Source: Atopobium fossor DSM 15642 (GTDB lineage Bacteria; Actinomycetota; Coriobacteriia; Coriobacteriales; Atopobiaceae). Taken from it: 64,000 nt of DNA. Every line of letters begins with the position of its first letter. Positions within the stretch are counted from its first letter, which is position 1. The notes under the pieces were generated by a model. The model saw only the letters and a program-made list of their open reading frames with translations. It was not told where the DNA came from and made no database searches. Below are positions 1-64,000 of the stretch, one piece after another. The stretch lies in the NCBI RefSeq assembly GCF_000483125.1, contig NZ_KI519553.1:933912-997911 (forward strand), written 5' to 3'. Both the position numbers and the translations under genes were made by a program.

Positions 1-77
1 ATGGCGTCTGCTGCCTCTACGGCTCCGATCAAACCCTTGGTCTCTACCATACCGAGTGCCTGTGTAATGTTGGACAT
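1..77 (-). CDS. Hexameric BMC shell protein, N-terminal part only
   Basis: This is the first 25 or so codons of a bacterial microcompartment hexamer protein (BMC-H, PduA/EutM type); the rest lies beyond base 1. The visible protein starts MSNITQALGMVETKG and continues with an LIGAVEAADA stretch, which is the conserved first strand and helix of the family. An ATG at 75-77 follows a strong AGGAGG site six bases upstream. The gene lies 43 bases after the pduL stop codon and is probably the next cistron of the choline locus. Shell hexamers tile the facets of the compartment and their central pores pass substrates. The call rests on the N-terminus alone, but the motif is very characteristic. Confidence 0.85.
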   Translation of the reverse strand, partial: MSNITQALGMVETKGLIGAVEAADA

Positions 78-120
78 CTTATCCTCCTGTTGTTTGCGTA
101 CCTATGTGTACGTTGTTGCC

Positions 121-1002
121 CTACTTAATAATCTGTACGACAGAACCATTAGCTATATGCAATGCATTTGCCTCTTCAGTGTCGATATGACAATCCAATG
201 CTGAGTTTTCCGTCACACGTATAGCTACGTTGTCAAGCTGCCCTGCACGCTCTCCATCAAAACGTATGGAAACTATCTGACCGTCACGTAAACCACGCTC
301 AGATGCCTCAGCGCAAGACATATGAATATGGCGTGCTGCCACAATGACACCTTCGGAAAGAACTACCGTTCCCTTAGGACCAACCACCGTAATGCCTGGG
401 GTTCCCTTAAGCTTTCCAGAAAGACGAATCACTTGCGGTATGCCCAGTTTAAAAGTATCGCCAGCAAGTACTTCAACCTGCGTTTGCTTACGGGTTGGTC
501 CCAGCACACGAACGTTTTGAATAACACCCTTGGGCCCCACGAGGGTTACACACTCTTTAGCGGCATACTGTCCAGGCTGAGAAAGCTCTTTTGCAACGTT
601 TAGTTCGTAGTCCTTGCCAAATAACCGATCAAGATGTTCTTGAGACAAATGAATATGACGACCAGATACCCCTATGGTCACACTGTCTAAATCCACCTTG
701 TTCGTTTTAGTCCAAAGCTGATGCAAACTTTCTTCAGTCCAAATACCACGCTTGAGACCAGCTGTTACAATGCGCTCGATTTCCTCAGCAGAAACGGCGG
801 CTTCATTCTTGTTGTCATGCAAAGTAGCATGCTGGTTTGTATTGCTGGTGCAATCGCCTTGCTCTGCATGCACAAAAGCTACTCCACACTCTTTGGCAAC
901 ATCTGCAGCCTGAGGTGTGACAATAGTGTTTGAATCCACCACGAGGTTCTCATGCTTTTTGGATGCCGTAAGCACATCCTGAGCGCAAATAAGCCTCTTC
1001 AT
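121..1002 (-). CDS. pduL: Phosphate acyltransferase PduL with N-terminal extension
   Basis: PduL moves the acyl group of acetyl-CoA to phosphate, recycling CoA inside the compartment and giving acetyl phosphate for ATP synthesis. The protein has 293 residues against about 210 for a typical PduL. Residues about 108-290 hold the two-barrel PduL fold with zinc-ligand motifs RHIHLS (His116, His118) and ARHIHM (His225, His227). The first 80 residues are an added module of the form LIC..DV...ITPxAxxxA, like the N-terminus of EutQ, which may tether the enzyme in the core (inference). The start was placed at 1002, after AAAGGAGAG, rather than at a longer reading frame that runs into eutN. It lies 13 bases after the EutN gene. 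Confidence 0.9.
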   Translation of the reverse strand: MKRLICAQDVLTASKKHENLVVDSNTIVTPQAADVAKECGVAFVHAEQGDCTSNTNQHATLHDNKNEAAVSAEEIERIVTAGLKRGIWTEESLHQLWTKTNKVDLDSVTIGVSGRHIHLSQEHLDRLFGKDYELNVAKELSQPGQYAAKECVTLVGPKGVIQNVRVLGPTRKQTQVEVLAGDTFKLGIPQVIRLSGKLKGTPGITVVGPKGTVVLSEGVIVAARHIHMSCAEASERGLRDGQIVSIRFDGERAGQLDNVAIRVTENSALDCHIDTEEANALHIANGSVVQIIK

Positions 1003-1015
1003 CTCACTCTCCTTT

Positions 1016-1285
1016 CTACAGAGCCACATCTTCATCAATAATGCCAACGATAACCGCATCTACCGGCACGTTTTTACCAAACTCATCTTTAATAAAGTGA
1101 TAGGCGGCGCTACCCGTAGTCACCAAGACCCTGTCGCCACAACCTGCGCTTATCGTATCCACACAGATGAGGTGATGTCCTTTTTTGTCTTCATCCAAGA
1201 TCTCCACACGCATAAGTTTCATGCCTTCAAGTTCCTCATATTTACGCGTGGCCCAGATGGAGCCAATAAGCTTACCCACAATCAT
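1016..1285 (-). CDS. EutN/CcmL-type pentameric BMC vertex protein
   Basis: This is an 89-residue protein of the EutN/CcmL/PduN family (BMC-P), whose pentamers cap the vertices of the polyhedral shell. It begins MIVGKLIGSIWATRK and carries the family's MRVEILD and ISAGCGDRVLVTTGS segments, the latter being the conserved nucleotide-loop-like turn. The start at 1283-1285 follows GGAGGTGAC; a longer frame exists but has no ribosome site. The first 14 bases overlap the end of the upstream BMC-domain gene, so the two are likely translationally coupled. It is the only vertex protein visible in this part of the locus. Confidence 0.9.
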   Translation of the reverse strand: MIVGKLIGSIWATRKYEELEGMKLMRVEILDEDKKGHHLICVDTISAGCGDRVLVTTGSAAYHFIKDEFGKNVPVDAVIVGIIDEDVAL

Positions 1286-1577
1286 GAGTGCCGTCACCTC
1301 CGTTCTTGATGTTCGTAAGACAAGCCATAACCTCTGCAGTATTACCAGCAATAGCCAGTAGCACCATGTTTTGAGGACAAGAGCCTCGAATGTCGGTTAC
1401 TACAACGCCCGCTGTTTTCTCGGCAATATCACTAGCCACTATCATTTCTATGAGCTTGCCTTGAATAAGTCCTACGGCAGCAGGTTTAAAATTTTCATCC
1501 CAACGTGCACCGCTTCTTTGGCGAATGATTGCCATAGTTCCAGCGGAGGGGGCTTTGATTATCTTGATATCAAGCAT
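1272..1577 (-). CDS. Divergent single-BMC-domain protein
   Basis: This 101-residue protein carries one BMC domain: residues about 34-92 give AVGLIQGKLIEMIVASDIA followed by GNTAEVMACLTNI, matching the strand-helix-strand and GDVAAV-like segments of hexamer proteins. About 33 residues precede the domain, a short tail follows, and the usual glycine-rich pore loop is replaced by RGSCPQNM. It could be a minor shell protein or a cargo-linked adaptor; the sequence does not decide. The start at 1575-1577 follows GAGGAGG and overlaps the end of the eutJ-like gene by 8 bases; its own end overlaps the eutN-like gene. The BMC fold is fairly sure, the exact role is not. Confidence 0.75.
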   Translation of the reverse strand: MLDIKIIKAPSAGTMAIIRQRSGARWDENFKPAAVGLIQGKLIEMIVASDIAEKTAGVVVTDIRGSCPQNMVLLAIAGNTAEVMACLTNIKNGGDGTHDCG

Positions 1578-2418
1578 GATTAGCCTCCTCAAGCATGTGC
1601 AAACGGCAACCCAAGGCAATGCCTAAGGGTGTCACAAACATCGGATGATGAGGCTTATGCACCGGTATATTCAGGGTCTTCTCGATATGCCCTTCAATAC
1701 CCGAAAGCTCGCTTGTACCACCTACGAGAATGATCTCAGGTACCTCACGGTTGCGGCATGCGCTCCGAATAATAGAGCTTACCTTGTCAACGGTTGGTGC
1801 AACGATGGGCAAAACTTCTGCATGATGAGCAGCATCTCTCTTATAGAGCTCAGCATCGTTAAATGACATGTTCTTAGCTCCGGCAAGAACGAGTGAGAAA
1901 TGCGTTCCACCGGTAGATTCATCAATGCACTCAACAAGCTTGCCATGTTCAAAGATGGATATGCCAGTAGTGCCACCACCAATATCTACCACGGCACCAT
2001 CTTGGGTATTGATTACAAGGTTAGCGGCTGTGGGCTCGTCAAACACAGCTACAACATTCATTCCGGTACTCTCGGCAACGTTTTTTACTGCACCGCCATC
2101 AAGCTGCTCAGTTCCTGGAGGAATGGCAACAGCACAGTGAATAAGCTCGGTACCTAAGACCTTTTCTAAGTTCTTTTTTAACGTAGCTGCTATGTCACAT
2201 GCGCCCACATAATCCACCACAAGACCATCGCGCACAACATTGGCAAACTGATAAGCACAGGCCACGGGATCACCGTTACCGTTTATAACGGTAAGCACGA
2301 TAAAAGCAGTACCCAAGTCTAAACCACAATAGAGCTCGTCAGTTTTAACAGGCTTGGGAGCATCTACCGTTTTAATAAGAGCGTCCAACAGCTTATTTGC
2401 GCATGTAATATTAATCAC
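1570..2418 (-). CDS. eutJ: EutJ-like Hsp70/actin-fold chaperone
   Basis: The protein (282 residues) belongs to the EutJ family, short relatives of the DnaK ATPase domain found in many microcompartment loci and thought to help assembly or protein quality control. It shows the actin-fold phosphate loops GLDLGTAF (residues about 32-39) and VVDIGGGTTGISIF, the FDEPTAAN motif and the adenosine loop ILVGGTSELSGIE. There is no substrate-binding domain, as is usual for EutJ. The start is GTG at 2416-2418, preceded by GGAGGAG and overlapping the stop of the EutT-like gene by 8 bases, which suggests translational coupling. A longer ATG frame upstream lies wholly inside that neighbour and was rejected. 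Confidence 0.85.
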   Translation of the reverse strand: MINITCANKLLDALIKTVDAPKPVKTDELYCGLDLGTAFIVLTVINGNGDPVACAYQFANVVRDGLVVDYVGACDIAATLKKNLEKVLGTELIHCAVAIPPGTEQLDGGAVKNVAESTGMNVVAVFDEPTAANLVINTQDGAVVDIGGGTTGISIFEHGKLVECIDESTGGTHFSLVLAGAKNMSFNDAELYKRDAAHHAEVLPIVAPTVDKVSSIIRSACRNREVPEIILVGGTSELSGIEGHIEKTLNIPVHKPHHPMFVTPLGIALGCRLHMLEEANHA

Positions 2419-3031
2419 AGGACGTCTCCTCCTCCACCTGCTCCATACTTTCTTTGAGAGCATAAAAAACTGTAGAGGCCTGGCAGGTCCACGAGCTAAT
2501 GGCTGAACAAACATGCTCGTCAGAACAAGTCATGTTCCAAAAATGAATAAAACGTAAAAGCTCACCACACATGACTGCCATTTCAAAATACACAGGATGA
2601 ACGCACGCATTAAGAGGAAGTGAAGGAATTACCTCAGGCATTGTCTTACAGACAGATTTTTCCTGCTGATCATCAGAGCAACACTCTGCCTGCGCAAGCT
2701 TGCCTTTTTGCCAAGCACTACCAACACACTCCAAGAGATGTGCTGTATCGTTATTAATACCTAAGGCCTTGCGCGATAAAAGCCTAAGACGTGCACCCAA
2801 AATACGCATATCATCTTTAAGTGCCTGTGTTTGATGAGAATCTTCATGCGCAACGTGCTTCTCTTTATTTACTGCATTCTTTTTGTAATAAAGCGATTCG
2901 AAGTCAATCCTAAAATCTATGAGAAATTGACGAGCGCTCGGTGTAAGGCGCGCGCCAGCTGGAAGTTTGAACGTATCAAAATGCTCTTGCGCATATGACC
3001 TGCGTAGTTCTCCTTCTGTTATATAATGCAT
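2411..3031 (-). CDS. EutT-like (cobalamin adenosyltransferase family) protein
   Basis: This 206-residue protein starts MHYITEGELRR and continues to LPAGARLTPSARQFL, a match to the N-terminus of ethanolamine-locus cobalamin adenosyltransferase EutT. A helical C-terminal half contains HPVYFEMAVMCGELLRF. EutT proteins use an HX11CCX2C metal site; here there is a Cys117-Cys118 pair but the next cysteine is Cys128, so the canonical spacing is lost. Nothing else in this locus needs B12, since CutC is a glycyl-radical enzyme, so a structural or redox role is possible. The start at 3029-3031 follows GAGGAGG and overlaps the end of the eutP-like gene by 13 bases. The family call is moderately sure, the activity unknown. 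Confidence 0.65.
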   Translation of the reverse strand: MHYITEGELRRSYAQEHFDTFKLPAGARLTPSARQFLIDFRIDFESLYYKKNAVNKEKHVAHEDSHQTQALKDDMRILGARLRLLSRKALGINNDTAHLLECVGSAWQKGKLAQAECCSDDQQEKSVCKTMPEVIPSLPLNACVHPVYFEMAVMCGELLRFIHFWNMTCSDEHVCSAISSWTCQASTVFYALKESMEQVEEETSCD

Positions 3032-3519
3032 GGCTGCCTCCTCTCGTTTCCGCTCTGTTTCATGGTCAATTGCACATCTTGTTTTTGCTTTGCCACCCAT
3101 TGTTTAAATTCACATATTCCTTCACCTGTTTTGGTGGAAAGGAATAACAGGTCTTGGCAGCCAGTGTCAGCTAAGAGCGCTTGGGCCTCTTTGCGCTGAG
3201 CTTCATTCAAAACATCAGCTTTGGTAACCACAGCCAAGCTAGGCTTTCTTGTTGCTCTTGCAAAACCACTCGAATAATACGAAAGACGCGTTTCTCCATC
3301 TAAAAGCAAGACAAATGCATGTGCTTGATTTTGTAAAAGCATGAGAATGACGTTGTGCATCCAGTGGTTTTCTACATAGCGTCCAGGAACCTCAAGGGTG
3401 TTTTGGCGGTAATAACAATCTTCTCTGTGCTTATGGACAGACGTGCAACCCTCTACTATGTCGGCAAGCGTACTTTTTCCTGCCCCATCAAGGCCTATAA
3501 ATGCAAAGTAAGCAGACAT
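3019..3519 (-). CDS. eutP: EutP/PduV-like GTPase-fold protein
   Basis: This 166-residue protein is of the EutP/PduV family, small Ras-like P-loop proteins of microcompartment loci with suggested roles in acetate kinase activity or compartment positioning. The P-loop is GLDGAGKST at residues 9-17, the family signature TLEVPGRYVENHW follows, and TKAD near residue 99 is the guanine-specificity motif (usual form N/TKxD). The start ATG shares one base with the stop of the EutS-like gene (TAATG). Two proteins of this locus, this one and the EutJ-like one, thus resemble nucleotide-dependent assembly factors. The family is clear; its biochemical role is debated in the literature. Confidence 0.85.
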   Translation of the reverse strand: MSAYFAFIGLDGAGKSTLADIVEGCTSVHKHREDCYYRQNTLEVPGRYVENHWMHNVILMLLQNQAHAFVLLLDGETRLSYYSSGFARATRKPSLAVVTKADVLNEAQRKEAQALLADTGCQDLLFLSTKTGEGICEFKQWVAKQKQDVQLTMKQSGNERRQPCII

Positions 3520-3857
3520 TAGGATTTCGTCACCTCCACAACACAGAAACCAAGGTTGTCATGGAGCATGTCACACACAACATGGAGCGACTCTTCTACA
3601 CTCTGAACATCGCCCATAATGACAACCGAACCGGTAAAACGATCTAAAAACCCAATCTCAACCGATGCTGCTTTAGCGGCAGCATCTGCTGCAATAATGG
3701 CTGTCTCGGAAGGGCTCAGGGTAAGAATACCAATGGCATCACCCGCAGCAACACCAATTCGCTCATTTACGCCAGGACCTGGCGAAGCAATAACATGAGC
3801 AAGTGTTACCTGCTTACCTGGGACAGACTCTTGTATTATGCGATCGAGTTTTTCCAT
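3519..3857 (-). CDS. eutS: EutS/PduU-type shell protein
   Basis: This 112-residue protein belongs to the circularly permuted BMC-H group (EutS/PduU). Near-diagnostic segments are IIQESVPGKQVTLAHVIASP at residues 8-27, IGILTLSPSETAIIAADAA and IGFLDRFTGSVVIMGDV. Proteins of this group carry an N-terminal beta-barrel over the pore and form bent or plugged hexamers at shell edges. The gene starts 5 bases after the cutD stop and ends in a TAATG overlap with the eutP-like gene; its ribosome site lies within the end of cutD. It resembles EutS slightly more than PduU at its C-terminus (VEVTKS). Confidence 0.92.
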   Translation of the reverse strand: MEKLDRIIQESVPGKQVTLAHVIASPGPGVNERIGVAAGDAIGILTLSPSETAIIAADAAAKAASVEIGFLDRFTGSVVIMGDVQSVEESLHVVCDMLHDNLGFCVVEVTKS

Positions 3858-3862
3858 AGTCC

Positions 3863-4807
3863 CTAATGCCTCACAAGATTAACCTTGAAGTCTGCAGCTT
3901 CAATCCATTTCTCAATACGATTCAAATCGTCATTGCTTAGAGATGGATCACCCTCAATCTCGTAATCTCGACCAAGGGATTTATATTTACCAACTCCCAA
4001 CTTGTGATAGGGCAAAAGATCAACGCCATCAAAGTTTTTTTGATATCGGTATGGATGGAAGAAAGCAATAACAGCATCGATTTCTTCCTTTGAATCGTTC
4101 ACATCTTTCAAGAGTGGCATACGCACGCGTACGTTATATCCGTTTTCAAGCAGCCACTTCACGTTAGCGAGAATAAGCTCGTTATTTACGCCCGTCCAAA
4201 ACTTATGTTTAACAGGATCCATCTGCTTAATATCGTATAAAAACAAATCAACGTAGGGGGCCACTTTCTTGAGCGTCTCTGTAGGTGTATATCCACAGGT
4301 CTCAAGAGCTGTGTGGTATCCCTTTGCCTGACTTGCCATAAATATCGCTAAAGCAGCTTCACTTTGTGCTAGAACTTCTCCACCAGAAAGCGTAATGCCA
4401 CCATCTGACATCCGATAAAAACCTTCATCTTGTTCAAAGAAACAGACAAGATCATCAACGGAATAATCTTCTCCCATAATTTGTAGGGCGCTGTGTAAAC
4501 ACGCTTCCTCACACTGGCGACAGCCAATACAACGAGTACTGCGATCTACCACATGTTTGCCATCCACCATCTTATGAATGGACACAGGGCAAACTTCAAC
4601 ACAAGCGGCACAGTCTACGCAGTTATCAGCTTTGAACATGACTTCATGTTCCCGCAGCTGACTTTCTGGATTTGAGCACCACTTACAGCGTAGGGGGCAG
4701 CCTTTAAGAAAGGCCATGGAGCGAACGCCCGGTCCATCGTACATGTTGTACTTCTGAAGATTGAAAATACGTACCTTACGTTCAACCTTTTCCTGTTGAG
4801 ACTCCAT
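3863..4807 (-). CDS. cutD: Choline TMA-lyase activating enzyme (radical SAM)
   Basis: CutD uses S-adenosylmethionine and a reduced iron-sulfur cluster to place the glycyl radical on CutC. The 314-residue protein shows YDGPGVRS, then the radical-SAM triad KGCPLRCKWCSNPES (Cys37, Cys41, Cys44). Inserted after it are two ferredoxin-type [4Fe-4S] sites, with cysteines 63, 66, 69, 73 and 93, 96, 99, 103, as in glycyl-radical activases of the 4Fe-4S-insert type. The glycine-rich SGGEVLAQ motif and later TIM-barrel strands follow. It lies 96 bases downstream of cutC on the same strand with its own site AAAGGGGG, so the two are expected to be co-transcribed. Identity is set by family plus adjacency to cutC. 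Confidence 0.95.
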   Translation of the reverse strand: MESQQEKVERKVRIFNLQKYNMYDGPGVRSMAFLKGCPLRCKWCSNPESQLREHEVMFKADNCVDCAACVEVCPVSIHKMVDGKHVVDRSTRCIGCRQCEEACLHSALQIMGEDYSVDDLVCFFEQDEGFYRMSDGGITLSGGEVLAQSEAALAIFMASQAKGYHTALETCGYTPTETLKKVAPYVDLFLYDIKQMDPVKHKFWTGVNNELILANVKWLLENGYNVRVRMPLLKDVNDSKEEIDAVIAFFHPYRYQKNFDGVDLLPYHKLGVGKYKSLGRDYEIEGDPSLSNDDLNRIEKWIEAADFKVNLVRH

Positions 4808-4903
4808 CTGTGTTTTGCCCCCTTTCTGCTTATCTCATTGTGAGCGTGCTAAACCACGCAAAACCGTTTTTGCTTGTACTAATCGTGCTTGTATTACTAG
4901 CGA

Positions 4904-7441
4904 CTAAAGCCTAGTGAGCATGGTGCGGCTAATAATCTCGTCTTGAACGTCCTTGCATAGCTCATTAAAGAACGCGCTGTAGCCAGCAACACGTACCACA
5001 AGATCACGATGCTTCTCTGGATGAGCCTGGGCATCGATGAGTGTCTCATTGTCAAGGTAGTTAAACTGCATCTCGCCGTTACCAAACATTGAGGCTGTAC
5101 GAAGCAGCGTAATAAGACCACGCTCGCCTTCAGGCGTATCGAGAATACCGCTCATAAGCTTAAAGTTATGAACCATACCGATATTCATAGAGTCGTTGGG
5201 CAATTTGCCTACGGACTTAATAATGGCGGTAGGACCATTGTGGTCGGCACCTTGGCTGGGGCTAATACCATCAGACAAAGGTGTCCATGCCTTACGACCA
5301 TTTGCAGAGGCACCGGTCATCTCGCCAAATGGCGTGTTATTGGAAATGGAAAGCGTACCAACAGACAAGTGGGAGTACAGCGTCTTATACTTCACATGAA
5401 TGTGCTCGGTGTAATGCAGAATATCTGCTGCAATGCTATCGGCGTAATCGTCATCGTTGCCGTACTTAGGAGCGTTGATGCAATCCTGCTGAATCTTCTC
5501 GTATCCTACAAAGTCAGCCTTAAGCGCCTCATTAAGCTCATCGAGTGTGTACTTATGGTCATCAAAGACAAGCTTTTTAATGGCAGCCATAGAGTCGGTA
5601 TAGGTGCCCAAACCTGTCCATACAACACCGGGGCCGTAGTTATACATAGCGCCACCAGCTGCAACATCCTTGCCCTTTTCCATGCAGCCCTCAAACATAA
5701 TGGACATCAAGGGTTTAGGTGCAATATCGCGGGCAACACGCTGAGAAATAACCGTAGCGACATTAGTCCACTTAGTAACATACTGAATAGTCTTCTTGAC
5801 TGCCGCATCAAACTCTTCAAAGGTCTTGTATTGAGAAAGGTCACCAAGGTCTGGAGTTACCTGTTTGCCATACCACAAATCAACACCATGATTGAGGGTA
5901 AGCTCAATACACACAGGCCATTGCGTGTATGACGTAGAAGTCCACTGATACAGACGGCCAGACTTTTGAGGCTCAACGCAACCCATCATGCAGTAGTCAC
6001 GAGAGTCCTCAACCGAAACGCCCTTGGCAAGCATCATCTTGATATGTGTATCGTCAAAGTGGCAAGCTGGGAAGCCCATTCCTGAACGGACAAGATCTAC
6101 AATCTTACGCATGTAACGCTCGGGCGACTTGTTGTGAATACGGCATGCAATCGTAGGCTGATAAATCTTTACATGACGGGCAGCATCCATGAGCAGGTAA
6201 GTTAAATCGTTGGTTGCATCGTCACCCCTACGAGTAATACCACCCAGGGTCATGTTGATGAAGGGCTGATAACCTGCAAAGAATTCGGATTGACCGCGTG
6301 AAGTAACCCACATAACTTCACTCAACTTAATGAGCATGCAGCCTGCAATATCAAAAGCCTGATAAGGAGTGATGCGACCAGCCTTAATGTCTGCCTCATA
6401 GAAGGGATACATGTATTGGTCTACACGACCAATGGACATACCGGTTTGGTTCTCCTCCACTGGCAACAAGGATTCAATCGTAAATACTGCCTGCATAGCC
6501 TCATAAAAAGTCCTTGGTGCGTGAGCAGGAACATAAGCCAGAATTTCAGAAATCTTCTCTAGCTCACTCTTACGCTTTGGATCATGCTCAGCCGCAGCCT
6601 TTTGTGCTGCATACTCACTCAGGCGCTTTGAATAAATCATGACGCCTTCGGTAGTGTCAATAACCGACTTATAGAAGTAAATCTTATCTAGATCATCTGG
6701 GTTAGCATAATCAAGCTCGGCAAGATGCTCTTTTGCCTCAGCCTGAATATCGAGCATACCCTTGCGCATAAGAATAACGTCAAAACCAGGGTTAGAGTCG
6801 CCACCACCACTCATGGCATGATATGAGCAGTCAGATACATAGGACTCGCCAGAAAGCTCCCATACGCCTGCCTCACGATACTGGTCCTCACAAACCTCGT
6901 CTTGAGACTTACCAGCCCAGAAGGGGAAAAGCACCTCACGGCAATAACGCTTGTCCTCATCAGAAATATAGAAAGGATCCTGAGGACGATCGCCAATGGT
7001 ATCAAGCTCTTCCTCAAGCCAACGCCATGCAAGATCGGGAGAGAAGGCACCAGCACGTGGAGCGCCACAAGGAGCACCTACGATAAGCTCATCATCTTGA
7101 ATAACCAAAGGAGCAGTTTCGCAGCAGCGGCGGAATGCCTTAGCACGCAGCTCAATCTTAGGCATGCCTGGGTTTTCCTTCATAATTTCGGTAACCGCAC
7201 GAGCACGGAACGTGGTAATGCTAGGAACCTGCTTGAGGTAGTTTTCCTTTAGGCGGGCATGACGCTGAGTAGGTCCCTCAGGGATGTCGGTAGGACCATC
7301 CTCTGTGCAGGGCTCACTATGAAGTGGCATATCCAGCTGATCGGAAACTTTCGCAAACATCTCGCGTACAGCGTGCTTTTCCTCAGCGCTCATTGTTTTG
7401 GTGGCCTCGGAAAGTTCTTTTGCAAACTCCTTGATATCCAT
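4904..7441 (-). CDS. cutC: Choline trimethylamine-lyase (glycyl radical enzyme)
   Basis: CutC cleaves choline to trimethylamine and acetaldehyde by glycyl-radical chemistry without oxygen or B12. The protein is 845 residues, full length. The active-site motif GCVEP gives Cys488 (thiyl radical) and Glu490 (base); RVAGYSAFF near the C-terminus gives the radical glycine Gly820. Residues known to bind choline in Desulfovibrio alaskensis CutC are all present at one position less: Tyr207, Asp215, Phe394, Thr501 and Tyr505. This separates it from glycerol, propanediol and other dehydratases of the family. It starts 13 bases after the aldehyde dehydrogenase gene, with AAAAAAGGAG as ribosome site. Oxygen sensitivity implies an anaerobic lifestyle. 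Confidence 0.97.
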
Positions 7442-7454
7442 CCTTACTCCTTTT

Positions 7455-8960
7455 TTAGTTATCTCTCATGGACTCTAGCAAGCCAGAGAACCAATCAATC
7501 GATTCCGCACAGTTGTCTTGCGACATATGAGCCTTATCGCTTAAAGACTTTGTTTTTGTTGCTACTGTAGGTGCATGATCAGACGAACTTGCACGTTTTA
7601 TAAGGTCATGCTGCTGCATATCCTTGCCTACACCTACCTGGCGTTTTCTTACAAAATCGCCATACGTAACGCCTAAAGCTGAGGTAGTAGCACGATCCCA
7701 GCCTGTAATGGTTAATGTCTTAGGAAGTTCTGTGTGACTGCCAATGCTGCCAAGAGCGGTACTGACATTTACAAGTACACGTCCAACAGGCTTTTTGAGA
7801 ATGAACTGCTGAACCACTTCGGGATTATTCGAAAAAATTGACAGTGCATTACCATGTCCACTGTTAAGAATGAGCTCAATGCACTTCTCGCAAGCAGTAC
7901 GCCAATTTTCCTCAACATAGTAGGAAAGCACGGGACCATACTTAGCCTTAGAAAAGAAGCTCTGCTCACTCACATAGGGCTTACGCACTATGAGCACTTT
8001 GGTATGAGTTGGCACTGCAATAGCAGCTCTGCGAGCAAGATCTTCTGCAGACTTAGCAATGAGTTCCGGATAGGGTTTGCCATCAGGCATGAAAAGCAGC
8101 GCGCCAAGACGATCTGCTTCTTCATCGTCTAAAAAGTAACAACCCTTTTGCCGAAGAGCACCTTGGAGCTGTTTGTCCACCTGTGCTTCAACAACAATCG
8201 ATTGCTCAGCTCCTGGAAGCATGCCATAACAAAACGATTTACCCAGCACAATTTCTTGAGCGCAAGCATCAATATCAGCTGTTGACTCAACAAAAACAGG
8301 GTTATTACCCAAAGATGCATAGTAAACATCTTTGCCGTACGCATTGTATGGATTCTCGCGTGTATTTTCACGAGAATCTATCAAGACACTTACACAAGGC
8401 TGCGAACAAACCCAGTCCTCACCCTCAGGACAACCCACTTGCAAGAAACTCAAAGCCTCTTCGGGATAATGGCATGAACGTGCAATAGCAAGTACATCTG
8501 CCATAACACGACGACAACTCTCATGCACCCGTGTACGCGCTGAAAAAACAATGGGACTTTTGGAGCGTACCGCATACAACAGTTGCGAAAGCAACGTAGG
8601 TATTGCCAGCCAATCTGGAAGCAGTGATACCACAACTCCCTTGGACAAATACACTGCCGCAGATTTATTATCCCAAACAATTTTTTGTACCGGCGTTTGC
8701 TTGCATACATCATCAAGCACATCCGTAAGAACCCACTCTATAAGCTGAGCCTCTTCTTGAGGATTACCATAATCGCTCTCGTCAAAAGCAAGTTCTGCAT
8801 AAGCATGAGCATTCTGGTATAAACCCTCACGTAAACGTACAAGAAAACTCTCAACCAAAGTCATGGGCAAGCAGTCCAAAGTCTCAACAGACTCAGCAGC
8901 GTGCTCAAGGAGGATACGCGCCTCCTGTATGGATAGAAGATCATTATCGATAAGAGACAC
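7455..8960 (-). CDS. CoA-acylating-type aldehyde dehydrogenase paralogue, catalytic Cys replaced
   Basis: The 501-residue protein is of the acetaldehyde dehydrogenase class (EutE/PduP/AdhE N-domain), which in choline microcompartments would turn acetaldehyde into acetyl-CoA. Segments supporting the fold are [30 protein letters not shown] and [12 protein letters not shown]. Where relatives have the catalytic cysteine in a GxICxxEQ motif, this protein reads GMLPGAEQ, so Pro249 occupies the cysteine position; Cys244 lies five residues earlier. After about residue 440 comes a low-complexity linker and a final amphipathic helix [12 protein letters not shown], resembling an encapsulation peptide. 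It may be non-catalytic, structural or use another residue. The gene stands between the shell genes and cutC. Confidence 0.8.
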
Positions 8961-8971
8961 GTGACACCTCC

Positions 8972-9283
8972 TTAATAGGGCAAGAGCTTCTCGATAGTGT
9001 ACTTATCGGTAATCTTCTTAAGGCTTGGATGAGGACGAGGAATAACAACGGAGCTGTAAACCTCTGCGCCCAAATCCTCTACAGCTTTGATGCCTGCAGC
9101 TACTGCTGCTTTGCAGGCAGCGACATCTCCTTCTACTAAAATGGAGATGTAACCCGAAGCCGTATTTTCATAGCCAATGAGTGTAACGTCGCCTGCTTTA
9201 CACATAGCGTCGCCTGCCTCAAGCACCCAGACCAGGCCAAAGGTCTCTATGGCGCCCAGTGCATTTATGCCTTCGTGAGCCAT
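8972..9283 (-). CDS. Hexameric BMC shell protein (BMC-H)
   Basis: This 103-residue protein has one BMC domain covering residues about 7-90: ALGAIETFGLVWVLEAGDAM, then VTLIGYENTASGYISILVEG and the helix GDVAACKAAVAAG, the classic hexamer pattern. A C-terminal tail of about 20 residues ends in TIEKLLPY. It should form facet hexamers with a small central pore. It lies 9 bases after the other hexamer gene and 11 bases before the aldehyde dehydrogenase gene, with AGGAGGTACGT as ribosome region. It differs enough from its neighbour to suggest distinct pores or positions in a mixed shell. Confidence 0.93.
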   Translation of the reverse strand: MAHEGINALGAIETFGLVWVLEAGDAMCKAGDVTLIGYENTASGYISILVEGDVAACKAAVAAGIKAVEDLGAEVYSSVVIPRPHPSLKKITDKYTIEKLLPY

Positions 9284-9292
9284 ACGTACCTC

Positions 9293-9592
9293 CTAGTTGT
9301 AATCCACGTCATGAACAGAAATAACGTCACCAACAGGTGGAACAGGACGGCGCATAACGTTATGTGCCGTAAGCGTGCCAATACTGGATGCAGCTTCACA
9401 ACCCGCTTTAACCGCAGCTTCACAAGCAGCTACGTCGCCTTTAACAACAATAGTTACAAGCGTCGAGCCGATATTCTCATAACTAATGAGTTCTGTATTA
9501 CCTGCCTTGAGCATTGCATCTGCTGCATAAAGTGCAGGTACCATACCCGTTGTTTCGATAAGGCCTATGGCCTCTTCTCCCTTATAGCGCAT
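9293..9592 (-). CDS. Hexameric BMC shell protein (BMC-H)
   Basis: This 99-residue protein is a single-domain BMC hexamer protein. It reads AIGLIETTGMVPALYAADAM at residues 8-27, then TELISYENIGSTLVTIVVKG and GDVAACEAAVKAG, followed by a tail with RRPVPPVGD typical of BMC-H proteins. It is the first shell gene of the operon after the small wHTH-like gene (12 bases) and is followed by the second hexamer gene. Together the two, the EutS-type, the EutN-type, the divergent BMC protein and the truncated hexamer at the window edge give at least six shell components. Confidence 0.93.
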   Translation of the reverse strand: MRYKGEEAIGLIETTGMVPALYAADAMLKAGNTELISYENIGSTLVTIVVKGDVAACEAAVKAGCEAASSIGTLTAHNVMRRPVPPVGDVISVHDVDYN

Positions 9593-9604
9593 GAATACTC
9601 CTCA

Positions 9605-9868
9605 CTACTTGATGTAGGAATTGATGGTGTCTCGCTGCTCGGAATCTGCGGCATAAAAGACACGTAAGTCCCCTTTATCGTCAAGGTCAACGCGAGACTC
9701 CCCAACCAGTCCATTTTTCTCGGCAGTCATAAGCGCTTCTTGAACCTTGTCGTGCGTGAAGGCAGAAAAGCCCGAGTACTCACTTTTAAGTGCCATGATT
9801 ACGTCATCGGCACTGGCTTCTTCAACCTCAGTAAAGTATTTGAGAATTGCATAGTTAAGTGGACGCAT
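9605..9868 (-). CDS. Small wHTH-like protein of the choline locus, function unknown
   Basis: I do not recognise a characterised family. The 87-residue product begins MRPLNYAILKYFTEV and reads like a winged helix: helix 1 (residues 4-13), a two-helix element SADDVIMALKSEY and HDKVQEALMTAEKNGLV, then a charged wing with SRVDLDDKGDLRVFY. Such a fold could bind DNA, as an operon-specific regulator, or act as a protein adaptor. Its ATG shares one base with the transporter stop codon (TAATG), which ties its expression to the head of the operon. No cysteines, signal sequence or membrane segment is seen. Confidence 0.7.
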   Translation of the reverse strand: MRPLNYAILKYFTEVEEASADDVIMALKSEYSGFSAFTHDKVQEALMTAEKNGLVGESRVDLDDKGDLRVFYAADSEQRDTINSYIK

Positions 9869-10959
9869 TATGCCTCCTCCTTCTTTCCTAGATACTCAAG
9901 GGGATCTACGGCAATAATGACAATGCCAACAATCATGACAAACGCTGCAGCCCAAGCAATAGGTGCCAAGGCATAGCCGTCGATGTTCATGATGACACCC
10001 ACGATAATCCAGGTTGTAAGAGGAGCAACAAAGGTATAAGTACCGTTGCAGGCCATACCCAAAGCAGTACCACACATCGAGTTGCCGCGGTACCAACTGG
10101 CAAAAGATTTATAAGCTGCAAAACCAGCAACAATAAAGCATGCAATCGTAGGCAAATCTGTAAGAGCACTAGTTACATAACCAATAGTGTCACCCATTGG
10201 TACACCACCAATAAGCGCCATAGCTGGAAGCAATACAAACAATTCTGAGATACCCGAAACGCACTGACGAATGGTAATACCAATTTGGGTATCAATCATG
10301 CAGCTAGCATAACCTGCAATGCAGCCTTCGGCACCCCAGCCTAAAGCAGCGATAAACGCAAGCATGAGACCAAATCCCAAATTGGAAGACGCATCGCCAG
10401 TAAGGCTCGTAGAGCCAATCATAAGACCCGCAAAGACGCAGACAGCAATGCCTATCATTTTGCGAAGCCCAAGTTCCTGTTTAAACAGGATACGCGAAAG
10501 AATTGCTCCAATTGCAGGATTAAGTGCAGCAATAGGAACTACAATGGTTCCCGCCTGAGACAGAGCAATGATGTAGGCAACGGTTGCAATGGGACCGCCT
10601 ACAAGGGCACTTACAATCATAATAATGCCAGGCTTGGTGGGAACAGTACGACCAAAATCTGCAAGTTTTCCCTGTTTTGCCGTGATACCAAGCGCCCAAA
10701 GAGCACTGCAACTATCATTGATAGCACTTGCCACGGTAGGAAGAATAAAAATTGCTAAGAAGCCCGCAGGATCAATACTATCGAGCCATCCAAGCCACAA
10801 ACTCGTACTTCCACCTGCTGTAATAAAAGCAGTATAGATGCCATACATAAGGCTAGAGAAAAGAGCGATTAAAATACCTTTTCGAAAAAACTCCTGATCA
10901 AGGCTACGCTTCTTTTGCTCAGCAGTAGTGCTTGCCACGGTAGCTGTGGTTGATGCCAT
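9868..10959 (-). CDS. DMT-superfamily (EamA-like) transporter, candidate choline or TMA carrier
   Basis: This 363-residue membrane protein has about ten hydrophobic segments and two repeated halves, each with a small-residue-rich first helix pair, as in EamA-type members of the drug/metabolite transporter superfamily. The second membrane helices include VGGPIATVAYIIALSQAG and the following PIAALNPAIGAILSRILF, a typical EamA turn. It is the first gene of the choline locus, reached after a 556-base intergenic region, and starts at an ATG preceded by GGAGGTAACAC. By position it is a candidate for choline uptake or trimethylamine export; the superfamily includes exporters of quaternary ammonium compounds. 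The substrate is an inference from context. Confidence 0.75.
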   Translation of the reverse strand: MASTTATVASTTAEQKKRSLDQEFFRKGILIALFSSLMYGIYTAFITAGGSTSLWLGWLDSIDPAGFLAIFILPTVASAINDSCSALWALGITAKQGKLADFGRTVPTKPGIIMIVSALVGGPIATVAYIIALSQAGTIVVPIAALNPAIGAILSRILFKQELGLRKMIGIAVCVFAGLMIGSTSLTGDASSNLGFGLMLAFIAALGWGAEGCIAGYASCMIDTQIGITIRQCVSGISELFVLLPAMALIGGVPMGDTIGYVTSALTDLPTIACFIVAGFAAYKSFASWYRGNSMCGTALGMACNGTYTFVAPLTTWIIVGVIMNIDGYALAPIAWAAAFVMIVGIVIIAVDPLEYLGKKEEA

Positions 10960-11451
10960 GTGTTACCTCCTATGCGTGATATACGACAACGTTCGTGAGA
11001 TACAGCAAAGCGCTCTGACAATCCTAGGTTGTGGTTGAATTACCTCCTCAATGAATAAATTGTCGGGAGTGACACAATGTGAAAGTAAATGACTTAACAA
11101 TTTTGGTAACGCAAATGGCTTTTTTGGGGCGGTGAGCGGATTATTTAAACCATTCACCGATTTATTTCTACCGATTAGCCGTTCTTATTTAAACAACCTT
11201 ATTGGATAGCATGCAAATTGCTACTTCATTACTAATAATTCCTATTCGCAATTTTGAATAAATAGTTTTAAAAAATGTATGAGAATTTCTACTAAAAGAG
11301 AAATAGAGTCGCAGAAATTTTATAGAGCTACAGATAATAGCGTATATCTTTTAGAAAATGAAATTTAACCTATTTTAAAAAGTTGCATATGACAAACATT
11401 TACGTAGTGTCACACTCATAACAAAGCAAGACAGTGTAGCATACCTTTAAA
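10960..11451. promoter_or_regulatory. AT-rich upstream region of the choline operon
   Basis: About 490 bases without a convincing gene separate the transporter from the msrAB terminator. The region is much richer in A and T than the flanking genes. It holds a direct repeat TTATTTAAAC at 11141-11150 and 11185-11194, 44 bases apart (about four helical turns), and an inverted repeat CGGTGA (11130-11135) with TCACCG (11154-11159). A second ribosome-like GAGGAGG lies at 11041-11048 on the minus strand without a clear gene. I could not settle on a single promoter. A 64-codon minus-strand frame here has no family resemblance and was not called. Confidence 0.45.
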
Positions 11452-11494
11452 AAACGCAGAAGAAATAGCTTTGAAGTCTACTTCTTCTGCGTTT
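11452..11494 (-). terminator. Intrinsic terminator after msrAB
   Basis: A perfect 13-base inverted repeat, AAACGCAGAAGAA at 11452-11464 and its complement at 11482-11494, with a 17-base loop, lies 21 bases after the msrAB stop. On the minus strand the stem is followed by a run of T. It insulates the methionine-repair genes from the choline operon. Confidence 0.85.
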
Positions 11495-11515
11495 ATATGC
11501 GCTCTTTCTACTAGC

Positions 11516-12661
11516 CTATTTCCAGCTATATTGCGAGCAAGCTGCTAAAAACTCACCGTATCCTTCAGCTTCCATACACTCATAGGGAATAAACTTTAAC
11601 GCTAAGCTATCAATACAATAGCGCAGTCCACCCTGCTCTTGAGGACCATCATTAAACACATGCCCAAGATGAGAGTCTCCTACACGGCTGCGCACTTCGG
11701 TTCTTACCATTCCATAGCTCGTATCTTTATATTCCTTAATAACATCAGGGTCTATTGGTCGTACAAAGCTTGGCCAGCCACAACCCGAATTAAACTTATC
11801 CTTTGAAGAAAACAGAGGTTCGCCCGTAACAACATCTACGTAGATTCCAGCCTCATGATTATCGTGATACTCTCCAGAAAAAGCGGGTTCAGTACCAGCT
11901 TTTTGAGTAACCTCATACTGCTCTGGTGTAAGCATACGCTTAATTTCACTATCGGAGGGCTTGTGATAACGCGCTGCATCCACCTTAGGAACAGTAGAAC
12001 CATCCACGTCCTTATTGAGTTTCACGTCTTTAAGTGAGCTAAAGTCTATATGACAATATCCATGAGGGTTCTTCTTCAAATAATCCTGGTGATATTCCTC
12101 TGCTGGATAAAACTCCGCAAGCTTTGTGAGTTCTACTGCAAGCGTTGTGCCGTACTGTTTTTGCTGTTCATCAAACACCGCTTGCAAGGTAGGTTTATCG
12201 GCCTCATCTACAAAGTACATTCCTGTCCGGTACTGACTTCCACGATCATTACCCTGCTGATTAACACTAAGCGGATTGATAATCTTAAAATACTGCTGGG
12301 TAAGACTTTCCAGACTCACTATTGAGGGGTCATAGCGCACTTGTACGGTCTCGGCATGTCCTGTCTTACCCGAACATACCTCCTCATAGCTAGGATTTTT
12401 GGTCGTCCCATTAGCGTAGCCTGACACAACATCATATACACCTGGAATGCGCGAGAAATACTCTTCGACTCCCCAAAAACAACCCCCTGCAAAATATATT
12501 TCATGCAGGTTATTAGTATCGATTTTTGCCATTGCAGCCTCCTGCTTTTTCTCAAGTTCACTATCATGCATCTGAGGTGGCTTGTTCGTCACATATATGG
12601 CAATACCAACCACAACCACCGCAACTAACACCAGTATTGGCAGAGAAATGTGTTTATTCAT
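11516..12661 (-). CDS. msrAB: Membrane-anchored MsrA-MsrB methionine sulfoxide reductase fusion
   Basis: The protein (381 residues) repairs both the S and R forms of methionine sulfoxide in extracytoplasmic proteins. Residues 5-24 form an N-terminal membrane anchor, then a short charged linker. The MsrA domain (about 54-205) has the catalytic GGCFWG motif with Cys61 and the [14 protein letters not shown] segment. The MsrB domain (about 236-372) has CGWPSF, the [10 protein letters not shown] motif and the catalytic RYCIDS with Cys349; zinc-binding CxxC pairs found in some MsrB are absent. The gene follows the CcdA-thioredoxin fusion by 16 bases; that protein should supply the electrons. Similar modules are known in Streptococcus pneumoniae and Fusobacterium. 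Confidence 0.93.
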
Positions 12662-12677
12662 AGCCTTATCGCCTTAT

Positions 12678-13865
12678 CTACGTTAACGAACTAAGAATTT
12701 TTTCCAGCTCAGCTGTAGGAACATCGCCAATGCGCTTATCAACAATCGTTCCATTAGAGTTGATAAATACAGACGTTGGATATGCTTGTATATCAAAGTC
12801 CTTGAGCAGCGTACCCGTGTTATCCATCAAGATAGGCGCAGTAATCTTTTGCTTGGTTACCCAATTAATAATTTGATCTTCAGAAAGCTCCGATCCAAGA
12901 CCCGGAGAAAGCACCGAGACAACCTCTATATCGCCTTTCTTTTCGTGTTCGGCAGCAACGCGAGTAAATTCGTCAAGACCGTTAAGGCAGGCGGGACACC
13001 ATGTTGCCCACATCTTTACATACACAGGTTTTCCCTTAAGAGACTCGAGCGTCAGTGTTTTACCATCCAGCGTTTTAAGCGATGTTTGCTTCCATTCAGT
13101 CATAGACTGTGCCACTTCACTATCATTCATACCATCACCTTGCTGCATCTTACTGTGGGAATCTTGTGTTTGGGTGTCCATGCTTTTCATAGGCATACCA
13201 AGGCCACCTACCTGAGAAATCACCATCCACGCTCCCAAAAGGGCAATGCATACACCGCCAATCTTCTTGAGAAGCTCGGTATATTTGTTAAGTTGGCGTA
13301 CTTTTTCTAAAAGCACTGAAGAGCCAAGAGCAAGTACTGCAAAGGGTACCGATAATCCCAGCGAGTACACCACTAAAAGCAGTCCTCCCTGCAAAGCATT
13401 TCCTTGCTGAGCTGCTAAAGCCAAAACTGTGGCAAGAACAGGACCAATACAAGGTGTCCAACCAAAGGAAAAAGCAAGACCCAACAAAAAGGCGCCACCC
13501 ACATGTTTGGCATCAATGTGTTGCATATCAACGCGTTTCTCGGTATCTAGAGCAGGAATAACAAGAATTCCTGCAAGATGCAGGCCAAACAAGCAGATAA
13601 CAAAGCCAAGTCCCACTGACAGAAGAGGATTTGAAAGCACACCGCCAAAAAATCCCGCTCCAAAACCTAGGGCAAAAAAGGTTATCGAAATACCTGCAAT
13701 AAATGCAAGAGTATTTGCAATACGGCGCTGTATCACCAAAGCAACTGTTCCATCCTCGGTGAGTAAAAGACCAATATATACAGGTAATACAGGCAAAATA
13801 CAGGGCGAGAAAAACGAAAGCGCGCCCGCAAAAAATGTTGATGCAAACATTCCAATATCAGCCAT
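12678..13865 (-). CDS. CcdA (DsbD-type) membrane domain fused to TlpA-like thioredoxin
   Basis: This 395-residue protein carries reducing power across the membrane. Residues 1-220 form a six-helix CcdA/DsbD domain with the two redox cysteines in FSPCILP (Cys22) and GWTPCIGP (Cys139). A linker of about 30 residues, rich in methionine (224, 226, 229, 240, 246), leads to an extracytoplasmic thioredoxin-like domain with WATWCPACLNG (Cys290, Cys293) and the cis-proline segment AYPTSVFI. The start was placed at MADIGM (13863-13865), after GAGAGGAAC, instead of nine codons further up. The likely electron acceptor is MsrAB, encoded 16 bases downstream. The fusion removes the need for a separate thioredoxin. 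Confidence 0.9.
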   Translation of the reverse strand: MADIGMFASTFFAGALSFFSPCILPVLPVYIGLLLTEDGTVALVIQRRIANTLAFIAGISITFFALGFGAGFFGGVLSNPLLSVGLGFVICLFGLHLAGILVIPALDTEKRVDMQHIDAKHVGGAFLLGLAFSFGWTPCIGPVLATVLALAAQQGNALQGGLLLVVYSLGLSVPFAVLALGSSVLLEKVRQLNKYTELLKKIGGVCIALLGAWMVISQVGGLGMPMKSMDTQTQDSHSKMQQGDGMNDSEVAQSMTEWKQTSLKTLDGKTLTLESLKGKPVYVKMWATWCPACLNGLDEFTRVAAEHEKKGDIEVVSVLSPGLGSELSEDQIINWVTKQKITAPILMDNTGTLLKDFDIQAYPTSVFINSNGTIVDKRIGDVPTAELEKILSSLT

Positions 13866-13996
13866 ACGAGTTCCTCTCAATACACTTCTCACACGTCGAC
13901 GTTTCTGGTGTGTGAAAGCTAAGTTTTATTTTGCCGTTTTGCTACAGCAGACTAACGACAACGAGAGACTCTTCAGGATTCTTCAGAAATAGTTAT

Positions 13997-15391
13997 TTAA
14001 ACAACGGCTGTAAAAGGAATAGTAACTATAGCACTATAGTGCTCTACATCCTGTGAAACTACCAGTTCCCAACCACAAGACGAGAAAAGCTGCATGGCAG
14101 TAGCAACTCCCAGTCCTGTTCCTGCAGTATTTTCAATCTCAGGTGCAGGGGTATTTGTTATTGATACCACAGCAGCAGTCTCCAAACAGGAACACTGTAT
14201 GCAAACCGGAGCCGTACGATTAGCATGCTGGATCACATTTGAGAAAAGATTGGAAAATGCTCGGCGCAGTATCCTTTGGTTAACGTGCACGCCCTTTGTG
14301 CAAGTAACAGGCAATTCTTTATATTCAATCTGAAATCCCGCACTCGTAAGTTCAAGGATTCCTTCATCCAAAACCTTTGGAAGAAACTCGTAACATGACT
14401 GTTGTTCTGTCTGGTTTTTCTCGATAGGTACCTGGGCAGAACAAGAGCTATCCATATCACCAATATGCTGCTTTAACACATAATCAAACAAGTCATCAGA
14501 AAGTTCTTTGATTTGATAGGCCTTCTCGCGACTACTTTGCAAATAACGCTGAGCGTCCTGCTTGTTAGTACACTTTCCCAAGCTTAAGATATCGAGATAC
14601 CCAATCAAAGCTGTAAGTGGCGAACGCAAGTCATGTGACATCTCGGTCACAAGCTTATACTCCCGATTGCGCAAACGTTCCTCTTCAACAAAACGTTGGC
14701 GTATTGCTAAACGCATATCATCAATACTTTGCGCTAAACTTCCTAGCTCATCATTACCTTTAACACTTATGGCATGATCGAGTTCTCCGCCCTCAAGAAG
14801 ACTCAATTCATAATCAAGCAAACGAATATACCGTACGATACGACGCATAAGTACCAGTAAAGTGATTATGCACACCACAAAACCCAACACAATTGAGATA
14901 ATTGTGGCAACAAAGCGTCCTTGTGCACCAATATTGTCAAAAAATACCGCTGAGGCCTCTCCATCAGCAAAAACAATAGGATAACTCCTTTGCCACTTTG
15001 CCATATCACCACTCGAAATATTAAGTGACGATATATCGGTACTCATACTTGAGTCATACAGCGTCATGCCATCGCGATATATCTGCAAAGCCACATATCC
15101 AGCATCCTCAACCCACGCATCCAAGGCTTTCTTATCGGAAACAGAAATGTTCTTCTCGTTTACATAGCTTTGGAGTGTCTGTGCATCAGACTCAAGTCGC
15201 TGACAATACACACATTCACGTGAAAAATACGCATCAAATGCGTGTGAAGCAAGTGCATACACCACAACATAGGTGACAATACCAAAAAGCAAAGCTATAG
15301 TTGCATAACCCACTAAACGCCAGCCCAAGCCGCTGCCAGCATGTGGTGAAAAACGCTCAGTCAGTTTTGTAAAAAGAGAATGACGCTGCAT
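13997..15391 (-). CDS. Membrane sensor histidine kinase with extracytoplasmic CxxC
   Basis: The kinase (464 residues) has a first membrane helix at about 27-49, an extracytoplasmic domain of about 110 residues, a second helix at about 162-182, a HAMP linker, a HisKA domain with EMSHDLRSPL (His253) and a C-terminal ATPase domain with the N-box FSNLFSNVIQHAN and the G-box NTAGTGLG. Directly outside the first helix is CVYC (Cys60, Cys63), a possible thiol switch. The gene begins 13 bases after its response regulator and stands 131 bases before the ccdA-thioredoxin gene. Regulation of the methionine-repair genes by this pair is an inference from position and the CxxC. The start has only a weak ribosome site. 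Confidence 0.88.
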   Translation of the reverse strand: MQRHSLFTKLTERFSPHAGSGLGWRLVGYATIALLFGIVTYVVVYALASHAFDAYFSRECVYCQRLESDAQTLQSYVNEKNISVSDKKALDAWVEDAGYVALQIYRDGMTLYDSSMSTDISSLNISSGDMAKWQRSYPIVFADGEASAVFFDNIGAQGRFVATIISIVLGFVVCIITLLVLMRRIVRYIRLLDYELSLLEGGELDHAISVKGNDELGSLAQSIDDMRLAIRQRFVEEERLRNREYKLVTEMSHDLRSPLTALIGYLDILSLGKCTNKQDAQRYLQSSREKAYQIKELSDDLFDYVLKQHIGDMDSSCSAQVPIEKNQTEQQSCYEFLPKVLDEGILELTSAGFQIEYKELPVTCTKGVHVNQRILRRAFSNLFSNVIQHANRTAPVCIQCSCLETAAVVSITNTPAPEIENTAGTGLGVATAMQLFSSCGWELVVSQDVEHYSAIVTIPFTAVV

Positions 15392-15404
15392 CTGGATTGG
15401 ATCT

Positions 15405-16145
15405 TTAGCCAATGGTGTAGCCCCTTCCCCAAACAGTACGGATATAGCGCGGGTTCTGAGGATTATCACCTAGTTTCCGCCGCAAATTTCTTATATGTAC
15501 CATAACGTTATTAGCGGACTGCTCCAAAAATGGTTCATTCCAAACCGCTTCATATATCTCGCGAGCAGAGAAAATCTTATCTTTATTTTGAGCCAGCAAT
15601 AACAAAACCGAAAACTCAAAGTCTGTTAACGCAATGGCACCAGCAGGACCAAAAATGCGACGACCGCTTACATCAATCGTTATATCCCCCACCATAAGCT
15701 TTGTTCGATTCTCTTGTATTGGTGAGCCACCATAACGATGGTACCGACGCAAGAGTGCTTTTACACGCGCCAACATTTCAACTGCCGAGAAGGGTTTAGG
15801 AAGATAATCATCGCCACCCACGGTAAAACCACGGACCTTATCGGCATCTTGTGAGCGTGCCGTAAGAAATAAAACAGGGGTATTTGACTGCTCCCGTATG
15901 TACTTACACACCTCAAGACCAGACAATCCTGGCATAAGGACATCAAGAATGATGAGGTCAAAGAACGCGTATGGTTGGTTGTGCGCTTCGTCGTAACAAG
16001 CGTTTGTTTGCACATTTTTAAAGAGTTGAAGCGCCTCATTGCCATCCGCTGCAGTCTGCACGTCATAACCCTCACTGGTTAGTAAGACGGATACAACCTC
16101 ACGGATATGCGCATCATCATCTGCTAATAAAATACGTGCTTGCAT
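15405..16145 (-). CDS. OmpR/PhoB-family response regulator
   Basis: The 246-residue protein has a receiver domain with the acidic pair ADDD (residues 8-11), the phosphorylation site Asp68 in LIILDVLMPG, and lysine in LPKPFS; a winged-helix output domain follows from about residue 150, with the DNA-contact region NNVMVHIRNLRRKLG and the ending VWGRGYTIG. The receiver carries an insertion of roughly a dozen residues before strand 3 (NVQTNACYDEAHNQPYAFF), not present in most relatives. It is the first gene of the redox module and overlaps nothing; the partner kinase follows. Confidence 0.92.
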   Translation of the reverse strand: MQARILLADDDAHIREVVSVLLTSEGYDVQTAADGNEALQLFKNVQTNACYDEAHNQPYAFFDLIILDVLMPGLSGLEVCKYIREQSNTPVLFLTARSQDADKVRGFTVGGDDYLPKPFSAVEMLARVKALLRRYHRYGGSPIQENRTKLMVGDITIDVSGRRIFGPAGAIALTDFEFSVLLLLAQNKDKIFSAREIYEAVWNEPFLEQSANNVMVHIRNLRRKLGDNPQNPRYIRTVWGRGYTIG

Positions 16146-16233
16146 AGGCGTTACTTTCGATTGATGTATAAATTTGTTTTATACATCCTTACGCTTTACC
16201 GCTACCGCAAGTGCAGCAGCTCCTGTAGCAGCT

Positions 16234-16261
16234 AAAAAGGGTGGTTAAACCCACCCTTTTT
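16234..16261 (-). terminator. Intrinsic terminator after the liv genes
   Basis: AAAAAGGGTGG (16234-16244) and CCACCCTTTTT (16251-16261) form an 11-base perfect stem with a six-base loop, 46 bases after the livF stop. The stem has A-T ends on both strands, so it could stop transcription in either direction; here both flanking transcripts run on the minus strand. Confidence 0.85.
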
Positions 16262-16306
16262 AATACAACTGCACTATATCACAATAAAAAATTAGAGTTT
16301 GGCTCA

Positions 16307-17014
16307 TTAACCGCCCAGATATGCCTGTTGTACACGTTTATCATGCAAAAGCTCATCCGCATCGCCGCTCATAGAGACACGACCGGTCTCTAATACGTAC
16401 GCACGATGAGCAATAGATAATGCCATTTGAGCATTTTGCTCTACCAATAAGATGGTTGTACCCTGCTCATTGAGGCTCTTAATAATGTCAAAGATTTCTT
16501 TAACCAGCAATGGTGCCAAACCCATAGAAGGCTCATCCAACATAAGCAGCTTGGGTTTTGACATAAGTGCACGCCCCATTGCTAGCATTTGCTGTTCACC
16601 ACCCGAAAGTGTGCCCGCAAATTGATGTAGACGCTCTCGCAAGCGTGGAAAACGCTCATAAATCATCTTAAGCGTATCCTGTGCTTCTGCATCATCTCGA
16701 GTAAAGGCACCCATCTCAAGATTTTCTTTGACGCTCATCTGTGTAAATACATGACGACCTTCAGGGCACAGAGCCATACCCCGAGGCGTAAGTTTATGTG
16801 TTGGAATGCCAACTAAAGATTCTCCCTCAAACTCAATAGATCCTAAGCGAGGGTGAAGTAGACCAGCCACAGTATTAAGCGTAGTAGATTTGCCTGCACC
16901 ATTAGCACCAATAAGGGTTACAATTTCCCCCTCCTCAACCGTAAAGGAAATTCCTTTTACGGCATGAATTGAGCCATAGTACACCTGTACATCTTTAACT
17001 TCTAACATTGCCAT
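16307..17014 (-). CDS. livF: Branched-chain amino-acid ABC transporter ATPase LivF
   Basis: One of two ATPases of the Liv-type importer. The 235-residue protein has Walker A GANGAGKST at residues 37-45, the signature LSGGEQQ, Walker B KLLMLDEPSMGLAP and the switch histidine region LLVEQNAQMAL typical of LivF. It follows livG by 5 bases and ends the operon before a strong terminator. Two nearby methionines (MAM) leave the start uncertain by two codons. Confidence 0.95.
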   Translation of the reverse strand: MAMLEVKDVQVYYGSIHAVKGISFTVEEGEIVTLIGANGAGKSTTLNTVAGLLHPRLGSIEFEGESLVGIPTHKLTPRGMALCPEGRHVFTQMSVKENLEMGAFTRDDAEAQDTLKMIYERFPRLRERLHQFAGTLSGGEQQMLAMGRALMSKPKLLMLDEPSMGLAPLLVKEIFDIIKSLNEQGTTILLVEQNAQMALSIAHRAYVLETGRVSMSGDADELLHDKRVQQAYLGG

Positions 17015-17019
17015 AGCAC

Positions 17020-17871
17020 TTACACCTCCTCTTGCTTGCCTAAATAAGCTTCAATAACTTGAGGATTATTCTGAATTTCTTCTGGTGTACCCTTGGCAAT
17101 AATCTTGCCATAGCTCAAAACAACAATACCCTCGCAAATACCCATAACCAGATCCATGTCATGCTCAATAAGCATAACGGCAATCTGAAAGCGATCACGA
17201 ATAGCCAAAATGTTGTCCATAAGCTCAGAAGTCTCTGAGGGGTTCATACCAGCAGCAGGCTCATCAAGCAAAAGTACCTTAGGATTGGTTGCCAAGGCAC
17301 GCACAATCTCTAAACGACGCTGAGCTCCATAAGGTAAGGAACCTGCAGGTACATTTGCCATATTCTGCATGTCAAAAATGCCAAGTAACTCCTTGGCTTT
17401 GGTATGAAAATCGCGCTCAGACAGCCAATGTTGAGGCAAGCGAAAAATCCCGGAGAGCATGCCGCTCTTAACCTGATTATGCAAACCAACCATGACGTTC
17501 TCCTCAACCGTCATGGTTGAGAACAAACGAATATTCTGAAACGTACGCGCAATACCTAGCTGAGATGCCTTTGCAGGGCCCATACCAGCCGTATCTGTAC
17601 CATCCAATAAAACAGTACCACGTGTTGGCTGATACACCTTAGTAAGCAGATTAAAAACGGTTGTTTTACCAGCGCCGTTAGGTCCAATAAGACCAGCAAT
17701 CTCTGTCTTGCCAACGGTCAAGTTAAAATCATCAACTGCATGCAAGCCACCAAAATCAATACCTAGATGGCGACATTCCAGTGCAGGAGTTGCATATAAA
17801 TCACGCTCAGGGACAATACTGTCCGATGGAAAAGGAACCATTTTGGTGTGTACACGACGTTTATTAGCCAT
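17020..17871 (-). CDS. livG: Branched-chain amino-acid ABC transporter ATPase LivG
   Basis: The second ATPase of the importer, 283 residues. It has Walker A GPNGAGKTT, the LivG-specific stretch GIARTFQNIRLFSTMTVEENVMVG, ABC signature region YGAQRRLEIVRALA (the signature reads LPYGAQR rather than LSGGQ, common in LivG) and Walker B KVLLLDEPAAGMNP. An N-terminal leader of about 30 residues precedes the domain. Its start lies inside the last codons of livM (8-base overlap), pointing to translational coupling. Confidence 0.94.
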   Translation of the reverse strand: MANKRRVHTKMVPFPSDSIVPERDLYATPALECRHLGIDFGGLHAVDDFNLTVGKTEIAGLIGPNGAGKTTVFNLLTKVYQPTRGTVLLDGTDTAGMGPAKASQLGIARTFQNIRLFSTMTVEENVMVGLHNQVKSGMLSGIFRLPQHWLSERDFHTKAKELLGIFDMQNMANVPAGSLPYGAQRRLEIVRALATNPKVLLLDEPAAGMNPSETSELMDNILAIRDRFQIAVMLIEHDMDLVMGICEGIVVLSYGKIIAKGTPEEIQNNPQVIEAYLGKQEEV

Positions 17872-18958
17872 GTAAATCGCCCCCTTTCGCAGTGCAAACA
17901 GCTATTTCGTCTTCACCCTTATGAAGTACCTTATCGCGCAATTGATAAAACCAATTCTTAAGATGCTCATTATTGCCAATAAGCATGGTGGCAATAAGAA
18001 CAACGGCATACATCAACAGGCGATAATCAGACAGTGAGCGAAGTGCTTCAGGCAACACTGTGAGCAAAGTAGCAGCAATAATAGAGCCACGGATCTTACC
18101 CATACCTCCCAAAACAACAAAAACCAAAATCATGATGGAAAGGTTAAAGTCAAACTTCTTTGGCACAATGGACGAGAAGTTCATGGCATACAGCGCTCCA
18201 GCCATACCAGCCAAAGCAGCAGAAACTACAAATGCCATGAGGCGATACTTGGTAACGTTAATGCCAACAGATTCTGCAGCAATGCGGTTATCGCGCACAG
18301 ACATGATGGCACGTCCAGAACGAGAGTTCTTAAGATTGAGCACTACCATCAAACAAAACAACACCAGCAAAAAGCCCATCACAAAAGTAGATGCCTTAGT
18401 AATACCTGCGGCACCTTGCGGACCATTAATCAAAATAGTGCCGCCCTCCATACCAAGCGCTTTGGTAGATTGCATTGAGAAGTGCAGACCGGCCTTATCC
18501 ATGCCTACATATAAATTGTTGAGCACATTCTTGATAATCTCGCCAAACGCAAGCGTAACGATGGCCAAGTAGTCACCATGCAAGCGCATAACTGGAATAC
18601 CAATAAGAACGCCCGTAAGCGCAGCCAACATACCAGCTACAACAATGGCAATAACCAGACGTACTATAGGACTGGCCACGGCACCAGAAAGCGCAGCCAT
18701 AACAACTACACCACAAAAGGCACCCACACTCATAAAACCGGCGTGTCCCAAGCTCAACTCACCAGAAATACCCACTACAAGATTAAGAGATACCGCCATG
18801 ACAATGTAGGCGCAGATGGGTACCATCATGCCCGCCAACGAATGTGAAATTGCCCTTGAAGAAATTAAACCCTGTACCACAAAGAAAGCAATGACCACCA
18901 GTGCGTACGTAAGCAGATTATCCTTGCCCGTACGGGACATCTTTTTGAAAAAACTCAT
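17864..18958 (-). CDS. livM: Branched-chain amino-acid ABC transporter permease LivM
   Basis: This 364-residue permease has about nine hydrophobic segments and the BPD_transp_2 family landmarks: VVGISGELSLGHAGFMSVGAF near residue 60, then FGEIIKNVLNNLYVGMDKAGL and the cytoplasmic coupling loop SVRDNRIAAESVGINVTKYRL, which contacts the ATPases. It is 3 bases after livH. Its C-terminal cytoplasmic tail after residue 335 is charged. Confidence 0.94.
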   Translation of the reverse strand: MSFFKKMSRTGKDNLLTYALVVIAFFVVQGLISSRAISHSLAGMMVPICAYIVMAVSLNLVVGISGELSLGHAGFMSVGAFCGVVVMAALSGAVASPIVRLVIAIVVAGMLAALTGVLIGIPVMRLHGDYLAIVTLAFGEIIKNVLNNLYVGMDKAGLHFSMQSTKALGMEGGTILINGPQGAAGITKASTFVMGFLLVLFCLMVVLNLKNSRSGRAIMSVRDNRIAAESVGINVTKYRLMAFVVSAALAGMAGALYAMNFSSIVPKKFDFNLSIMILVFVVLGGMGKIRGSIIAATLLTVLPEALRSLSDYRLLMYAVVLIATMLIGNNEHLKNWFYQLRDKVLHKGEDEIAVCTAKGGDLHG

Positions 18959-18961
18959 GCG

Positions 18962-19843
18962 CTACACCTTCTCATGAATTGTCTTGCCCAGAAGGCCAGC
19001 GGGCTTAACCAGCAGAACAATAATCAAAACAGCAAATACAACGGCGTCGGAAAGCTGCGTAGAGATGTAAGCCTTAGCAAAAATTTCGATAATGCCCAGA
19101 AGAATACCACCCAACATGGCACCAGGAATAGAACCAATGCCACCTAAAACGGCAGCAACAAAAGCCTTAATACCAGGCATCTGGCCTGTAGTTGGCATAA
19201 GCGTGGGATAGGCAGAACATAGTAAAACGCCTGCAATAGCAGCCAAGCCAGAGCCAATTGCAAATACCATAGAAATGGTCGAGTTTACATTGATGCCCAT
19301 AAGTTGCGCTGCTGCTTTATCCTCAGACACCGCACGCATGGCCTTGCCCATTTTGGTGCGAGTAGTAAAGAAGGTTAAACCCAGCATGATAAAAATATTG
19401 GCCAAAACCGTCACAATGGAGACGGCGCTGATTACTAACTGACCACCAAAAAGACTAACAGACGGCAGGTCAATAACCGATATAAACGACTTAGGATCAG
19501 ACTTCCAGACAATCAAAGCCATATTCTGCAGTAAATAGCTCACACCAATTGCCGTAATAAGTACATCAAGTGATGGTGCATTACGCAATGGTTTATATGC
19601 GAGTTTCTCGACCACTATTCCTAACAAGGTACAAACTACAATAGAAATAAGCACGGCAATAAGAGGGTTAAGCCCCAGATATGCCATAGCACAATAACTG
19701 GTATATCCGCCAACCATGATTACATCGCCATGAGCGAAGTTAAGCATTTTAGCAATGCCATAAACCATGGTGTAGCCCAGCGCGATGATGGCGTAAATGC
19801 TGCCCAACGAGATTCCATTTACCAGGTTGGAGATAAATCCCAT
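18962..19843 (-). CDS. livH: Branched-chain amino-acid ABC transporter permease LivH
   Basis: This 293-residue permease starts with the classic GISLGSIYAIIALGYTMVYG segment (residues 10-29) and carries LNFAHGDVIMVGGY and the coupling loop MRAVSEDKAAAQLMGINVNST. Eight or so membrane helices are visible. It pairs with LivM to form the channel. It is separated from the binding-protein gene by 147 bases that contain a stem-loop, so its level may be set lower than that of the binding protein. Confidence 0.94.
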   Translation of the reverse strand: MGFISNLVNGISLGSIYAIIALGYTMVYGIAKMLNFAHGDVIMVGGYTSYCAMAYLGLNPLIAVLISIVVCTLLGIVVEKLAYKPLRNAPSLDVLITAIGVSYLLQNMALIVWKSDPKSFISVIDLPSVSLFGGQLVISAVSIVTVLANIFIMLGLTFFTTRTKMGKAMRAVSEDKAAAQLMGINVNSTISMVFAIGSGLAAIAGVLLCSAYPTLMPTTGQMPGIKAFVAAVLGGIGSIPGAMLGGILLGIIEIFAKAYISTQLSDAVVFAVLIIVLLVKPAGLLGKTIHEKV

Positions 19844-19939
19844 CCCGCACTCCTTTCACCACAGAGGCTGCCTTAGATGTGCAGCTCTTTTCATATAAAC
19901 AAATACATGCGCGGCACATATAATCGCGCCTTACAAGAA

Positions 19940-19967
19940 GCGGAGACTGCTCATGAGCAATCTCCGC
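19940..19967 (-). terminator. Stem-loop between the Liv binding-protein gene and livH
   Basis: GCGGAGA (19940-19946) pairs with TCTCCGC (19961-19967), and an inner TGCTCATGAGCA extends the stem around one mismatch. On the minus strand the stem is followed by TTCTTG, only a weak T run, so partial termination or protection of the upstream message from decay is likelier than full termination. Confidence 0.6.
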
Positions 19968-19990
19968 TGTTCATCGGCTCTTACGTGAAA

Positions 19991-21214
19991 CTACATTCCC
20001 ACGTAAGCGCCGTTCTTAATGACCATACCCTTAGGCTGCTTGGAAACCTCACCGGTATCAGACCACGTCATACCAGTGCCCGTCAAGCCATCATAACTAA
20101 AATCGGATGAGGTAATAGCTTCAACCAATTTGTCACAGATATCCGAGAAAGACATATCGGCTGTTACGCCGCTTTTCTCGATAGCCTGCTTGATAACGTA
20201 AATGCAGTCATATGCATCGGCAGCAAACTGATTAGGGATTCCACCGTACTGCTCTTTGTATGTCTTTACAAAGGTCTGGGTCTTCTCGTCTGTTGCATCT
20301 GCCGTAAAGGGCGTAAGCAACATAACACCCTCTGCCAAAGAGGTGTCAAAACCTTCGAGGGTAAGCAAACCATCCAGACCGTCAACACCAAAGAACTTAG
20401 GAGCATATCCCATCTGATTTGCCTGGGTAAGAATCAGTGAAGCGGGCTGATAATAGATGGGCAAGAATACAAGATCTGCCTCGGCAGACTTAGCTTTATT
20501 AAGCTGTACCGAGAAATCCGTTGCGGAGTCATCTGTAAATGTAGACTCTGCCACCACGGTCAAACCAATCTCCTTGGCTTGAGACATAAACTTTTTGTAT
20601 ACACCCGTAGAATATGCATCAGAATTGTTGTAGATAACAGCAATTTTGGTACCCAAGCTTTGATCGCTTACATACTTTGCTGCAGCGGTACCTTGGTTAG
20701 GGTCTGTAAAACACATCTGAAAGACATTCTTCTTGCGTTGCACAGAAACATTGCCATCTACATCAGGCTGACCACCAATAACATCGGTAGCAGATGCAGA
20801 AGGCGTGAGCTGAAACAAGTTGTCGGCATTGGATTCCGAAGTAACAGCAATGGTAGGAGCTGTGGTAGTACAACCTGCCAAGATTTGCATACCCCAGTCC
20901 TTAAGATTGTTATATGCATTGATGGACTTCTCGGAATCGTTCTCGTCATCCTGATAGTTAAAGTCAAACTTTACGCCATCACCTTTATTGATCTCATCGA
21001 TAGCAATCTGAGCACCAGCCTTGGTAGCATTGCCATAAATAGCAGCAGCACCCGTTACAGGACCAACGGAACCAATTTTAAAGGCACCATCCACACTTGC
21101 AGAAGAAGAGCCAGTATCAGAGCAGCCAGCAAGACCTAACCCGGTAATGCTAATGACGCTCGAAGCCCCAACTAGTTTGACGAAATTCCTTCTTGATACA
21201 TTACTAAAATCCAT
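19991..21214 (-). CDS. livK: Branched-chain amino-acid ABC substrate-binding lipoprotein
   Basis: The 407-residue protein is a type I periplasmic-binding-fold receptor of the LivJ/LivK family. The N-terminus has a twin-arginine-like SRRNFVKL (residues 7-14), a hydrophobic stretch and a lipobox LAGC with Cys31, so it is probably exported folded or by Sec and lipid-anchored. The mature part shows FKIGSVGPVTGAAAIYGNAT, the usual start of the family, and the ligand region CTTTAPTIAVTSES. It is the first gene of the operon and is followed by a stem-loop. The ligand is presumably leucine, isoleucine or valine, though this family also binds other amino acids. Confidence 0.9.
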   Translation of the reverse strand: MDFSNVSRRNFVKLVGASSVISITGLGLAGCSDTGSSSASVDGAFKIGSVGPVTGAAAIYGNATKAGAQIAIDEINKGDGVKFDFNYQDDENDSEKSINAYNNLKDWGMQILAGCTTTAPTIAVTSESNADNLFQLTPSASATDVIGGQPDVDGNVSVQRKKNVFQMCFTDPNQGTAAAKYVSDQSLGTKIAVIYNNSDAYSTGVYKKFMSQAKEIGLTVVAESTFTDDSATDFSVQLNKAKSAEADLVFLPIYYQPASLILTQANQMGYAPKFFGVDGLDGLLTLEGFDTSLAEGVMLLTPFTADATDEKTQTFVKTYKEQYGGIPNQFAADAYDCIYVIKQAIEKSGVTADMSFSDICDKLVEAITSSDFSYDGLTGTGMTWSDTGEVSKQPKGMVIKNGAYVGM

Positions 21215-21384
21215 CTCTTCCTCCTTCGAACGTCATGCACCCTATCTCTGTGAGTGCGTAGGTGACATTTTTAAGCGAAAGCGAGCTGAATTTATCGACA
21301 TTAGGCGTTTTGAAACAATTACGTAACCAACAAGATACACAAATTGTAATAAAACTCATCAAATGCAGGTAAAAAGGTGTATTT

Positions 21385-23043
21385 TTACTCCGTAGAGCTA
21401 CGCAAAGATGGAATAAGACGACCTAAAAGTGTGCGAATCATGTGTGCTTCTGGGAACTTAAACACAATTGCCAAGCCAAAGGTAAGGAAAAGTGCAGGCA
21501 AACCTCCTGCTACAGTAACTATGAGCGCTGATACAGTTCCAGTAATAAATCCCATATGAGAAGCAGTAAGAAGTATTGCCATACCCACAGCAGAGCCTAG
21601 AGCACCAACTACTAAAGAACGTACACAAGACAGTGCAATGCCCGTAAGACCAATACCCTGTAATTGCTTGCGAAGACTCCAAAACGTTACAACATCTACC
21701 ACAACAAAGAATACCAGCGAACTCAAGGCAACATTGAGAAGACCAAACTGCTCGGTCAGAAGCAGACACTGAGCCACTTGGATAGCACTAGCCACAATAG
21801 ACGACCATGCTAAAACACCCATCTTACGCAAGGAAGAGCACGCCTTTTGTAGGTAGGTGCATACACCATATAAAGGAAGTGCTACCGATAAAGCTGCAAG
21901 ATACTCTGCTACATGAACAAGATCTTGTGGATTAAATCGTCCTGCACCAAGCAACATGGAAAGCGGACGAGAAAACACAATCAAGTACATGGCAAAAGGA
22001 ATCAGGAAGAATAAAATCTGACTCGTTCCAGCCGCCACTCCACGCTTATATTGATCCATATTATGGTGAGCAACTGCCTCAGAAAGCTCGGTAAACATAG
22101 CTGTGGTAATAGGAATTGCCAAAATAGCATACGGCAAGGTGTACCACAGACGAGCATAGTATGCGATAGAGGCGCCCGTTGCTATAACAGACAGTACGCT
22201 TGAAGTTTGCACCGAATAGGTAACAAAATTGCATCCTGTAAGCACTAAAGAAGGAATACCAATGGAGAGGGTTTCCTTAATACTCGGATCTTTAAGATCC
22301 ACATAAGGACGAATGCGTACACCCATTTTACGCAATGCTGGGATTTGTATTACTACCTGCACAGCTACACCCAAAGGATTGCCAATTGCTAGGCAGAGTA
22401 ATGCCAAGTTTGGATGAGAGCTTTGCAGCACAGCATACAACACAAACGATGCCGTACAAATAAAGTTATTAAAGATGGGAGCAGCATTACTCCAAAAATA
22501 CTCACGCTCTGCGTTGAGGATACCTGACAAAATAGAAGAAAGCGCATACAACACAACTTCAATAACAAAGAATCTAAAGAATAACGTTGTAAGGTCAAAA
22601 TCAAAATCCGACTTAGCACTAAAGGATTGAGTCCAAATAACTTGACTTGCAAAAACAAATCCTAAAAGTGCCACAATACCCATAAGCAACACCACTAGTG
22701 ATGCCAAATTGGATGCGTACTTACTTGCGCCTTCTCGACCAGCTTTCTCTTTAACCGACATATACACTGGCAAAAATGCCGTAATAAGCATGCCACCCAT
22801 AACCAGCTCATATAACTGATTAGGCAAATTATTAGCAACGGTATAAGCACTTGAAACAAGCGTTACACCCAGCGCATAAGCCTGTCCCCAAGTGCGAAAA
22901 AATCCCGTAATTCGACTGAGAATAACTAAGCCGCTCATTAATGCTGCAGACCTACCAATACCAGCGGTTGAGTTTGAGCTTGAGTTAGAAACGGATGCTT
23001 TTTTGGGTACAGACACACCCTTCATATGCTTAGGAGTGTACAT
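21385..23043 (-). CDS. murJ: Lipid II flippase MurJ/MviN
   Basis: MurJ moves lipid II across the membrane for peptidoglycan synthesis. The 552-residue protein has about fourteen hydrophobic segments and the MviN hallmark region ILSRITGFFRTWGQAYALG near residues 38-56 (with conserved arginines), then NLPNQLYELVMGGML. The start at 23041-23043 follows GAGGAG within the last codons of the ybaK gene, and a longer frame into that gene was rejected. The short serine-rich N-terminus before the first helix is common in actinobacteria. It ends 170 bases upstream (by coordinate) of the liv operon's first gene. Confidence 0.93.
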   Translation of the reverse strand: MYTPKHMKGVSVPKKASVSNSSSNSTAGIGRSAALMSGLVILSRITGFFRTWGQAYALGVTLVSSAYTVANNLPNQLYELVMGGMLITAFLPVYMSVKEKAGREGASKYASNLASLVVLLMGIVALLGFVFASQVIWTQSFSAKSDFDFDLTTLFFRFFVIEVVLYALSSILSGILNAEREYFWSNAAPIFNNFICTASFVLYAVLQSSHPNLALLCLAIGNPLGVAVQVVIQIPALRKMGVRIRPYVDLKDPSIKETLSIGIPSLVLTGCNFVTYSVQTSSVLSVIATGASIAYYARLWYTLPYAILAIPITTAMFTELSEAVAHHNMDQYKRGVAAGTSQILFFLIPFAMYLIVFSRPLSMLLGAGRFNPQDLVHVAEYLAALSVALPLYGVCTYLQKACSSLRKMGVLAWSSIVASAIQVAQCLLLTEQFGLLNVALSSLVFFVVVDVVTFWSLRKQLQGIGLTGIALSCVRSLVVGALGSAVGMAILLTASHMGFITGTVSALIVTVAGGLPALFLTFGLAIVFKFPEAHMIRTLLGRLIPSLRSSTE

Positions 23044-23044
23044 G

Positions 23045-23554
23045 TTACTCCTCGTCTCGGGTGATATCTGCAAAGGTAGCATGAATAAAGTGAGCGAGTT
23101 TTTCCGGATGCACCTGTAAGGAAAGACCACGCTTACCACCAGAAATACCAATCTCATCAAAGAGTTGAGCGGTCTCATCCAACAAAGTTGGGAATTGTTT
23201 TTTCATACCCACTGGCGAACAGCCACCACGCACATATCCTGTAGTGGTTTCTAAGTCTTTCATGGGTAGCATGGCTAAGTTCTTCTCGCCCGCCGCTACA
23301 GCTGCTTTTTTAAGATCAAGTTCACAGACAACAGGAATGCAACATACAACGCAGTTACCTGATGGAGTTGTGGTAACAAGGGTTTTAAATGCAGCATGAG
23401 GATCTTCTCCCAAAAACTCAGCGATGCGAACTCCAACACCCGTAGAAAGATCTTCATTATTTGCGTCATAGCAAAGCGTGCGATATGCCACGCCACCCTG
23501 TTCCAGCTCGCGCATGGCATTGGTTTTGGAAACCTTTTGCTTGCGTGCCACCAA
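23045..23554 (-). CDS. ybaK: YbaK/EbsC-type Cys-tRNA(Pro)/Cys-tRNA deacylase
   Basis: The 169-residue protein belongs to the YbaK/EbsC editing-domain family that hydrolyses misacylated Cys-tRNA(Pro). It shows the conserved TNAMRELEQGGV start, DPHAAFKTLVTT with the catalytic lysine, KDLETTTGYVRGGCSPVGMKK and the final ISGGKRGLSLQVHPEKL. It starts one base before the uvrA stop region ends and is followed at once by murJ, so the three appear co-transcribed. Confidence 0.93.
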   Translation of the reverse strand: MVARKQKVSKTNAMRELEQGGVAYRTLCYDANNEDLSTGVGVRIAEFLGEDPHAAFKTLVTTTPSGNCVVCCIPVVCELDLKKAAVAAGEKNLAMLPMKDLETTTGYVRGGCSPVGMKKQFPTLLDETAQLFDEIGISGGKRGLSLQVHPEKLAHFIHATFADITRDEE

Positions 23555-26452
23555 CTACTCCTTTGTCATCTGCTGTGCTCGTGCTCGATCACGCGCCAAG
23601 ATGGGCGCAAGGTATTTACCTGTTTGACTCTGCTCAATCTTAACAATTTGTTCTGGTGTGCCATACCCAACAATGGTACCGCCACCGGCACCACCTTCAG
23701 GTCCAAGATCCAAAATGCGATCGGCCATTTTAATGACATCCAAATTATGCTCAATAACTAAAACCGTATTACCAGCATCTACCAGCTTTTGAAGCACACT
23801 CACCAGCTGACGAACATCCTCAAAATGCAGTCCTGTTGTAGGCTCATCCAAAATGTAAAAGGTCTTGCCTGTTTGTTGACGATGTAGTTCCTTAGCAAGC
23901 TTTACACGCTGAGCTTCTCCGCCAGAAAGCGTAGTAGCAGGTTGACCCAGGTGCACATAGCCTAAACCCACATCATACAACGTTTGCAACTTATTCTTGA
24001 TGCGAGGAATATTAGCAAAGAACACCAGCGCTTCATGCACCGTCATTTCCAACACATCAGAAATGGACTTGCCGTGATAGAGCACTTCTAGGGTTTCTCG
24101 GTTATAACGCTTGCCATGACAAACCTCACAGGGAACATAAATGTCTGGCAAGAAGTTCATCTCGATCTTAATTTGGCCATCGCCCTTACAGGCCTCACAA
24201 CGGCCTCCCGATACATTAAATGAAAAACGACCAGGACTATATCCACGGGCACGAGACTCTGGTGTAGAAGCAAACAGTGCACGCAAATCATCCCACAAGC
24301 CAATATAGGTTGCAGGATTAGAGCGTGGCGTACGACCAATGGGAGACTGATCAATATCAATGACTTTATCGATTAACTTATGCCCCTCGGCATCCGTAAT
24401 GCCCGTAATCTTTTTATAAGGACCAACAGAACGTTTAGAGCGCTGTACGTCATTGGTAAGCGCCGGAGCGATAGTATCTGTTACCAACGAAGACTTACCT
24501 GAACCAGAAACACCCGTTACCACAGTAAGTGTGCCATATTCAATCTTTGCCGAAACATTCTTAAGGTTGTTAGCTGTAGCCCCTGTAATCTTAAGCGCAC
24601 CGCGGTGAGGATTGCGGCGTTTGTCTGGCAGTGCAATCATCTTCTGACCCGTAAGATACGCGCCAGTGAGTGATTGAGGACTATCCATGATCTGCTGAGG
24701 TGTACCCGCAGCAACCACCTTGCCACCCAACTCACCTGCACCAGGACCCATATCAATAACGTAATCTGCTGCACGAATGGTATCCTCATCGTGCTCGACC
24801 ACAATCACAGTATTGCCCATATCACGTAAACGCTGCAGCGTTTGAATGAGACGATCATTGTCACGTTGATGTAAGCCAATAGAAGGCTCATCCAAAATAT
24901 AAAGCACACCCATAAGGCCTGCGCCAATTTGAGTAGCTAAGCGAATACGCTGAGCTTCTCCACCAGAAAGTGTAGAAGCAGCACGACTAAGCGTTAAATA
25001 GTCTAAGCCAACATTTACCATAAAGCGAAGACGAGCTACTATCTCGCGTACGATAGCAGCGCCAATAAGCTGTTGACGCTCGGTCAAGGTAAGCTTTTCA
25101 AAGAACTCAAGAGCATCTGCACAAGAAAAGTCACATATCTGTTGGATGTTCTTATCGCCCACCGTGACTGCAAGATACTCCGGCTTAAGACGTGCTCCGT
25201 GGCAGGTAGTGCACACGGCTTCGGTAATGTATCTTTCCAGATGCGTCTTCATAGTTTCTGATGACGTTTCCTGGTATTTCTCAAACAAAATATGGCGTAC
25301 ACCAGAAAATTTAGTAAACCAATGAGTATCACGACCATCACGCGTGTGATAATCCACGCGAATTTTTGTCTCACCTAAGCCATCAAGCAACGCGTGCTGG
25401 GTTTTTGCCTTAAGCTTCTTCCAAGGTGTCGTATCTTTCTCGCCCATATGTGTACATACTGCTGATAAAATCTGCGGATAATAGTTTGAGTTACCAAAGA
25501 TAGAGCCAAAAACTCCCTCAGAAACAGATAGCTTGGGGTCCTCAATAAGTGCTTCTACATCCACTGTACGTCTAGTGCCCAAACCATCGCAGTCGGGACA
25601 GGCACCATACGGTGCATTAAAAGAAAAATCACGTGGCTGTAAATCATCAATTGAATGACCGTGATCGGGACAGGCAAGTGCCAATGAATAACTTAGCAGC
25701 TCACCTTCTGTATCTTCAGGAGCTCCGCGATCTGGAAGCACATAAAAACTTACACGACCAGCTGCTAAACGTGTAGCATTTTCCACGGCTTCTGCAATGC
25801 GACCAAGTGAGTTTTCACGGATAACAATACGGTCTACCACAACCTCAATGGTGTGCTTAAACTTCTTATCAAGCTTGATTTGCTCTTCAAGCTCACGCAC
25901 TTCTCCATCAATACGGACGCGAGAAAAACCTTCTGCACGCAGATCTTCAAAGAGCTTGGTGTACTCGCCCTTACGACCCAACACTACAGGAGCCAGCACC
26001 AGTGCACGACGTCCTTGACCAGCTACAAGCACCTTATCAGCAACCTGATCGGTGGTTTGACGTTCAATAATACGGCCGCACACAGGACAATGAGGCACTC
26101 CTATGCGTGCAAACAATAGACGAAGATAGTCATAGATTTCTGTAACGGTACCCACAGTAGAACGTGGATTGCGGCTTGTTGTTTTTTGATCAATAGAAAC
26201 CGCAGGAGAAAGACCATCGATAGAATCGAGATCTGGCTTATCCATCTGACCCAAAAACATGCGGGCATAGCTGGATAGAGACTCTACGTAACGACGTTGG
26301 CCTTCTGCATAGATAGTATCAAATGCAAGGCTTGATTTACCCGAACCAGACAAACCAGTAATAACCACCAGTTTATCTCGCGGAATGGTAACATCCACAT
26401 CACGTAAATTGTGCTCGCGAGCGCCACGAATAACAATGGAATCTGACGACAT
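23555..26452 (-). CDS. uvrA: Excinuclease ABC subunit A
   Basis: UvrA finds DNA damage and loads UvrB for nucleotide excision repair. The 965-residue protein has two ABC ATPase halves: Walker A GLSGSGKSS near residue 34 and GVSGSGKSS near 640, signatures TLSGGEAQR in both halves and paired Walker B motifs. Zinc modules are seen in CPVCGRIIER, ACPDCDGLG, and CEACKGDGQIKIEMNFLPD with VPCEVCHG. The start was set at MSSDSIVIRG (26450-26452) after TAGGAAACC, twelve codons inside the longest frame. uvrB is also in the window but in a different operon. Confidence 0.96.
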   Translation of the reverse strand: MSSDSIVIRGAREHNLRDVDVTIPRDKLVVITGLSGSGKSSLAFDTIYAEGQRRYVESLSSYARMFLGQMDKPDLDSIDGLSPAVSIDQKTTSRNPRSTVGTVTEIYDYLRLLFARIGVPHCPVCGRIIERQTTDQVADKVLVAGQGRRALVLAPVVLGRKGEYTKLFEDLRAEGFSRVRIDGEVRELEEQIKLDKKFKHTIEVVVDRIVIRENSLGRIAEAVENATRLAAGRVSFYVLPDRGAPEDTEGELLSYSLALACPDHGHSIDDLQPRDFSFNAPYGACPDCDGLGTRRTVDVEALIEDPKLSVSEGVFGSIFGNSNYYPQILSAVCTHMGEKDTTPWKKLKAKTQHALLDGLGETKIRVDYHTRDGRDTHWFTKFSGVRHILFEKYQETSSETMKTHLERYITEAVCTTCHGARLKPEYLAVTVGDKNIQQICDFSCADALEFFEKLTLTERQQLIGAAIVREIVARLRFMVNVGLDYLTLSRAASTLSGGEAQRIRLATQIGAGLMGVLYILDEPSIGLHQRDNDRLIQTLQRLRDMGNTVIVVEHDEDTIRAADYVIDMGPGAGELGGKVVAAGTPQQIMDSPQSLTGAYLTGQKMIALPDKRRNPHRGALKITGATANNLKNVSAKIEYGTLTVVTGVSGSGKSSLVTDTIAPALTNDVQRSKRSVGPYKKITGITDAEGHKLIDKVIDIDQSPIGRTPRSNPATYIGLWDDLRALFASTPESRARGYSPGRFSFNVSGGRCEACKGDGQIKIEMNFLPDIYVPCEVCHGKRYNRETLEVLYHGKSISDVLEMTVHEALVFFANIPRIKNKLQTLYDVGLGYVHLGQPATTLSGGEAQRVKLAKELHRQQTGKTFYILDEPTTGLHFEDVRQLVSVLQKLVDAGNTVLVIEHNLDVIKMADRILDLGPEGGAGGGTIVGYGTPEQIVKIEQSQTGKYLAPILARDRARAQQMTKE

Positions 26453-26557
26453 TGGTTTCCTAACTAAAGAACGTAACAAGCCATACATCAGTACGCATGA
26501 CTTGCATCATATGCTAGTTCTTTAGTCTACCCATCGAACAGTATTGCTTTGCAAACA

Positions 26558-27019
26558 TTACTCGCTTACAAGAACCTTTACACACACTTTTCGTAGTGGC
26601 TTGGGACTCTCCAAGGCACAGCCAGGTTTGTGAGCATCCTCGGGCATGGTAATAACATATTCTCCCGCATGGAGTGGCACCCAAATGCGTGATTTTGGCT
26701 CACCATACAAGCAAAAGTCTGCCTGGTCATCAAATTCCTGCAAAGGCTTAACCTCACTAATATGAGCCACGCCTACCAGTTCTTCTCCCGAAACAACATA
26801 GTGAATATCTGCATACCGACGATGCGCCTCATAGGCTTTCTCACTACTCAAAGCAGTAGTAAATTCCTGGACATTTGCCGTAATACGATTGCCGTCTATC
26901 GTATGCACACCCAACTCCAAATGAGCCAAATCTGCAGAACGTAACCATGCAAGAGCCTGCTCAAAACGAGCGGCATATTCTTGATATTTGTGCGAATCCT
27001 CAAGCCTTGACGCGATCAT
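26558..27019 (-). CDS. YhcH/YjgK/YiaL-family cupin protein
   Basis: This 153-residue protein matches the YhcH/YjgK/YiaL (DUF386) beta-barrel family, which includes the sialic-acid anomerase NanQ and the beta-galactosidase accessory EbgC. Support comes from the opening MIASRLEDSHKYQEY, the metal-site region EAHRRYADIHYVVSGEE with acidic and histidine ligands, and the late MPEDAHKPGCAL. The barrel probably binds a metal and an open sugar or uronate, but no sugar genes flank it here, so its substrate is open. It stands alone between uvrA and a terminator-bounded operon. Confidence 0.85.
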   Translation of the reverse strand: MIASRLEDSHKYQEYAARFEQALAWLRSADLAHLELGVHTIDGNRITANVQEFTTALSSEKAYEAHRRYADIHYVVSGEELVGVAHISEVKPLQEFDDQADFCLYGEPKSRIWVPLHAGEYVITMPEDAHKPGCALESPKPLRKVCVKVLVSE

Positions 27020-27154
27020 GAAACACTCCTTTTATGGTGAGCTCATAGTACTGTGTTGCTACGCACAGAGAAGCGCATAATTTTTCACATCGCATTGTAC
27101 TCCACCATGTCTTACTAATTTCCAACACGTTTCTCAATTTTGGTTAAACGTAAA

Positions 27155-27184
27155 AAGAGGTGCTGGTTTAAACCAACACCTCTT
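27155..27184 (-). terminator. Intrinsic terminator after the GGGtGRT gene
   Basis: AAGAGGTG at 27155-27162 and CACCTCTT at 27177-27184 close a stem extended inward by TGGTTTAAACCA with one mismatch. On the minus strand the stem is followed by TTTTTA. It lies 28 bases after the stop of the GGGtGRT gene. Confidence 0.85.
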
Positions 27185-27211
27185 CAAGAAGCTATATGTA
27201 TAAAAACTTCT

Positions 27212-28225
27212 TTAGGCAATTGCTTCATTAATAGCAACTGCACATGCAACCGTAGCACCAACCATGGGGTTATTACCCATACCAATAAGACCCATCATGT
27301 CTACATGTGCTGGTACCGAGCTAGAACCAGCAAATTGAGCATCGGAGTGCATACGGCCCATGGTGTCGGTCATGCCATAAGAAGCAGGACCAGCACCCAT
27401 GTTATCGGGATGCAAGGTACGACCGGTACCACCACCGGAAGCTACCGAGAAATACTTCTTGCCAGCAGCCAAGCGCTCCTTCTTGTAGGTACCAGCTACA
27501 GGATGCTGGAAGCGCGTAGGATTGGTGGAGTTACCCGTAATGGAAATATCAACATTTTCCGCCCACATAATGGCCACGCCCTCACGAACATCGTCAGAAC
27601 CGTAGCAATTTACCGCAGCACGAGGACCATTGGAATATGCGATTTTCTCTACAACCGTGAGCTCACCGGTGTAGTAGTCAAACTGGGTCTTTACGTAGGT
27701 AAAGCCATTAATACGAGCAATGATCTGCGCAGCATCTTTACCAAGACCATTAAGAATAACGCGCAAGGGCTTCTTGCGAGCCTTATTTGCATTATTGGCA
27801 ATACCAATAGCGCCCTCCGCGGCTGCAAAAGACTCATGACCAGCTAAGAAAGCAAAGCACTCGGTATCTTCACCCAACAGCATGGCACCTAGATTTCCGT
27901 GGCCCAAGCCAACCTTACGATCATCTGCTACAGAACCAGGAACACAAAATGCCTGTAGACCAATGCCAATGGCAGAGGCTGCCTCAGAGGCATTGGTTAC
28001 CTCGCCCTTCTCGGCCTTCTTAAGTGCAATTGCACAACCCAGAGTATATGCCCAAGCGGCATTCTCAAAAGCAATGGACTGAACGCCCATTACAATCTCA
28101 CGAGGATTAAAACCCTTATCCAAGCAAAGCTGCTCTGCCTCTTCCAAGGAAGCAATGCCATACTCAGCCAAGGCTTTGTTAATAGTGTCAATACGACGCT
28201 CATAGCCTTCAAACGTAACTGCCAT
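27212..28225 (-). CDS. GGGtGRT family protein, function unknown
   Basis: The 337-residue protein contains the motif GGGTGRTLHPDNMGAGPASYG (shown in part: GGGTGRT, near residue 270), which names an uncharacterised family of anaerobes. Other marked segments are LGHGNLGAMLLGEDTE, AFLAGHESFAAAEGAIG and IGMGNNPMVGATVACAVA. No membrane segment or signal sequence is present. Cysteines are few, so it is unlikely to hold a classical ferredoxin site. It lies 15 bases after a NifU/IscU-like scaffold gene, an association that suggests a role linked to iron-sulfur or selenium/sulfur handling (inference). Its enzymatic activity, if any, is not known to me. Confidence 0.85.
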   Translation of the reverse strand: MAVTFEGYERRIDTINKALAEYGIASLEEAEQLCLDKGFNPREIVMGVQSIAFENAAWAYTLGCAIALKKAEKGEVTNASEAASAIGIGLQAFCVPGSVADDRKVGLGHGNLGAMLLGEDTECFAFLAGHESFAAAEGAIGIANNANKARKKPLRVILNGLGKDAAQIIARINGFTYVKTQFDYYTGELTVVEKIAYSNGPRAAVNCYGSDDVREGVAIMWAENVDISITGNSTNPTRFQHPVAGTYKKERLAAGKKYFSVASGGGTGRTLHPDNMGAGPASYGMTDTMGRMHSDAQFAGSSSVPAHVDMMGLIGMGNNPMVGATVACAVAINEAIA

Positions 28226-28240
28226 ATTCTTGCTCCCTTC

Positions 28241-28933
28241 TTACTCTTCGCGAGGATCGATAACCTTGGCGGGATTGTCCCACTGACCATAACGACCCAT
28301 AGCATCGTCTACAGCCTGCTTGGGATCCACACCCTTCTTGAGGGCATCGGTAAATTTGCCCAGGTTAAGGAACTCAAAACCAATAATCTCGTTCTTCTCG
28401 TTAAGAGCGAGGTGCGTTACGTAACCCTGAGTAAGCTCAAGGTAGCGGGCACCTTTCTCCTTGGTACCATAGGTAGTACCAACCATGGAACGAAGGCCCT
28501 TGCCCAGGTCATCCAAACCGGTACCTACAGGAAGACCACCTTCAGAAAAAGCGGTCTGGGTACGGCCATAAACAATCTGCAAGAACAGCTCGCGCATGGC
28601 AACATTAATTGCATCGCACACCAAATCCGTGTTAAGAGCCTCAAGAATGGTTTTGCCAGGCAAAATTTCTGCTGCCATGGCAGCAGAGTGAGTCATACCA
28701 GAACAACCGATTGTCTCGACCAGTGCCTCCTCAATAACACCGTCTTTGACATTCAAGCTGAGCTTGCAGGCACCCTGCTGAGGCGCGCACCAACCAATGC
28801 CGTGCGTATAACCCGAAATGTCACCAATTTGCTTGGCCTGTACCCACTTACCCTCTTCAGGGATTGGGGCGGGACCGTGGTATGCACCCTTAGCAACGGG
28901 GCACATGTGCTCCACTTCCGCTGAATATTGCAT
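28241..28933 (-). CDS. Iron-sulfur cluster assembly scaffold-like protein (NifU/IscU fold)
   Basis: This 230-residue protein begins MQYSAEVEHMCPVAKG and has an IscU/NifU-like core: GIGWCAPQQGACKL (Cys49), VETIGCSGMTHSAAMAAEIL (Cys77, aligned with the GCGSAIAS motif of IscU) and LVCDAINVAMRE (Cys106). The three cysteines fit a cluster-holding site. A C-terminal extension of about 100 residues is specific to the version that partners with GGGtGRT proteins. The start at 28931-28933 follows GAGAGGAG; a longer frame extends through the promoter and was rejected. It is divergent from mrp, which encodes another cluster-carrier ATPase. Confidence 0.85.
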   Translation of the reverse strand: MQYSAEVEHMCPVAKGAYHGPAPIPEEGKWVQAKQIGDISGYTHGIGWCAPQQGACKLSLNVKDGVIEEALVETIGCSGMTHSAAMAAEILPGKTILEALNTDLVCDAINVAMRELFLQIVYGRTQTAFSEGGLPVGTGLDDLGKGLRSMVGTTYGTKEKGARYLELTQGYVTHLALNEKNEIIGFEFLNLGKFTDALKKGVDPKQAVDDAMGRYGQWDNPAKVIDPREE

Positions 28934-28954
28934 GGAACTCCTCTCGTTCGTTCG

Positions 28955-28966
28955 AGATAACGTTAT
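28955..28966. promoter_or_regulatory. Palindrome GATAACGTTATC upstream of the Fe-S scaffold gene
   Basis: A perfect 12-base palindrome, GATAACGTTATC, lies 21 bases before the scaffold start codon, within the expected 5' untranslated region. A possible -10 (TATGAT) for this transcript lies further upstream. It looks like a dimeric repressor operator, but the protein that might bind it is not in the window. Confidence 0.4.
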
Positions 28967-29227
28967 CGCTATCCCCCTCCTTCGAACTTCTTCTATCATA
29001 ACCAAAAAATGACCGCTTTTATAAAAACAATCCCTCATATCTGACAAATTTATGCATGTAGAGTGCATAGTTGCACAGTGTTTCCTAGTCAATCAAATCA
29101 CTGCTTTTTGGTAGGAAATAGGTCTGTTTACAAGAAACATGGGAGAAGTTGTTTGTTGGGGGTAGAATGCAATCTATAGATAAAGAATGCGCGTGCAAAG
29201 CTGCACTCCTGACGGGAAGGAACCTAT

Positions 29228-30079
29228 ATGGCTGAGTGCTCAGATGATCATCCCATTACTATGACTGGCAGCGATGGCAAGCCATCTGATATGTATGCCG
29301 AGAATGACCTATCCCATGTAAAGCATGTCATTGGTATTGTGTCTGGTAAAGGTGGCGTTGGTAAATCTATGGTTACCGGCATTTTGGCAACCAATCTTAT
29401 GCGTGCAGGTTATCGCGTGGGTATTTTAGATGCAGACATTACTGGTCCTTCCATCCCTAAGATGTTTGGCATGTCTGGTAAACACGCTACAGGCATTGGG
29501 AACCTCCTTTTGCCTAATGTTTCCAAACATGCCATCAAAGTCATGAGCGCCAACTTGGTACTCAAAAATGAATCTGACCCCGTCATTTGGCGAGGCCCTG
29601 TTTTGGCAGGTGCCATCCGTCAGTTCTGGAGTGAAACCAGCTGGGGCAGCATAGACTATCTGTTGGTAGATATGCCCCCTGGAACAGGCGATGTTGCACT
29701 TACCGTATTTAAATCATTACCCATTGAAGGCGTCGTAATTGTAAGTTCACCGCAAGATTTGGCACGCATGATTGTAGGCAAAGCTGTACGTATGGCACAA
29801 ATAATGGACATTCCCGTATTAGGTCTGATAGAAAACATGAGCTACGCTACCTGTCCTGACTGTGGTAAGAAGATTGAAATTTTTGGTAAAAGCCATGTGG
29901 ACGAGACTGCTGCTGAATATGATATTCCTGTTCTAGGTCGCCTCCCTATTGACCCAGCTATTGCTGCAGCAGTAGATGATGGCAGCTTTGAGGATAACCT
30001 CCCCGAAGGACTCTTGCCTCAGGCTGTAGAGCTCCTTACCCAGATGCCTGAACCTGCATCCCCATCTTCAGATTCCTAG
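29228..30079 (+). CDS. Mrp/ApbC-type Fe-S cluster carrier ATPase
   Basis: This 283-residue P-loop protein of the Mrp/NBP35 family binds and passes on [4Fe-4S] clusters. It has the deviant Walker A GKGGVGKSM (residues 40-48), switch I DADITGPSIPKM, Walker B LLVDMPPGTGD and the cluster-binding CPDC (Cys209, Cys212). The first 30 residues are an unconserved acidic leader; there is no N-terminal DUF59 domain. AAGGAACC precedes the ATG. It is divergent from the scaffold/GGGtGRT pair and leads a short plus-strand operon with two flavoproteins. Confidence 0.93.
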   Translation: MAECSDDHPITMTGSDGKPSDMYAENDLSHVKHVIGIVSGKGGVGKSMVTGILATNLMRAGYRVGILDADITGPSIPKMFGMSGKHATGIGNLLLPNVSKHAIKVMSANLVLKNESDPVIWRGPVLAGAIRQFWSETSWGSIDYLLVDMPPGTGDVALTVFKSLPIEGVVIVSSPQDLARMIVGKAVRMAQIMDIPVLGLIENMSYATCPDCGKKIEIFGKSHVDETAAEYDIPVLGRLPIDPAIAAAVDDGSFEDNLPEGLLPQAVELLTQMPEPASPSSDS

Positions 30080-30087
30080 GAGTAAGC

Positions 30088-31326
30088 GTGGCCACTTCCA
30101 AAGCAGCTACTCGTAAAAAAATTCGTGCACAAGCACTACGCACTGCTCGATCGCTTAGTCTCTTACCATCCTATGACGTAGTGGTGCTGGGAGGTGGTGC
30201 AGCCGGTCTTGCTGCAGCAATTACTGCTGCCGAAGCAGGGGCTTCCACTCTCATTATCGAGAAAGACTACGAGTGTGGACGCACTATCCTGGCTACCGGC
30301 AATGGCCGCTGTAACTTTACCAATCTCTACCTCGAAGCAAAACATTTTAACAATCCTTCCTTTGTAGAAGCTACGCTTGGTCATACGCCCTTAGAAGACA
30401 TTCTGAGCTTTTTTCGCGCAAGCGGTCTTATGTGGACCCAAAAGGAAGGCAGACTCTATCCACGCAGTTTATCAGCGGCATCTGTACGCTCTGTTTTGCT
30501 CAAGCGCGCCCAACGAGCTGGTGTTGTTATGGCATGTTGCCGAGAAGCTCAGTCAGTCAACTACGATGCCAAAAACGATACATATCAGGTTGACGTGCGA
30601 GAAAACTTTGCTGAAGATGAACACGTTACATACACAACACTCAGTGCTCGCAAGCTTATTGTGGCAAGTGGCGGTGGCTCCAACGAACTTCTCGATAGCT
30701 TTAAAATGCCCCGGATAGCAACACGTCCTGGCCTTTGTGCTCTTAGCTGTGAGTCCAGTTTGCTTAATAAACTAGATGGCAAGCGCAGTCAAGCAAACCT
30801 ATCTCTCTTTAAAGGCATGTTCCCGCACATGGTTGAGCATGGTGAGGTATTATTTCGTAGCTATGGGCTATCTGGTATTGCCGTATTTAATCTGTCGCGC
30901 ATAGCCGAGCCAGGAGACAAGATTGAAATTGACCTGGTACCCGAATATTCTGAGGGAGAAATTGGCCAACGCCTTTTTGAGCTAGGAATGGACAATGCCA
31001 CCTACGATGGCATATTAGACCCAGAGCTTGCACAGGTTGTTCTTGATATGGCACGTAGCTGTCATGAGCAAAACATTGCGCATTTTATTAAACACCTACC
31101 TCTGGTGGTTACAGGTCTAGCAGATACCGCTCACGCACAGGTCACACGTGGCGGTTTTGATTGTGCATCTTTTTGTGCTACTACTCTTGAAGCGCTCGAA
31201 CAACCTGGCTTATATTGCATTGGCGAGGCCTTGGACATTGATGGAGAATGTGGCGGTTTTAATCTGTCATGGGCATGGAAATCTGGTATGGTTGCTGGCG
31301 CTTGCGCTGCTAGTACTTGCGCATAA
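30088..31326 (+). CDS. HI0933/BaiN-type NAD(P)/FAD-dependent oxidoreductase
   Basis: The 412-residue protein is of the HI0933 flavoprotein family (YhiN, BaiN). The FAD-binding GGGAAGLAAAI lies near residues 35-45 after a 27-residue basic leader; NGRCNFTN, KEGRLYPRSLSAASVRSVL and the closing CGGFNLSWAWKSGMVAG are family landmarks. Members reduce steroid or other double bonds, or have no known substrate. The start is GTG at 30088 with AGGAG six bases upstream; it begins 8 bases after mrp. The physiological substrate cannot be read from the sequence. Confidence 0.88.
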   Translation: MATSKAATRKKIRAQALRTARSLSLLPSYDVVVLGGGAAGLAAAITAAEAGASTLIIEKDYECGRTILATGNGRCNFTNLYLEAKHFNNPSFVEATLGHTPLEDILSFFRASGLMWTQKEGRLYPRSLSAASVRSVLLKRAQRAGVVMACCREAQSVNYDAKNDTYQVDVRENFAEDEHVTYTTLSARKLIVASGGGSNELLDSFKMPRIATRPGLCALSCESSLLNKLDGKRSQANLSLFKGMFPHMVEHGEVLFRSYGLSGIAVFNLSRIAEPGDKIEIDLVPEYSEGEIGQRLFELGMDNATYDGILDPELAQVVLDMARSCHEQNIAHFIKHLPLVVTGLADTAHAQVTRGGFDCASFCATTLEALEQPGLYCIGEALDIDGECGGFNLSWAWKSGMVAGACAASTCA

Positions 31327-31349
31327 CCCTTTTACCTGTGAGGAGCATC

Positions 31350-33020
31350 ATGATTCAAGTTTCTAACCTGCGTGTTGATCCTCGTACGGTAGACGGCACA
31401 GAACAGTCCGAACTACGGGCTGCAACACAGGCGCTTCTTAAACGCCTACATATACACCAAACAGATATCCAAAGTATAGAGTTAGTTCGTCGCTCCATTG
31501 ATGCCCGTAAGCGTAACAACGTTCACCTCCTCTATACCGTGCGCGCTCAATTGGTTGGCAGCACCAATGCCGAACGTGCACTGCTTACCAAACTTACGGC
31601 TCGTCATGACGAGAAAAACGTTAGTCAGATAACCCCTGCGTATCCTCACTATCCTCTACGCAAAAACAACCCGCTTGAACAGCGTGTCGTTGTTGTGGGC
31701 GCAGGATGTGCGGGTTTGTTTTGTGCACTCTCACTCGCAAAAGCAGGCCTGGAGCCGATCCTTATTGAACGCGGAGACAACGCCGCACGTCGCACACAGG
31801 TAGTGGACCATTTTAATCACAGTGCACAGCTTGATCCTGAATCCAATATCCAATTTGGCGTGGGTGGCGCTGGTACCTTTTCTGATGGCAAACTTGCTAC
31901 GGGCACCAAAAGCCCCCTACATCGCCTCATAATGGAAACATTGGTAGACAGTGGTGCTTCTCGAGAAATTCTATGGGATTCACATCCTCATGTAGGAAGT
32001 GACGTGCTCCCCCAAGTGGTAGACACCCTATGTGAACGCATTACTGCACTTGGTGGCGAAGTACGCTGCCGCACCAAACTCGTAGACCTAGTACTCACAG
32101 ACAACAAAATTACAGGAGTTCGTGTACTTACTACAGATCCCTTATCTGGTCTTACCACAGAGCAAAGCATTCCCACGCGTCATGTAGTATTAGCTAGTGG
32201 ACATTCTGCTCGTGATGTATTTGAGATGCTTTATCAAAAACAAGTCTTTCTTGAGCGCAAAACATTTGCCATGGGTGTGCGCATCGAACACCTGCAAGCA
32301 GATATTGACCACGCACAATACGGCACTGCCGCAGGATTGCCTGGTCTTGGAGCTGCTCCCTATAAGCTGGTATCCCATCTCAAAAATGGACGCAGTGCAT
32401 TTTCTTTTTGCATGTGCCCCGGTGGTTATGTTGTTGCTGCAGCAAGCGAACCTGAAGGGGTGGTTACCAACGGCATGAGTTTATCGGCACGCAATGGCAC
32501 CAACGCTAACTCTGGACTACTTGCTAATGTCTTTGCAGAAGATCTTCCAGGTGACAACCCCTTAGAAGGCCTTAAGCTTCAGCGCGCCTGCGAACATACG
32601 GCATTTGAGCTTGGCGGTGGAGACTTTGTTGCACCTGCACAACTGGTAGGAGACTTCCTTGCAAACCAGCACTCAAGTAACCACGGTAAAGTAGTACCCA
32701 CCTATTCTCGTGGCGTAAACTGGGGCAAGGTTGATGCATGCCTTCCCAGCTACATTACAGACACTCTACGTGCCGCCCTTCCTCAAATGGATAAACGACT
32801 CCATGGTTTTGCTGCTGCAGATGCTGTGCTCACAGGCGTAGAATCACGTTCTAGCTCCCCCATTCGCATTACGCGCAATGAACACTGCCAAAGTATTGGT
32901 TGTGAAGGTCTTTTTCCTTGCGGAGAAGGTGCTGGCTATGCTGGTGGCATTATGAGTGCAGCCACTGATGGACTACGTGTTGCTCAGGCACTTATCGACA
33001 GCGTACTAAATTTGACTTAG
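31350..33020 (+). CDS. COG2509-type FAD-dependent dehydrogenase
   Basis: This 556-residue protein resembles the uncharacterised FAD-dependent dehydrogenases of COG2509. An N-terminal domain of about 110 residues precedes the dinucleotide fold [15 protein letters not shown]; later motifs are [34 protein letters not shown] and the C-terminal FAD-contact [24 protein letters not shown]. The start at 31350 follows GTGAGGAGCATC. Its stop codon overlaps the stop of the convergent uvrB by four bases. The two flavoproteins and mrp form one plus-strand unit; a shared role in redox upkeep of clusters is only a guess. Confidence 0.88.
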
Positions 33021-35242
33021 TGCTTTGGGCGTTTGTTGTATCGGCGTCGCGTTGCATGTGCGCTACCCTTTCGAGCTCCAGCCTTCAGACGACGCATAAC
33101 TTCGTCCTCCGAGGTGCCTTCCACCAAAGCCTTAAGCTCTACCAACTGATCTCGAACCGCTGCCGCTCGTTCAAAGTCCATATTACCTGATGCAGTAACC
33201 ATTTCTTCCTCAAGAGACGCAATGAGCTTGTAGACCTCATCATCAGAAAGCTCACTCATTTCATCCGCAACTTGTTCTGCTGTTGTGGTGCTTGGCGTAA
33301 AGAATTCTCCGTCCTTGCGCGAACGCTTGCCTACATTCTTATTAGCGTCCTCAATAAAGCTCGATACATCAGTCAAAGACTTTTTTACAGTTTGTGGTGT
33401 AATACCATGTTCTTTGTTGAACTGCTCTTGCAAGGCTCGACGACGACGCGTCTCGTCAATGGCAATGCGCATAGAATCCGTCATGGTATCTGCATACATA
33501 ATGACCTGGCCTTTTACATTGCGCGCAGCACGACCCATGGTCTGAATTAACGAGCGACGATTGCGTAAAAACCCTTCTTTATCGGCATCCAAAATTGCTA
33601 CCAAAGATACTTCGGGAATATCCAGTCCCTCACGCAGGAGGTTAATGCCCACCAATACATCAATTTTACCGCGGCGTAAATCTCCAATAATTTCTACGCG
33701 ATCGAGTGTATCGGTATCAGAGTGCATGTAATTAACCTTGATGCCCGCATCCAGCAAATGATCCGTCAAATCTTCTGCCATGCGCTTAGTAAGCGTAGTT
33801 ACCAGCACACGCTCTCCTTTAGCAACGCGACTGAGAATCTCTTGCTCCAAGTCATCAATCTGACCGCGAATAGGACGAACATCAATCAGTGGATCGAGAA
33901 GACCAGTTGGCCTAATAATTTGCTCTACTTTTTGTTGTGTGACAGTCTCTTCATAGTCTCCTGGTGTAGCGGAAACATAAATGAACTGCGGAATACGCTG
34001 TTCAAACTCATCAAAACGCAGGGGACGATTATCCAAAGCAGAAGGAAGACGAAAGCCGTGTTCTACCAAAGTAACTTTACGAGAACGGTCTCCTTCGTGC
34101 ATACCACGAATCTGTGGAAGAGTAACATGGCTCTCGTCAATGATACACAACATGTCTTCAGGGAAATAATCAATAAGCGTAAAGGGTGGTTCACCAGGAA
34201 AACGACCATCTAAATGCCTTGAGTAATTCTCGATACCATTACAGTACCCCATATTCTCAAGCATTTCCAAATCATAGGCAGTGCGTTGCTGTAAACGTTG
34301 AGCCTCCAAGAGGCGGTCGTCTGCTTTTAATTCATGCAAACGCTGTTCTAGCTCATCATTAATGCTGGTCAACGCCTGATTCACCTTAGGACGCTCGGTA
34401 ACGTAATGCGATGCAGGCCAAATGGGCACTGCATCAAACTCACGCAAAATCTCACCCGTTACATTGGAAATCTCACCGATAAATTCCACTTCATCGCCAA
34501 AGAATTCCACACGCAAGGGATTCTCGGCATAAGGTGGATACACATCTACGCTATCACCACGCACGCGAAAGGTGCCACGGGACAAATCATAATCGTTACG
34601 GTCGTACTGCACATCAATAAGCTCGCGAATAAAATCATCACGCTCAAGCGGTGTTTGCTTATCTACCGTAGGTGCCAAACCAGCATAGTCTTCAGGGCTA
34701 CCAATACCATAAATGCAGGATACGGAAGCAACCACAATTACATCTCGTCTAGACAAAAGGCTGGATGTTGCTTGATGACGGAGCTTCTCAACCTCCTCAT
34801 TAATGGATGAGTCTTTTTCTATATAGGTATCAGACGCAGGAACGTAAGCTTCGGGCTGATAATAGTCATAGTACGAAACAAAATACACAACAGCATTGTG
34901 GGGAAAGATTTCCTTCATTTCGCTTGCTACCTGAGCAGCAAGCGTTTTATTGGGTTCCATAATAAGCGTAGGACGATTGAGTTTCTCGATAGTCTTAGCC
35001 ATAGTAAAGGTCTTACCTGAGCCAGTAACACCAAGCAGCGTCTGATAGCGCAAACCATCCTCTATACCTTGAGAAAGCTTGGCTATAGCTTGGGGTTGAT
35101 CTCCCGCAGGATCAAACCGAGAAACCACCTCAAGCTTAGAATTAGAATGAGCCACCCCAAAACGACGTAGTTGACCACCAAACTGATGATGCTTTTTAGC
35201 GTGTAGTACCTCTGCACGCAGCCGCTCTTGTGACTCTGCCAT
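33017..35242 (-). CDS. uvrB: Excinuclease ABC subunit B
   Basis: UvrB is the damage-verifying helicase-like subunit of nucleotide excision repair. The protein has 741 residues, longer than the 673 of E. coli, because of an N-terminal leader of about 45 residues and a basic tail. It shows Walker A GVTGSGKT, the beta-hairpin region [25 protein letters not shown]-like [12 protein letters not shown], helicase motif [12 protein letters not shown] and a C-terminal UVR motif ([25 protein letters not shown] region). It lies 15 bases after the lytic transglycosylase gene and ends overlapping the convergent flavoprotein. Confidence 0.96.
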
Positions 35243-35257
35243 AGTTGCAATCCCCTT

Positions 35258-35860
35258 TTAAGCACCTATGCCTTCCGGCCAGAGGCGCTGATAATCCGCA
35301 TAAGCCAAATGAACACGTTCTAGATACAAAGCAGTCTCAGGATATGAAATAGTTTGACTAAAATCCGACTCTGCATTTGCCTGTGATGACCACTGGTGTA
35401 CTGTTCCTATACCCGCATTGTAAGCTGCAATTACCTTATCTGTACTGCCAAGCTGTTTTTGTAAATATGCCAAATACGCGCAACCGTACTCTATGTTAGT
35501 TGTAGGGTCATGCAGATTATTTGCATCATATTTTGAAGCATTTACCAGACCAAACTCTGCCAATTCACGTGCTGTTGCAGGCATAAGTTGCATAAGGCCT
35601 TGCGCCCCCACTGGACTGGTGGCTGTTTCATTCCAGCCAGACTCACACTTAATAACCGCACAGACTAAATAGGGATCCACGCCATGCCGCGCTGCACAGT
35701 CCGCTACCTGAGCGGGGTACGGCACCGGAGCAATAACCTGTCGCGTAAGTTTTGCAGGTAATGCCTTATATCCTGCCGAAAAAAGTCCTAATACCGCCAT
35801 AATTACCAGCGGCACCACGCGAAACCAGCGCAAGAAGCGCAACCGGCTATGAAACAACAT
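35258..35860 (-). CDS. Membrane-anchored soluble-type lytic transglycosylase (SLT)
   Basis: This 200-residue protein cleaves peptidoglycan glycan strands. An N-terminal membrane segment covers residues about 15-33 after a basic start; the SLT domain (about 55-175) has the catalytic glutamate in CAVIKCESGWN, then SPVGAQGLMQLMPATA and AAYNAGIGTV, all typical of family 1 lytic transglycosylases. Its first 14 bases overlap the end of coaE. It may help wall turnover or the assembly of envelope structures. Confidence 0.92.
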   Translation of the reverse strand: MLFHSRLRFLRWFRVVPLVIMAVLGLFSAGYKALPAKLTRQVIAPVPYPAQVADCAARHGVDPYLVCAVIKCESGWNETATSPVGAQGLMQLMPATARELAEFGLVNASKYDANNLHDPTTNIEYGCAYLAYLQKQLGSTDKVIAAYNAGIGTVHQWSSQANAESDFSQTISYPETALYLERVHLAYADYQRLWPEGIGA

Positions 35861-36530
35861 CTAAGCGCTCCTTCCACCATAACGCTATCGCGCTTGTCAG
35901 CGCATCCTCACTCGACGTATTGACCACTATCGTATCTGCATGGACACGCAACCACTGATCGTCTGCCTGCTTGGATGCACGCGCCCAAAAGTCTTTCTCG
36001 CTCATCCCACGCTCAAGAGCCCGCTTACAGCGCAACTCAACAGGTGTATCTATCAAGAGTACCTCATCCGCTAAGTTTAAAAACTCTTCCATGCGGTCTA
36101 ATAGTGGTACTTCAACCACACAAATACGCGCGGCACATACAGGTGTGCCTGATATTGTCATAGCAACTGGTGGAACACTCATAGCATACGTTTGCGCCTG
36201 CTTTAAACGCTGCATAAGCTCAGCTTTAATAACCGGTAACTCGAGTTTCTCAAGAAGAGCTGTGGACGCAGTACTATCAAACGCGCGGTGCGCCAAGAGC
36301 GCTCTATCAATACGACCGGTTTTGTCGTCCAGTACATCTTCACCAAATGCTCGAGCAATATTGTCCTTAAGTTGCTCGTTGATGTCCAATACATGACGAG
36401 ATAGCTGGTCTAAATCTATAATCTGGGCACCTAAAGATGCAAGTTGCCTCGAGACACTAGATTTTCCCGAGGCAATTCCACCAACTAAAAATACTATGTA
36501 AAGAGGTTTGTACACCTGCTGCTTGCACAC
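35847..36530 (-). CDS. coaE: Dephospho-CoA kinase
   Basis: CoaE phosphorylates dephospho-CoA in the last step of CoA synthesis. The 227-residue protein has the P-loop LVGGIASGKSSVS (about residues 15-27), IIDLDQLSRHVL with the conserved aspartates, VEVPLLDRMEEF and the lid RCKRALERGMSEKDFWAR. An insertion around residues 115-128 (TYAMSVPPVAMTISG) is longer than usual. The start is GTG at 36530; a second GTG five codons later is possible. It lies 9 bases after the C26 peptidase gene. Confidence 0.92.
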   Translation of the reverse strand: MCKQQVYKPLYIVFLVGGIASGKSSVSRQLASLGAQIIDLDQLSRHVLDINEQLKDNIARAFGEDVLDDKTGRIDRALLAHRAFDSTASTALLEKLELPVIKAELMQRLKQAQTYAMSVPPVAMTISGTPVCAARICVVEVPLLDRMEEFLNLADEVLLIDTPVELRCKRALERGMSEKDFWARASKQADDQWLRVHADTIVVNTSSEDALTSAIALWWKERLDVVS

Positions 36531-36539
36531 CTGCTTTTA

Positions 36540-37355
36540 CTACTTCATCGTTGCCTTAACGGCAGAAATATATCCATCCCAGAGTAACTTGTCCGTTGCA
36601 AAAGATTGCCACGTATACTCAGGATGCCATTGTACGCCTAAGCAGAAGCGCTTGGTAGGCACTTCAATAGCTTCAACAATACCATCTGTTGCCTCTGCAA
36701 CGAGTACAGCCTCCTTACCCAGCAGCTCAAGGGCACAATGATGGCACGAATTAACTTGCAAATTAGTAGTGTGTACACAACCATACAGCAAAGAGTCTTT
36801 ATCAACAATCACAGGATGTGCAGCTTGCTTAAGCACTGCTGTATGGCGCCAGTGCACCATATCTTCTGGGGTATCCAGCTCAAGATAATTCATACTCAGC
36901 GTACCACCCAAGGCAACATTGAGAAGCTGAACACCACGGCATACTGCAAACAAGGGCTTATCCTCATCAAGAGCCAACTTCATAAGAGCTAACTCATATG
37001 CATCTCGCTCAGGACAGAGCAAGCTCTTATCGTAATTTGGATCTCCACCCCATAGAACAGGATCTACATCTTGACCACCTTGAAACGCTAAACCATCGCA
37101 CATATCAAAATAACTGCGTATGCTAGCCTCATCCATGGTGATGGGCAATACAATAGGCAAGCCACCCGCAGCTAAAATGGAATCTGCAAAGACCTGATCT
37201 ATGTACTCACGTTGAGAGATATACTCGCCTGTTTCTTGATCAAAACCAGGATCAATATACCGTGAGGGAACACCAATAACAGGGCGCTTGTCTACAGACT
37301 TTGCACCACGAGCACTCTCGCTGTTTGTTGCACGGTCCTTCTTTCCAAAAAGCAT
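36540..37355 (-). CDS. Class C26 glutamine-amidotransferase-like gamma-glutamyl hydrolase
   Basis: The 271-residue protein belongs to peptidase family C26 (PuuD/gamma-glutamyl-GABA hydrolase type). The nucleophile elbow is FAVCRGVQLLN with Cys139, and the partners are His244 and Glu246 in VQWHPE; GGQDVDP near residue 93 is also typical. Substrates are gamma-glutamyl compounds such as gamma-glutamyl-GABA. The gene follows the amino-acid ABC transporter ATPase by 14 bases, so cleavage of imported gamma-glutamyl compounds to release glutamate is a sensible inference. A 24-residue charged leader precedes the conserved domain. Confidence 0.9.
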   Translation of the reverse strand: MLFGKKDRATNSESARGAKSVDKRPVIGVPSRYIDPGFDQETGEYISQREYIDQVFADSILAAGGLPIVLPITMDEASIRSYFDMCDGLAFQGGQDVDPVLWGGDPNYDKSLLCPERDAYELALMKLALDEDKPLFAVCRGVQLLNVALGGTLSMNYLELDTPEDMVHWRHTAVLKQAAHPVIVDKDSLLYGCVHTTNLQVNSCHHCALELLGKEAVLVAEATDGIVEAIEVPTKRFCLGVQWHPEYTWQSFATDKLLWDGYISAVKATMK

Positions 37356-37369
37356 GGATAACCCTTCTC

Positions 37370-38128
37370 TTAGTGACCCTTGATAGAGTTAAGGAACTCA
37401 CGTGCACGCTCAGTTTGAGGGTGCTCAAAGAACTCATCAGGCGTACCTGCCTCAATAATGCGTCCATCTGCCATAAAGACCACACGGTTAGCCACACGAC
37501 GTGCAAAGTTCATCTCATGTGTAACAACCACCATGGTCATACCCTCATTGGCAAGCTCAACCATAACTTCCAACACCTCGTTGATCATCTCGGGATCAAG
37601 GGCAGAAGTTGGCTCATCAAACAACATTGCCTTAGGATGCATGGCTAAAGAACGTGCAATGGCTACACGTTGCTGCTGGCCTCCAGAAAGCATGGCAGGC
37701 ACTTTTGCAGCTTGCTCCTCCACGCCAACACGACGCAGTAGGTCCATAGCCTCTTTTTTGGCCTGTGTTTTATCACGCTTTAGCACCTCAATGGGACCCA
37801 TAGTGACATTTTCCAAAATAGTCTTATGCGCAAACAGATTAAAAGACTGGAACACCATGCCAACCTCAGCACGAATACGAGCAAGTTCTTTGCCCTCCTG
37901 AGGAAGCGGCGTACCATCAATAAGGATTTCTCCTTCATCAATGGTTTCCAGACGGTTAATGGTACGACACAAGGTAGATTTACCGGAACCAGAAGGTCCA
38001 ATAATGACAACTACCTCGCCCTTCTCGACAGACAAGTTAATGTCTTGCAAAACATGCAAGTTACCAAAGTGCTTATCTACACCACGCAGCTCAATAATGG
38101 GCTGAGTTTTAGAAGTCTGCTCTGCCAT
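37370..38128 (-). CDS. Polar amino-acid ABC transporter ATPase (GlnQ-like)
   Basis: This 252-residue ATPase has Walker [11 protein letters not shown]-loop [20 protein letters not shown], signature [17 protein letters not shown], Walker [15 protein letters not shown] and the H-loop [20 protein letters not shown], all typical of the GlnQ/HisP group. It follows the first permease gene by 18 bases. Together with two permeases and a binding lipoprotein it forms a complete importer for glutamate, glutamine or a similar amino acid. Confidence 0.94.
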
Positions 38129-38146
38129 AATTCTCCGATCAAATAA

Positions 38147-38998
38147 TTACACGGGCTCTTCGTTAGAGCGACCCAAAACCTGTGTACCGCTGCGACGCGC
38201 CAAGTAAATGGACAGCTGGTTAATAACGTAGTTGAGCAAAATATAAATGAGCGCCACTACAAAGTATGTGGACACCAGTGCATCGTAATTGGTGATAAGT
38301 ACACGCGCATTTTGCAACAGGTCAGGATAGCTCACAATGTACGCCACCGTGGTGTCTTTTACTACAACAACCAGCTGCGAAATAAGCGAAGGAATAACAA
38401 ATTTAATTGCCTGTGGTAGCACAATCTTAAACGTTGTTTGCGTACGACTCATACCTAAAGAAATGGCTGCTTCCCGCTGCCCCTTAGGAACTGCATTCAT
38501 GCCGGCACGGAGTACTTCTGCCAAAACGCCAGAGGCTGCAAATGCAATAGGAAGGGTAAGCATCCAAAACGTAGGCAATCTCAAACCATACTGTGGAATA
38601 ACAAGAAAGAAAAAGTAAATCAAAAGCAGGCTAGGAACACCGCGGAAGAAGTTAATAATCACGCGAGAAATAGTGCTAAGTACAGCAATCTTGGAGCGAC
38701 GACCCAACATAAGCACCAAGCCCAAAAATAGGGCAAGAATACCTGCAGTGATAGAAACTTCTAACGTACCTACAAAGCCTTCGGCCAAAAAACGCCACGT
38801 GGTCCAGTAGGTAAAGAAGCGCCAGTAGGAAGCAGATAACTGACCAGTAACATAAAAACGATGTACAATTGCCAGCACACCAAGCGCAACCAATATAGAC
38901 GCAACAATGGTACCTATAAGAATCTTACGCTGTGTCTTTGGACCAGGCTGCTCGTAGAGGACATCGCGCATGGATGTGGTATCGCTATGAGCATTCAT
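38147..38998 (-). CDS. Polar amino-acid ABC transporter permease
   Basis: This 283-residue permease of the HisMQ/GlnP group has five or more membrane helices and the EAA-loop EVLRAGMNAVPKGQREAAISLGMS that docks on the ATPase. The N-terminal 35 residues are cytoplasmic and end with a first helix near 28-48. Its ATG overlaps the stop of the other permease gene (ATGA), so the two subunits are probably made in equal amounts. Confidence 0.92.
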   Translation of the reverse strand: MNAHSDTTSMRDVLYEQPGPKTQRKILIGTIVASILVALGVLAIVHRFYVTGQLSASYWRFFTYWTTWRFLAEGFVGTLEVSITAGILALFLGLVLMLGRRSKIAVLSTISRVIINFFRGVPSLLLIYFFFLVIPQYGLRLPTFWMLTLPIAFAASGVLAEVLRAGMNAVPKGQREAAISLGMSRTQTTFKIVLPQAIKFVIPSLISQLVVVVKDTTVAYIVSYPDLLQNARVLITNYDALVSTYFVVALIYILLNYVINQLSIYLARRSGTQVLGRSNEEPV

Positions 38999-39654
38999 CG
39001 CTTAATCCTCACTTTCTTGTCGAGCTTATCGCCAGCAAAACCAATGACAAACGCCGTAAGGGCATATCCTAAAGCAGAGATCATAAAGGGTAAAATACCA
39101 CCAACAGAACGTGTGTTAATAAAGGAAACCAAGCCCGTAAGCTCATGGGGAGACAGAGGAACCTGAGAGCCAAGCGCCGTAGTAAGCATAACGGCAATAA
39201 AAAGGTTGGTCATAGGCAAAATGGCCGAACGCAGTGCTTGGGGAATCACTACAAGGCGGAGCATTTGCATAAACGACAAACCCAAAGAGCGCGAAGCCTC
39301 AATCTGACCTACACCAATGGTATTGATGCCACTCATAAAGTTTGCAGAGCCAAATGCCGATGCAATAAGCACCGTGGTTACAATAACGCATTCACGATAA
39401 TCAAGCACTACCTTGAGGTTCGGCAGCGCATACACACAAATAACCAGCAAAGAAATGCCTGGGATGTTGCGAAATATCTGTACGTATAAGTCTCCCACCT
39501 TGCGCAAAGGCGCAATAGGGCTTACGCGCAGTACGGTAATAAACATTGATAAAAGCATGACAAAGGCAAACGAAACCAACGTCATAGACCAGGTAGTAAG
39601 TAAGGCCTGAACATACATATCACCATAAGTAGAAATAAGCTCCGAAAAACTCAA
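38995..39654 (-). CDS. Polar amino-acid ABC transporter permease, TTG start
   Basis: The second HisMQ-type permease, 219 residues. The EAA-loop region is INTIGVGQIEASRSLGLSFMQM, and FRNIPGISLLVICVY marks the second helix. No in-frame ATG has a ribosome site near the conserved N-terminus; TTG at 39652-39654 follows GGGGAGG by six bases and gives LSFSELISTYG, which I chose. A longer ATG frame (to 39705) lacks a site. The gap of 111 bases to the binding-protein gene holds no clear stem. Confidence 0.9.
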   Translation of the reverse strand: MSFSELISTYGDMYVQALLTTWSMTLVSFAFVMLLSMFITVLRVSPIAPLRKVGDLYVQIFRNIPGISLLVICVYALPNLKVVLDYRECVIVTTVLIASAFGSANFMSGINTIGVGQIEASRSLGLSFMQMLRLVVIPQALRSAILPMTNLFIAVMLTTALGSQVPLSPHELTGLVSFINTRSVGGILPFMISALGYALTAFVIGFAGDKLDKKVRIKR

Positions 39655-39765
39655 GGTACACCTCCCCAAAATGTAATAACGGCCCTCCGTGCATAGTAGC
39701 GTCACGAAGGGCCATTGCTTACTTAAACAGAGATTCTCTTGTGCTACAAAAGAAACCGAACTGTC

Positions 39766-40740
39766 TTAGCCTTCAATAACAGGAACATCAGGAGTTTCTG
39801 AAATGCCAGCACGATCACCAATGCAAATCTTCCAGAGCTGAGCCCAAGTACCATCTTCAATAACCTTCTTAAGGAAGCTATTAACAAAGGCTACGCCATC
39901 AGAGTTAAGAGGCAAACCAACGCCATAGTTATCCTTAGGACCAAAGGCATCACCAGCAAGACGGTACTTGCCAGGATTCTTGACCATGGCACCAGTCTGC
40001 ATGGTGATATCAATAACATAGGCATCTACACGACCCTGCTCCAAAGCAGTGCGCGCTTCCTCATCCGTACTGAATTCTTGGATGGTTGCCTTAGGAGCAA
40101 CATCTGCCAAGATGGAAGGACCAGTGGAGCCAGACTGAGCTGCTACGGTCTTGCCAGCCAAGTCATCCACGCTGTTGATATCCTTGTTATCAGCCTTTAC
40201 CAAAATACCTTGCTGTGATGTGTAGTAAGGACCTGCAAAGGAAATAACCTTCTTACGGTCATCATTGATGGTATAGGTAGCAAATACTGCATCTACCTGA
40301 TCATTTTGAAGTACAGACTCACGAGTATCAGAGGTTACCTGCGTTACCTCGTTCTTAGTCTGATCGCCCAAGATATAGCGAGTAAGCAACTGATAAAGAC
40401 CAGCATCAAAACCACGAACCGTGTTGTCCTTCTCATTGAGCAAAGCAAACAGAGTTGATGTCTTTACACCACCAACACGAAGAGTGCCTGCAGACTTAAC
40501 CTTCTTTGCCCACTCAGAAGCATCAATATCGGTATCAGAAGCAGTGGTACCCTTAGCGATAAGCTCATCGTATGCCTTTGCATCAAGCTCGGGAGAAGCA
40601 GACTTTACCTCATCGTCCTTCTTAATTTCTTCGCCCTCACTGCAACCAGCAAGTGTCAAAACAGCAGCTGTTGCTGCACTGCCAAGGCCAAGAGCAACAG
40701 CTTGACGCCTATTCATCATAAAATTTGAAATCTTCTCCAT
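39766..40740 (-). CDS. Polar amino-acid ABC substrate-binding lipoprotein
   Basis: This 324-residue binding protein has an N-terminus MEKISNFMMNRRQAVALG with a twin-arginine pair and a lipobox LAGC (Cys33), followed by a charged linker and the SBP_bac_3 domain: GTLRVGGVKTSTLFALLNE, RGFDAGLYQLLTRYILG and the late GVGLPLNSDGVAFVNSFLKK. The start at 40738-40740 follows GAGAGGAC; a start five codons up is less likely. Binding-protein genes first in the operon usually outnumber the permeases. The ligand is probably an acidic or polar amino acid. Confidence 0.9.
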   Translation of the reverse strand: MEKISNFMMNRRQAVALGLGSAATAAVLTLAGCSEGEEIKKDDEVKSASPELDAKAYDELIAKGTTASDTDIDASEWAKKVKSAGTLRVGGVKTSTLFALLNEKDNTVRGFDAGLYQLLTRYILGDQTKNEVTQVTSDTRESVLQNDQVDAVFATYTINDDRKKVISFAGPYYTSQQGILVKADNKDINSVDDLAGKTVAAQSGSTGPSILADVAPKATIQEFSTDEEARTALEQGRVDAYVIDITMQTGAMVKNPGKYRLAGDAFGPKDNYGVGLPLNSDGVAFVNSFLKKVIEDGTWAQLWKICIGDRAGISETPDVPVIEG

Positions 40741-40848
40741 GAGGTGTCCTCTCAAGAATAAAACTGGATATACCAGACCCTTTACACCATGCGTAAATGT
40801 ATTGGGTTATATTCCCCAAATTCGGGAGTATTTACAATCATTATAGAA

Positions 40849-40873
40849 AGGAGACCAACAAAATTGGTCTCCT
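40849..40873 (-). terminator. Intrinsic terminator after the M42 peptidase gene
   Basis: AGGAGACCAA (40849-40858) and TTGGTCTCCT (40864-40873) form a perfect 10-base stem with a five-base loop, about 80 bases after the M42 peptidase stop. On the minus strand it is followed by TTTCTATAAT. It separates the peptide genes from the amino-acid importer. Confidence 0.75.
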
Positions 40874-40951
40874 CCACTATCATGTAATTGCTATTTTACA
40901 AAATCAACACGTAATAGTTACAGTTAATTTTTGTAATATAAGGTAGATGGC

Positions 40952-42007
40952 TTACTTAGCATGTTCATCCATGACATAGGCACGAGTAAGCTTGGCGGTT
41001 TGCACCAATGCATCCACATGACAGCGTTCACGACCGTGTGTGTTAAGACAAGCCATACCAAAAGCGCCGCTCTTTATATTGTTGCCCAAACAATACGCAG
41101 CAGCCGCATCCGTAGAGTAACGGAAACATACTTGTGTATTCCACTTACCTTCATCACATACCTGTTGAGCTGCAGTAATAAGTTGGTTAGAAAGCTCCCA
41201 ATCGTATGGTCCACGTGCATCAGAAACAATAACGCCTACAGAATGCTCATCGCCATCATAGTCAGGACCAATCAGCGTAATATCTAAAGCAACATACTCG
41301 CTTACCTCGGCAGGCACAAAAGCTCCACCATGGCCAATTTCCTCAAAGATAGGAAATGCAAAAAGCGTATCAAATGCAGGTTTCTTACCCGTAGCCTTCA
41401 TCCACTGTAGAGTATCTAAAAGCACAGCTACAGCGGCCTTATCGTCAATATAACGGCCAACTATATAGCCGTTATCATATGACACAAAGTGAGGATCAAT
41501 AGCAACAATCGCACCAGGAGTTACACCCAGTGCGCGAGCATCATCCACTGTAGAAACGTCACCAATAATGGAAATGGACATGTGATCTTCATCACGGGGA
41601 GCTTCTTTGCAATCTTCAAAAACGTGTACAGAATGCTTATTGCAAATTACCTGACCATCAACCACATTACCATTGCGGCAGTGAATGCGTACGGTTTCCC
41701 CTTCGATGGAATGATAGTTAATACCACCTAGCTGGCGAACACGCAAAGTGCCATCATCATTAAAGCCACGGACGATAAGACCAATGGTGTCTAAGTGGGC
41801 ACCTAAACAGACCGTTTTACTGGAATCATTACCAGCCACTCGCACATACGCAGTAGACTTGTTGTCCGTATACATGCTATAGCCCATATCATCAAGCAGT
41901 TGCTTAAGATAGGCATGAATTTCTGGGTAGTAACCAACGGGGCTATCTACCTCAATAAGGTTACGTGTTGTGTCAATCAAATACTGAGCATCAATGTCAT
42001 ATGTCAT
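40952..42007 (-). CDS. M42-family glutamyl aminopeptidase-like metallopeptidase
   Basis: The 351-residue protein resembles M42 aminopeptidases, which release N-terminal residues from short peptides using two metal ions. Metal-site motifs are GAHLDTIG (His and Asp), RYIDDKAA (bridging Asp), IFEEIGHGG (catalytic and binding glutamates) and the late HGRERCHVDA. Members may form large tetrahedral particles. It lies 33 bases after pepT, upstream of which are the oligopeptide importer genes, so the set takes up and digests peptides. Confidence 0.9.
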   Translation of the reverse strand: MTYDIDAQYLIDTTRNLIEVDSPVGYYPEIHAYLKQLLDDMGYSMYTDNKSTAYVRVAGNDSSKTVCLGAHLDTIGLIVRGFNDDGTLRVRQLGGINYHSIEGETVRIHCRNGNVVDGQVICNKHSVHVFEDCKEAPRDEDHMSISIIGDVSTVDDARALGVTPGAIVAIDPHFVSYDNGYIVGRYIDDKAAVAVLLDTLQWMKATGKKPAFDTLFAFPIFEEIGHGGAFVPAEVSEYVALDITLIGPDYDGDEHSVGVIVSDARGPYDWELSNQLITAAQQVCDEGKWNTQVCFRYSTDAAAAYCLGNNIKSGAFGMACLNTHGRERCHVDALVQTAKLTRAYVMDEHAK

Positions 42008-42040
42008 GAGTTTCTCTTCCTCCTCATACGGTATATATAT

Positions 42041-43294
42041 TTAAGCTACCTGGGGTTTTGCGTACAATGCAACCAACTCTTGCAACATGTCTACCATTGC
42101 CTCTAACTCTGGCACAGGTACAAACTCGCGCACGCCATGAGCATTGTAGTAACATGCGGATAAATTTGCACAGGCAAAACCACGGAAAGATAGCTGGCTG
42201 CCGTCAGTACCACCACGCATAGGAATGCAGGTCATCTCGGTATTAATACTTGCATAGGCACGACGTGCGTTATCAATCAGGTGCTTGTACTCAGGCTTAG
42301 TAACAATGTCCGCTAGGTTGTGATACTGATCATGTACCTCAACTGTCAGAACCTCTTGTTCAAATTGAGTATTTATAAACGCAGCAGCATCGCGCATGGT
42401 TTGCTTGCGCTTCTCTACCAAAGCTTGGTCATGATCACGAATAATATAGTCTGCTGCAGCCTGCTCACAGTCACCACTCATACGCTCAAGATAATAAAAA
42501 CCATCATAGTCCTGAGTATATTCAGGACGTTCTTGCGCAGGAATCATCTGATGAAACTTCATGATAGTCTCAGCTGCGTTAATCATAACGCCCTTGGCGG
42601 TACCCGTATGGACAGACAACCCCTTAGCACGCACATTTACCTCAGCAGCATTAAAGGTTTCGTAGCAAAACTCACCCAAAGGACCACCATCAATGGTGTA
42701 GCCAAAACTTGCACCAAACTTTTTAATGTCCAGCAAAGCGGCACCATGCCCAATTTCCTCGTCAGGCACAAAAGCTATTGAAATGCGAGGATGGGGCAAA
42801 GAAGGATTGTCCTTAAGGCGTGCAAGAAGCGAGACAATCATTGCTATACCAGCCTTGTCGTCACCACCTAACAGTGAGGTGCCGTCTGTGGTAATAAGGT
42901 CCCAACCAATCATGTTGGCAAGATGGGTATTGGTTTGAGGAGAAACGTAAACTTCTTTACCGTCACGATCTGTACCAATCACCAACTTACCGCCCTCATA
43001 ATGCTTAATCTGAGGGTGGACGGGATTACCATAACTTTGCCAAGCAGTATCCAAATGACAGCACAAGCCAAGTGCAGGAAGATCTTCTGCACCCTCAGAA
43101 GCAGGCCAATAGGCCGTAAGATAGGCATGTTCATCTACCACAACATCCTGTGCACCCAACTCTTTCAAGTCATCAGCAACTACGCGAGCAGCCTCAAATT
43201 GACTGGGTGTAGAAGGAACGGTATCCGCTGTCAAAGGATTAGACTGTGAAGCAACCTCGCAGTATTTTATAAAGCGATCAACAACATCACTCAT
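42041..43294 (-). CDS. pepT: Peptidase T (tripeptide aminopeptidase, M20B)
   Basis: PepT removes N-terminal residues from tripeptides. The 417-residue protein has the zinc-site motifs GLCCHLDTA, LLGGDDKAGIAMI, PDEEIGHGA and IDGGPLGE, the dimerisation-domain landmark GTAKGVMINAAETIMKFHQ, and the closing MRGGTDGSQLSFRGF. Length and order match E. coli PepT. It lies between the M42 peptidase and oppF, 69 bases downstream of the latter. Confidence 0.95.
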   Translation of the reverse strand: MSDVVDRFIKYCEVASQSNPLTADTVPSTPSQFEAARVVADDLKELGAQDVVVDEHAYLTAYWPASEGAEDLPALGLCCHLDTAWQSYGNPVHPQIKHYEGGKLVIGTDRDGKEVYVSPQTNTHLANMIGWDLITTDGTSLLGGDDKAGIAMIVSLLARLKDNPSLPHPRISIAFVPDEEIGHGAALLDIKKFGASFGYTIDGGPLGEFCYETFNAAEVNVRAKGLSVHTGTAKGVMINAAETIMKFHQMIPAQERPEYTQDYDGFYYLERMSGDCEQAAADYIIRDHDQALVEKRKQTMRDAAAFINTQFEQEVLTVEVHDQYHNLADIVTKPEYKHLIDNARRAYASINTEMTCIPMRGGTDGSQLSFRGFACANLSACYYNAHGVREFVPVPELEAMVDMLQELVALYAKPQVA

Positions 43295-43363
43295 AACATG
43301 CCTTTCATAACGGTAGGGCCCGCTACCTGTGCGGACCCTACAAATTCACAATTGACGTAACTA

Positions 43364-44431
43364 TTACACCACCGCATTTTCAGCCATACTTGCCACCAAC
43401 ACGGAATTAAGCGAAAGTTCACGCTCTGCTTCAGACAAAGTCTTGTCATACAGATGGCAAGCGCACATATGACCGCTTTCCACCTCAAAAAGCTTAGGTT
43501 CTCGCTCAGTGCATACCTTCATACATTTGGTGCAACGCGTATTAAATACGCAGCCCTTGGGAGGATTGGTGGGGCTTGGAACATCACCTTGTAAGATTTG
43601 CTTATCTTGAATGCGTTCATGTGCAATCCGAGGAATAACATCCAATAAGGCCTGGGTATAGGGGTGTAAGGGTTTCTCAAAAAGCTCGTCCTTGCTTGCC
43701 AGCTCCATCTCGTGACCAAGGTACATAACCATAACAGTATCGGAAATATGTTTTACAACCGAAAGGTCATGACTAATAAAGATATACGAGAGGCCCAATT
43801 TTTCTTGTAGCTCTTCTAATAAGTTAATAACCTTTGCCTGAACCGAAACATCCAAAGCAGAAACTGGCTCATCGCATACCACAATCTCTGGAACTAGGGC
43901 AATGGCACGAGCAATGCCAATACGCTGACGCTGACCTCCAGAAAACTCGTGTGGATAGCGGTATTTGTAAGACAAATCCAAATTTACCGCTTCCATGACC
44001 TCCTCAATACGGCGGTCACGATCTTCCTTGGTCTTACAAACGCCTGCAATATCCAAAGGCTCGGCAATGATGTCGGCAACTGTCATGCGAGGGTTAAGTG
44101 AACTATAGGGATCTTGGAAGATGAGTTTGAGCTTCTGTCGAGCCTCAGTTAGCTCATTGCCACTCAAACTTGTAAAATCTGTATCTCCCACATAGACCTT
44201 ACCGCTGGTAGGTTCGGTTAAACGCAAGATACACTTACCGGTGGTAGATTTTCCACAGCCGGACTCACCTACAATGGCAAAAGTCTCGCCACGGTGCAGT
44301 TCAAACGATACGTCCTCCAAAGCATGAACGGTCTGAGAAGCCTTGCCAAAAAAACCCTTCTTAATGGGATAACGCTTGGTAAGATGTTCTGCCTTTAAAA
44401 CCACATCGTTGGAATCAAAATTTTTGCCCAT
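43364..44431 (-). CDS. oppF: Oligopeptide ABC transporter ATPase OppF
   Basis: The 355-residue ATPase has Walker [10 protein letters not shown], the signature FSGGQRQRIGIARAIA, Walker B IVVCDEPVSALDVS and the C-terminal oligopeptide/dipeptide domain with CVFNTRCTKCMKVC. Four cysteines there are typical and may bind an iron-sulfur cluster, as reported for some Opp ATPases. It follows oppD by 2 bases. Confidence 0.95.
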   Translation of the reverse strand: MGKNFDSNDVVLKAEHLTKRYPIKKGFFGKASQTVHALEDVSFELHRGETFAIVGESGCGKSTTGKCILRLTEPTSGKVYVGDTDFTSLSGNELTEARQKLKLIFQDPYSSLNPRMTVADIIAEPLDIAGVCKTKEDRDRRIEEVMEAVNLDLSYKYRYPHEFSGGQRQRIGIARAIALVPEIVVCDEPVSALDVSVQAKVINLLEELQEKLGLSYIFISHDLSVVKHISDTVMVMYLGHEMELASKDELFEKPLHPYTQALLDVIPRIAHERIQDKQILQGDVPSPTNPPKGCVFNTRCTKCMKVCTEREPKLFEVESGHMCACHLYDKTLSEAERELSLNSVLVASMAENAVV

Positions 44432-44433
44432 GC

Positions 44434-45531
44434 CTATTCACCCCAGCTATCTGTATACATCCAGCAGGCAACCCTATGGTTCTTATCGCCCTTAACCGGC
44501 TCAAACTCAGGAGCATGTCTGCGGCAAATATCCTTTGCAAAGGGACAACGAGGATGGAAAGGACAACCATGAGGCATCTCTGCCAGCATGGGAACATTAC
44601 CAGGAATTGCATAGAGGGTATCTACAGCAGAATCCAGAGAAGGAATAGAATCAATAAGACCCTTGGAATAAGGATGTAAGGGATTGGTAAACAGCTCTGG
44701 CGCTACGGTATACTCCACTTTGTGACCAGCATACATTACCAAAACCCAGTCTGCCATCTCGGATACAACACCCATGTCATGCGTAATAAGCATGACAGCC
44801 ATGCCTAGTTCCTCTCGCATGCGATCAATAAGCTGCAAAATCTGAGCTTGGATAGTCACATCCAAAGCTGTGGTAGGCTCGTCACAAATAAGCAATTCTG
44901 GTTGACAAGCCAAAGCCATAGCAATCATGATGCGCTGACGCATACCACCAGATAACTCATGCGGATAGCTTTTGAAGATCTTCTCGGGAGCAGGGATACC
45001 AACCAGCTTAATCATCTGAAGTGCACGGGCATCTGCATCCTTTTTGCTCATCTTGGGATTATGAACCAAAATGCCCTCGCGAATTTGCTTTCCCGCTGTC
45101 ATAACAGGATTGAGCGAAGTCATGGGTTCCTGGAAAATCATACCTAGCTTATTACCACGGTATTGACGCATCTCATCAGCTGTCAGTTTGGTCATGTCTA
45201 CACCGGACAGCTCAATAGAACCATTGGTAATCTTTGCTGGAGGCGTAGGCAACAAGCCCATTACAGCCAACGCCGTCATAGACTTACCACAGCCGGACTC
45301 ACCTACAACTGCCAGAGTTTCTCCCTTGCGCATGATGAAAGACAAATCCGTAATAGCAGGCAATGCACCATCCTCAGTAAAGAGGGTGACACTCAAATCC
45401 TTTACGCGCAAAAGTACTTCTCGGCGGTCGCCTTCTTTAAGACGAGCGCCTACCAAGTCTTCTGCCAGCTCTGCATATTCCTGAGCAACAACATCGGAAT
45501 TGGTCACATGTTTAATTTCTTTCTCGGTCAT
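44434..45531 (-). CDS. oppD: Oligopeptide ABC transporter ATPase OppD
   Basis: The 365-residue ATPase has Walker [10 protein letters not shown], signature [16 protein letters not shown], Walker [15 protein letters not shown] and the oligopeptide domain with [14 protein letters not shown]. An N-terminal stretch of about 40 residues precedes the ATPase domain. The start at 45529-45531 follows GGAGGAAAC; a longer frame reaching into oppC was rejected. It pairs with OppF on the membrane subunits. Confidence 0.95.
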
Positions 45532-45544
45532 GTTTCCTCCTCCC

Positions 45545-46501
45545 TTATGAACGCATCTTGGGGTCAAGTGCATCACGCAGTGCATCGCCCAAAAGATTGA
45601 ATGCCATTACCGTAATGATTACCGCCAAACCAGGCACAATAGAATAGTTAGTATTGGACTGGATATAAGGTTGCGATGCAGAAATCATCTGTCCCCAAGA
45701 AGCCATAGGAGGTTGAACACCCAAACCCAAGAAGGACAATGATGCCTCGGACAAAATGGCATTAGGAATACCTAAGGTCGAGACAATAATGAGTGTGGAC
45801 ACGCAGTTAGGAAGCAAGTGCTTCATAATGATGCGCCAACTTTTACCACCACTCAAAATACAAGACTGAATGTATTCAGAGCTCTTTAAGCGCATCACGT
45901 CACCACGCACTAAACGTGCAGTACTAGTCCACATAAGCAGACCCAATGCTACATACAGGTTAGTCAAGCCAGGACCCATTACAAACATCACAACGATGGC
46001 AAAAAGTAAGAAGGGGAATGACGAGAAGACCTGGATGATGAAGGAGATAACGGCATCTACCCAGCCACCAAAATAGCCAGCGCAAACACCAGCAAAGAAG
46101 CCAATGAGAAGTGCAAGTAACTGAGATACTACGCCTACAGACAAAGAAACACGGCAACCATAGATGATGCGCGATAAAATATCGCGTCCAAACTCATCTG
46201 TACCAAAGAGGTGTGCAGCAGAAGGATTCTGCAACATATCTCCCAAAGATTGAGCATCAGGATCGTAGGGAGCAAGCAAAGGAGCAAAAATAGCCACTAC
46301 TACCAATACCGCAACTATACCTAGACAAAACATGCCCAGTTTATTTTTCTTAAAAATGTTCCAGCTTACCGCCCAATAGCTCTCTGCGCGCTTCTTTGAT
46401 GAAGCAATGCGCTCGACTGTTTGAGCTTGAGCGGCAGACGCAGCAATACGCTCAACTTCCTTGGTTTTTTTGGAAGTATTGTCATTTGTTAACAGTGCCA
46501 T
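45545..46501 (-). CDS. oppC: Oligopeptide ABC transporter permease OppC
   Basis: This 318-residue permease has a cytoplasmic N-terminus of about 50 residues, the OppC_N helix (WNIFKKNKLGMFCLGIVAVL), six membrane helices and the coupling loop MRLKSSEYIQSCILSGGKSW. LFGTDEFGRDILSRIIYG is the family landmark. Its ATG overlaps the oppB stop by one base (TAATG). Confidence 0.95.
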   Translation of the reverse strand: MALLTNDNTSKKTKEVERIAASAAQAQTVERIASSKKRAESYWAVSWNIFKKNKLGMFCLGIVAVLVVVAIFAPLLAPYDPDAQSLGDMLQNPSAAHLFGTDEFGRDILSRIIYGCRVSLSVGVVSQLLALLIGFFAGVCAGYFGGWVDAVISFIIQVFSSFPFLLFAIVVMFVMGPGLTNLYVALGLLMWTSTARLVRGDVMRLKSSEYIQSCILSGGKSWRIIMKHLLPNCVSTLIIVSTLGIPNAILSEASLSFLGLGVQPPMASWGQMISASQPYIQSNTNYSIVPGLAVIITVMAFNLLGDALRDALDPKMRS

Positions 46502-47436
46502 TATTCTGCTGCCTCCCCTCCGAGTCGAATGCGCGGGTCTACTACTGCATAGAGAATATCTACAAGCAAGTACACGACAACGCAGATAAATGCAATGTAC
46601 ATAACGCCACCCTGAATGAGAGGTAGATCGCGTGCATTAATTGCATCCAACAAAAGCTTGCCCATACCAGGTATGCCAAAAACGGACTCGATAAGCAATG
46701 AGCCGGTAAGGATGTTACCCAACTGCGTACCAGCAATGGTAATGATAGGAATCAGAGCATTACGCAAACCATGAACCAAAATGATGGCACGAGGCTTTAG
46801 TCCCTTAGCTTCTGCCGTACGCATAAAGTCTTGGTTAAGCACATCCAACATGGAAGTACGTGTAACGCGAGCAATAGATGCAGCATATTGCGTACCTAAT
46901 GCAATAACGGGAAGAACGTAGCTGGCAGGCGTTTTAACACCTGAAAGAGGGAACCACTTGAGGGTAAGAGCAAAAATAATTTGTACAATAATTGCCACCC
47001 AAAAAGAAGGTGCAGAAATACCCAAAATGGAAAGCGTCATAAGTGTGCGATCTGGCCATTTACCATGGAAAACAGCAGCAAGTACGCCAATTACTAAACC
47101 AAAGACTAACGCAAACAAATAGGCTAATCCTGCAAGCGTACCAGTAATGGCAATTGCTTTACCAATCAAAAAGATAACAGGCTTTTTTTGCGTATAAGAT
47201 GTACCAAAATCGCCGCCAAGCATTCCGGTAAACCAATTGGCATACTGTTCGGGAATAGGCTTATCAAGACCCATGTTGTGTCGTACTTGAGCAATAGTTT
47301 GCTCATCGGCCATGTCGCCCATCATGATGCGAATGGGATCTCCAGGAACAATATTAAGTACAAAAAATGTAATAAGCGAAATACAAAAAATAACGCCCAA
47401 TGCCTGTAAAACCCTCTTTGTGAGGAAGCTCCTCAT
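46501..47436 (-). CDS. oppB: Oligopeptide ABC transporter permease OppB
   Basis: This 311-residue permease starts MRSFLTKRVLQALGVIF, the usual OppB opening, and has LNIVPGDPIRIMMGD, about six membrane helices and the coupling loop RVTRTSMLDVLNQDFMRTAEAKG. The start at 47434-47436 follows TAGGAGGGG rather than the ATG ten codons up. It lies after a stem-loop that follows oppA, so the permease and ATPase genes are probably expressed below oppA. Confidence 0.95.
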   Translation of the reverse strand: MRSFLTKRVLQALGVIFCISLITFFVLNIVPGDPIRIMMGDMADEQTIAQVRHNMGLDKPIPEQYANWFTGMLGGDFGTSYTQKKPVIFLIGKAIAITGTLAGLAYLFALVFGLVIGVLAAVFHGKWPDRTLMTLSILGISAPSFWVAIIVQIIFALTLKWFPLSGVKTPASYVLPVIALGTQYAASIARVTRTSMLDVLNQDFMRTAEAKGLKPRAIILVHGLRNALIPIITIAGTQLGNILTGSLLIESVFGIPGMGKLLLDAINARDLPLIQGGVMYIAFICVVVYLLVDILYAVVDPRIRLGGEAAE

Positions 47437-47530
47437 CTGGCCCCTCCTATCCTTTACGAGACACACTATTCATATATGCAATGCATCCAAACCACCGTAA
47501 TTTCTTCCTTATGCATTGAAAAGATGAAAC

Positions 47531-47560
47531 AAAGGCGCTGCTTTTTGCTGCAGCGCCTTT
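47531..47560 (-). terminator. Stem-loop between oppA and oppB
   Basis: AAAGGCGCTGC (47531-47541) and GCAGCGCCTTT (47550-47560) form a perfect 11-base stem with an eight-base loop, 32 bases after the oppA stop. A-T ends and a loop rich in T suit partial termination, leaving more binding protein than transporter. Confidence 0.8.
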
Positions 47561-47592
47561 TAGTGTGTTATACCTTAGACTTTGCAGGTAAT

Positions 47593-49221
47593 TTAACCAG
47601 CGTAATCATCCTTAGTAGTATCAATGTCAATATCAATAGCATGGTAAATCAGGTTGCCAACCTTTGCATTCAGGACATAGTCCTTCGCAACAAAGGCGCC
47701 CTTCTGCCAATACAGAGGAAGCGTTGCATAGTCTTCACGCGTAAGCAGATTATCTGCCTGCTTATAGTTTTCTGCGCGCTTATCGGCATCCAAGTCTACA
47801 CGAGCATCCGACACCAGCTTATCAAACTCAGGATTGTTGTAGAAGGAAGACTTCTTAGCAGCGTTACCGCTATAGAAATAGGTATACATGTGATTATCTG
47901 CATCTGCATACAGTGGGAACCAACCTAAAGCAGTAATCTGCAAGCTACCATCTGCCCAATCAGATGACCAAACGCCAGCATCCTCAACCTGTACATCAAG
48001 CGTAACACCAATTTCCTTCCAGTAAGACTGGATGGCAACAAGCTGCTTTTGATTAAGACCAGCACGAACCTTAGCAGAAAGCTTAAGATCGGAAACACCA
48101 GCTTCCTTAAGCAATTCCTTAGCCTTATCTACGTTGTACTCAAATGCAGGAGCATCCTTGTCATAACCAGGAGTTGCAGGAGCAAGCCAACCAGAAGCAA
48201 CGGTTGCGTTACCTGCAATAAGGGTATCTACCAGCTCTTGGCGATTAATTGCTAGGGAAAGCGCCTGGCGAACGCGCTTATCGGTAAGTCCCATGCCATC
48301 CTTAAGGTTAAGATTTATAAACTGGGTACCCAGCATGTCATAACTCGTAATAAGGTCCTTAACCTCGGCATCTTTGGAATACTGTGCATACAGCGTAGCA
48401 TCCAAATCACACATATCAATGTCGCCATTCTTAAAAGCGAGCATCTTGGTATTAAGATCGTCATAGTATACGTAGTGGACCTCGTCCAATGCAGGAGTAC
48501 CATCGTGGTAGTCCTCAAACTTCTCAAGAATAACCTCATTGGTATCATCGTTGGACTTTACCTTGTATTTACCAGTACCAATTACATCTGTACCAGTACC
48601 CCACTTTTCGCCAGCCTTCTCACACGCATCTTTGGGGAAGATATGAGCATAGGAAATACCCAGGTTATTAACAAAAGTAACCATAGGAGTAGCAAGCGTA
48701 AAGGTAAAGTGGGTGTCATCCTCAACAGTAAGGCCTTCAAGCTCAGTGGCAGTACCAGCCAGCATCTCTGAAGCGCCCTTAATCACGTCATACATATAGG
48801 TAGACTTAGCACCCGTAGCAGGCAAAAACATACGCTCGAAGGTATACTTTACATCATTGGCGGTAAGGGTCGTGCCATCGTGGAACTTGATACCCTCTTT
48901 AAGCTCACACTTAAGGGTAAGGGCATCAGACTCAAACGTAGGAATTTCCTTGAGCAAGCAAGGAACAAGCTCGTTGTCCTCAGTCCAGCGCAAAGGTGCC
49001 TCAAAGATAGAGTCTGCGATGGAGGAGCTACCAGAAGAAGTGGACTTTTGCATATCAAGGCCCATTTTTGCATTGGACTGACCAAATTTAAAAATCTTCT
49101 TCTTGGAATTAGAGCTGGAACCAGTACCAGCACAACCTGCAAGACCTGCGGTTGCGGCGGCACCAGCTGCGATGGCAGAGCCCTTAAGGAAACTGCGGCG
49201 GCTAAAGGAATTCTCCAACAT
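47593..49221 (-). CDS. oppA: Oligopeptide ABC substrate-binding lipoprotein OppA
   Basis: The 542-residue binding protein has a Tat-like signal SRRSFLKGSAIAAG (residues 7-20) and lipobox LAGC (Cys30), then the SBP_bac_5 domain with LKEGIKFHDGTTLTANDVKY, KRVRQALSLAINRQELVDTL and APATPGYD. It binds peptides for the OppBCDF importer. The start at 49219-49221 follows AAAGGG; an upstream frame crosses the promoter. It is the first gene of the operon. Confidence 0.94.
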   Translation of the reverse strand: MLENSFSRRSFLKGSAIAAGAAATAGLAGCAGTGSSSNSKKKIFKFGQSNAKMGLDMQKSTSSGSSSIADSIFEAPLRWTEDNELVPCLLKEIPTFESDALTLKCELKEGIKFHDGTTLTANDVKYTFERMFLPATGAKSTYMYDVIKGASEMLAGTATELEGLTVEDDTHFTFTLATPMVTFVNNLGISYAHIFPKDACEKAGEKWGTGTDVIGTGKYKVKSNDDTNEVILEKFEDYHDGTPALDEVHYVYYDDLNTKMLAFKNGDIDMCDLDATLYAQYSKDAEVKDLITSYDMLGTQFINLNLKDGMGLTDKRVRQALSLAINRQELVDTLIAGNATVASGWLAPATPGYDKDAPAFEYNVDKAKELLKEAGVSDLKLSAKVRAGLNQKQLVAIQSYWKEIGVTLDVQVEDAGVWSSDWADGSLQITALGWFPLYADADNHMYTYFYSGNAAKKSSFYNNPEFDKLVSDARVDLDADKRAENYKQADNLLTREDYATLPLYWQKGAFVAKDYVLNAKVGNLIYHAIDIDIDTTKDDYAG

Positions 49222-49379
49222 GTGCACACCCTTTCTTAGTAAACAATAGACTTCACTGTCAAGATAACCAAGATAAGAAATCTCAACTAGTGTTGCCCTT
49301 GTACTATGAAGCATCTTGAGCTGCACAACAAGCGAGTTCATCAACTAGAAATAGTAATGTTACTTAGACGATAAACAAG

Positions 49380-49409
49380 AAGCCCGTCTCCATATGCGAA
49401 GACGGGCTT
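49380..49409 (-). terminator. Terminator after rpsA
   Basis: AAGCCCGTCT (49380-49389) and AGACGGGCTT (49400-49409) form a perfect 10-base stem with a ten-base loop, about 30 bases after the rpsA stop. On the minus strand it is followed by CTTGTTT, a modest T run. Confidence 0.75.
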
Positions 49410-49439
49410 ACATCAAACTTTATAAAAAACTAGAAGAGT

Positions 49440-50672
49440 CTACTCCTCGGTAGTCTGCTCAGCAGTTTGTTCTGCAGAAACCTCTGCCTCAGTTGCCTCA
49501 GCTACCTCAGCCTCAGCTTCAACTACAGGAGCAACCTCACCCTCGAGAGGTTCTACATCAATGTCAATACCCAGAGTCTCGGCAGCTGCCTTCATGGACA
49601 GAGAGATACGACGACGATCAAGGTCAATCTCCATTACCTTAACCTGTACTGTATCGCCCACCTTGCATACCTGTGCAGGAGCATCAACGTGCTGCTTTGC
49701 CATCTCAGAGATGTGTACCAAGCCCTCAATGCCGTCACCAAGATCAACAAAGGCACCAAAGGTAACAAGCTTGGTTACGCCACCCTCAACGATTGCGCCA
49801 ACGGGATATTTCTTAACAAGGGTGTGCCAAGGATCCTCGGTGGTCTGTTTAAGACCAAGGGAAATGCGCTCGCGGCTCAAATCAACATCGAGTACCTGAA
49901 CCTCAACCTCTTGGCCAACCTTAACAACCTCAGATGGATGGTTAACGTGGTTCCAAGAAAGCTCAGAGATGTGGATAAGACCGTCAATACCACCAAGGTC
50001 AACAAAGGCACCAAAGTCAACAATGGAAGATACGTTGCCCTTAAGACGCATACCAGACTGAAGCTGGGTAAGAATCTCGGAACGCTCAGCCTTACGAGCT
50101 TCCTCAAGAACAACGCGACGAGAAAGAACAACGTTGTTACGATTGCGATCCATCTCGATTACACGAGCCTCAATACGAGTACCCATGTATGCGGTAAGAT
50201 CCTTAACGCGACGAAGGTCAACCAAGGAAGCAGGCAAGAAGCCACGCAGACCGATGTCAAGAATCAAGCCGCCCTTAACAACCTCAATAACCTCACCCTC
50301 GACATTCTCGCCACCATTGAACTTCTCTTCAATGCGATTCCATGCGCGCTCATACTCAGCACGCTTCTTGGAAAGGATAAGACGACCATCCTTGTCCTCC
50401 TTCTGGAGAACCAAGGCTTCAATTTCGTCGCCCATGTTTACAATGTCGGCAGGGTTAGCATCCTTGCGAATGGACAGCTCGCGAACAGGAATAACGCCTT
50501 CAGACTTAAAGCCGATGTCCAGCAGGACCTCATCGCGCTCAATCTTAACGATAGTACCAGTTACCAGGTCATTCTCGTCAAAGTCGGTAATAGTACCGTC
50601 GATGAGGTTGTTCATCTCCTCGTCAGAAATATCGTCGAGAGAGAAGATGGACGAGTTCTGAATCTCACTCAA
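49440..50672 (-). CDS. rpsA: 30S ribosomal protein S1 (four S1 domains), TTG start
   Basis: S1 helps mRNA binding by the small subunit. The 410-residue protein has four S1 RNA-binding domains at about residues 37-104, 122-187, 208-276 and 293-362; domains 3 and 4 show the best motifs ([20 protein letters not shown] and [20 protein letters not shown]). The acidic, repetitive tail ([18 protein letters not shown]) is typical of actinobacterial S1. The start is TTG at 50670-50672, after AAAGGGG. The nearest promoter-like sequence lies about 150 bases upstream, leaving a long leader that could take part in autoregulation. Confidence 0.96.
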
Positions 50673-50818
50673 AGGTGGACCCCTTTCAAAAGCGGGGCCC
50701 CGATTGCCATGGTCATCGCCTGCAGTGTGGGAAAAATGCCTGACACCAACTACGGAAAATTACATGCTCGGGGGCCAACAGATACGGATGTATGTCCGTC
50801 CTAGACATACGTTTGAAA

Positions 50819-50847
50819 GAATAACTGTTTTGTGCTAGTTATTTCAA
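50819..50847 (-). promoter_or_regulatory. Candidate promoter of rpsA
   Basis: Reading on the minus strand, TTGAAA (50842-50847), a 17-base spacer and TTATTC (50819-50824) form a sigma70-like promoter. The message would carry a leader of about 140 bases, with a possible hairpin of GTATGTC (50790-50796) and GACATAC (50804-50810). Sequence-based only. Confidence 0.55.
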
Positions 50848-51042
50848 GTTAAAAGCGCACTTTATTGAGGAAAAATTGAGGAAAAATCATGTATTCCATC
50901 ATTTATTGCCAAAGCTATGGAAGACGCAGCCTCTCACAAAAATTGAAACAATAAACGATACAATGCAGTTTACATACAGCTAGTAATTTAATTTTCAATT
51001 TGTATTGAACTCTAAGATTATCACAGACATGCAGGGGGAACT

Positions 51043-52353
51043 GTGAATACAACTGCTTATGCTAATCACCTATCTATCCTTAAAGAGGAGCTTGTTTGTG
51101 CACTTGGCTGTACCGAGCCTATTGCCGTTGCTTTTGCTGCAGCACTTGCGCAAGGTGCACTCCCCTGTCGCGCCGAGAAACTCAGTGTAGTGTGCAGTGG
51201 CAATATTATTAAGAATGTCAAAAGCGTAACCGTTCCCAACTCCGATGGGATGCGTGGTATTGAAGCAGCAGCAACCTTGGGTTGTATTGGTGGTGACCCC
51301 ACTCGTGTACTGGAAGTACTTCAAGCTGTTACCCCTCATGACATCATGCAAACCCGCAATCTACTTACTCAAAATTATTGCGAGGTTGAGCTTGCAGAAG
51401 GCGTTCCCAACTTGTATGTACGCATAACCGCTCAAGGTAAGGGACATACCTCAGTCGCTTGTTTGGTGGAACGCCACACAAACGTAACAGAACTAACTTT
51501 GGATGGAACTCCCGTTGAGGTGGCTGGTTTTGGTGTGGGCATATCTAACTGTAATGACATCAATGCGGCTAGTGCCGAGCGCTCCGCTTTGTCCCTCAAC
51601 TCCATTTGGGAGTTTGCTCACGAGGTACACCTTGATGACATTGAAGAACTTATCAACAACCAAATTAAACTAAACCGTGCCATTTCTGACGAAGGCCTCA
51701 AAAACTCATGGGGAGCCAACATTGGCTCTACGCTCCTAGCAAGTCGTCCTCATGATATTTCTTGTCGTGCACGTGCTGCCGCTGCTGCTGGTTCTGATGC
51801 TCGCATGAGCGGATGTCCCATGCCCGTTGTTATTAACTGTGGCAGTGGCAACCAGGGCATTACTTGCTCTCAACCCGTTGTAGAGTATGCCGCTGATTTA
51901 GGTGTAGATCACGAGAAACTCATGCGTGCTGTTGCCATGTCTGATTTAGTAGCAGTACATGTAAAGCACTACATTGGTGAGCTTTCTGCCTTTTGTGGTG
52001 CCGTATCCGCAGCATGCGGTGCGGGGGCTGCTATTACCTATCTACGTGGTGGTTCGCTTGCCCAGTTTGAGGCAACCGTTGTCAATACGCTTGCTAATGT
52101 AGGAGGTATTGTATGTGATGGCGCTAAACCCAGCTGTGCTGCTAAGGTTTCCGCCTCAGTTGATGCCGCCATTCTTGGCTGCGATATGGCCTTATCTGAT
52201 CACAACTTTAAGGCTGGCGATGGCCTCGTTGGAGAAAACGCTGAGGAAACCATTCGCTCAATGGGCTATGTTGGTCGTGTAGGCATGCACCCAACTGACG
52301 TAGAAATTCTTAATATCATGATTGGTAAAACAGACGTTAATGCTCAAGCCTAA
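51043..52353 (+). CDS. L-cysteine desulfidase/serine dehydratase-like protein (UPF0597, CyuA/YhaM)
   Basis: This 436-residue protein is of the UPF0597 family, which includes CyuA (YhaM) and archaeal L-cysteine desulfidase, iron-sulfur enzymes that break down cysteine to pyruvate, ammonia and sulfide. It shows the conserved ALGCTEPIAVA (Cys23), GSGNQGI in the middle, and later CGAVSAACGAGAA and KPSCAAKVS, giving cysteines for a cluster. The start is GTG at 51043, ten bases after GGGGG. It is divergent from rpsA and convergent with rnhA. In a peptide-fermenting organism it would use cysteine from proteins. Activity on serine instead of cysteine cannot be excluded. Confidence 0.85.
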   Translation: MNTTAYANHLSILKEELVCALGCTEPIAVAFAAALAQGALPCRAEKLSVVCSGNIIKNVKSVTVPNSDGMRGIEAAATLGCIGGDPTRVLEVLQAVTPHDIMQTRNLLTQNYCEVELAEGVPNLYVRITAQGKGHTSVACLVERHTNVTELTLDGTPVEVAGFGVGISNCNDINAASAERSALSLNSIWEFAHEVHLDDIEELINNQIKLNRAISDEGLKNSWGANIGSTLLASRPHDISCRARAAAAAGSDARMSGCPMPVVINCGSGNQGITCSQPVVEYAADLGVDHEKLMRAVAMSDLVAVHVKHYIGELSAFCGAVSAACGAGAAITYLRGGSLAQFEATVVNTLANVGGIVCDGAKPSCAAKVSASVDAAILGCDMALSDHNFKAGDGLVGENAEETIRSMGYVGRVGMHPTDVEILNIMIGKTDVNAQA

Positions 52354-52374
52354 ACATTCAAATCTAGGCTTGAG
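52343..52374. terminator. Inverted repeat formed by the 3' ends of two convergent genes
   Basis: CTCAAGCCTA (52343-52352) and TAGGCTTGAG (52365-52374) are a perfect 10-base inverted repeat with a 12-base loop. Each arm is the last codons of one gene, so both proteins end in Gln-Ala. It could work as a bidirectional stop or as mRNA 3'-end protection; no strong T run follows in either direction. Confidence 0.55.
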
Positions 52375-52909
52375 TGAAACCTGGATCTTCTATAAGAGAA
52401 GTTCCATCTGCAGCAGTAGTTGCTAGCTCATCACAGCGCTCATTGAGTTTATGGCCGGCATGTCCTTTGACCCATACCCAACGAACAGCATGATTGTGTG
52501 CCGCCGCAATTAGACGCTGCCATAAGTCCACATTTTTAACTGGCTGCTTGTTGGATGTTTTCCAGCCACGTTTAATCCATCCTGCAACCCAACGCTGATT
52601 AAAGGCATTAACTACATATTGAGAATCACTATGTAGTTCCACATTACAGGGACGCTTAAGTGCCTCAAGTGCCACAATAGCTGCCAAAAGTTCCATACGA
52701 TTATTGGTGGTTTTGTAATACCCCTGAGAGAGCTCAAGGGTTTTAGTTTCTCCTGCTGAGTTGGTATACCTAAGCACTGCACCATACCCTCCACGCCCAG
52801 GATTTCCCCTTGAAGCACCATCCGTATAGATAAGTACCTGTGGACCCTGAAGCGCCACCGACGAAGGAACTTCATCTGTTTTAAAGGAAAAGTCATCAAA
52901 GCTTGCCAT
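52364..52909 (-). CDS. rnhA: Ribonuclease HI
   Basis: RNase HI degrades the RNA strand of RNA-DNA hybrids. The 181-residue protein has about 28 leader residues, then [11 protein letters not shown] (catalytic Asp), [10 protein letters not shown] (Glu), [12 protein letters not shown] (Asp) and [16 protein letters not shown] (His and Asp), the full DEDD set. The start at 52907-52909, after AGTAGGG, follows the polA stop; a longer frame into polA was rejected. It lies 10 bases downstream of polA's end, fitting a joint role in primer removal. Confidence 0.94.
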
Positions 52910-52919
52910 GGTAGATACC

Positions 52920-55607
52920 CTACTTTGCTTCAGCCCAGTTATTACCATACGAAGGTTCTGCAATTAGAGGAACACTCAGATGACACACGCTTTCCATCTG
53001 CTCTTTAACCAGCTTAGATACTATCTCAAGCTCGTTTATGGGAACCTCAAGGTCCAATTCGTCGTGAATCTGCAAGACAAGCTTTGAGCGCAAGCGCTTC
53101 TCGACCAACGTATCTTGAACACGCACCATAGCAATTTTAATAATATCTGCTGCGCTACCCTGCATGGGATGATTCATAGCGGTGCGCTCGGCAAACGAAC
53201 GAAGCTGGAAGTTACGATTGTTAATATCTGCAGTATAACGACGACGGCCATACATAGTACTTACAAAACCCTGCTCATGGGCCAACTTAATTTGCTGCTT
53301 AAGATATGCGTCTACACCTGGATATGCTGCAAAGTAACGGTCTATCATCTGCTGAGCCTCTGCACGCGGAATACCCAATGAGGTGGCAAGTCCATATGCC
53401 TGTTGACCATACACAATGCCAAAATTAACAGCCTTAGCACGGCTTCGCAATGCCGGTGTTACCTCTTCTACGGGCACCGCAAACACACGTGCCGCCGTAG
53501 CTGCATGAAAATCTGCACCACTATTAAAGGCTGCAATCAAATGCTCATCATTGGACAGATGCGCCAACAAGCGCAGTTCAATCTGAGAATAATCACATGC
53601 CAAAAACACGCTATCTTCTGGCACCGAGAAAGCCGTACGAACACGATGCCCCAGCTCAGAACGCGTGGGAATGTTTTGTAGATTTGGATCGGAGCTAGAG
53701 AGGCGACCCGTTGCCGCCACCGTCTGATTAAAGCTTGTATGAATGCGCCCATCACCACGAATAAGCTCTGGTAAAGCATCTAAGTAGGTGGATTTAATCT
53801 TAGTGCGCTCGCGATACTCCAATACCTCAGCTACACGCGTGTCCTCATGTGCAAGCTCGCTAAGCACCTTCGCATTTGTGGAATAGAAACCTTTTTTAGT
53901 CTTCTTAAGACCAAAGGTTGGAAGTCTCCACACATCAAACAACACGTGAGATAGTTGCTCGGGCGAATTTACCTTGAACTTTTCTCCAGCTTCTTGTTGA
54001 ATGTGCTCGACCATGCGGTCAATTTCTACACCCAGCTCCTGTGACTGATTACGAAGAACCGCTGCATCTACGCCCAGACCATGGCGCTCCATTACAGCCA
54101 ATACCGCCAATAAGGACATCTCTACTGTGGTAAAAAGCTTATCTGAACCTGTCTGCTTAAGTTGCTCGACTAGTACATCTTGCAGCGCATGGACAACCCA
54201 TGCATCAATTGCCTGCTCAGAGAAGTTTTTGTCTTCCTGAGGCAAGGTGGTTTTAAGGTAATGCTGTGCTAAAGCAGCCGTTGAGAAACTCGGCTTATCT
54301 GAATCAAGCAAATATCCCGCAACACCTGTATCAAAAATACGCGCAGGGTCAATTTTGTCATACGTTAAGGTGGCTACTTGTGCAGAATCAGAAGGCATCA
54401 AAGCATGAACCAGCTGCTTAACATCAGAGCTTACAATCTTGCCAGCTTCAAACAATTGCTGCAATGTTACTAATGCTTCATCTCCATCAAAGCGTGCAAG
54501 TGCATGATTTGTGGCCACCCACAACACTTTGTTATTAGCGTCATCCAAATCCAAGGTGAGTTGACCAGCAGTGCTTCCCTGTTCAAGTGCTACACCAACC
54601 CATTGATTGTTACTAATGGCAGAGGCAACTAATGCAGAAGCATCCTTTGTATCCACAGGTTTAGGGAGTTCAAAACAAGCTGCTTGAGGAGCTTTGACCG
54701 TACCTCCTGCCAACGCAACAATTCGCTGTAGTACCCCAGTAAAACCTAAATCAGAAAATGCCTGAGAGACTTCTGCTAGAGCCTCCTGAGAGGTAAAAGC
54801 GGGAAAGTGCGCATCAGATAACTCCAACTCAATAGGAGCATCTGTACGAATAGTTGCCACCTTACGACTCAGTAATGCATCGTCCTTATGAGCACGTAGA
54901 TTTTCTCCCATTTTGCCTTTTACCTCATCGGCGTGGGCCAAAACTTCATCTAAGCTGCCATACTGCAAAATAAGTGCAGCTGCTTTTTTAGGACCAATGC
55001 CAGGGACGCCAGGAATATTATCCGAGCTATCACCCTTAAGGCCATAAAAGTCAGGAACCAGCTCAGGAGTGATACCGTTATACAAATCACTCACGGTATC
55101 TGGTGTCATAATTGACACATCCGTAATGCCCTTGCGCGTAGAAACAATGTGAATCAAATCCGTAGATAGCTGATACATATCACGGTCACCTGTCACTAAC
55201 AGCATGGTATAGCCTGCTTGTTCGCCACGACGGGCAAGCGTACCTAAAATATCATCGCCTTCCCAACCTTCGCATTCCATTACAGGTACACGCATGGCCT
55301 TGAGCAGCTCTTTAACCATGGGAAATTGTGCGCGCAAATCTGGATCCATAGAAGGACGCTGGGCCTTGTATTGTGGAAGCATCTCCATGCGAACCCGAGG
55401 ACGGCCCTTGTCAAAAGCGCAAATCATTCCATCTGGCGAGAAGCTCTCGTAGAATTTAACAAACATATTAAAAAAACCAAATAAAGCATTGGTTGGACGC
55501 CCGTCAGGTGCTTGCATGGGCTGAGAAATAGCATGAAATGCACGATGCATAAGTGAGTTACCGTCAATAACAGCAATGGTTTTCCCGTTAGGGGTGGCTT
55601 GTGGCAT
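52920..55607 (-). CDS. polA: DNA polymerase I
   Basis: PolA fills gaps and removes RNA primers. The 895-residue protein has a 5' nuclease domain (1-300; [56 protein letters not shown]), a middle domain and a polymerase domain with [33 protein letters not shown] and [11 protein letters not shown]. In the middle domain the DxE of the proofreading exonuclease site is replaced by VGVALEQG, so that activity is probably lost, as in Taq. The start at 55605-55607 follows AGAGGAAAC; the longer frame covers the upstream region. Confidence 0.95.
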
Positions 55608-55830
55608 AGTTTCCTCTTTATAAAGTGAAGTAACATCACTGTGATGTTCTGAACCTACGCTCTTAATTGTACCCATCGCTTGGACATGACTGTAAACCGG
55701 ATAAGAAGGCAACAAAACACACGTAGTTACATCATGCCACCACAAAATATTTTATTTTTTTATGTGTATGTCACAAAAATGAACTTTTTTGTTACAAATT
55801 AGATTTAATCCTTAAAAGTGGGTTATAAAG

Positions 55831-55857
55831 ACCTTATCACAGACCGTGTGATAAGGT
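55831..55857. promoter_or_regulatory. 11-bp dyad at the promoter of the XRE gene
   Basis: ACCTTATCACA (55831-55841) and TGTGATAAGGT (55847-55857) form a perfect inverted repeat with a five-base centre. It begins just downstream of a -10-like TATAAA (55824-55829), so it would cover the transcription start and lies about 40 bases before the start codon of the small regulator. An autoregulatory operator is the simplest reading. Confidence 0.6.
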
Positions 55858-55898
55858 TCATAGCCCGATCGCTATGGTATGTAGAGAGGCATTTTGGC

Positions 55899-56159
55899 AT
55901 GGCTGATCAAGAAAAAGTAATCATTTCCGACGCATTGCGTTCCATCATTTCCGCTAAGGGAACTACGCAGTCAGAACTAGCTAAGGCACTTGGCGTAAGC
56001 CAACCTGCAATTGCTTCTGTTTTGGCTGTTGGTAACCCCCAGACCCGTGTTCTTAACAATATTTTGAACGTACTTGGCTATCGTCTGCTCATCCAACCTA
56101 AGGGTGCAGCTCTTCCAGAGAACGCCATTGAAATTACCCCTCGTCCTGACGAGAAGTAA
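55899..56159 (+). CDS. Small XRE-type helix-turn-helix regulator
   Basis: This 86-residue protein starts MADQEKVIISDALRSI and has a lambda-repressor-like helix-turn-helix: TQSELAKALGVSQPAIASVL (residues about 21-40), with the recognition helix QPAIASVL. A short C-terminal part after residue 55 (LGYRLLIQPKGAALPENAIE) is hydrophobic enough to allow dimerisation. The start at 55899 follows AGAGAGG and was preferred to a frame starting at 55818, which runs through a dyad operator. No partner toxin is adjacent, so it is not called an antitoxin. Confidence 0.85.
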   Translation: MADQEKVIISDALRSIISAKGTTQSELAKALGVSQPAIASVLAVGNPQTRVLNNILNVLGYRLLIQPKGAALPENAIEITPRPDEK

Positions 56160-56249
56160 TACGTAACACGCAAATACGTACACTACGTACAACAACAAAA
56201 AATATAACGCATGAAGAGGAGCTCGACGAGTGGAATGTAACCACATAAC

Positions 56250-56412
56250 GTCGAGCTCCTGCGTTGCAATTGTGAACCCACCTCTCATAAGGTGGGTGCC
56301 CTACTTGCCTGTTCCGGCTTCCTCAACAACGAAGGATCCTCGTACTAAGAACAAGAAACAGGCTCCCTGAAAAAACTTGTCGGTTCACCCAGTTAGCTCG
56401 CAGAAGCTCGAC
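56250..56412 (-). ncRNA. Probable 6S-like regulatory RNA
   Basis: A 163-base stretch can fold into one long rod. The ends pair: bases at 56399-56412 (GTCGAGCTTCTGCG on the minus strand) with 56250-56263 (CGCAGGAGCTCGAC), 14 pairs with one G-U. Inside, GTGAACC pairs with GGTTCAC, then come an open central part, a GCCTGTTTC/GGAACAGGC stem with an upper hairpin, and a small CCCACCT/AGGTGGG hairpin on the 3' side, as in 6S RNAs. A -10-like TATAGT (56419-56424) would start transcription exactly at the first base of the closing stem. 6S RNA binds RNA polymerase holoenzyme in stationary phase. No protein-coding signal is seen. It could be another structured RNA. Confidence 0.6.
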
Positions 56413-56418
56413 ACCTTT

Positions 56419-56424
56419 ACTATA
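56419..56424 (-). promoter_or_regulatory. -10 element of the 6S-like RNA
   Basis: TATAGT on the minus strand, seven bases before the predicted RNA 5' end. The -35 region is poor (CTGGTA at 56442-56447 with a 17-base spacer). Confidence 0.45.
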
Positions 56425-56449
56425 CGGGATAGATAAATTGATACCAGTC

Positions 56450-56478
56450 TTGACTTAGTCGAAGTTATAGCGTGTACT
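56450..56478 (+). promoter_or_regulatory. Candidate promoter of the WecA/TagO-type gene
   Basis: TTGACT (56450-56455), a 17-base spacer and TGTACT (56473-56478) resemble a sigma70 promoter, about 65 bases before the GTG start of the transferase gene. It is divergent from the 6S-like RNA promoter. Confidence 0.4.
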
Positions 56479-56542
56479 TAAACTTATCGTGTAAACATGC
56501 GTGCACCCGCCCGTGTTCGCTCCATCATAGGAGTAGTACCAC

Positions 56543-57763
56543 GTGAGTTCTTACATTCCGTACATGTGCTTATACCTTGTTGCACTTATCGCAACCGTTG
56601 TTACTACCCCACTGGCAAAGCTTATTGCTCGTAAAGTTGGGTCTATCGATAAGCCCAGTAAACGCCGTATTAATAAAACACCCATTCCACGTATGGGCGG
56701 CATTGCTGTTTTTATTGGTCTGGTCGCCGCCGCTGCAACACAGTATATGGGGACCACATACTATCTATGGCCTGTAGTGCTTGTTCCCCACCCTGGCATG
56801 ACTGTTAATTACTACTTCCTTGCAGCATCCATTACCTGCATCTTTTTTGTTGGTGTATTGGATGATATATTTTCGCTCAAGCCACTGGTTAAGCTTACCG
56901 GACAAATCATTGCAGCCATTATTGCAGTATGCGGTGGTCTTGTTATTGGCAATATTTACAATCCACTTACCGAGAGTGAAATTGCTCTTAGTTTCTTCAC
57001 GTATCCCATAACCGTTGTATATTTGGTTGCTTACTGCAATATTATTAATCTGATTGATGGACTTGATGGTCTTGCCTCCGGTATTACCTGTATTGCAAGC
57101 CTTACCATGTTTGTGCTTGCAGCCGCAGCAGGACGCTTAGATGCAGCTGCTCTTTCTGTTGCACTGGCTGGAGCAACTCTCGGATTTTTACGCTTTAATT
57201 TCAATCCAGCAAGTATCTTTTTGGGAGACTCGGGCTCGTTGCTCCTAGGCTTTACACTAGGTGCCATTTCTTTGCTTAATGTTACCCGTGTAGCTGGTCT
57301 TACAACCATGATTATTCCTCTATTGGTAGCTAGCATTCCTATCATAGATACGCTATCCGCCATTGTGCGTCGTAAACGCGCACACGTAAGCATTGGTCAG
57401 GCTGATAAAGGCCATATCCATCACAGACTTATTCAAAGTGGCTTTGACCAGCGTCAGGCCGTATTACTCATTTATGCATGGACTGCCATGTTGTGTATTG
57501 GCTCTTTTGTCATGACTAAAGTCCCGGTTTGGCCACGCATGATTATCTTTATCATTTTGGTTTTTGCGTCGGGTAGCTTTGCTTCCAAGCTTCATCTCTT
57601 TGAGCCTGTACTACTTCATCATTATGATCCGGACACAGATGATGATGTACTCATTACACCCGATAATCCCGCTTTCGAGCAAGAAGCAAAGGCTCAAAAA
57701 CTTGAAAGTGGATCCTTACAAAAGCACTTTAAGAAACGTAAACACAAACAACCTAAACACTAG
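56543..57763 (+). CDS. Undecaprenyl-phosphate N-acetylhexosamine-1-phosphate transferase (WecA/TagO type)
   Basis: The enzyme starts the synthesis of wall teichoic acid or another surface glycan by loading a sugar phosphate on undecaprenyl phosphate. The 406-residue protein has about eleven membrane helices and the MraY/WecA landmarks: VGVLDDIFSLKPLVKLTGQ, NIINLIDGLDGLASG, FLGDSGSLLLGF and the cytoplasmic histidine loop GHIHHRLIQSGF. The C-terminal tail is highly charged. The start is GTG at 56543 with TAGGAG upstream. The preserved HIHHR motif favours WecA/TagO over MraY. Confidence 0.9.
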   Translation: MSSYIPYMCLYLVALIATVVTTPLAKLIARKVGSIDKPSKRRINKTPIPRMGGIAVFIGLVAAAATQYMGTTYYLWPVVLVPHPGMTVNYYFLAASITCIFFVGVLDDIFSLKPLVKLTGQIIAAIIAVCGGLVIGNIYNPLTESEIALSFFTYPITVVYLVAYCNIINLIDGLDGLASGITCIASLTMFVLAAAAGRLDAAALSVALAGATLGFLRFNFNPASIFLGDSGSLLLGFTLGAISLLNVTRVAGLTTMIIPLLVASIPIIDTLSAIVRRKRAHVSIGQADKGHIHHRLIQSGFDQRQAVLLIYAWTAMLCIGSFVMTKVPVWPRMIIFIILVFASGSFASKLHLFEPVLLHHYDPDTDDDVLITPDNPAFEQEAKAQKLESGSLQKHFKKRKHKQPKH

Positions 57764-57820
57764 AGATTCCACGTTGGGTGCCAAGAAAAACAAAATTAAC
57801 AACACCTTTAAGAGCAACAA

Positions 57821-57854
57821 AAAGCCTAGAAGCTCATTTGAACTTCTAGGCTTT
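57821..57854. terminator. Bidirectional terminator between the transferase gene and rplT
   Basis: AAAGCCTAGAAG (57821-57832) and CTTCTAGGCTTT (57843-57854) are a perfect 12-base stem with a ten-base loop. T runs follow on both strands (TTTATTTG on plus; TTTTTG on minus), fitting the convergent genes on either side. Confidence 0.9.
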
Positions 57855-57887
57855 ATTTGCGTACGTTATGTTACCAACGAACAAAGA

Positions 57888-58253
57888 CTACTGAGCAGCC
57901 TCTACTGCCTTCTTGGCAATAACAGCAAGATCTGCAAATGCAGCAGAATCCTCGTAAGCAATCTGAGCAAGAACCTTACGATCAAGCTCTACACCAACAA
58001 GTTTAAGACCATGCATGAACACAGAGTAGCTCATGTCGTTGATACGTGCTGCTGCATTAATGCGCTGAATCCAAAGACGACGAATATCACGCTTCTTGTT
58101 GCGACGATCACGGTACTGATACTGAAGGGAGTGCTGCATCTGCTCCTTCATACCACGAAGGGTACGAGAGGAGGTGCCGTAATAACCCTTAGTACGCTCT
58201 TGGAGGGTGTGACGCTTCTTCTTAGCGTTAACTGCGCGCTTTACACGTGCCAT
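57888..58253 (-). CDS. rplT: 50S ribosomal protein L20
   Basis: The 121-residue L20 starts MARVKRAVNAKKKRHTLQE and has the conserved YYGTSSRTLRGMKEQ and RDRRNKKRDIRRLWIQRINAAAR stretches. L20 is an early 50S assembly protein and a translational regulator of its own operon in several bacteria. It is the last gene of infC-rpmI-rplT and ends at a bidirectional terminator. Confidence 0.98.
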   Translation of the reverse strand: MARVKRAVNAKKKRHTLQERTKGYYGTSSRTLRGMKEQMQHSLQYQYRDRRNKKRDIRRLWIQRINAAARINDMSYSVFMHGLKLVGVELDRKVLAQIAYEDSAAFADLAVIAKKAVEAAQ

Positions 58254-58303
58254 ATCTAATCAACTCCTTGTGAGTGAAAATACTCTTAATGACGCTTAAG
58301 CGC

Positions 58304-58498
58304 CTACTTACCCATACGTACCGATACGTTCTTTGCATCGGCTGCGGAAACGACAGCTTCCTGGCGGAAACCACGAATACGCTTCTGAGACTTCTTGGTA
58401 AGGATGTGGCTCTTAAATGCCTTAGCGCGCATAATCTTGCCGGTACCAGTCTTACGGAAACGCTTAGCGGTTCCCTTGTGAGTCTTCATCTTTGGCAT
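58304..58498 (-). CDS. rpmI: 50S ribosomal protein L35
   Basis: The 64-residue L35 starts [20 protein letters not shown] and ends VSVRMGK; the length is standard. The start at 58496-58498 was chosen because the longer frame runs into infC. It lies one base after infC's stop and is followed by rplT after 50 bases. Confidence 0.98.
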
Positions 58499-58499
58499 A

Positions 58500-59072
58500 C
58501 TAGTTCTCCTTTGTGTTTGCAGAATCGTCGTCCACCATGGGCTTCTCATCAAAAGCACCCTTAATTGGAGCGACGAGCATGTGCATGTTGCGACCCTCCA
58601 TCTTGGGTTGAGCTTCTACATTTGCAAAAGGTTTTAGGTCTTCTGCAAGACGCTCAAGAACATTGAGACCCTGTTCAGGATGTGCCATCTCGCGTCCGCG
58701 GAACATAATCGTGATTTTGACGCGTGCACCCTTCTTGAGAAAGCGAAGAACGTGACTCTTCTTGGTCTCATAGTCACCCACATCAATCTTGGGGCGGAAC
58801 TTCATTTCCTTGACCTCAACCTTAGCCTGATTCTTACGTGCGGCCTTGGCCTTACGGTCCTGCTCATACTTGAACTTGCGATAGTCCATCACCTTGCATA
58901 CAGGTGGCTCTGCATTGGGTGCAATCTCGACCAAGTCAAGACCACGCTCGTCGGCAAGACGCAATGCGTCAGAAACGCCGAACAAACCCAGCTGAGAACC
59001 ATCTTCGCCAATAAGGCGGCAGGTACGAGCGGTGATTTCCTCGTTTACACGAGGACCCTGGGGTTTGGCTAT
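58500..59072 (-). CDS. infC: Translation initiation factor IF-3, probable ATA start
   Basis: IF-3 checks start-codon pairing and keeps subunits apart. The 190-residue product has the N-domain motif [22 protein letters not shown], the linker [13 protein letters not shown] and the C-domain [18 protein letters not shown] and [10 protein letters not shown]. No ATG, GTG or TTG stands near the conserved N-terminus ([11 protein letters not shown]); ATA at 59070-59072 follows AGAGGAAGG and is the best start. Rare starts on infC are known from E. coli (ATT) and allow IF-3 to limit its own synthesis. A frame open to 59255 is leader sequence, including the attenuator stem, and should not be translated. 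Confidence 0.93.
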
Positions 59073-59109
59073 CTTCCTACACCTTCCTCTCTGTGCGGCA
59101 AAGCCGCAT

Positions 59110-59145
59110 AAAAATACCCAGACGACGCAAAAGCATCCATCTGGG
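59110..59145 (-). promoter_or_regulatory. Transcription attenuator in the infC leader
   Basis: On the minus strand CCCAGA...GATGC, a TTTT loop, then GCGTC...TCTGGG form a stem at 59117-59145 with a short internal mismatch, directly followed by TATTTTT (59110-59115). This is a complete intrinsic terminator placed 38 bases before the infC start and about 130 bases after the likely promoter. In other bacteria this operon is controlled by L20 or IF-3 level; here premature termination in the leader is the evident option. Confidence 0.75.
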
Positions 59146-59279
59146 ACTACGGCTCGTACACATGGTAGCGAGAAGAATATCCGTTTGCCTACCAGACAGC
59201 TGCCAAGAGGGCGCCATTCAGGTGGGAATCCAAGTGCATGATTCCGCTTCTCCAACGCGCATACGCGCGAACTTGTTAC

Positions 59280-59308
59280 ATATTAGAGATGAGCGCACAT
59301 AAATGCAA
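59280..59308 (-). promoter_or_regulatory. Candidate promoter of infC-rpmI-rplT
   Basis: TTGCAT (59303-59308), a 17-base spacer and TAATAT (59280-59285) on the minus strand give a good sigma70-like promoter. The expected transcript begins near 59273 and carries a leader of about 200 bases including the attenuator. Confidence 0.6.
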
Positions 59309-59420
59309 GAAAAACTATCTTTCGCATACTACAAGCGTGGCAAATACATATTCGGTGCATATTTTTAACCCTATTTGCGTTAGAGTAAAAAACATAATTG
59401 AATGATATTAAAGGAGCGTC

Positions 59421-60305
59421 ATGTCAAACTTTATAATAAGTTGTTGTTCAACCGCGGACGTCTCTGAGGAGTTTTTGGCTTCTCACTCCATCCCCTACAT
59501 TAATTTTAATTACATGCTAGATGGTACCTGGTATAAGGATGATTTTGGTAAATCACATACACCCCGCAGCATGTATGCAAAAATGCTTGCAGGAGCCGAA
59601 GCAACAACCTCTCAAATTAGTGTTGGTGATTACGTAGACTTTTTACGCCCCTTCCTTGCAGGTGGTAATGATGTTTTGCATATTACCTTGTCCTCTGGCA
59701 TCTCTGGAACCTATCAATCCGCACTTAATGCAGCCAGCATGTTAAAAGAAGAGTTTCCCAATCAAAAGCTATATATCGTGGATTCTATCTGTGCAAGCGC
59801 TGGCTATGGCTTGTTGGTAAGCAAGCTTGCAAACTTACGTGATGAAGGCGTTTCTATTGATGAAGCGCGTACTTGGGCAGAAGCACATAAACGTGAGGTT
59901 CAAAGTTGGTTTTTCTCGACAGACTTGCGTTTCTTTGTTAAGGGAGGTCGCATTTCTAAAACCGCAGGTATGGTAGGAGGCATGCTACATATTTGTCCCA
60001 TAATGCACATTGCTCCTGATGGTTCGCTTGCCGTTAAAGAGAAAGTCCGCACCAAAAAGCGTGCTATTAATCGCGTGGCATCCCTCATGGAAGAAACGTG
60101 TCAGAATGGCTTGAACTATGATGGAGAATTGTTTATTAGCCACGCTGATTGCCTAGAGGATGCTCGGGCTGTTGCAAAGCTGCTTGCGCAAACTTTTCCC
60201 AAGGCTCAACCAGCTCAAATCTTCAACATTGGTGCCACTATTGGAGTACATACAGGACCTGGTACCGTAGCAACATTTTGGTGGGGCATGCCCCGCGAGG
60301 ACTAA
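59421..60305 (+). CDS. DegV family (fatty-acid-binding) protein
   Basis: The 294-residue protein has the two DegV subdomains: SCCSTADVSEEFL at the start, then TTSQISVGDYVDFLRPFL, ITLSSGISGTYQSALNAA (the fatty-acid carboxylate contacts) and LRFFVKGGRISK. Gram-positive relatives (FakB) hand fatty acids to the kinase FakA for phospholipid synthesis. No fakA is in the window. AAAGGAGCGTC precedes the ATG. It stands alone between infC and a tRNA gene. Confidence 0.92.
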   Translation: MSNFIISCCSTADVSEEFLASHSIPYINFNYMLDGTWYKDDFGKSHTPRSMYAKMLAGAEATTSQISVGDYVDFLRPFLAGGNDVLHITLSSGISGTYQSALNAASMLKEEFPNQKLYIVDSICASAGYGLLVSKLANLRDEGVSIDEARTWAEAHKREVQSWFFSTDLRFFVKGGRISKTAGMVGGMLHICPIMHIAPDGSLAVKEKVRTKKRAINRVASLMEETCQNGLNYDGELFISHADCLEDARAVAKLLAQTFPKAQPAQIFNIGATIGVHTGPGTVATFWWGMPRED

Positions 60306-60387
60306 AGCCGCTTCAAAAATTTTTTGTAACGTTTTGTACCGCTTGATAGCTTTTTCTGCTATAGTTTGTAACGCGCAATGCACTCAT

Positions 60388-60474
60388 GCCTGAGTGGTGG
60401 AATTGGCAGACGCGACGGATTCAAAATCCGTTGTCCGCAAGGACGTGTGAGTTCGAGTCTCACCTCAGGCACCA
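60388..60474 (+). tRNA. tRNA-Leu (anticodon CAA)
   Basis: The acceptor stem GCCTGAG (60388-60394) pairs with CTCAGGC (60464-60470), followed by A and an encoded CCA (60472-60474). The anticodon loop TTCAAAA holds CAA, and a long variable arm GTCCGCAAGGAC marks it as a class II leucine tRNA. The T-loop reads GTTCGAGTC. Length is 87 bases with CCA. A -10-like TATAGT lies about 22 bases upstream, and a strong terminator follows. Confidence 0.97.
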
Positions 60475-60484
60475 TACAAAAGCA

Positions 60485-60509
60485 AGAGCCCCGCTTGGGG
60501 CTCTTTTTA
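60485..60509 (+). terminator. Intrinsic terminator of tRNA-Leu
   Basis: AGAGCCCC (60485-60492), loop GCTT and GGGGCTCT (60497-60504), followed by TTTTTAT. Confidence 0.95.
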
Positions 60510-60589
60510 TTGCCATCTATCTAACTATCTTTTGTAGGCTATCCTCTACAAACCATATTCTCTATTTTGCAAACCTTACAACTGTTTGA

Positions 60590-61240
60590 TTATTGATAAA
60601 AGCGATTAGTTGCAAGTTCTTCGCGCATTGATGTTGCGCCGCCATGACCAGGAAGCACAACGCAATCCAAAGTAAGCTCCTTACGCAATCGAGCAAGCGA
60701 TTGTATGAGCTGATCAAAATTTCCACCTGGCAAATCAGTACGACCAGCACTGCCTGCAAATAAGGTATCTCCTGTAAAACAGAGACCCTCGGCAGAACCT
60801 TGCCCCACCAAACACACGCCACCGGGTGTATGACCAGGGGTTTCTATAATACGAAAGCGCGCAGTACCAACACTTACGATGTTACCTTCAGACAAAAACC
60901 CTGTAGGGGTAGGTGGCAAAGATTCTCCAGGCCTATGACCAGCAGCATTGGGAGATTGTGCAAGCTCTAGGTCTTTCTCGTTGATAAGAAAAGCAGTAGA
61001 GGGACGCATGAGCTCGGCTACACCACCTACATGATCACCATGTCCATGCGTAGCAACAATTGTTGTAAGGTTTTGATGCTCCAGTTGTGAAGCTAGAGCT
61101 TTACCATCAAAACCAGGGTCGATAACCAAGCACGCTTCACCGGATACATACGCATAACAATTGGTAGAAATGGGACCAACTGCAAAACAATGAATAGTAT
61201 CGTGACCATATGGCACAGTATTACTAAAGCTAATAGACAT
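60590..61240 (-). CDS. Metallo-beta-lactamase-fold hydrolase (glyoxalase II-like)
   Basis: The 216-residue protein has the zinc motif THGHGDHVGG (His65, His67, Asp69, His70), a further histidine in IIETPGHTPGGVCL, GDTLFAGSAGRTD and a final PGHGGATSMREEL. The layout matches the YcbL/glyoxalase II-like group of thioester hydrolases, without the C-terminal helical domain of true glyoxalase II. It lies 35 bases after relA, as in many Gram-positive genomes. The physiological substrate is unknown. Confidence 0.9.
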   Translation of the reverse strand: MSISFSNTVPYGHDTIHCFAVGPISTNCYAYVSGEACLVIDPGFDGKALASQLEHQNLTTIVATHGHGDHVGGVAELMRPSTAFLINEKDLELAQSPNAAGHRPGESLPPTPTGFLSEGNIVSVGTARFRIIETPGHTPGGVCLVGQGSAEGLCFTGDTLFAGSAGRTDLPGGNFDQLIQSLARLRKELTLDCVVLPGHGGATSMREELATNRFYQ

Positions 61241-61275
61241 GGCTTGACCTTACTCTTGCATGGTAGACTTGTGCA

Positions 61276-63642
61276 CTAAAAACGACGCTTAAGCTGCTTG
61301 TTTCCTTCTCCTGGCAAAATACGGCGAGCATCATATACTCCCGAAACACGACCTACTGCCGCCAACAATGAGTTAAGAATACTTGCGTCAGAAATTGCAA
61401 TAAGAAAACGCAAGCGCGCCGCACCACTGCTGCTTGTTTGCGTAGCAGCAGATACAATGTTGGCACCTGCATCACCCAAGGCAATGGTGACATCCTTAAG
61501 CAAGCCCATACGATCGGTTGCAGCTACCACAATTTCTACCTGAAACTCAGTTGCCCCCGAAGTATCCCATTCGACATCAATCATACGCTCAGGATGACGC
61601 ATAAGATCACTTACATTTGGACAGTTGGCACGATGTACCGAAACACCACGTCCACGTGTGATAAAACCAATAATCTGATCGCCTGCTACAGGGTTACAGC
61701 ATTTTGATAGATGGACAAGAAGATCTGCATCGCCTTTAACTACAACGCCACAATTAGCACGCTTCTTGCGCTGAGCACGCGTCTGAGCCTTGGGAAGCTT
61801 AAGGGGCTTATCGCCATCCATAGCCTCTTTCTTGCGTGCCTCTTCCTCTGCTGCCTTAGCGGCTTCAGCCAACTGCTCGGGGCTTCCTTCCATAAGAATG
61901 GTTTCCACACGATTGGCTACCGATTTTGCCGTAAGTTTGTTGTTACCAACCGCAGCAAAAAGATCATCTGCTGTATGGAAATCGTACTGAGCAAATACGC
62001 GATTAATTGCCTTGGTAGTACGCGTATTAGAAATACCAAATCCACGTTTACGCAGTTCACGTGCTAATTCAGCACGACCTGCCTCCGCATCGTCAGACTT
62101 ACTGGCAGTGGTAAAGTACTTGCGGATTTTAGCACGAGCAGAAGGTGTACGAACCAGTGAAATCCAGTCACGCGAAGGCTTGGAACTCTTGTTGGTAAGG
62201 ATTTCTACACGATCACCAATTTCCAGAGAATAGGTAAGCGGTACTACAGAGCCGTTGACTTTAGCACCAACGCAGTGGTTACCAACCTCGGTATGGACCG
62301 CATAGGCAAAGTCCAACGGTGTAGCACCAGCGCGCAGACTCATGACCTCTCCCTTAGGAGTAAAGACAAAAATCTCATCCTCATAGAGGTCTACGCGCAA
62401 GCTATCCAGATACTCGTGAGCATCATCAATATCTGCCTCGGCAGCCCAGTCAAGACTACGACGGATCCAAGAGATTTGCGAGTCTACGCTCTTGTCGTCA
62501 CGCGAGAACTCACCCAATGAGTTACCAGATCGCTTGTATAACCAGTGAGCAGCAATACCATATTCTGCCTGTTCATGCATCTCATACGTGCGAATTTGAA
62601 TCTCAATGGGACGTGCATCGGGACCCACAACCGTAGTATGCAACGAGCTGTAACCATTGGGCTTAGGGGTTGCAATATAGTCCTTAAAACGACCAGGTAA
62701 AGGATGCCATAAAGAATGCACGGTACCTAAAATGGAATAACAATTGCTTACAGATTTAGCAATGACACGTAAGGCAATGAGGTCATAAATGTCCGAGAAC
62801 TGCTTGTCCTTGCGCTTCATCTTTTGATAAATAGACCAAAGATGCTTGGGACGACCGGTAATTTGCAAACCCGTAATGCCGGTCTTAGTAATCTCATCCG
62901 AAAGCACTTTGATGGTAGCATTGGTCTCTCGCTCACGCGCTTCATGAGAATTCTGCACCATGCGCGCAATACGACTATATTCATCCGTATACAGATAGAA
63001 AAATGCCAAGTCCTCAAGCTCCCACTTAAAAGAGCTAATGCCTAAGCGATCCGCTAAAGGTGCATACACATCCATAGTTTCGCGTGCTTTGAATAAGCGA
63101 CGGTTTGGAGGCAATGAAGCTAAAGTACGCATGTTATGCAAGCGGTCAGCCAGCTTAATAATCACCACGCGAATATCCTTAGACATAGCCAAAAACATCT
63201 TGCGTAAATTGAGTGCTTGCTTCTCATCCATGGAGTCTACCTCGATAGAAGTGAGCTTAGTAACTCCATCTACAAGCTCCGCGACCGTCTCGCCAAACAA
63301 AGAAACAAGCTCATTGAGGGTGGCGGTGGTATCTTCCACGGTATCGTGCAGCAACGCAGCACAAAGAACATCCTTATCCATATGAAGGTTATTTGCCAGA
63401 ATAAAAGCAACTTCAACAGGATGATTAATATAGGGCTCACCACTACGACGACGCTGATTGCCATGGAAACGAGCAGCAAAGTCATACGCATTTTTGACGG
63501 TTTGGAGGTCCGCTTCATTTAAGTATTGTCCACAGGTGCGCAGTAGCAAATGGTAATTGTCTGCTTCTGGGACTTCGTCCGTTGCAGGGACAAACAAACC
63601 TTCTTCTGTTGTACCTCTACCAGCACTGGTTTCGAGCGTCAT
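61276..63642 (-). CDS. relA: Bifunctional (p)ppGpp synthetase/hydrolase RelA/SpoT
   Basis: The 788-residue enzyme makes and breaks the alarmone (p)ppGpp. The HD hydrolase domain holds ALLHDTVEDT and KLADRLHNMRTL; the synthetase domain has GRPKHLWSIYQKM, FKDYIATPKPNGYSSLHT (with the RFKD motif usual in bifunctional enzymes) and EIQIRT. TGS (VFTPKGEVMSL) and a C-terminal ACT domain follow. Both halves keep their conserved residues, so both activities are expected. The start at 63642 follows AAAAGGAGG; it lies 15 bases after recJ. Confidence 0.96.
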   Translation of the reverse strand: MTLETSAGRGTTEEGLFVPATDEVPEADNYHLLLRTCGQYLNEADLQTVKNAYDFAARFHGNQRRRSGEPYINHPVEVAFILANNLHMDKDVLCAALLHDTVEDTTATLNELVSLFGETVAELVDGVTKLTSIEVDSMDEKQALNLRKMFLAMSKDIRVVIIKLADRLHNMRTLASLPPNRRLFKARETMDVYAPLADRLGISSFKWELEDLAFFYLYTDEYSRIARMVQNSHEARERETNATIKVLSDEITKTGITGLQITGRPKHLWSIYQKMKRKDKQFSDIYDLIALRVIAKSVSNCYSILGTVHSLWHPLPGRFKDYIATPKPNGYSSLHTTVVGPDARPIEIQIRTYEMHEQAEYGIAAHWLYKRSGNSLGEFSRDDKSVDSQISWIRRSLDWAAEADIDDAHEYLDSLRVDLYEDEIFVFTPKGEVMSLRAGATPLDFAYAVHTEVGNHCVGAKVNGSVVPLTYSLEIGDRVEILTNKSSKPSRDWISLVRTPSARAKIRKYFTTASKSDDAEAGRAELARELRKRGFGISNTRTTKAINRVFAQYDFHTADDLFAAVGNNKLTAKSVANRVETILMEGSPEQLAEAAKAAEEEARKKEAMDGDKPLKLPKAQTRAQRKKRANCGVVVKGDADLLVHLSKCCNPVAGDQIIGFITRGRGVSVHRANCPNVSDLMRHPERMIDVEWDTSGATEFQVEIVVAATDRMGLLKDVTIALGDAGANIVSAATQTSSSGAARLRFLIAISDASILNSLLAAVGRVSGVYDARRILPGEGNKQLKRRF

Positions 63643-63657
63643 CTGCTTGGCCTCCTT

Positions 63658-64000
63658 TTAGACCTCATACCCAAAATCTGGAGTGATGGGTCTGTTGATA
63701 CGAGCCAGAAGCTCGTTGGTCGAAGCAGTCAGAACCCAATTCTTAAACTGCTCAAATTCCTCACGCGCGTGCTGCCCCTCTAAATAGCGAGTAGACTTTT
63801 CCAACTCTACACGAACAGGTGATAAGTCCATAACGATCTTGCGTGTTGTTCCGTAGCCAGTTGTACTCAAAAGTCCCAATTCCCTAAAAATGGCAATACC
63901 ACATGAAACCATGCGTTCGTCAAGCTCGGTGTGTGTATCACGCTCACGCGCTGCTTCTGCTAACTCCGAGTTAGATAGCGAGAAACCCTGTGTTTGCGCA
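63658..64000 (-). CDS. recJ: C-terminal part of single-strand exonuclease RecJ (partial)
   Basis: An open frame of 113 codons runs off the right edge of the window. The end reads IFRELGLL, then LSPVRVELEKSTRYLEGQ, EEFEQFKNWVLTAS and ELLARINRPITPD, like the C-terminal winged domain of actinobacterial RecJ proteins. RecJ degrades single-stranded DNA 5' to 3' in recombination and repair. The catalytic DHH motifs would lie outside the window, so the call rests on the C-terminal pattern and the common recJ-relA gene order. An internal ATG at 63910-63912 is not a true start. Confidence 0.6.
   Translation of the reverse strand, partial: AQTQGFSLSNSELAEAARERDTHTELDERMVSCGIAIFRELGLLSTTGYGTTRKIVMDLSPVRVELEKSTRYLEGQHAREEFEQFKNWVLTASTNELLARINRPITPDFGYEV

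Follow-up and report, generated by a model that had tools for sequence, protein, structure and literature searches.

A GRM1-type choline-utilisation microcompartment operon in a relative of Atopobium minutum, and the cysteine-less aldehyde dehydrogenase homologue beside its cutC

What does the gene run at the left end of this window (the whole 64,000-nucleotide stretch of DNA analysed) do, and why does it hold, directly beside its glycyl radical enzyme gene, an aldehyde dehydrogenase (ALDH) homologue without the catalytic cysteine? Judged by its genes, the minus strand of positions 1-10959 carries most of a GRM1 (cut type I) choline-utilisation microcompartment operon, and we are highly confident that a GRM1 operon serving anaerobic choline fermentation is the best explanation of the locus. 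A first-pass annotation had already proposed a choline-fermenting microcompartment in a member of the Coriobacteriia, with CutC embedded in a shell operon. Both proposals held: the shell and accessory genes lie closely packed in a single same-strand run, and the microcompartment is backed by scores against curated families, the residues of the pocket, accessory genes of the GRM1 kind, a transporter of LicB type and a CutC that shares 96% of its residues with the Atopobium minutum DSM 20586 protein. The locus itself is ordinary; the pseudo aldehyde dehydrogenase (pseudo-ALDH) is its open question. Gene content, gene order and residues were read directly from the locus, as follows, beginning with the first gene of the run:

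9868-10959, minus strand: DMT-superfamily transporter of LicB (choline importer) type, by profile match
9605-9868, minus strand: small conserved protein of 87 aa, function unknown; homologue in 67/80 loci
9293-9592, minus strand: BMC-H shell protein (PF00936, 86.7 bits)
8972-9283, minus strand: BMC-H shell protein (PF00936, 85.2 bits)
7455-8960, minus strand: pseudo-ALDH with acylating-ALDH fold (alignment, counts, AlphaFold model)
4904-7441, minus strand: CutC, choline trimethylamine-lyase, a glycyl radical enzyme of 845 aa (TIGR04394, residues, match to 5fau)
3863-4807, minus strand: CutD, radical SAM activating enzyme of CutC (TIGR04395, 521.9 bits, cut-off 360)
3519-3857, minus strand: EutS-type BMC-H shell protein (NF012012, 123.4 bits, cut-off 123)
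3019-3519, minus strand: EutP/PduV-like GTPase-fold protein (PF10662, 64.6 bits, cut-off 21)
2411-3031, minus strand: EutT-like protein with conserved EutT-type N-terminus and divergent helical remainder (alignment of 34)
1570-2418, minus strand: EutJ-type protein with GTG start (NF011660, 348.7 bits, cut-off 182)
1272-1577, minus strand: GrpU, BMC-H shell protein with GSCPQN pore motif, putatively Fe-S (structure matches, motif)
1016-1285, minus strand: EutN/CcmL-type BMC-P pentamer of the shell vertex (PF03319, 89 bits)
121-1002, minus strand: PduL-type phosphotransacylase with a EutQ-like N-terminal part in the same frame (PF06130, 252 bits)
1-77, minus strand: opening codons of one more BMC-H gene, the rest of which lies left of the window (its ORF in locus L006 is broken by a run of N)

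According to the first-pass annotation, no alcohol dehydrogenase, acetate kinase or second ALDH was visible before the edge. This is true inside the window but misleading, as the first and last lie just past base 1. Extension of the sequence to the left, which the annotation had called for, revealed on the same strand an active ALDH that keeps its catalytic Cys256, a TPR protein, DUF4037 and DUF4125 proteins, a MerR regulator and an iron alcohol dehydrogenase; an acetate kinase gene is found at another site of the same contig (454 bits, with one partial match besides). The genes missing from the window are an edge effect, and the GRM1 aldehyde-processing core is complete, with PduL in the window and the acylating ALDH and iron alcohol dehydrogenase just left of it. 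The available text of PMC12583861 names DUF4125 and DUF4037 next to a different anaerobic pathway and gives no function. A broken or decaying operon was ruled out by the frames in the window, all read as open, and by dN/dS values of 0.02-0.19 across 18 genes of the locus in comparison with A. minutum. A scan of 10900-11600 for promoters (sigma-70-like) and terminators found none, against 2.3 and 0.6 in shuffles.

The pseudo-ALDH, which the first-pass annotation had passed over, is the sole aldehyde dehydrogenase in the window. Alignment places Pro249 at the column of the catalytic cysteine that an active ALDH requires, and Leu in place of the Asn of the PSTNPTS motif. GRM1 loci are known from PMC4207490, in the text available, to have two ALDHs, one of them without the catalytic cysteine, and the present locus has such a pair: Pro249 in the window copy and Cys256 in the copy to its left. 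Among the 80 loci compared, 71 have a full-length homologue adjoining cutC, and the cysteine is missing from every one of these, with P, S, A, T or V in its place. All 71 cysteine-less copies have Glu350, at a strand end, and Lys359, in the helix that follows, whereas cysteine-bearing copies have Val (68/71) and Leu (69/71) respectively. The AlphaFold model (pLDDT 86.4; match to 3k9d at 2.3e-40) predicts a full ALDH fold, and the protein carries a linker and C-terminal helix that look like an encapsulation peptide. Measured against A. minutum, the gene has a dN/dS of 0.09. Purifying selection, observed directly in the locus as is the cysteine loss, together with the fixed residues peculiar to these copies, points to a non-catalytic role. 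Loss of the cysteine was already known; the fixed Glu350/Lys359 pair of the dead copies and the purifying selection on the window's gene are added here.

The homologue beside cutC is catalytically dead and, to judge from known families, most likely serves to arrange the enzyme core or to bind CutC. We give roughly even chances to the more specific proposal of a dedicated non-catalytic partner that builds or regulates the CutC core, with fixed residues of its own and a C-terminal helix, held on a tether, that would dock to the shell. It seems unlikely that the protein is still active somehow, by means of a different nucleophile or as a partner that binds cofactor or aldehyde: the fold is retained, a CEKC motif occurs in 62/71 cysteine-less copies and Ser occupies the nucleophile position in 28/71, but the other 43 have Pro, Ala, Thr or Val there (Pro in the window), the second Cys of CEKC is absent in 6/71 (five CEKS, one CEKA), and an intact ALDH is already present in the operon. 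Rather less probable still is a decaying duplicate without a job. Such decay would fit the universal replacement of the cysteine and some of the nine loci that lack a full-length copy, since three have no match at all (L033, L049, L065) and two have split frames (L051, L076); the others are partial at contig ends (L044, L066, L087) or have no sequence upstream (L070). Against decay stand the low dN/dS, the full-length presence next to cutC in most loci, the invariant Glu350 and Lys359, the full predicted fold, and the choline induction of the positional counterpart in Clostridium ljungdahlii described in the accessible text of PMC12016505. A FastTree tree has two changes, at least one of them forced, with a warning on long branches; on this tree, a single origin of the dead copies is possible. 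As the dead homologue is so widely kept at full length, the function of this presumed non-catalytic partner is a testable question.

Identification of the enzyme beside it as CutC comes from a score of 1608.7 bits against TIGR04394, far above the curated equivalog cut-off of 1050, and from its residues. The eight choline-contact and radical positions listed by the first-pass annotation (Tyr207, Asp215, Phe394, Cys488, Glu490, Thr501, Tyr505 and Gly820) were all confirmed, as was their numbering one below Desulfovibrio: the 5FAU positions are 208, 216, 395, 489, 491, 502, 506 and 821 (PMC13258700, text available in part). Thr333 (Thr334 in 5FAU numbering, same source) is also kept. The eight positions do not vary in the window and 80 relatives chosen by similarity. 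Alignment to 5fau covers residues 21-842 of the 845, and the N-terminus is short, without the 350-residue extension of GRM2; the available part of PMC6325248 defines GRM1 by this difference. A function as another dehydratase or lyase of a different GRM type, for example 1,2-propanediol dehydratase, is very improbable and was rejected on family scores and pocket residues: glycyl radical enzymes have one fold in common and the window enzyme also matches, more weakly, sulfopropanediol and hydroxyproline dehydratase models and the diol dehydratase structure 5i2a, but the next equivalog reaches only 569.4 bits, each choline-contact residue checked is kept, the N-terminus is of CutC length and a LicB-type transporter belongs to the run.

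That transporter is related in sequence to the LicB choline transporter, its 30-row profile matching LicB structure 7b0k at 6.5e-15; with the single sequence, Pfam gave EamA below cut-off only and a PDB search found nothing. The 87-aa protein had no match in NCBIfam or Pfam. The EutP/PduV-like protein falls below the NCBIfam EutP cut-offs, as does the EutQ-like part below its own (NF012001, 28.1 bits for residues 20-121 in the longer frame), so that a kinase role for the two is only putative here. The EutT-like protein matches NF011595 weakly, over positions 3-44 of 267 (21.9 bits against 226), through its N-terminal 42 residues, and its predicted model (mean pLDDT 83.2, pTM 0.61) found no confident PDB match (best E 0.045). 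With neither a full-length EutT match nor a confident fold match, an assignment as EutT adenosyltransferase is not supported.

The shell set seen in the window comprises three BMC-H proteins, GrpU and one BMC-P. It is only partly read, because the shell genes at the left edge are broken by a stretch of N, where A. minutum (L009) has near-identical tandem copies of the edge BMC-H gene. A PF00936 search of the organism's own genome, with this interruption, found four places, all single-domain, and no BMC-T; the GRM1b variant is marked by PduS and PduT homologues. The window holds both the shell proteins and the GrpU expected of GRM1, GrpU being present in about 85% of GRM1 loci (PMC6325248, available part). 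The GrpU protein matches 4olo (E 3.2e-24) and 4olp, 'GrpU' (7.7e-9), and its homologues from other loci have the G.CPQ[NH] motif in 71 of 72 cases. That this BMC protein is GrpU, a putative Fe-S shell protein, had not been noticed in the earlier annotation.

By analogy with known families, choline would be imported by the LicB-type transporter and split inside the protein shell, by CutC activated by CutD, into trimethylamine and acetaldehyde. The active acylating ALDH left of the window would then yield acetyl-CoA and NADH; the iron alcohol dehydrogenase would reduce the remaining acetaldehyde to ethanol, regenerating NAD+, while PduL would form acetyl phosphate, from which acetate kinase would make ATP. 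The dead homologue next to cutC would organise the enzyme core or bind CutC. Trimethylamine made from choline has been linked to cardiovascular and kidney disease (PMC6620236, available text), and it is therefore useful to know which bacteria carry the pathway; the full choline gene set is here confirmed in a relative of A. minutum.

The gene order had been called distinctive. Its core is common, found as in the window in 61/80 loci (a ten-gene order in 46/80), but only a minority of loci have PduL where it is here: it lies before the active ALDH in 14/69 scorable loci and after it in 55/69. PduL comes first in 6/7 loci titled Coriobacteriia (in L012 the best PduL lies after) and in 8/8 Peptoniphilaceae, and its position marks a sub-variant common to these and the window's locus. 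The alcohol dehydrogenase gene lies between cutD and EutJ in 35/80 loci and at the far end in the window's locus. Actinobacterial examples, thought to be few, are indeed a minority (14/396 genomes sampled from the class), although already published for the genus (PMC6620236, available text); within the family the pathway is patchy (12/140 genomes, 8/35 genera).

The choline microcompartment of the genus Atopobium is thus already reported, and the window's operon is standard. Cut microcompartments of A. minutum 10063974, Collinsella tanakaei and Olsenella uli, of the same class and operon type as the window's, are in print in the accessible part of PMC6620236, and the O. uli GRM1 also in that of PMC4207490. 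A. minutum DSM 20586 agrees with the window's locus in gene order over the part compared; beside the 96% of CutC, protein identities of 68-97% and a dS of about 0.6-1.7 over 18 genes suggest that the source organism, though close, is probably another species. Peptoniphilaceae GRM1 loci (Anaerococcus, Peptoniphilus), which form the clade closest to it in the CutC tree (support 90), share the gene order of the window's locus, PduL position included, and the MerR/DUF4125/DUF4037/TPR group (8/8 each); they differ in that the EutQ-like part and PduL, fused in the window, are in one frame in just 1/8 (L022), and their pseudo-ALDH is merely about 33-36% identical to the window's. The CutC of 5fau, from Desulfovibrio alaskensis, has all the same choline-contact and radical residues, with window numbering one lower and a different host phylum. 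Other Bacillota GRM1 loci, such as that of C. ljungdahlii, have the window's core order (BMC-H pair, ALDH homologue, cutC, cutD, EutT-like, EutJ, shell genes, active ALDH) but PduL after the active ALDH. The C. ljungdahlii locus, in mirrored order, is choline-induced, including an 'aldehyde dehydrogenase' beside the choline lyase, and polyhedral structures appeared on choline (PMC12016505, accessible text). Finally, GRM2 (cut type II) of Klebsiella pneumoniae, as described in the available text of PMC6971018, acts on the same substrate by the same chemistry, and the window's system differs from it in the absence of the 350-residue CutC extension, the presence of GrpU and the lack of the cysteine in one of its two ALDHs.

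The window is base 933912-997911 of contig C1 of the source genome (1.65 Mb), and its choline locus forms a single packed run of minus-strand genes. Neighbours in the run overlap or lie at most 15 bases apart, the sole exception being the 96-base gap between cutC and cutD; spacing was taken from ORF coordinates, with inner start codons picked by the analyst and the EutJ start codon read. The stretches concerned are as follows.

10959 to 1, minus strand: in order, LicB-type transporter, 87-aa protein, two BMC-H proteins, aldehyde dehydrogenase (ALDH) homologue, cutC, cutD, EutS-type shell protein, EutP-like, EutT-like, EutJ, GrpU (putative Fe-S BMC-H shell protein), EutN and PduL phosphotransacylase
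7455-8960, minus strand: the ALDH homologue adjoining cutC
2411-3031, minus strand: the EutT-like protein; ~43 N-terminal residues clearly common to Bacillota homologues, the remainder divergent; a predicted helical bundle with no confident match in structure search
11516-16145, immediately right of the operon: an MsrA/MsrB fusion, a CcdA/TlpA-like thiol-disulfide protein and a histidine kinase with a response regulator, the last two identified by eye
16307-55745: a scan of ten larger ORFs gave only ordinary ones (parts of a branched-chain-type ABC transporter, MurJ, UvrA, UvrB, PolA, a solute-binding protein and two FAD proteins)

CutC reached 1608.7 bits on the model for choline trimethylamine-lyase, where the cut-off is 1050, and CutD, on its own model, 521.9 bits against 360; the closest PDB match of CutC was 5fau. 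All eight residues named in the first-pass annotation were present, and their numbering, one below the 5FAU structure, agreed with the residue list in the available portion of a 2026 review (PMC13258700). Thr333 was found as well, and Thr occupies this position in 80/81 CutC rows. The eight positions are invariant in the window and 80 related loci, which is weak evidence since these loci were chosen by similarity. Two more glycyl radical enzyme and activase pairs occur in the genome, on contigs C3 and C1, the enzymes sharing 37% and 35% identity with CutC, respectively; by eye, one pair lies near PTS-like genes and the other beside transaldolase-like and glycerol-dehydrogenase-like genes.

The ALDH homologue adjoining cutC aligns with acylating aldehyde dehydrogenases but carries Pro249 at the catalytic Cys position, and Leu replaces the Asn of the PSTNPTS motif. 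Among the relatives, a full-length copy (at least 350 aligned residues) lies directly upstream of cutC in 71/80 loci, and the catalytic cysteine is absent from every one, replaced by Pro (35), Ser (28), Ala (6), Thr (1) or Val (1); Ala, Thr and Val extend the previously listed replacements. Conversely, all 70 downstream copies, in 69 loci, retain the cysteine. Glu350 and Lys359 are present in 71/71 cysteine-less copies, where the cysteine-bearing copies (the 70 downstream plus one far upstream in L051, an Anaerococcus hydrogenalis locus) have Val (68/71) and Leu (69/71). Pro343, Phe223, Leu373 and Val392 are likewise found in all 71, and a CEKC motif in 62. Residues fixed only in such copies appear to be new; literature searches on GRM1, the catalytic cysteine and pseudoenzymes turned up no title on them. 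The ALDH next to cutC in L051 is split between reading frames, and upstream this locus has a second group of CutC-like, CutD-like and ALDH genes.

From its sequence, we infer that the window's copy is catalytically dead. Against Atopobium minutum its dN/dS is 0.09, close to the 0.07 of its active sister. The fold of an ALDH is retained in its AlphaFold model (pLDDT 86.4), which matches 3k9d at E 2.3e-40; at the end of the model, a linker of low confidence leads to a terminal helix, 487-500, resembling an encapsulation peptide.

The first-pass annotation had seen no alcohol dehydrogenase, acetate kinase or second ALDH before the edge. None lies inside the window, but extension left of base 1 revealed, on the same strand, shell gene(s) interrupted by a run of N, then a 555-aa acylating ALDH with its catalytic cysteine, followed by a TPR protein, DUF4037, DUF4125, a MerR-type regulator and an iron alcohol dehydrogenase. 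The acetate kinase gene lies at another place in the genome (454 bits, plus one partial match). The expected fermentation enzymes are therefore all encoded, and their absence was an edge effect. In A. minutum the place corresponding to the N run holds three near-identical BMC-H copies in tandem (L009:17329-18520), two of them carrying a longer, in-frame N-terminal leader; such copies could account for the poor assembly. DUF4125 and DUF4037, which an excerpt of PMC12583861 reports beside another anaerobic pathway, each occur once in the source genome, in a four-gene group with TPR and MerR that adjoins the cut operon, as it also does in Peptoniphilaceae and some others.

In the proposed pathway, choline would enter via the LicB-type importer and be cleaved by CutC/CutD inside the shell to trimethylamine and acetaldehyde. 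From the acetaldehyde, the active ALDH, together with alcohol dehydrogenase, PduL and acetate kinase, would form ethanol and acetate and yield ATP. The dead ALDH would most likely bind or organise CutC. This is suggested by analogy with CutF of GRM2, which, in the portion of PMC6971018 available, gave larger complexes and moved full-length CutC to larger sizes, read there as cross-linking; by inference, its behaviour may carry over to GRM1.

Gene order was compared in 80 loci, the best among 507 confirmed stretches, a sample that leaves distant cut loci outside. Homologue counts, affected by contig ends that cut several loci, were CutD 80, EutJ 74, GrpU-type 72, EutN 71, PduL 71, transporter 69, EutS-type 67, 87-aa protein 67, EutT-like 63, EutP 63, DUF4037 23, DUF4125 19 and TPR 16. 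The gene order, initially called distinctive, is largely common: the core (ALDH homologue, CutC, CutD, EutJ, GrpU, EutN, ALDH) is kept in 61/80 loci and a ten-gene order in 46/80. Many of the 19 failing loci are cut short; four Desulfovibrionaceae loci (L074, L075, L080, L082) are genuinely different. What is non-standard is PduL before the active ALDH, found in 14/69 scorable loci (after it in 55), namely 6/7 titled Coriobacteriia and 8/8 Peptoniphilaceae. A EutQ-like part is fused to PduL in one frame in the window and 7/80 loci (L009, L010, L011, L013, L014, L016, L022).

A FastTree tree built from 81 CutC rows places the Coriobacteriia together, near Peptoniphilaceae (support 90, unstarred), with one row titled Alkalibaculum (L010) among them. 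That locus, on a contig titled Alkalibaculum bacchi, is Atopobiaceae-like, its CutC 86% identical to the window's, and is possibly mis-binned. Because PduL placement, the MerR/DUF4125/DUF4037/TPR group and the CutC tree agree, Coriobacteriia and Peptoniphilaceae loci appear to form a common sub-variant of GRM1. CutC (E <= 1e-300) was found in 12/140 genomes and 8/35 genera of the family; in the class, 14/396 sampled genomes and 9/153 genera carry it. Two of the three genomes sampled in the genus, source included, have CutC. The window's is 96% identical to that of A. minutum DSM 20586; dS of ~0.6-1.7 over 18 locus genes indicates that the source genome is probably a second species beside A. 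minutum.

Each GRM1 feature scored, PduS/PduT aside, was found, and the locus is of an already known kind. Partial texts describe a Cut microcompartment in A. minutum, with proposed Cut gene transfer from Bacillota to these Actinobacteria (PMC6620236), and CutC with shell genes in rumen Olsenella umbonata (PMC7807696). The small local traits are the EutQ-like/PduL fusion and the DUF4037, DUF4125 and TPR genes. A Clostridium ljungdahlii GRM1 locus, its order mirrored in its listing, is choline-induced and accompanied by polyhedral structures on choline (PMC12016505); Peptoniphilaceae GRM1 loci have the MerR/DUF4125/DUF4037/TPR group in common with the source genome's locus.

Follow-up and report, generated by a model that had tools for sequence, protein, structure and literature searches.

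A probable 6S RNA gene in Atopobium fossor and its counterparts across the Coriobacteriia

The locus and the RNA strand

The 64,000-nucleotide window of the Atopobium fossor genome analysed here (the whole stretch of DNA under study, with positions counted from its first nucleotide) contains on its minus strand an apparent 6S RNA gene (56249-56412) of approximately 164 nt, with its 5' end near 56412 and its 3' end at approximately 56249, assigned by matches to the Rfam 6S family RF00013 (37.2 bits) and to R1, a model made from the sequences of 35 relatives (150.4 bits), as well as by covariation. Its divergent neighbour encodes a WecA/MraY-type glycosyl-phosphate transferase (Glycos_transf_4; 56543-57763, plus strand; Pfam PF00953, E 6e-40), which is next to 6S at almost every Atopobiaceae locus checked. 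A small HTH_3 protein with weak similarity to HipB-like antitoxins (55818-56159, plus strand) is also encoded beside the 6S gene, among the loci checked only in this species and Atopobium minutum.

An initial annotation had proposed a candidate 6S RNA at 56250-56412; all of the features that it listed are present, on the minus strand, a strand that it did not state. Its 14 terminal pairs form the closing stem between the 5' strand GUCGAGCUUCUGCG (56399-56412, minus) and the 3' strand CGCAGGAGCUCGAC (56250-56263, minus): all 14 positions pair on the minus strand, one of them as U-G, and the same position is a mismatch on the plus strand. The minus-strand fold has an energy of -77.2 kcal/mol versus a shuffled mean of -49.2 (z -7.3; equalled by 0 of 200 shuffles), and the plus-strand fold reaches a z of only -3.8; a plus-strand reading was rejected, its fold being weaker and its G-U pairs lost. 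Among the paired cells of 69 class-wide sequences (the row of locus L040 left out), there are 194 G-U and 57 A-C combinations, and the minus strand is therefore taken to be the RNA strand.

On the same strand, the helix P2 joins UGAACC (56382-56387) to GGUUCA (56273-56278) beside the central bubble, on the side of the predicted pRNA start. The 5' strand of the bubble, GACAAGUUUUUUCA (56368-56381, minus), is unpaired in the consensus. On the upstream side of the bubble, GGGAG (56363-56367, minus) forms the 5' strand of a helix in which GGG pairs with the CCC of 56294-56298, and the rod ends in an apical arm (56299-56362, minus) whose helices 5-7 show compensatory changes. The large internal bubble that had been annotated is present in the covariation-supported consensus, and is partly collapsed in the single-sequence minimum-energy fold, in which the 3' hairpin is extended. 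The small 3'-side hairpin, CACCCACCU-loop-AGGUGGGU, does have a 3' position when the minus strand is read; as the hairpin ACCCACCU-loop-AGGUGGGU (56276-56297, minus), it occurs in the minimum-energy fold and also when the pRNA template is blocked.

Upstream of the gene, a -10 element, TATAGT, occupies 56419-56424 on the minus strand, 7-12 nt upstream of the closing stem; ending 6 nt before the first stem base, it fits a start at 56412, as had been claimed for it. Similar hexamers, of the TATA(A/G/T/C)T type, are found 7-16 nt upstream of the 6S gene in most relatives. A near-palindromic conserved element, GTCAAGAC (56447-56454, minus), stands 22 nt before the -10 element, within the near-palindrome AGTCAAGACT; the genome has a single copy of AGTCAAGACTGG. 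On the opposite strand the element reads TTGAC, which is -35-like for the divergent gene. The proposal that GTCAAGAC is only the -35 of the divergent wecA was rejected in part, since its gap to the -10 element is 22-24 nt in most Coriobacteriales, across families and including genomes with another divergent neighbour. A regulator site and a shared core-promoter element are both possible readings of it.

Downstream of the gene, a hairpin at 56217-56260 (minus; minimum energy -29.2, z -5.05) is followed by a run of T at 56197-56202, and a similar hairpin is found in Atopobium minutum. The 3' strand of the closing stem can alternatively pair, perfectly, with 56217-56228, a downstream copy of the 5' strand. 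This hairpin is a possible terminator or a possible alternative fold. Several relatives have T's directly after the closing stem, so termination may be brought about by the rod itself.

Family assignment, covariation and gene order

At default thresholds, Rfam gives no match at the site. At relaxed thresholds, RF00013 matches 56249-56412 on the minus strand over its full model (1-187) with 37.2 bits, which falls short of the gathering score of 46.4 bits required for inclusion, and this is its only match in the whole genome (E 3.6e-6). Covariance search thereby bore out the annotated candidate, RF00013 being the sole meaningful family at the site; the matches to microRNA, snoRNA and Bacilli-1 families there were discarded as chance-level. 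RF00013 also matches 52 of 60 relatives, only one of which passes the gathering cut-off, and scores in the Coriobacteriia straddle that value (47.6 bits in genome G042, 48.3 bits in G216). The 6S RNAs of this class score between 20 and 48 bits with RF00013, so that a cut-off of 46.4 drops almost all of them; a class-specific seed would recover them. R1 itself does not match E. coli ssrS, and so is specific to the class; the deep link to 6S RNA comes from RF00013 and from gene order.

Covariation was assessed in a class-wide alignment fitted to R1, the 70 rows of which comprise 69 diverse sequences and the opposite-strand R1 match of L040 (25.4 bits), a near-palindrome of the same gene that was excluded from the G-U/A-C and conservation counts. 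In this alignment 93.3% of cells are paired, 21 of the 36 pairs show two-sided changes, and two-sided compensatory cells number 360, where shuffles give 95.8 (sd 10.6); with the structure slid by 1-3 columns, pairing falls to 36-52%. A structure-blind MAFFT alignment of 35 sequences gives 97.5% paired cells, with 70 two-sided cells versus 15.4. Compensatory two-sided changes occur in all six modelled pairs of the terminal stem, so the lack of covariation there that the initial annotation had named as refuting its proposal was not seen. In P2, 3 of the 7 modelled pairs are invariant in all 70 aligned sequences, and several, being nearly invariant, have no covariation support of their own. The GGG:CCC pairing of the upstream-side helix is found in 70 of 70 sequences. 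The segments CC, GGG, ACCCACCU and GG are identical or nearly identical class-wide, and the pRNA-start sequence is UGAACCGAC.

The gene is a general feature of the class: R1 matches 138 of 149 Coriobacteriia genomes, once in each apart from one weak extra match. BLASTN finds the sequence in every genome of the family but one, which is incomplete, and the same RNA is present in loci of Kribbibacterium, Collinsella, uncultured Olsenella and uncultured Atopobiaceae. In another class of Actinomycetota, that of genome G148, RF00013 scores above its cut-off in 27 of 36 genomes, and R1 recovers, at the same position, the ten strongest RF00013 loci of other Actinomycetota classes (E 4.6e-8 to 0.035). 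Certain 6S genes of those classes (for example, L061-L070 and L230) lie well above the Rfam cut-off. In the class to which G081 (9.2 Mb in a single contig) belongs, 148 genomes gave no match with either R1 or RF00013, the control genomes being positive for RF00013. This class, with its large genome and with 6C RNA (RF01066) in 27 of 40 genomes, is presumably the Actinomycetes. The 6C family is found neither at the site nor elsewhere in this genome, and gives one borderline match among 39 Coriobacteriia genomes. In the genomes scanned, 6S and 6C show a mutually exclusive distribution.

Gene order provides evidence of common descent that is independent of the covariance model. Outside the Atopobiaceae and Collinsella, aspS and/or rarA lie within 500 bp in 33 of 40 loci (aspS called by NCBIfam above its cut-off; rarA by the best AAA ATPase and RarA model matches, which are below their cut-offs). 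Among these 40 loci, aspS is upstream on the same strand in 27 and rarA is adjacent in 9, and three loci (L195, L199 and L208) have the order aspS-6S-rarA. The B. subtilis 6S-1 gene also lies near aspS. Where 6S genes pass the cut-off in other Actinomycetota classes, aspS is 78-139 bp away in the nine loci tabulated. In lactic acid bacteria rarA is the neighbour of 6S, and in B. subtilis the neighbour of 6S-1 (PMC8414754). Atopobium has lost the aspS/rarA neighbourhood.

The central bubble and alternative readings

In E. coli 6S RNA and B. subtilis, pRNA starts at U44 and C40, respectively (PMC8876501). Alignment of the bubble with these two RNAs places the predicted pRNA start at C34 (56379), a nucleotide identical in all 35 members of alignment A1, and yields a predicted pRNA 5'-GUCGGUUCACCCAGUUAG (56379-56396, plus strand) beginning opposite it. 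Proven pRNAs have GG at positions 4/5, and the 6S RNA has A 3' of the start (PMC8414754); the predicted pRNA likewise has GG at 4/5, with A 3' of the start in the RNA. When the template is blocked in silico, UGAACC cannot pair with GGUUCA, and ACCCACCU and AGGUGGGU make up the complete hairpin; because this hairpin also forms in the unconstrained fold, the calculation indicates compatibility with refolding, not causation. The single-sequence minimum-energy fold, for its part, resembles the state proposed for 6S RNA after pRNA synthesis, and is unlike the bubble state.

The low RF00013 scores throughout the Coriobacteriia, together with a function that is predicted, would suit a 6S-derived RNA that still binds polymerase without pRNA-driven release, or that has acquired another role in the class; this is very unlikely, as conservation is among the highest in the RNA at the pRNA template and along both P2 strands, and the refolding elements are intact. 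Less probable still is an RNA of the Ms1 type in function, which would bind the polymerase core without sigma and would not be 6S. Ms1, the rod-shaped RNA that was described in Actinobacteria as binding polymerase, is similar to 6S, but it measures approximately 300 nt and carries two extra terminal hairpins, whereas a single rod of approximately 164 nt is found here, running from the promoter-proximal stem and without the extra 5' and 3' hairpins. Ms1 has been reported as linked to a HAD-hydrolase and from 14 listed orders, none of which belongs to the Coriobacteriia; the present gene scores with RF00013, has orthologues at aspS/rarA, and contains a pRNA start region of the true 6S type. A palindrome arisen by chance, or a cis-acting or DNA feature lying between wecA and the polA/HTH region (an operator, attenuator or terminator), is a scarcely credible reading of the site, despite its intergenic position, the terminator-like hairpin after it and a divergent promoter-like TTGACT overlapping the upstream region, given that the RNA is kept beside differing neighbours (wecA, rarA, aspS or hisS) and covaries at the RNA level, G-U being preferred to A-C when one of the strands is read.

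The minus-strand gene (56412-56249) is, with high confidence, the 6S RNA (SsrS homologue) of this Atopobium species and one of a set spanning the Coriobacteriia. It encodes an approximately 164-nt rod with a closing stem, a large central bubble and an apical arm; it matches the 6S covariance model over its full length; and it has a hairpin on the 3' strand of the bubble and a pRNA-start sequence on the 5' strand. The aspS/rarA neighbourhood is found at loci of the class, Atopobium having a wecA neighbour instead. The 6S reading of the initial annotation gains independent support from the occurrence of the gene across the class in single copy, from the conservation of nucleotides in the bubble and from the aspS/rarA gene order.

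In other bacteria, 6S RNA jams RNA polymerase by mimicking an open promoter. For the Coriobacteriia 6S RNA, we infer expression, polymerase binding and pRNA synthesis. By analogy, its bubble would imitate a melted promoter, and the accumulated RNA would occupy the housekeeping sigma-RNA polymerase holoenzyme, probably in stationary phase, lowering the output of sigma-dependent promoters. Upon the return of nutrients, polymerase would copy the 6S RNA template from C34 into a pRNA beginning 5'-GUCGGUUCACCCAG; its synthesis would break the UGAACC/GGUUCA helix, and the freed ACCCACCU/AGGUGGGU would fold into the full hairpin, with ejection of the 6S RNA.

Relation to known RNAs

Ms1 is said to occur in Actinobacteria in place of 6S RNA (PMC9130861, PMC11077062). 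The remark in the initial annotation that 6S-like RNAs are poorly known in this phylum was correct: the same papers describe 6S as not identified in Actinobacteria save for a Streptomyces candidate. In the literature searched, no report was found that connects 6S RNA with Coriobacteria, Collinsella or Eggerthella, though older supplementary listings may mention one. The Coriobacteriia 6S RNAs belong to an established family that had been reported as not found in this group, and the set is mostly unannotated; the Rfam 6S cut-off omits most of the class, and its genomes are usually without a 6S annotation. The class-wide presence of 6S RNA means that the statement 'no 6S in Actinobacteria' fails for the phylum as a whole. 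We lean towards the view that the aspS-6S-rarA locus is ancestral in Actinomycetota: the Coriobacteriia and one or more further classes would have kept it, and the class of large-genome actinobacteria, in which Ms1 and 6C are found, would have lost it. If so, the switch from a sigma-holoenzyme-binding 6S RNA to a core-binding Ms1 occurred inside Actinomycetota. With this distribution as a phylogenetic bracket, one can ask at what point, and for what reason, 6S disappeared and Ms1 arose, and cultivable gut species (Collinsella, probably Eggerthella, and Atopobium) are available for testing an actinobacterial 6S RNA.

Collinsella-1 (RF01700), a candidate structured RNA from Actinobacteria and the human gut, was rejected as an earlier description of this RNA: where checked, it maps to other places in the genomes, and the present genome lacks it. 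Of 99 Coriobacteriia genomes, 8 carry Collinsella-1, some of them more than once, and its occurrence extends beyond the family of Collinsella. The 6C RNA is, like the present RNA, a small RNA of Actinobacteria, but its model has 75 positions and a different structure. The Ms1 RNAs of Actinomycetes (MTS2823, scr3559) share the rod shape, are structurally related to 6S and bind RNA polymerase; they differ in being approximately 300 nt long, in their extra hairpins, in binding the polymerase core and in their gene neighbours (PMC9130861). The 6S RNAs of other Actinomycetota classes (for example, L061-L070) also have a same-strand aspS approximately 80-140 bp upstream of them in the nine loci tabulated, but are AT-richer and score 92-102 bits with RF00013, in contrast to 20-48 bits in the Coriobacteriia. 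With the 6S RNA of Firmicutes, that of the Coriobacteriia has a rarA neighbourhood in common. Compared with 6S RNA in general (SsrS, RF00013; E. coli 6S and B. subtilis 6S-1), most Coriobacteriia members fall below the Rfam cut-off and the Atopobiaceae gene has moved beside wecA, whereas the length, closing stem, central bubble, 3'-bubble hairpin, apical arm, pRNA start context and single copy are the same.
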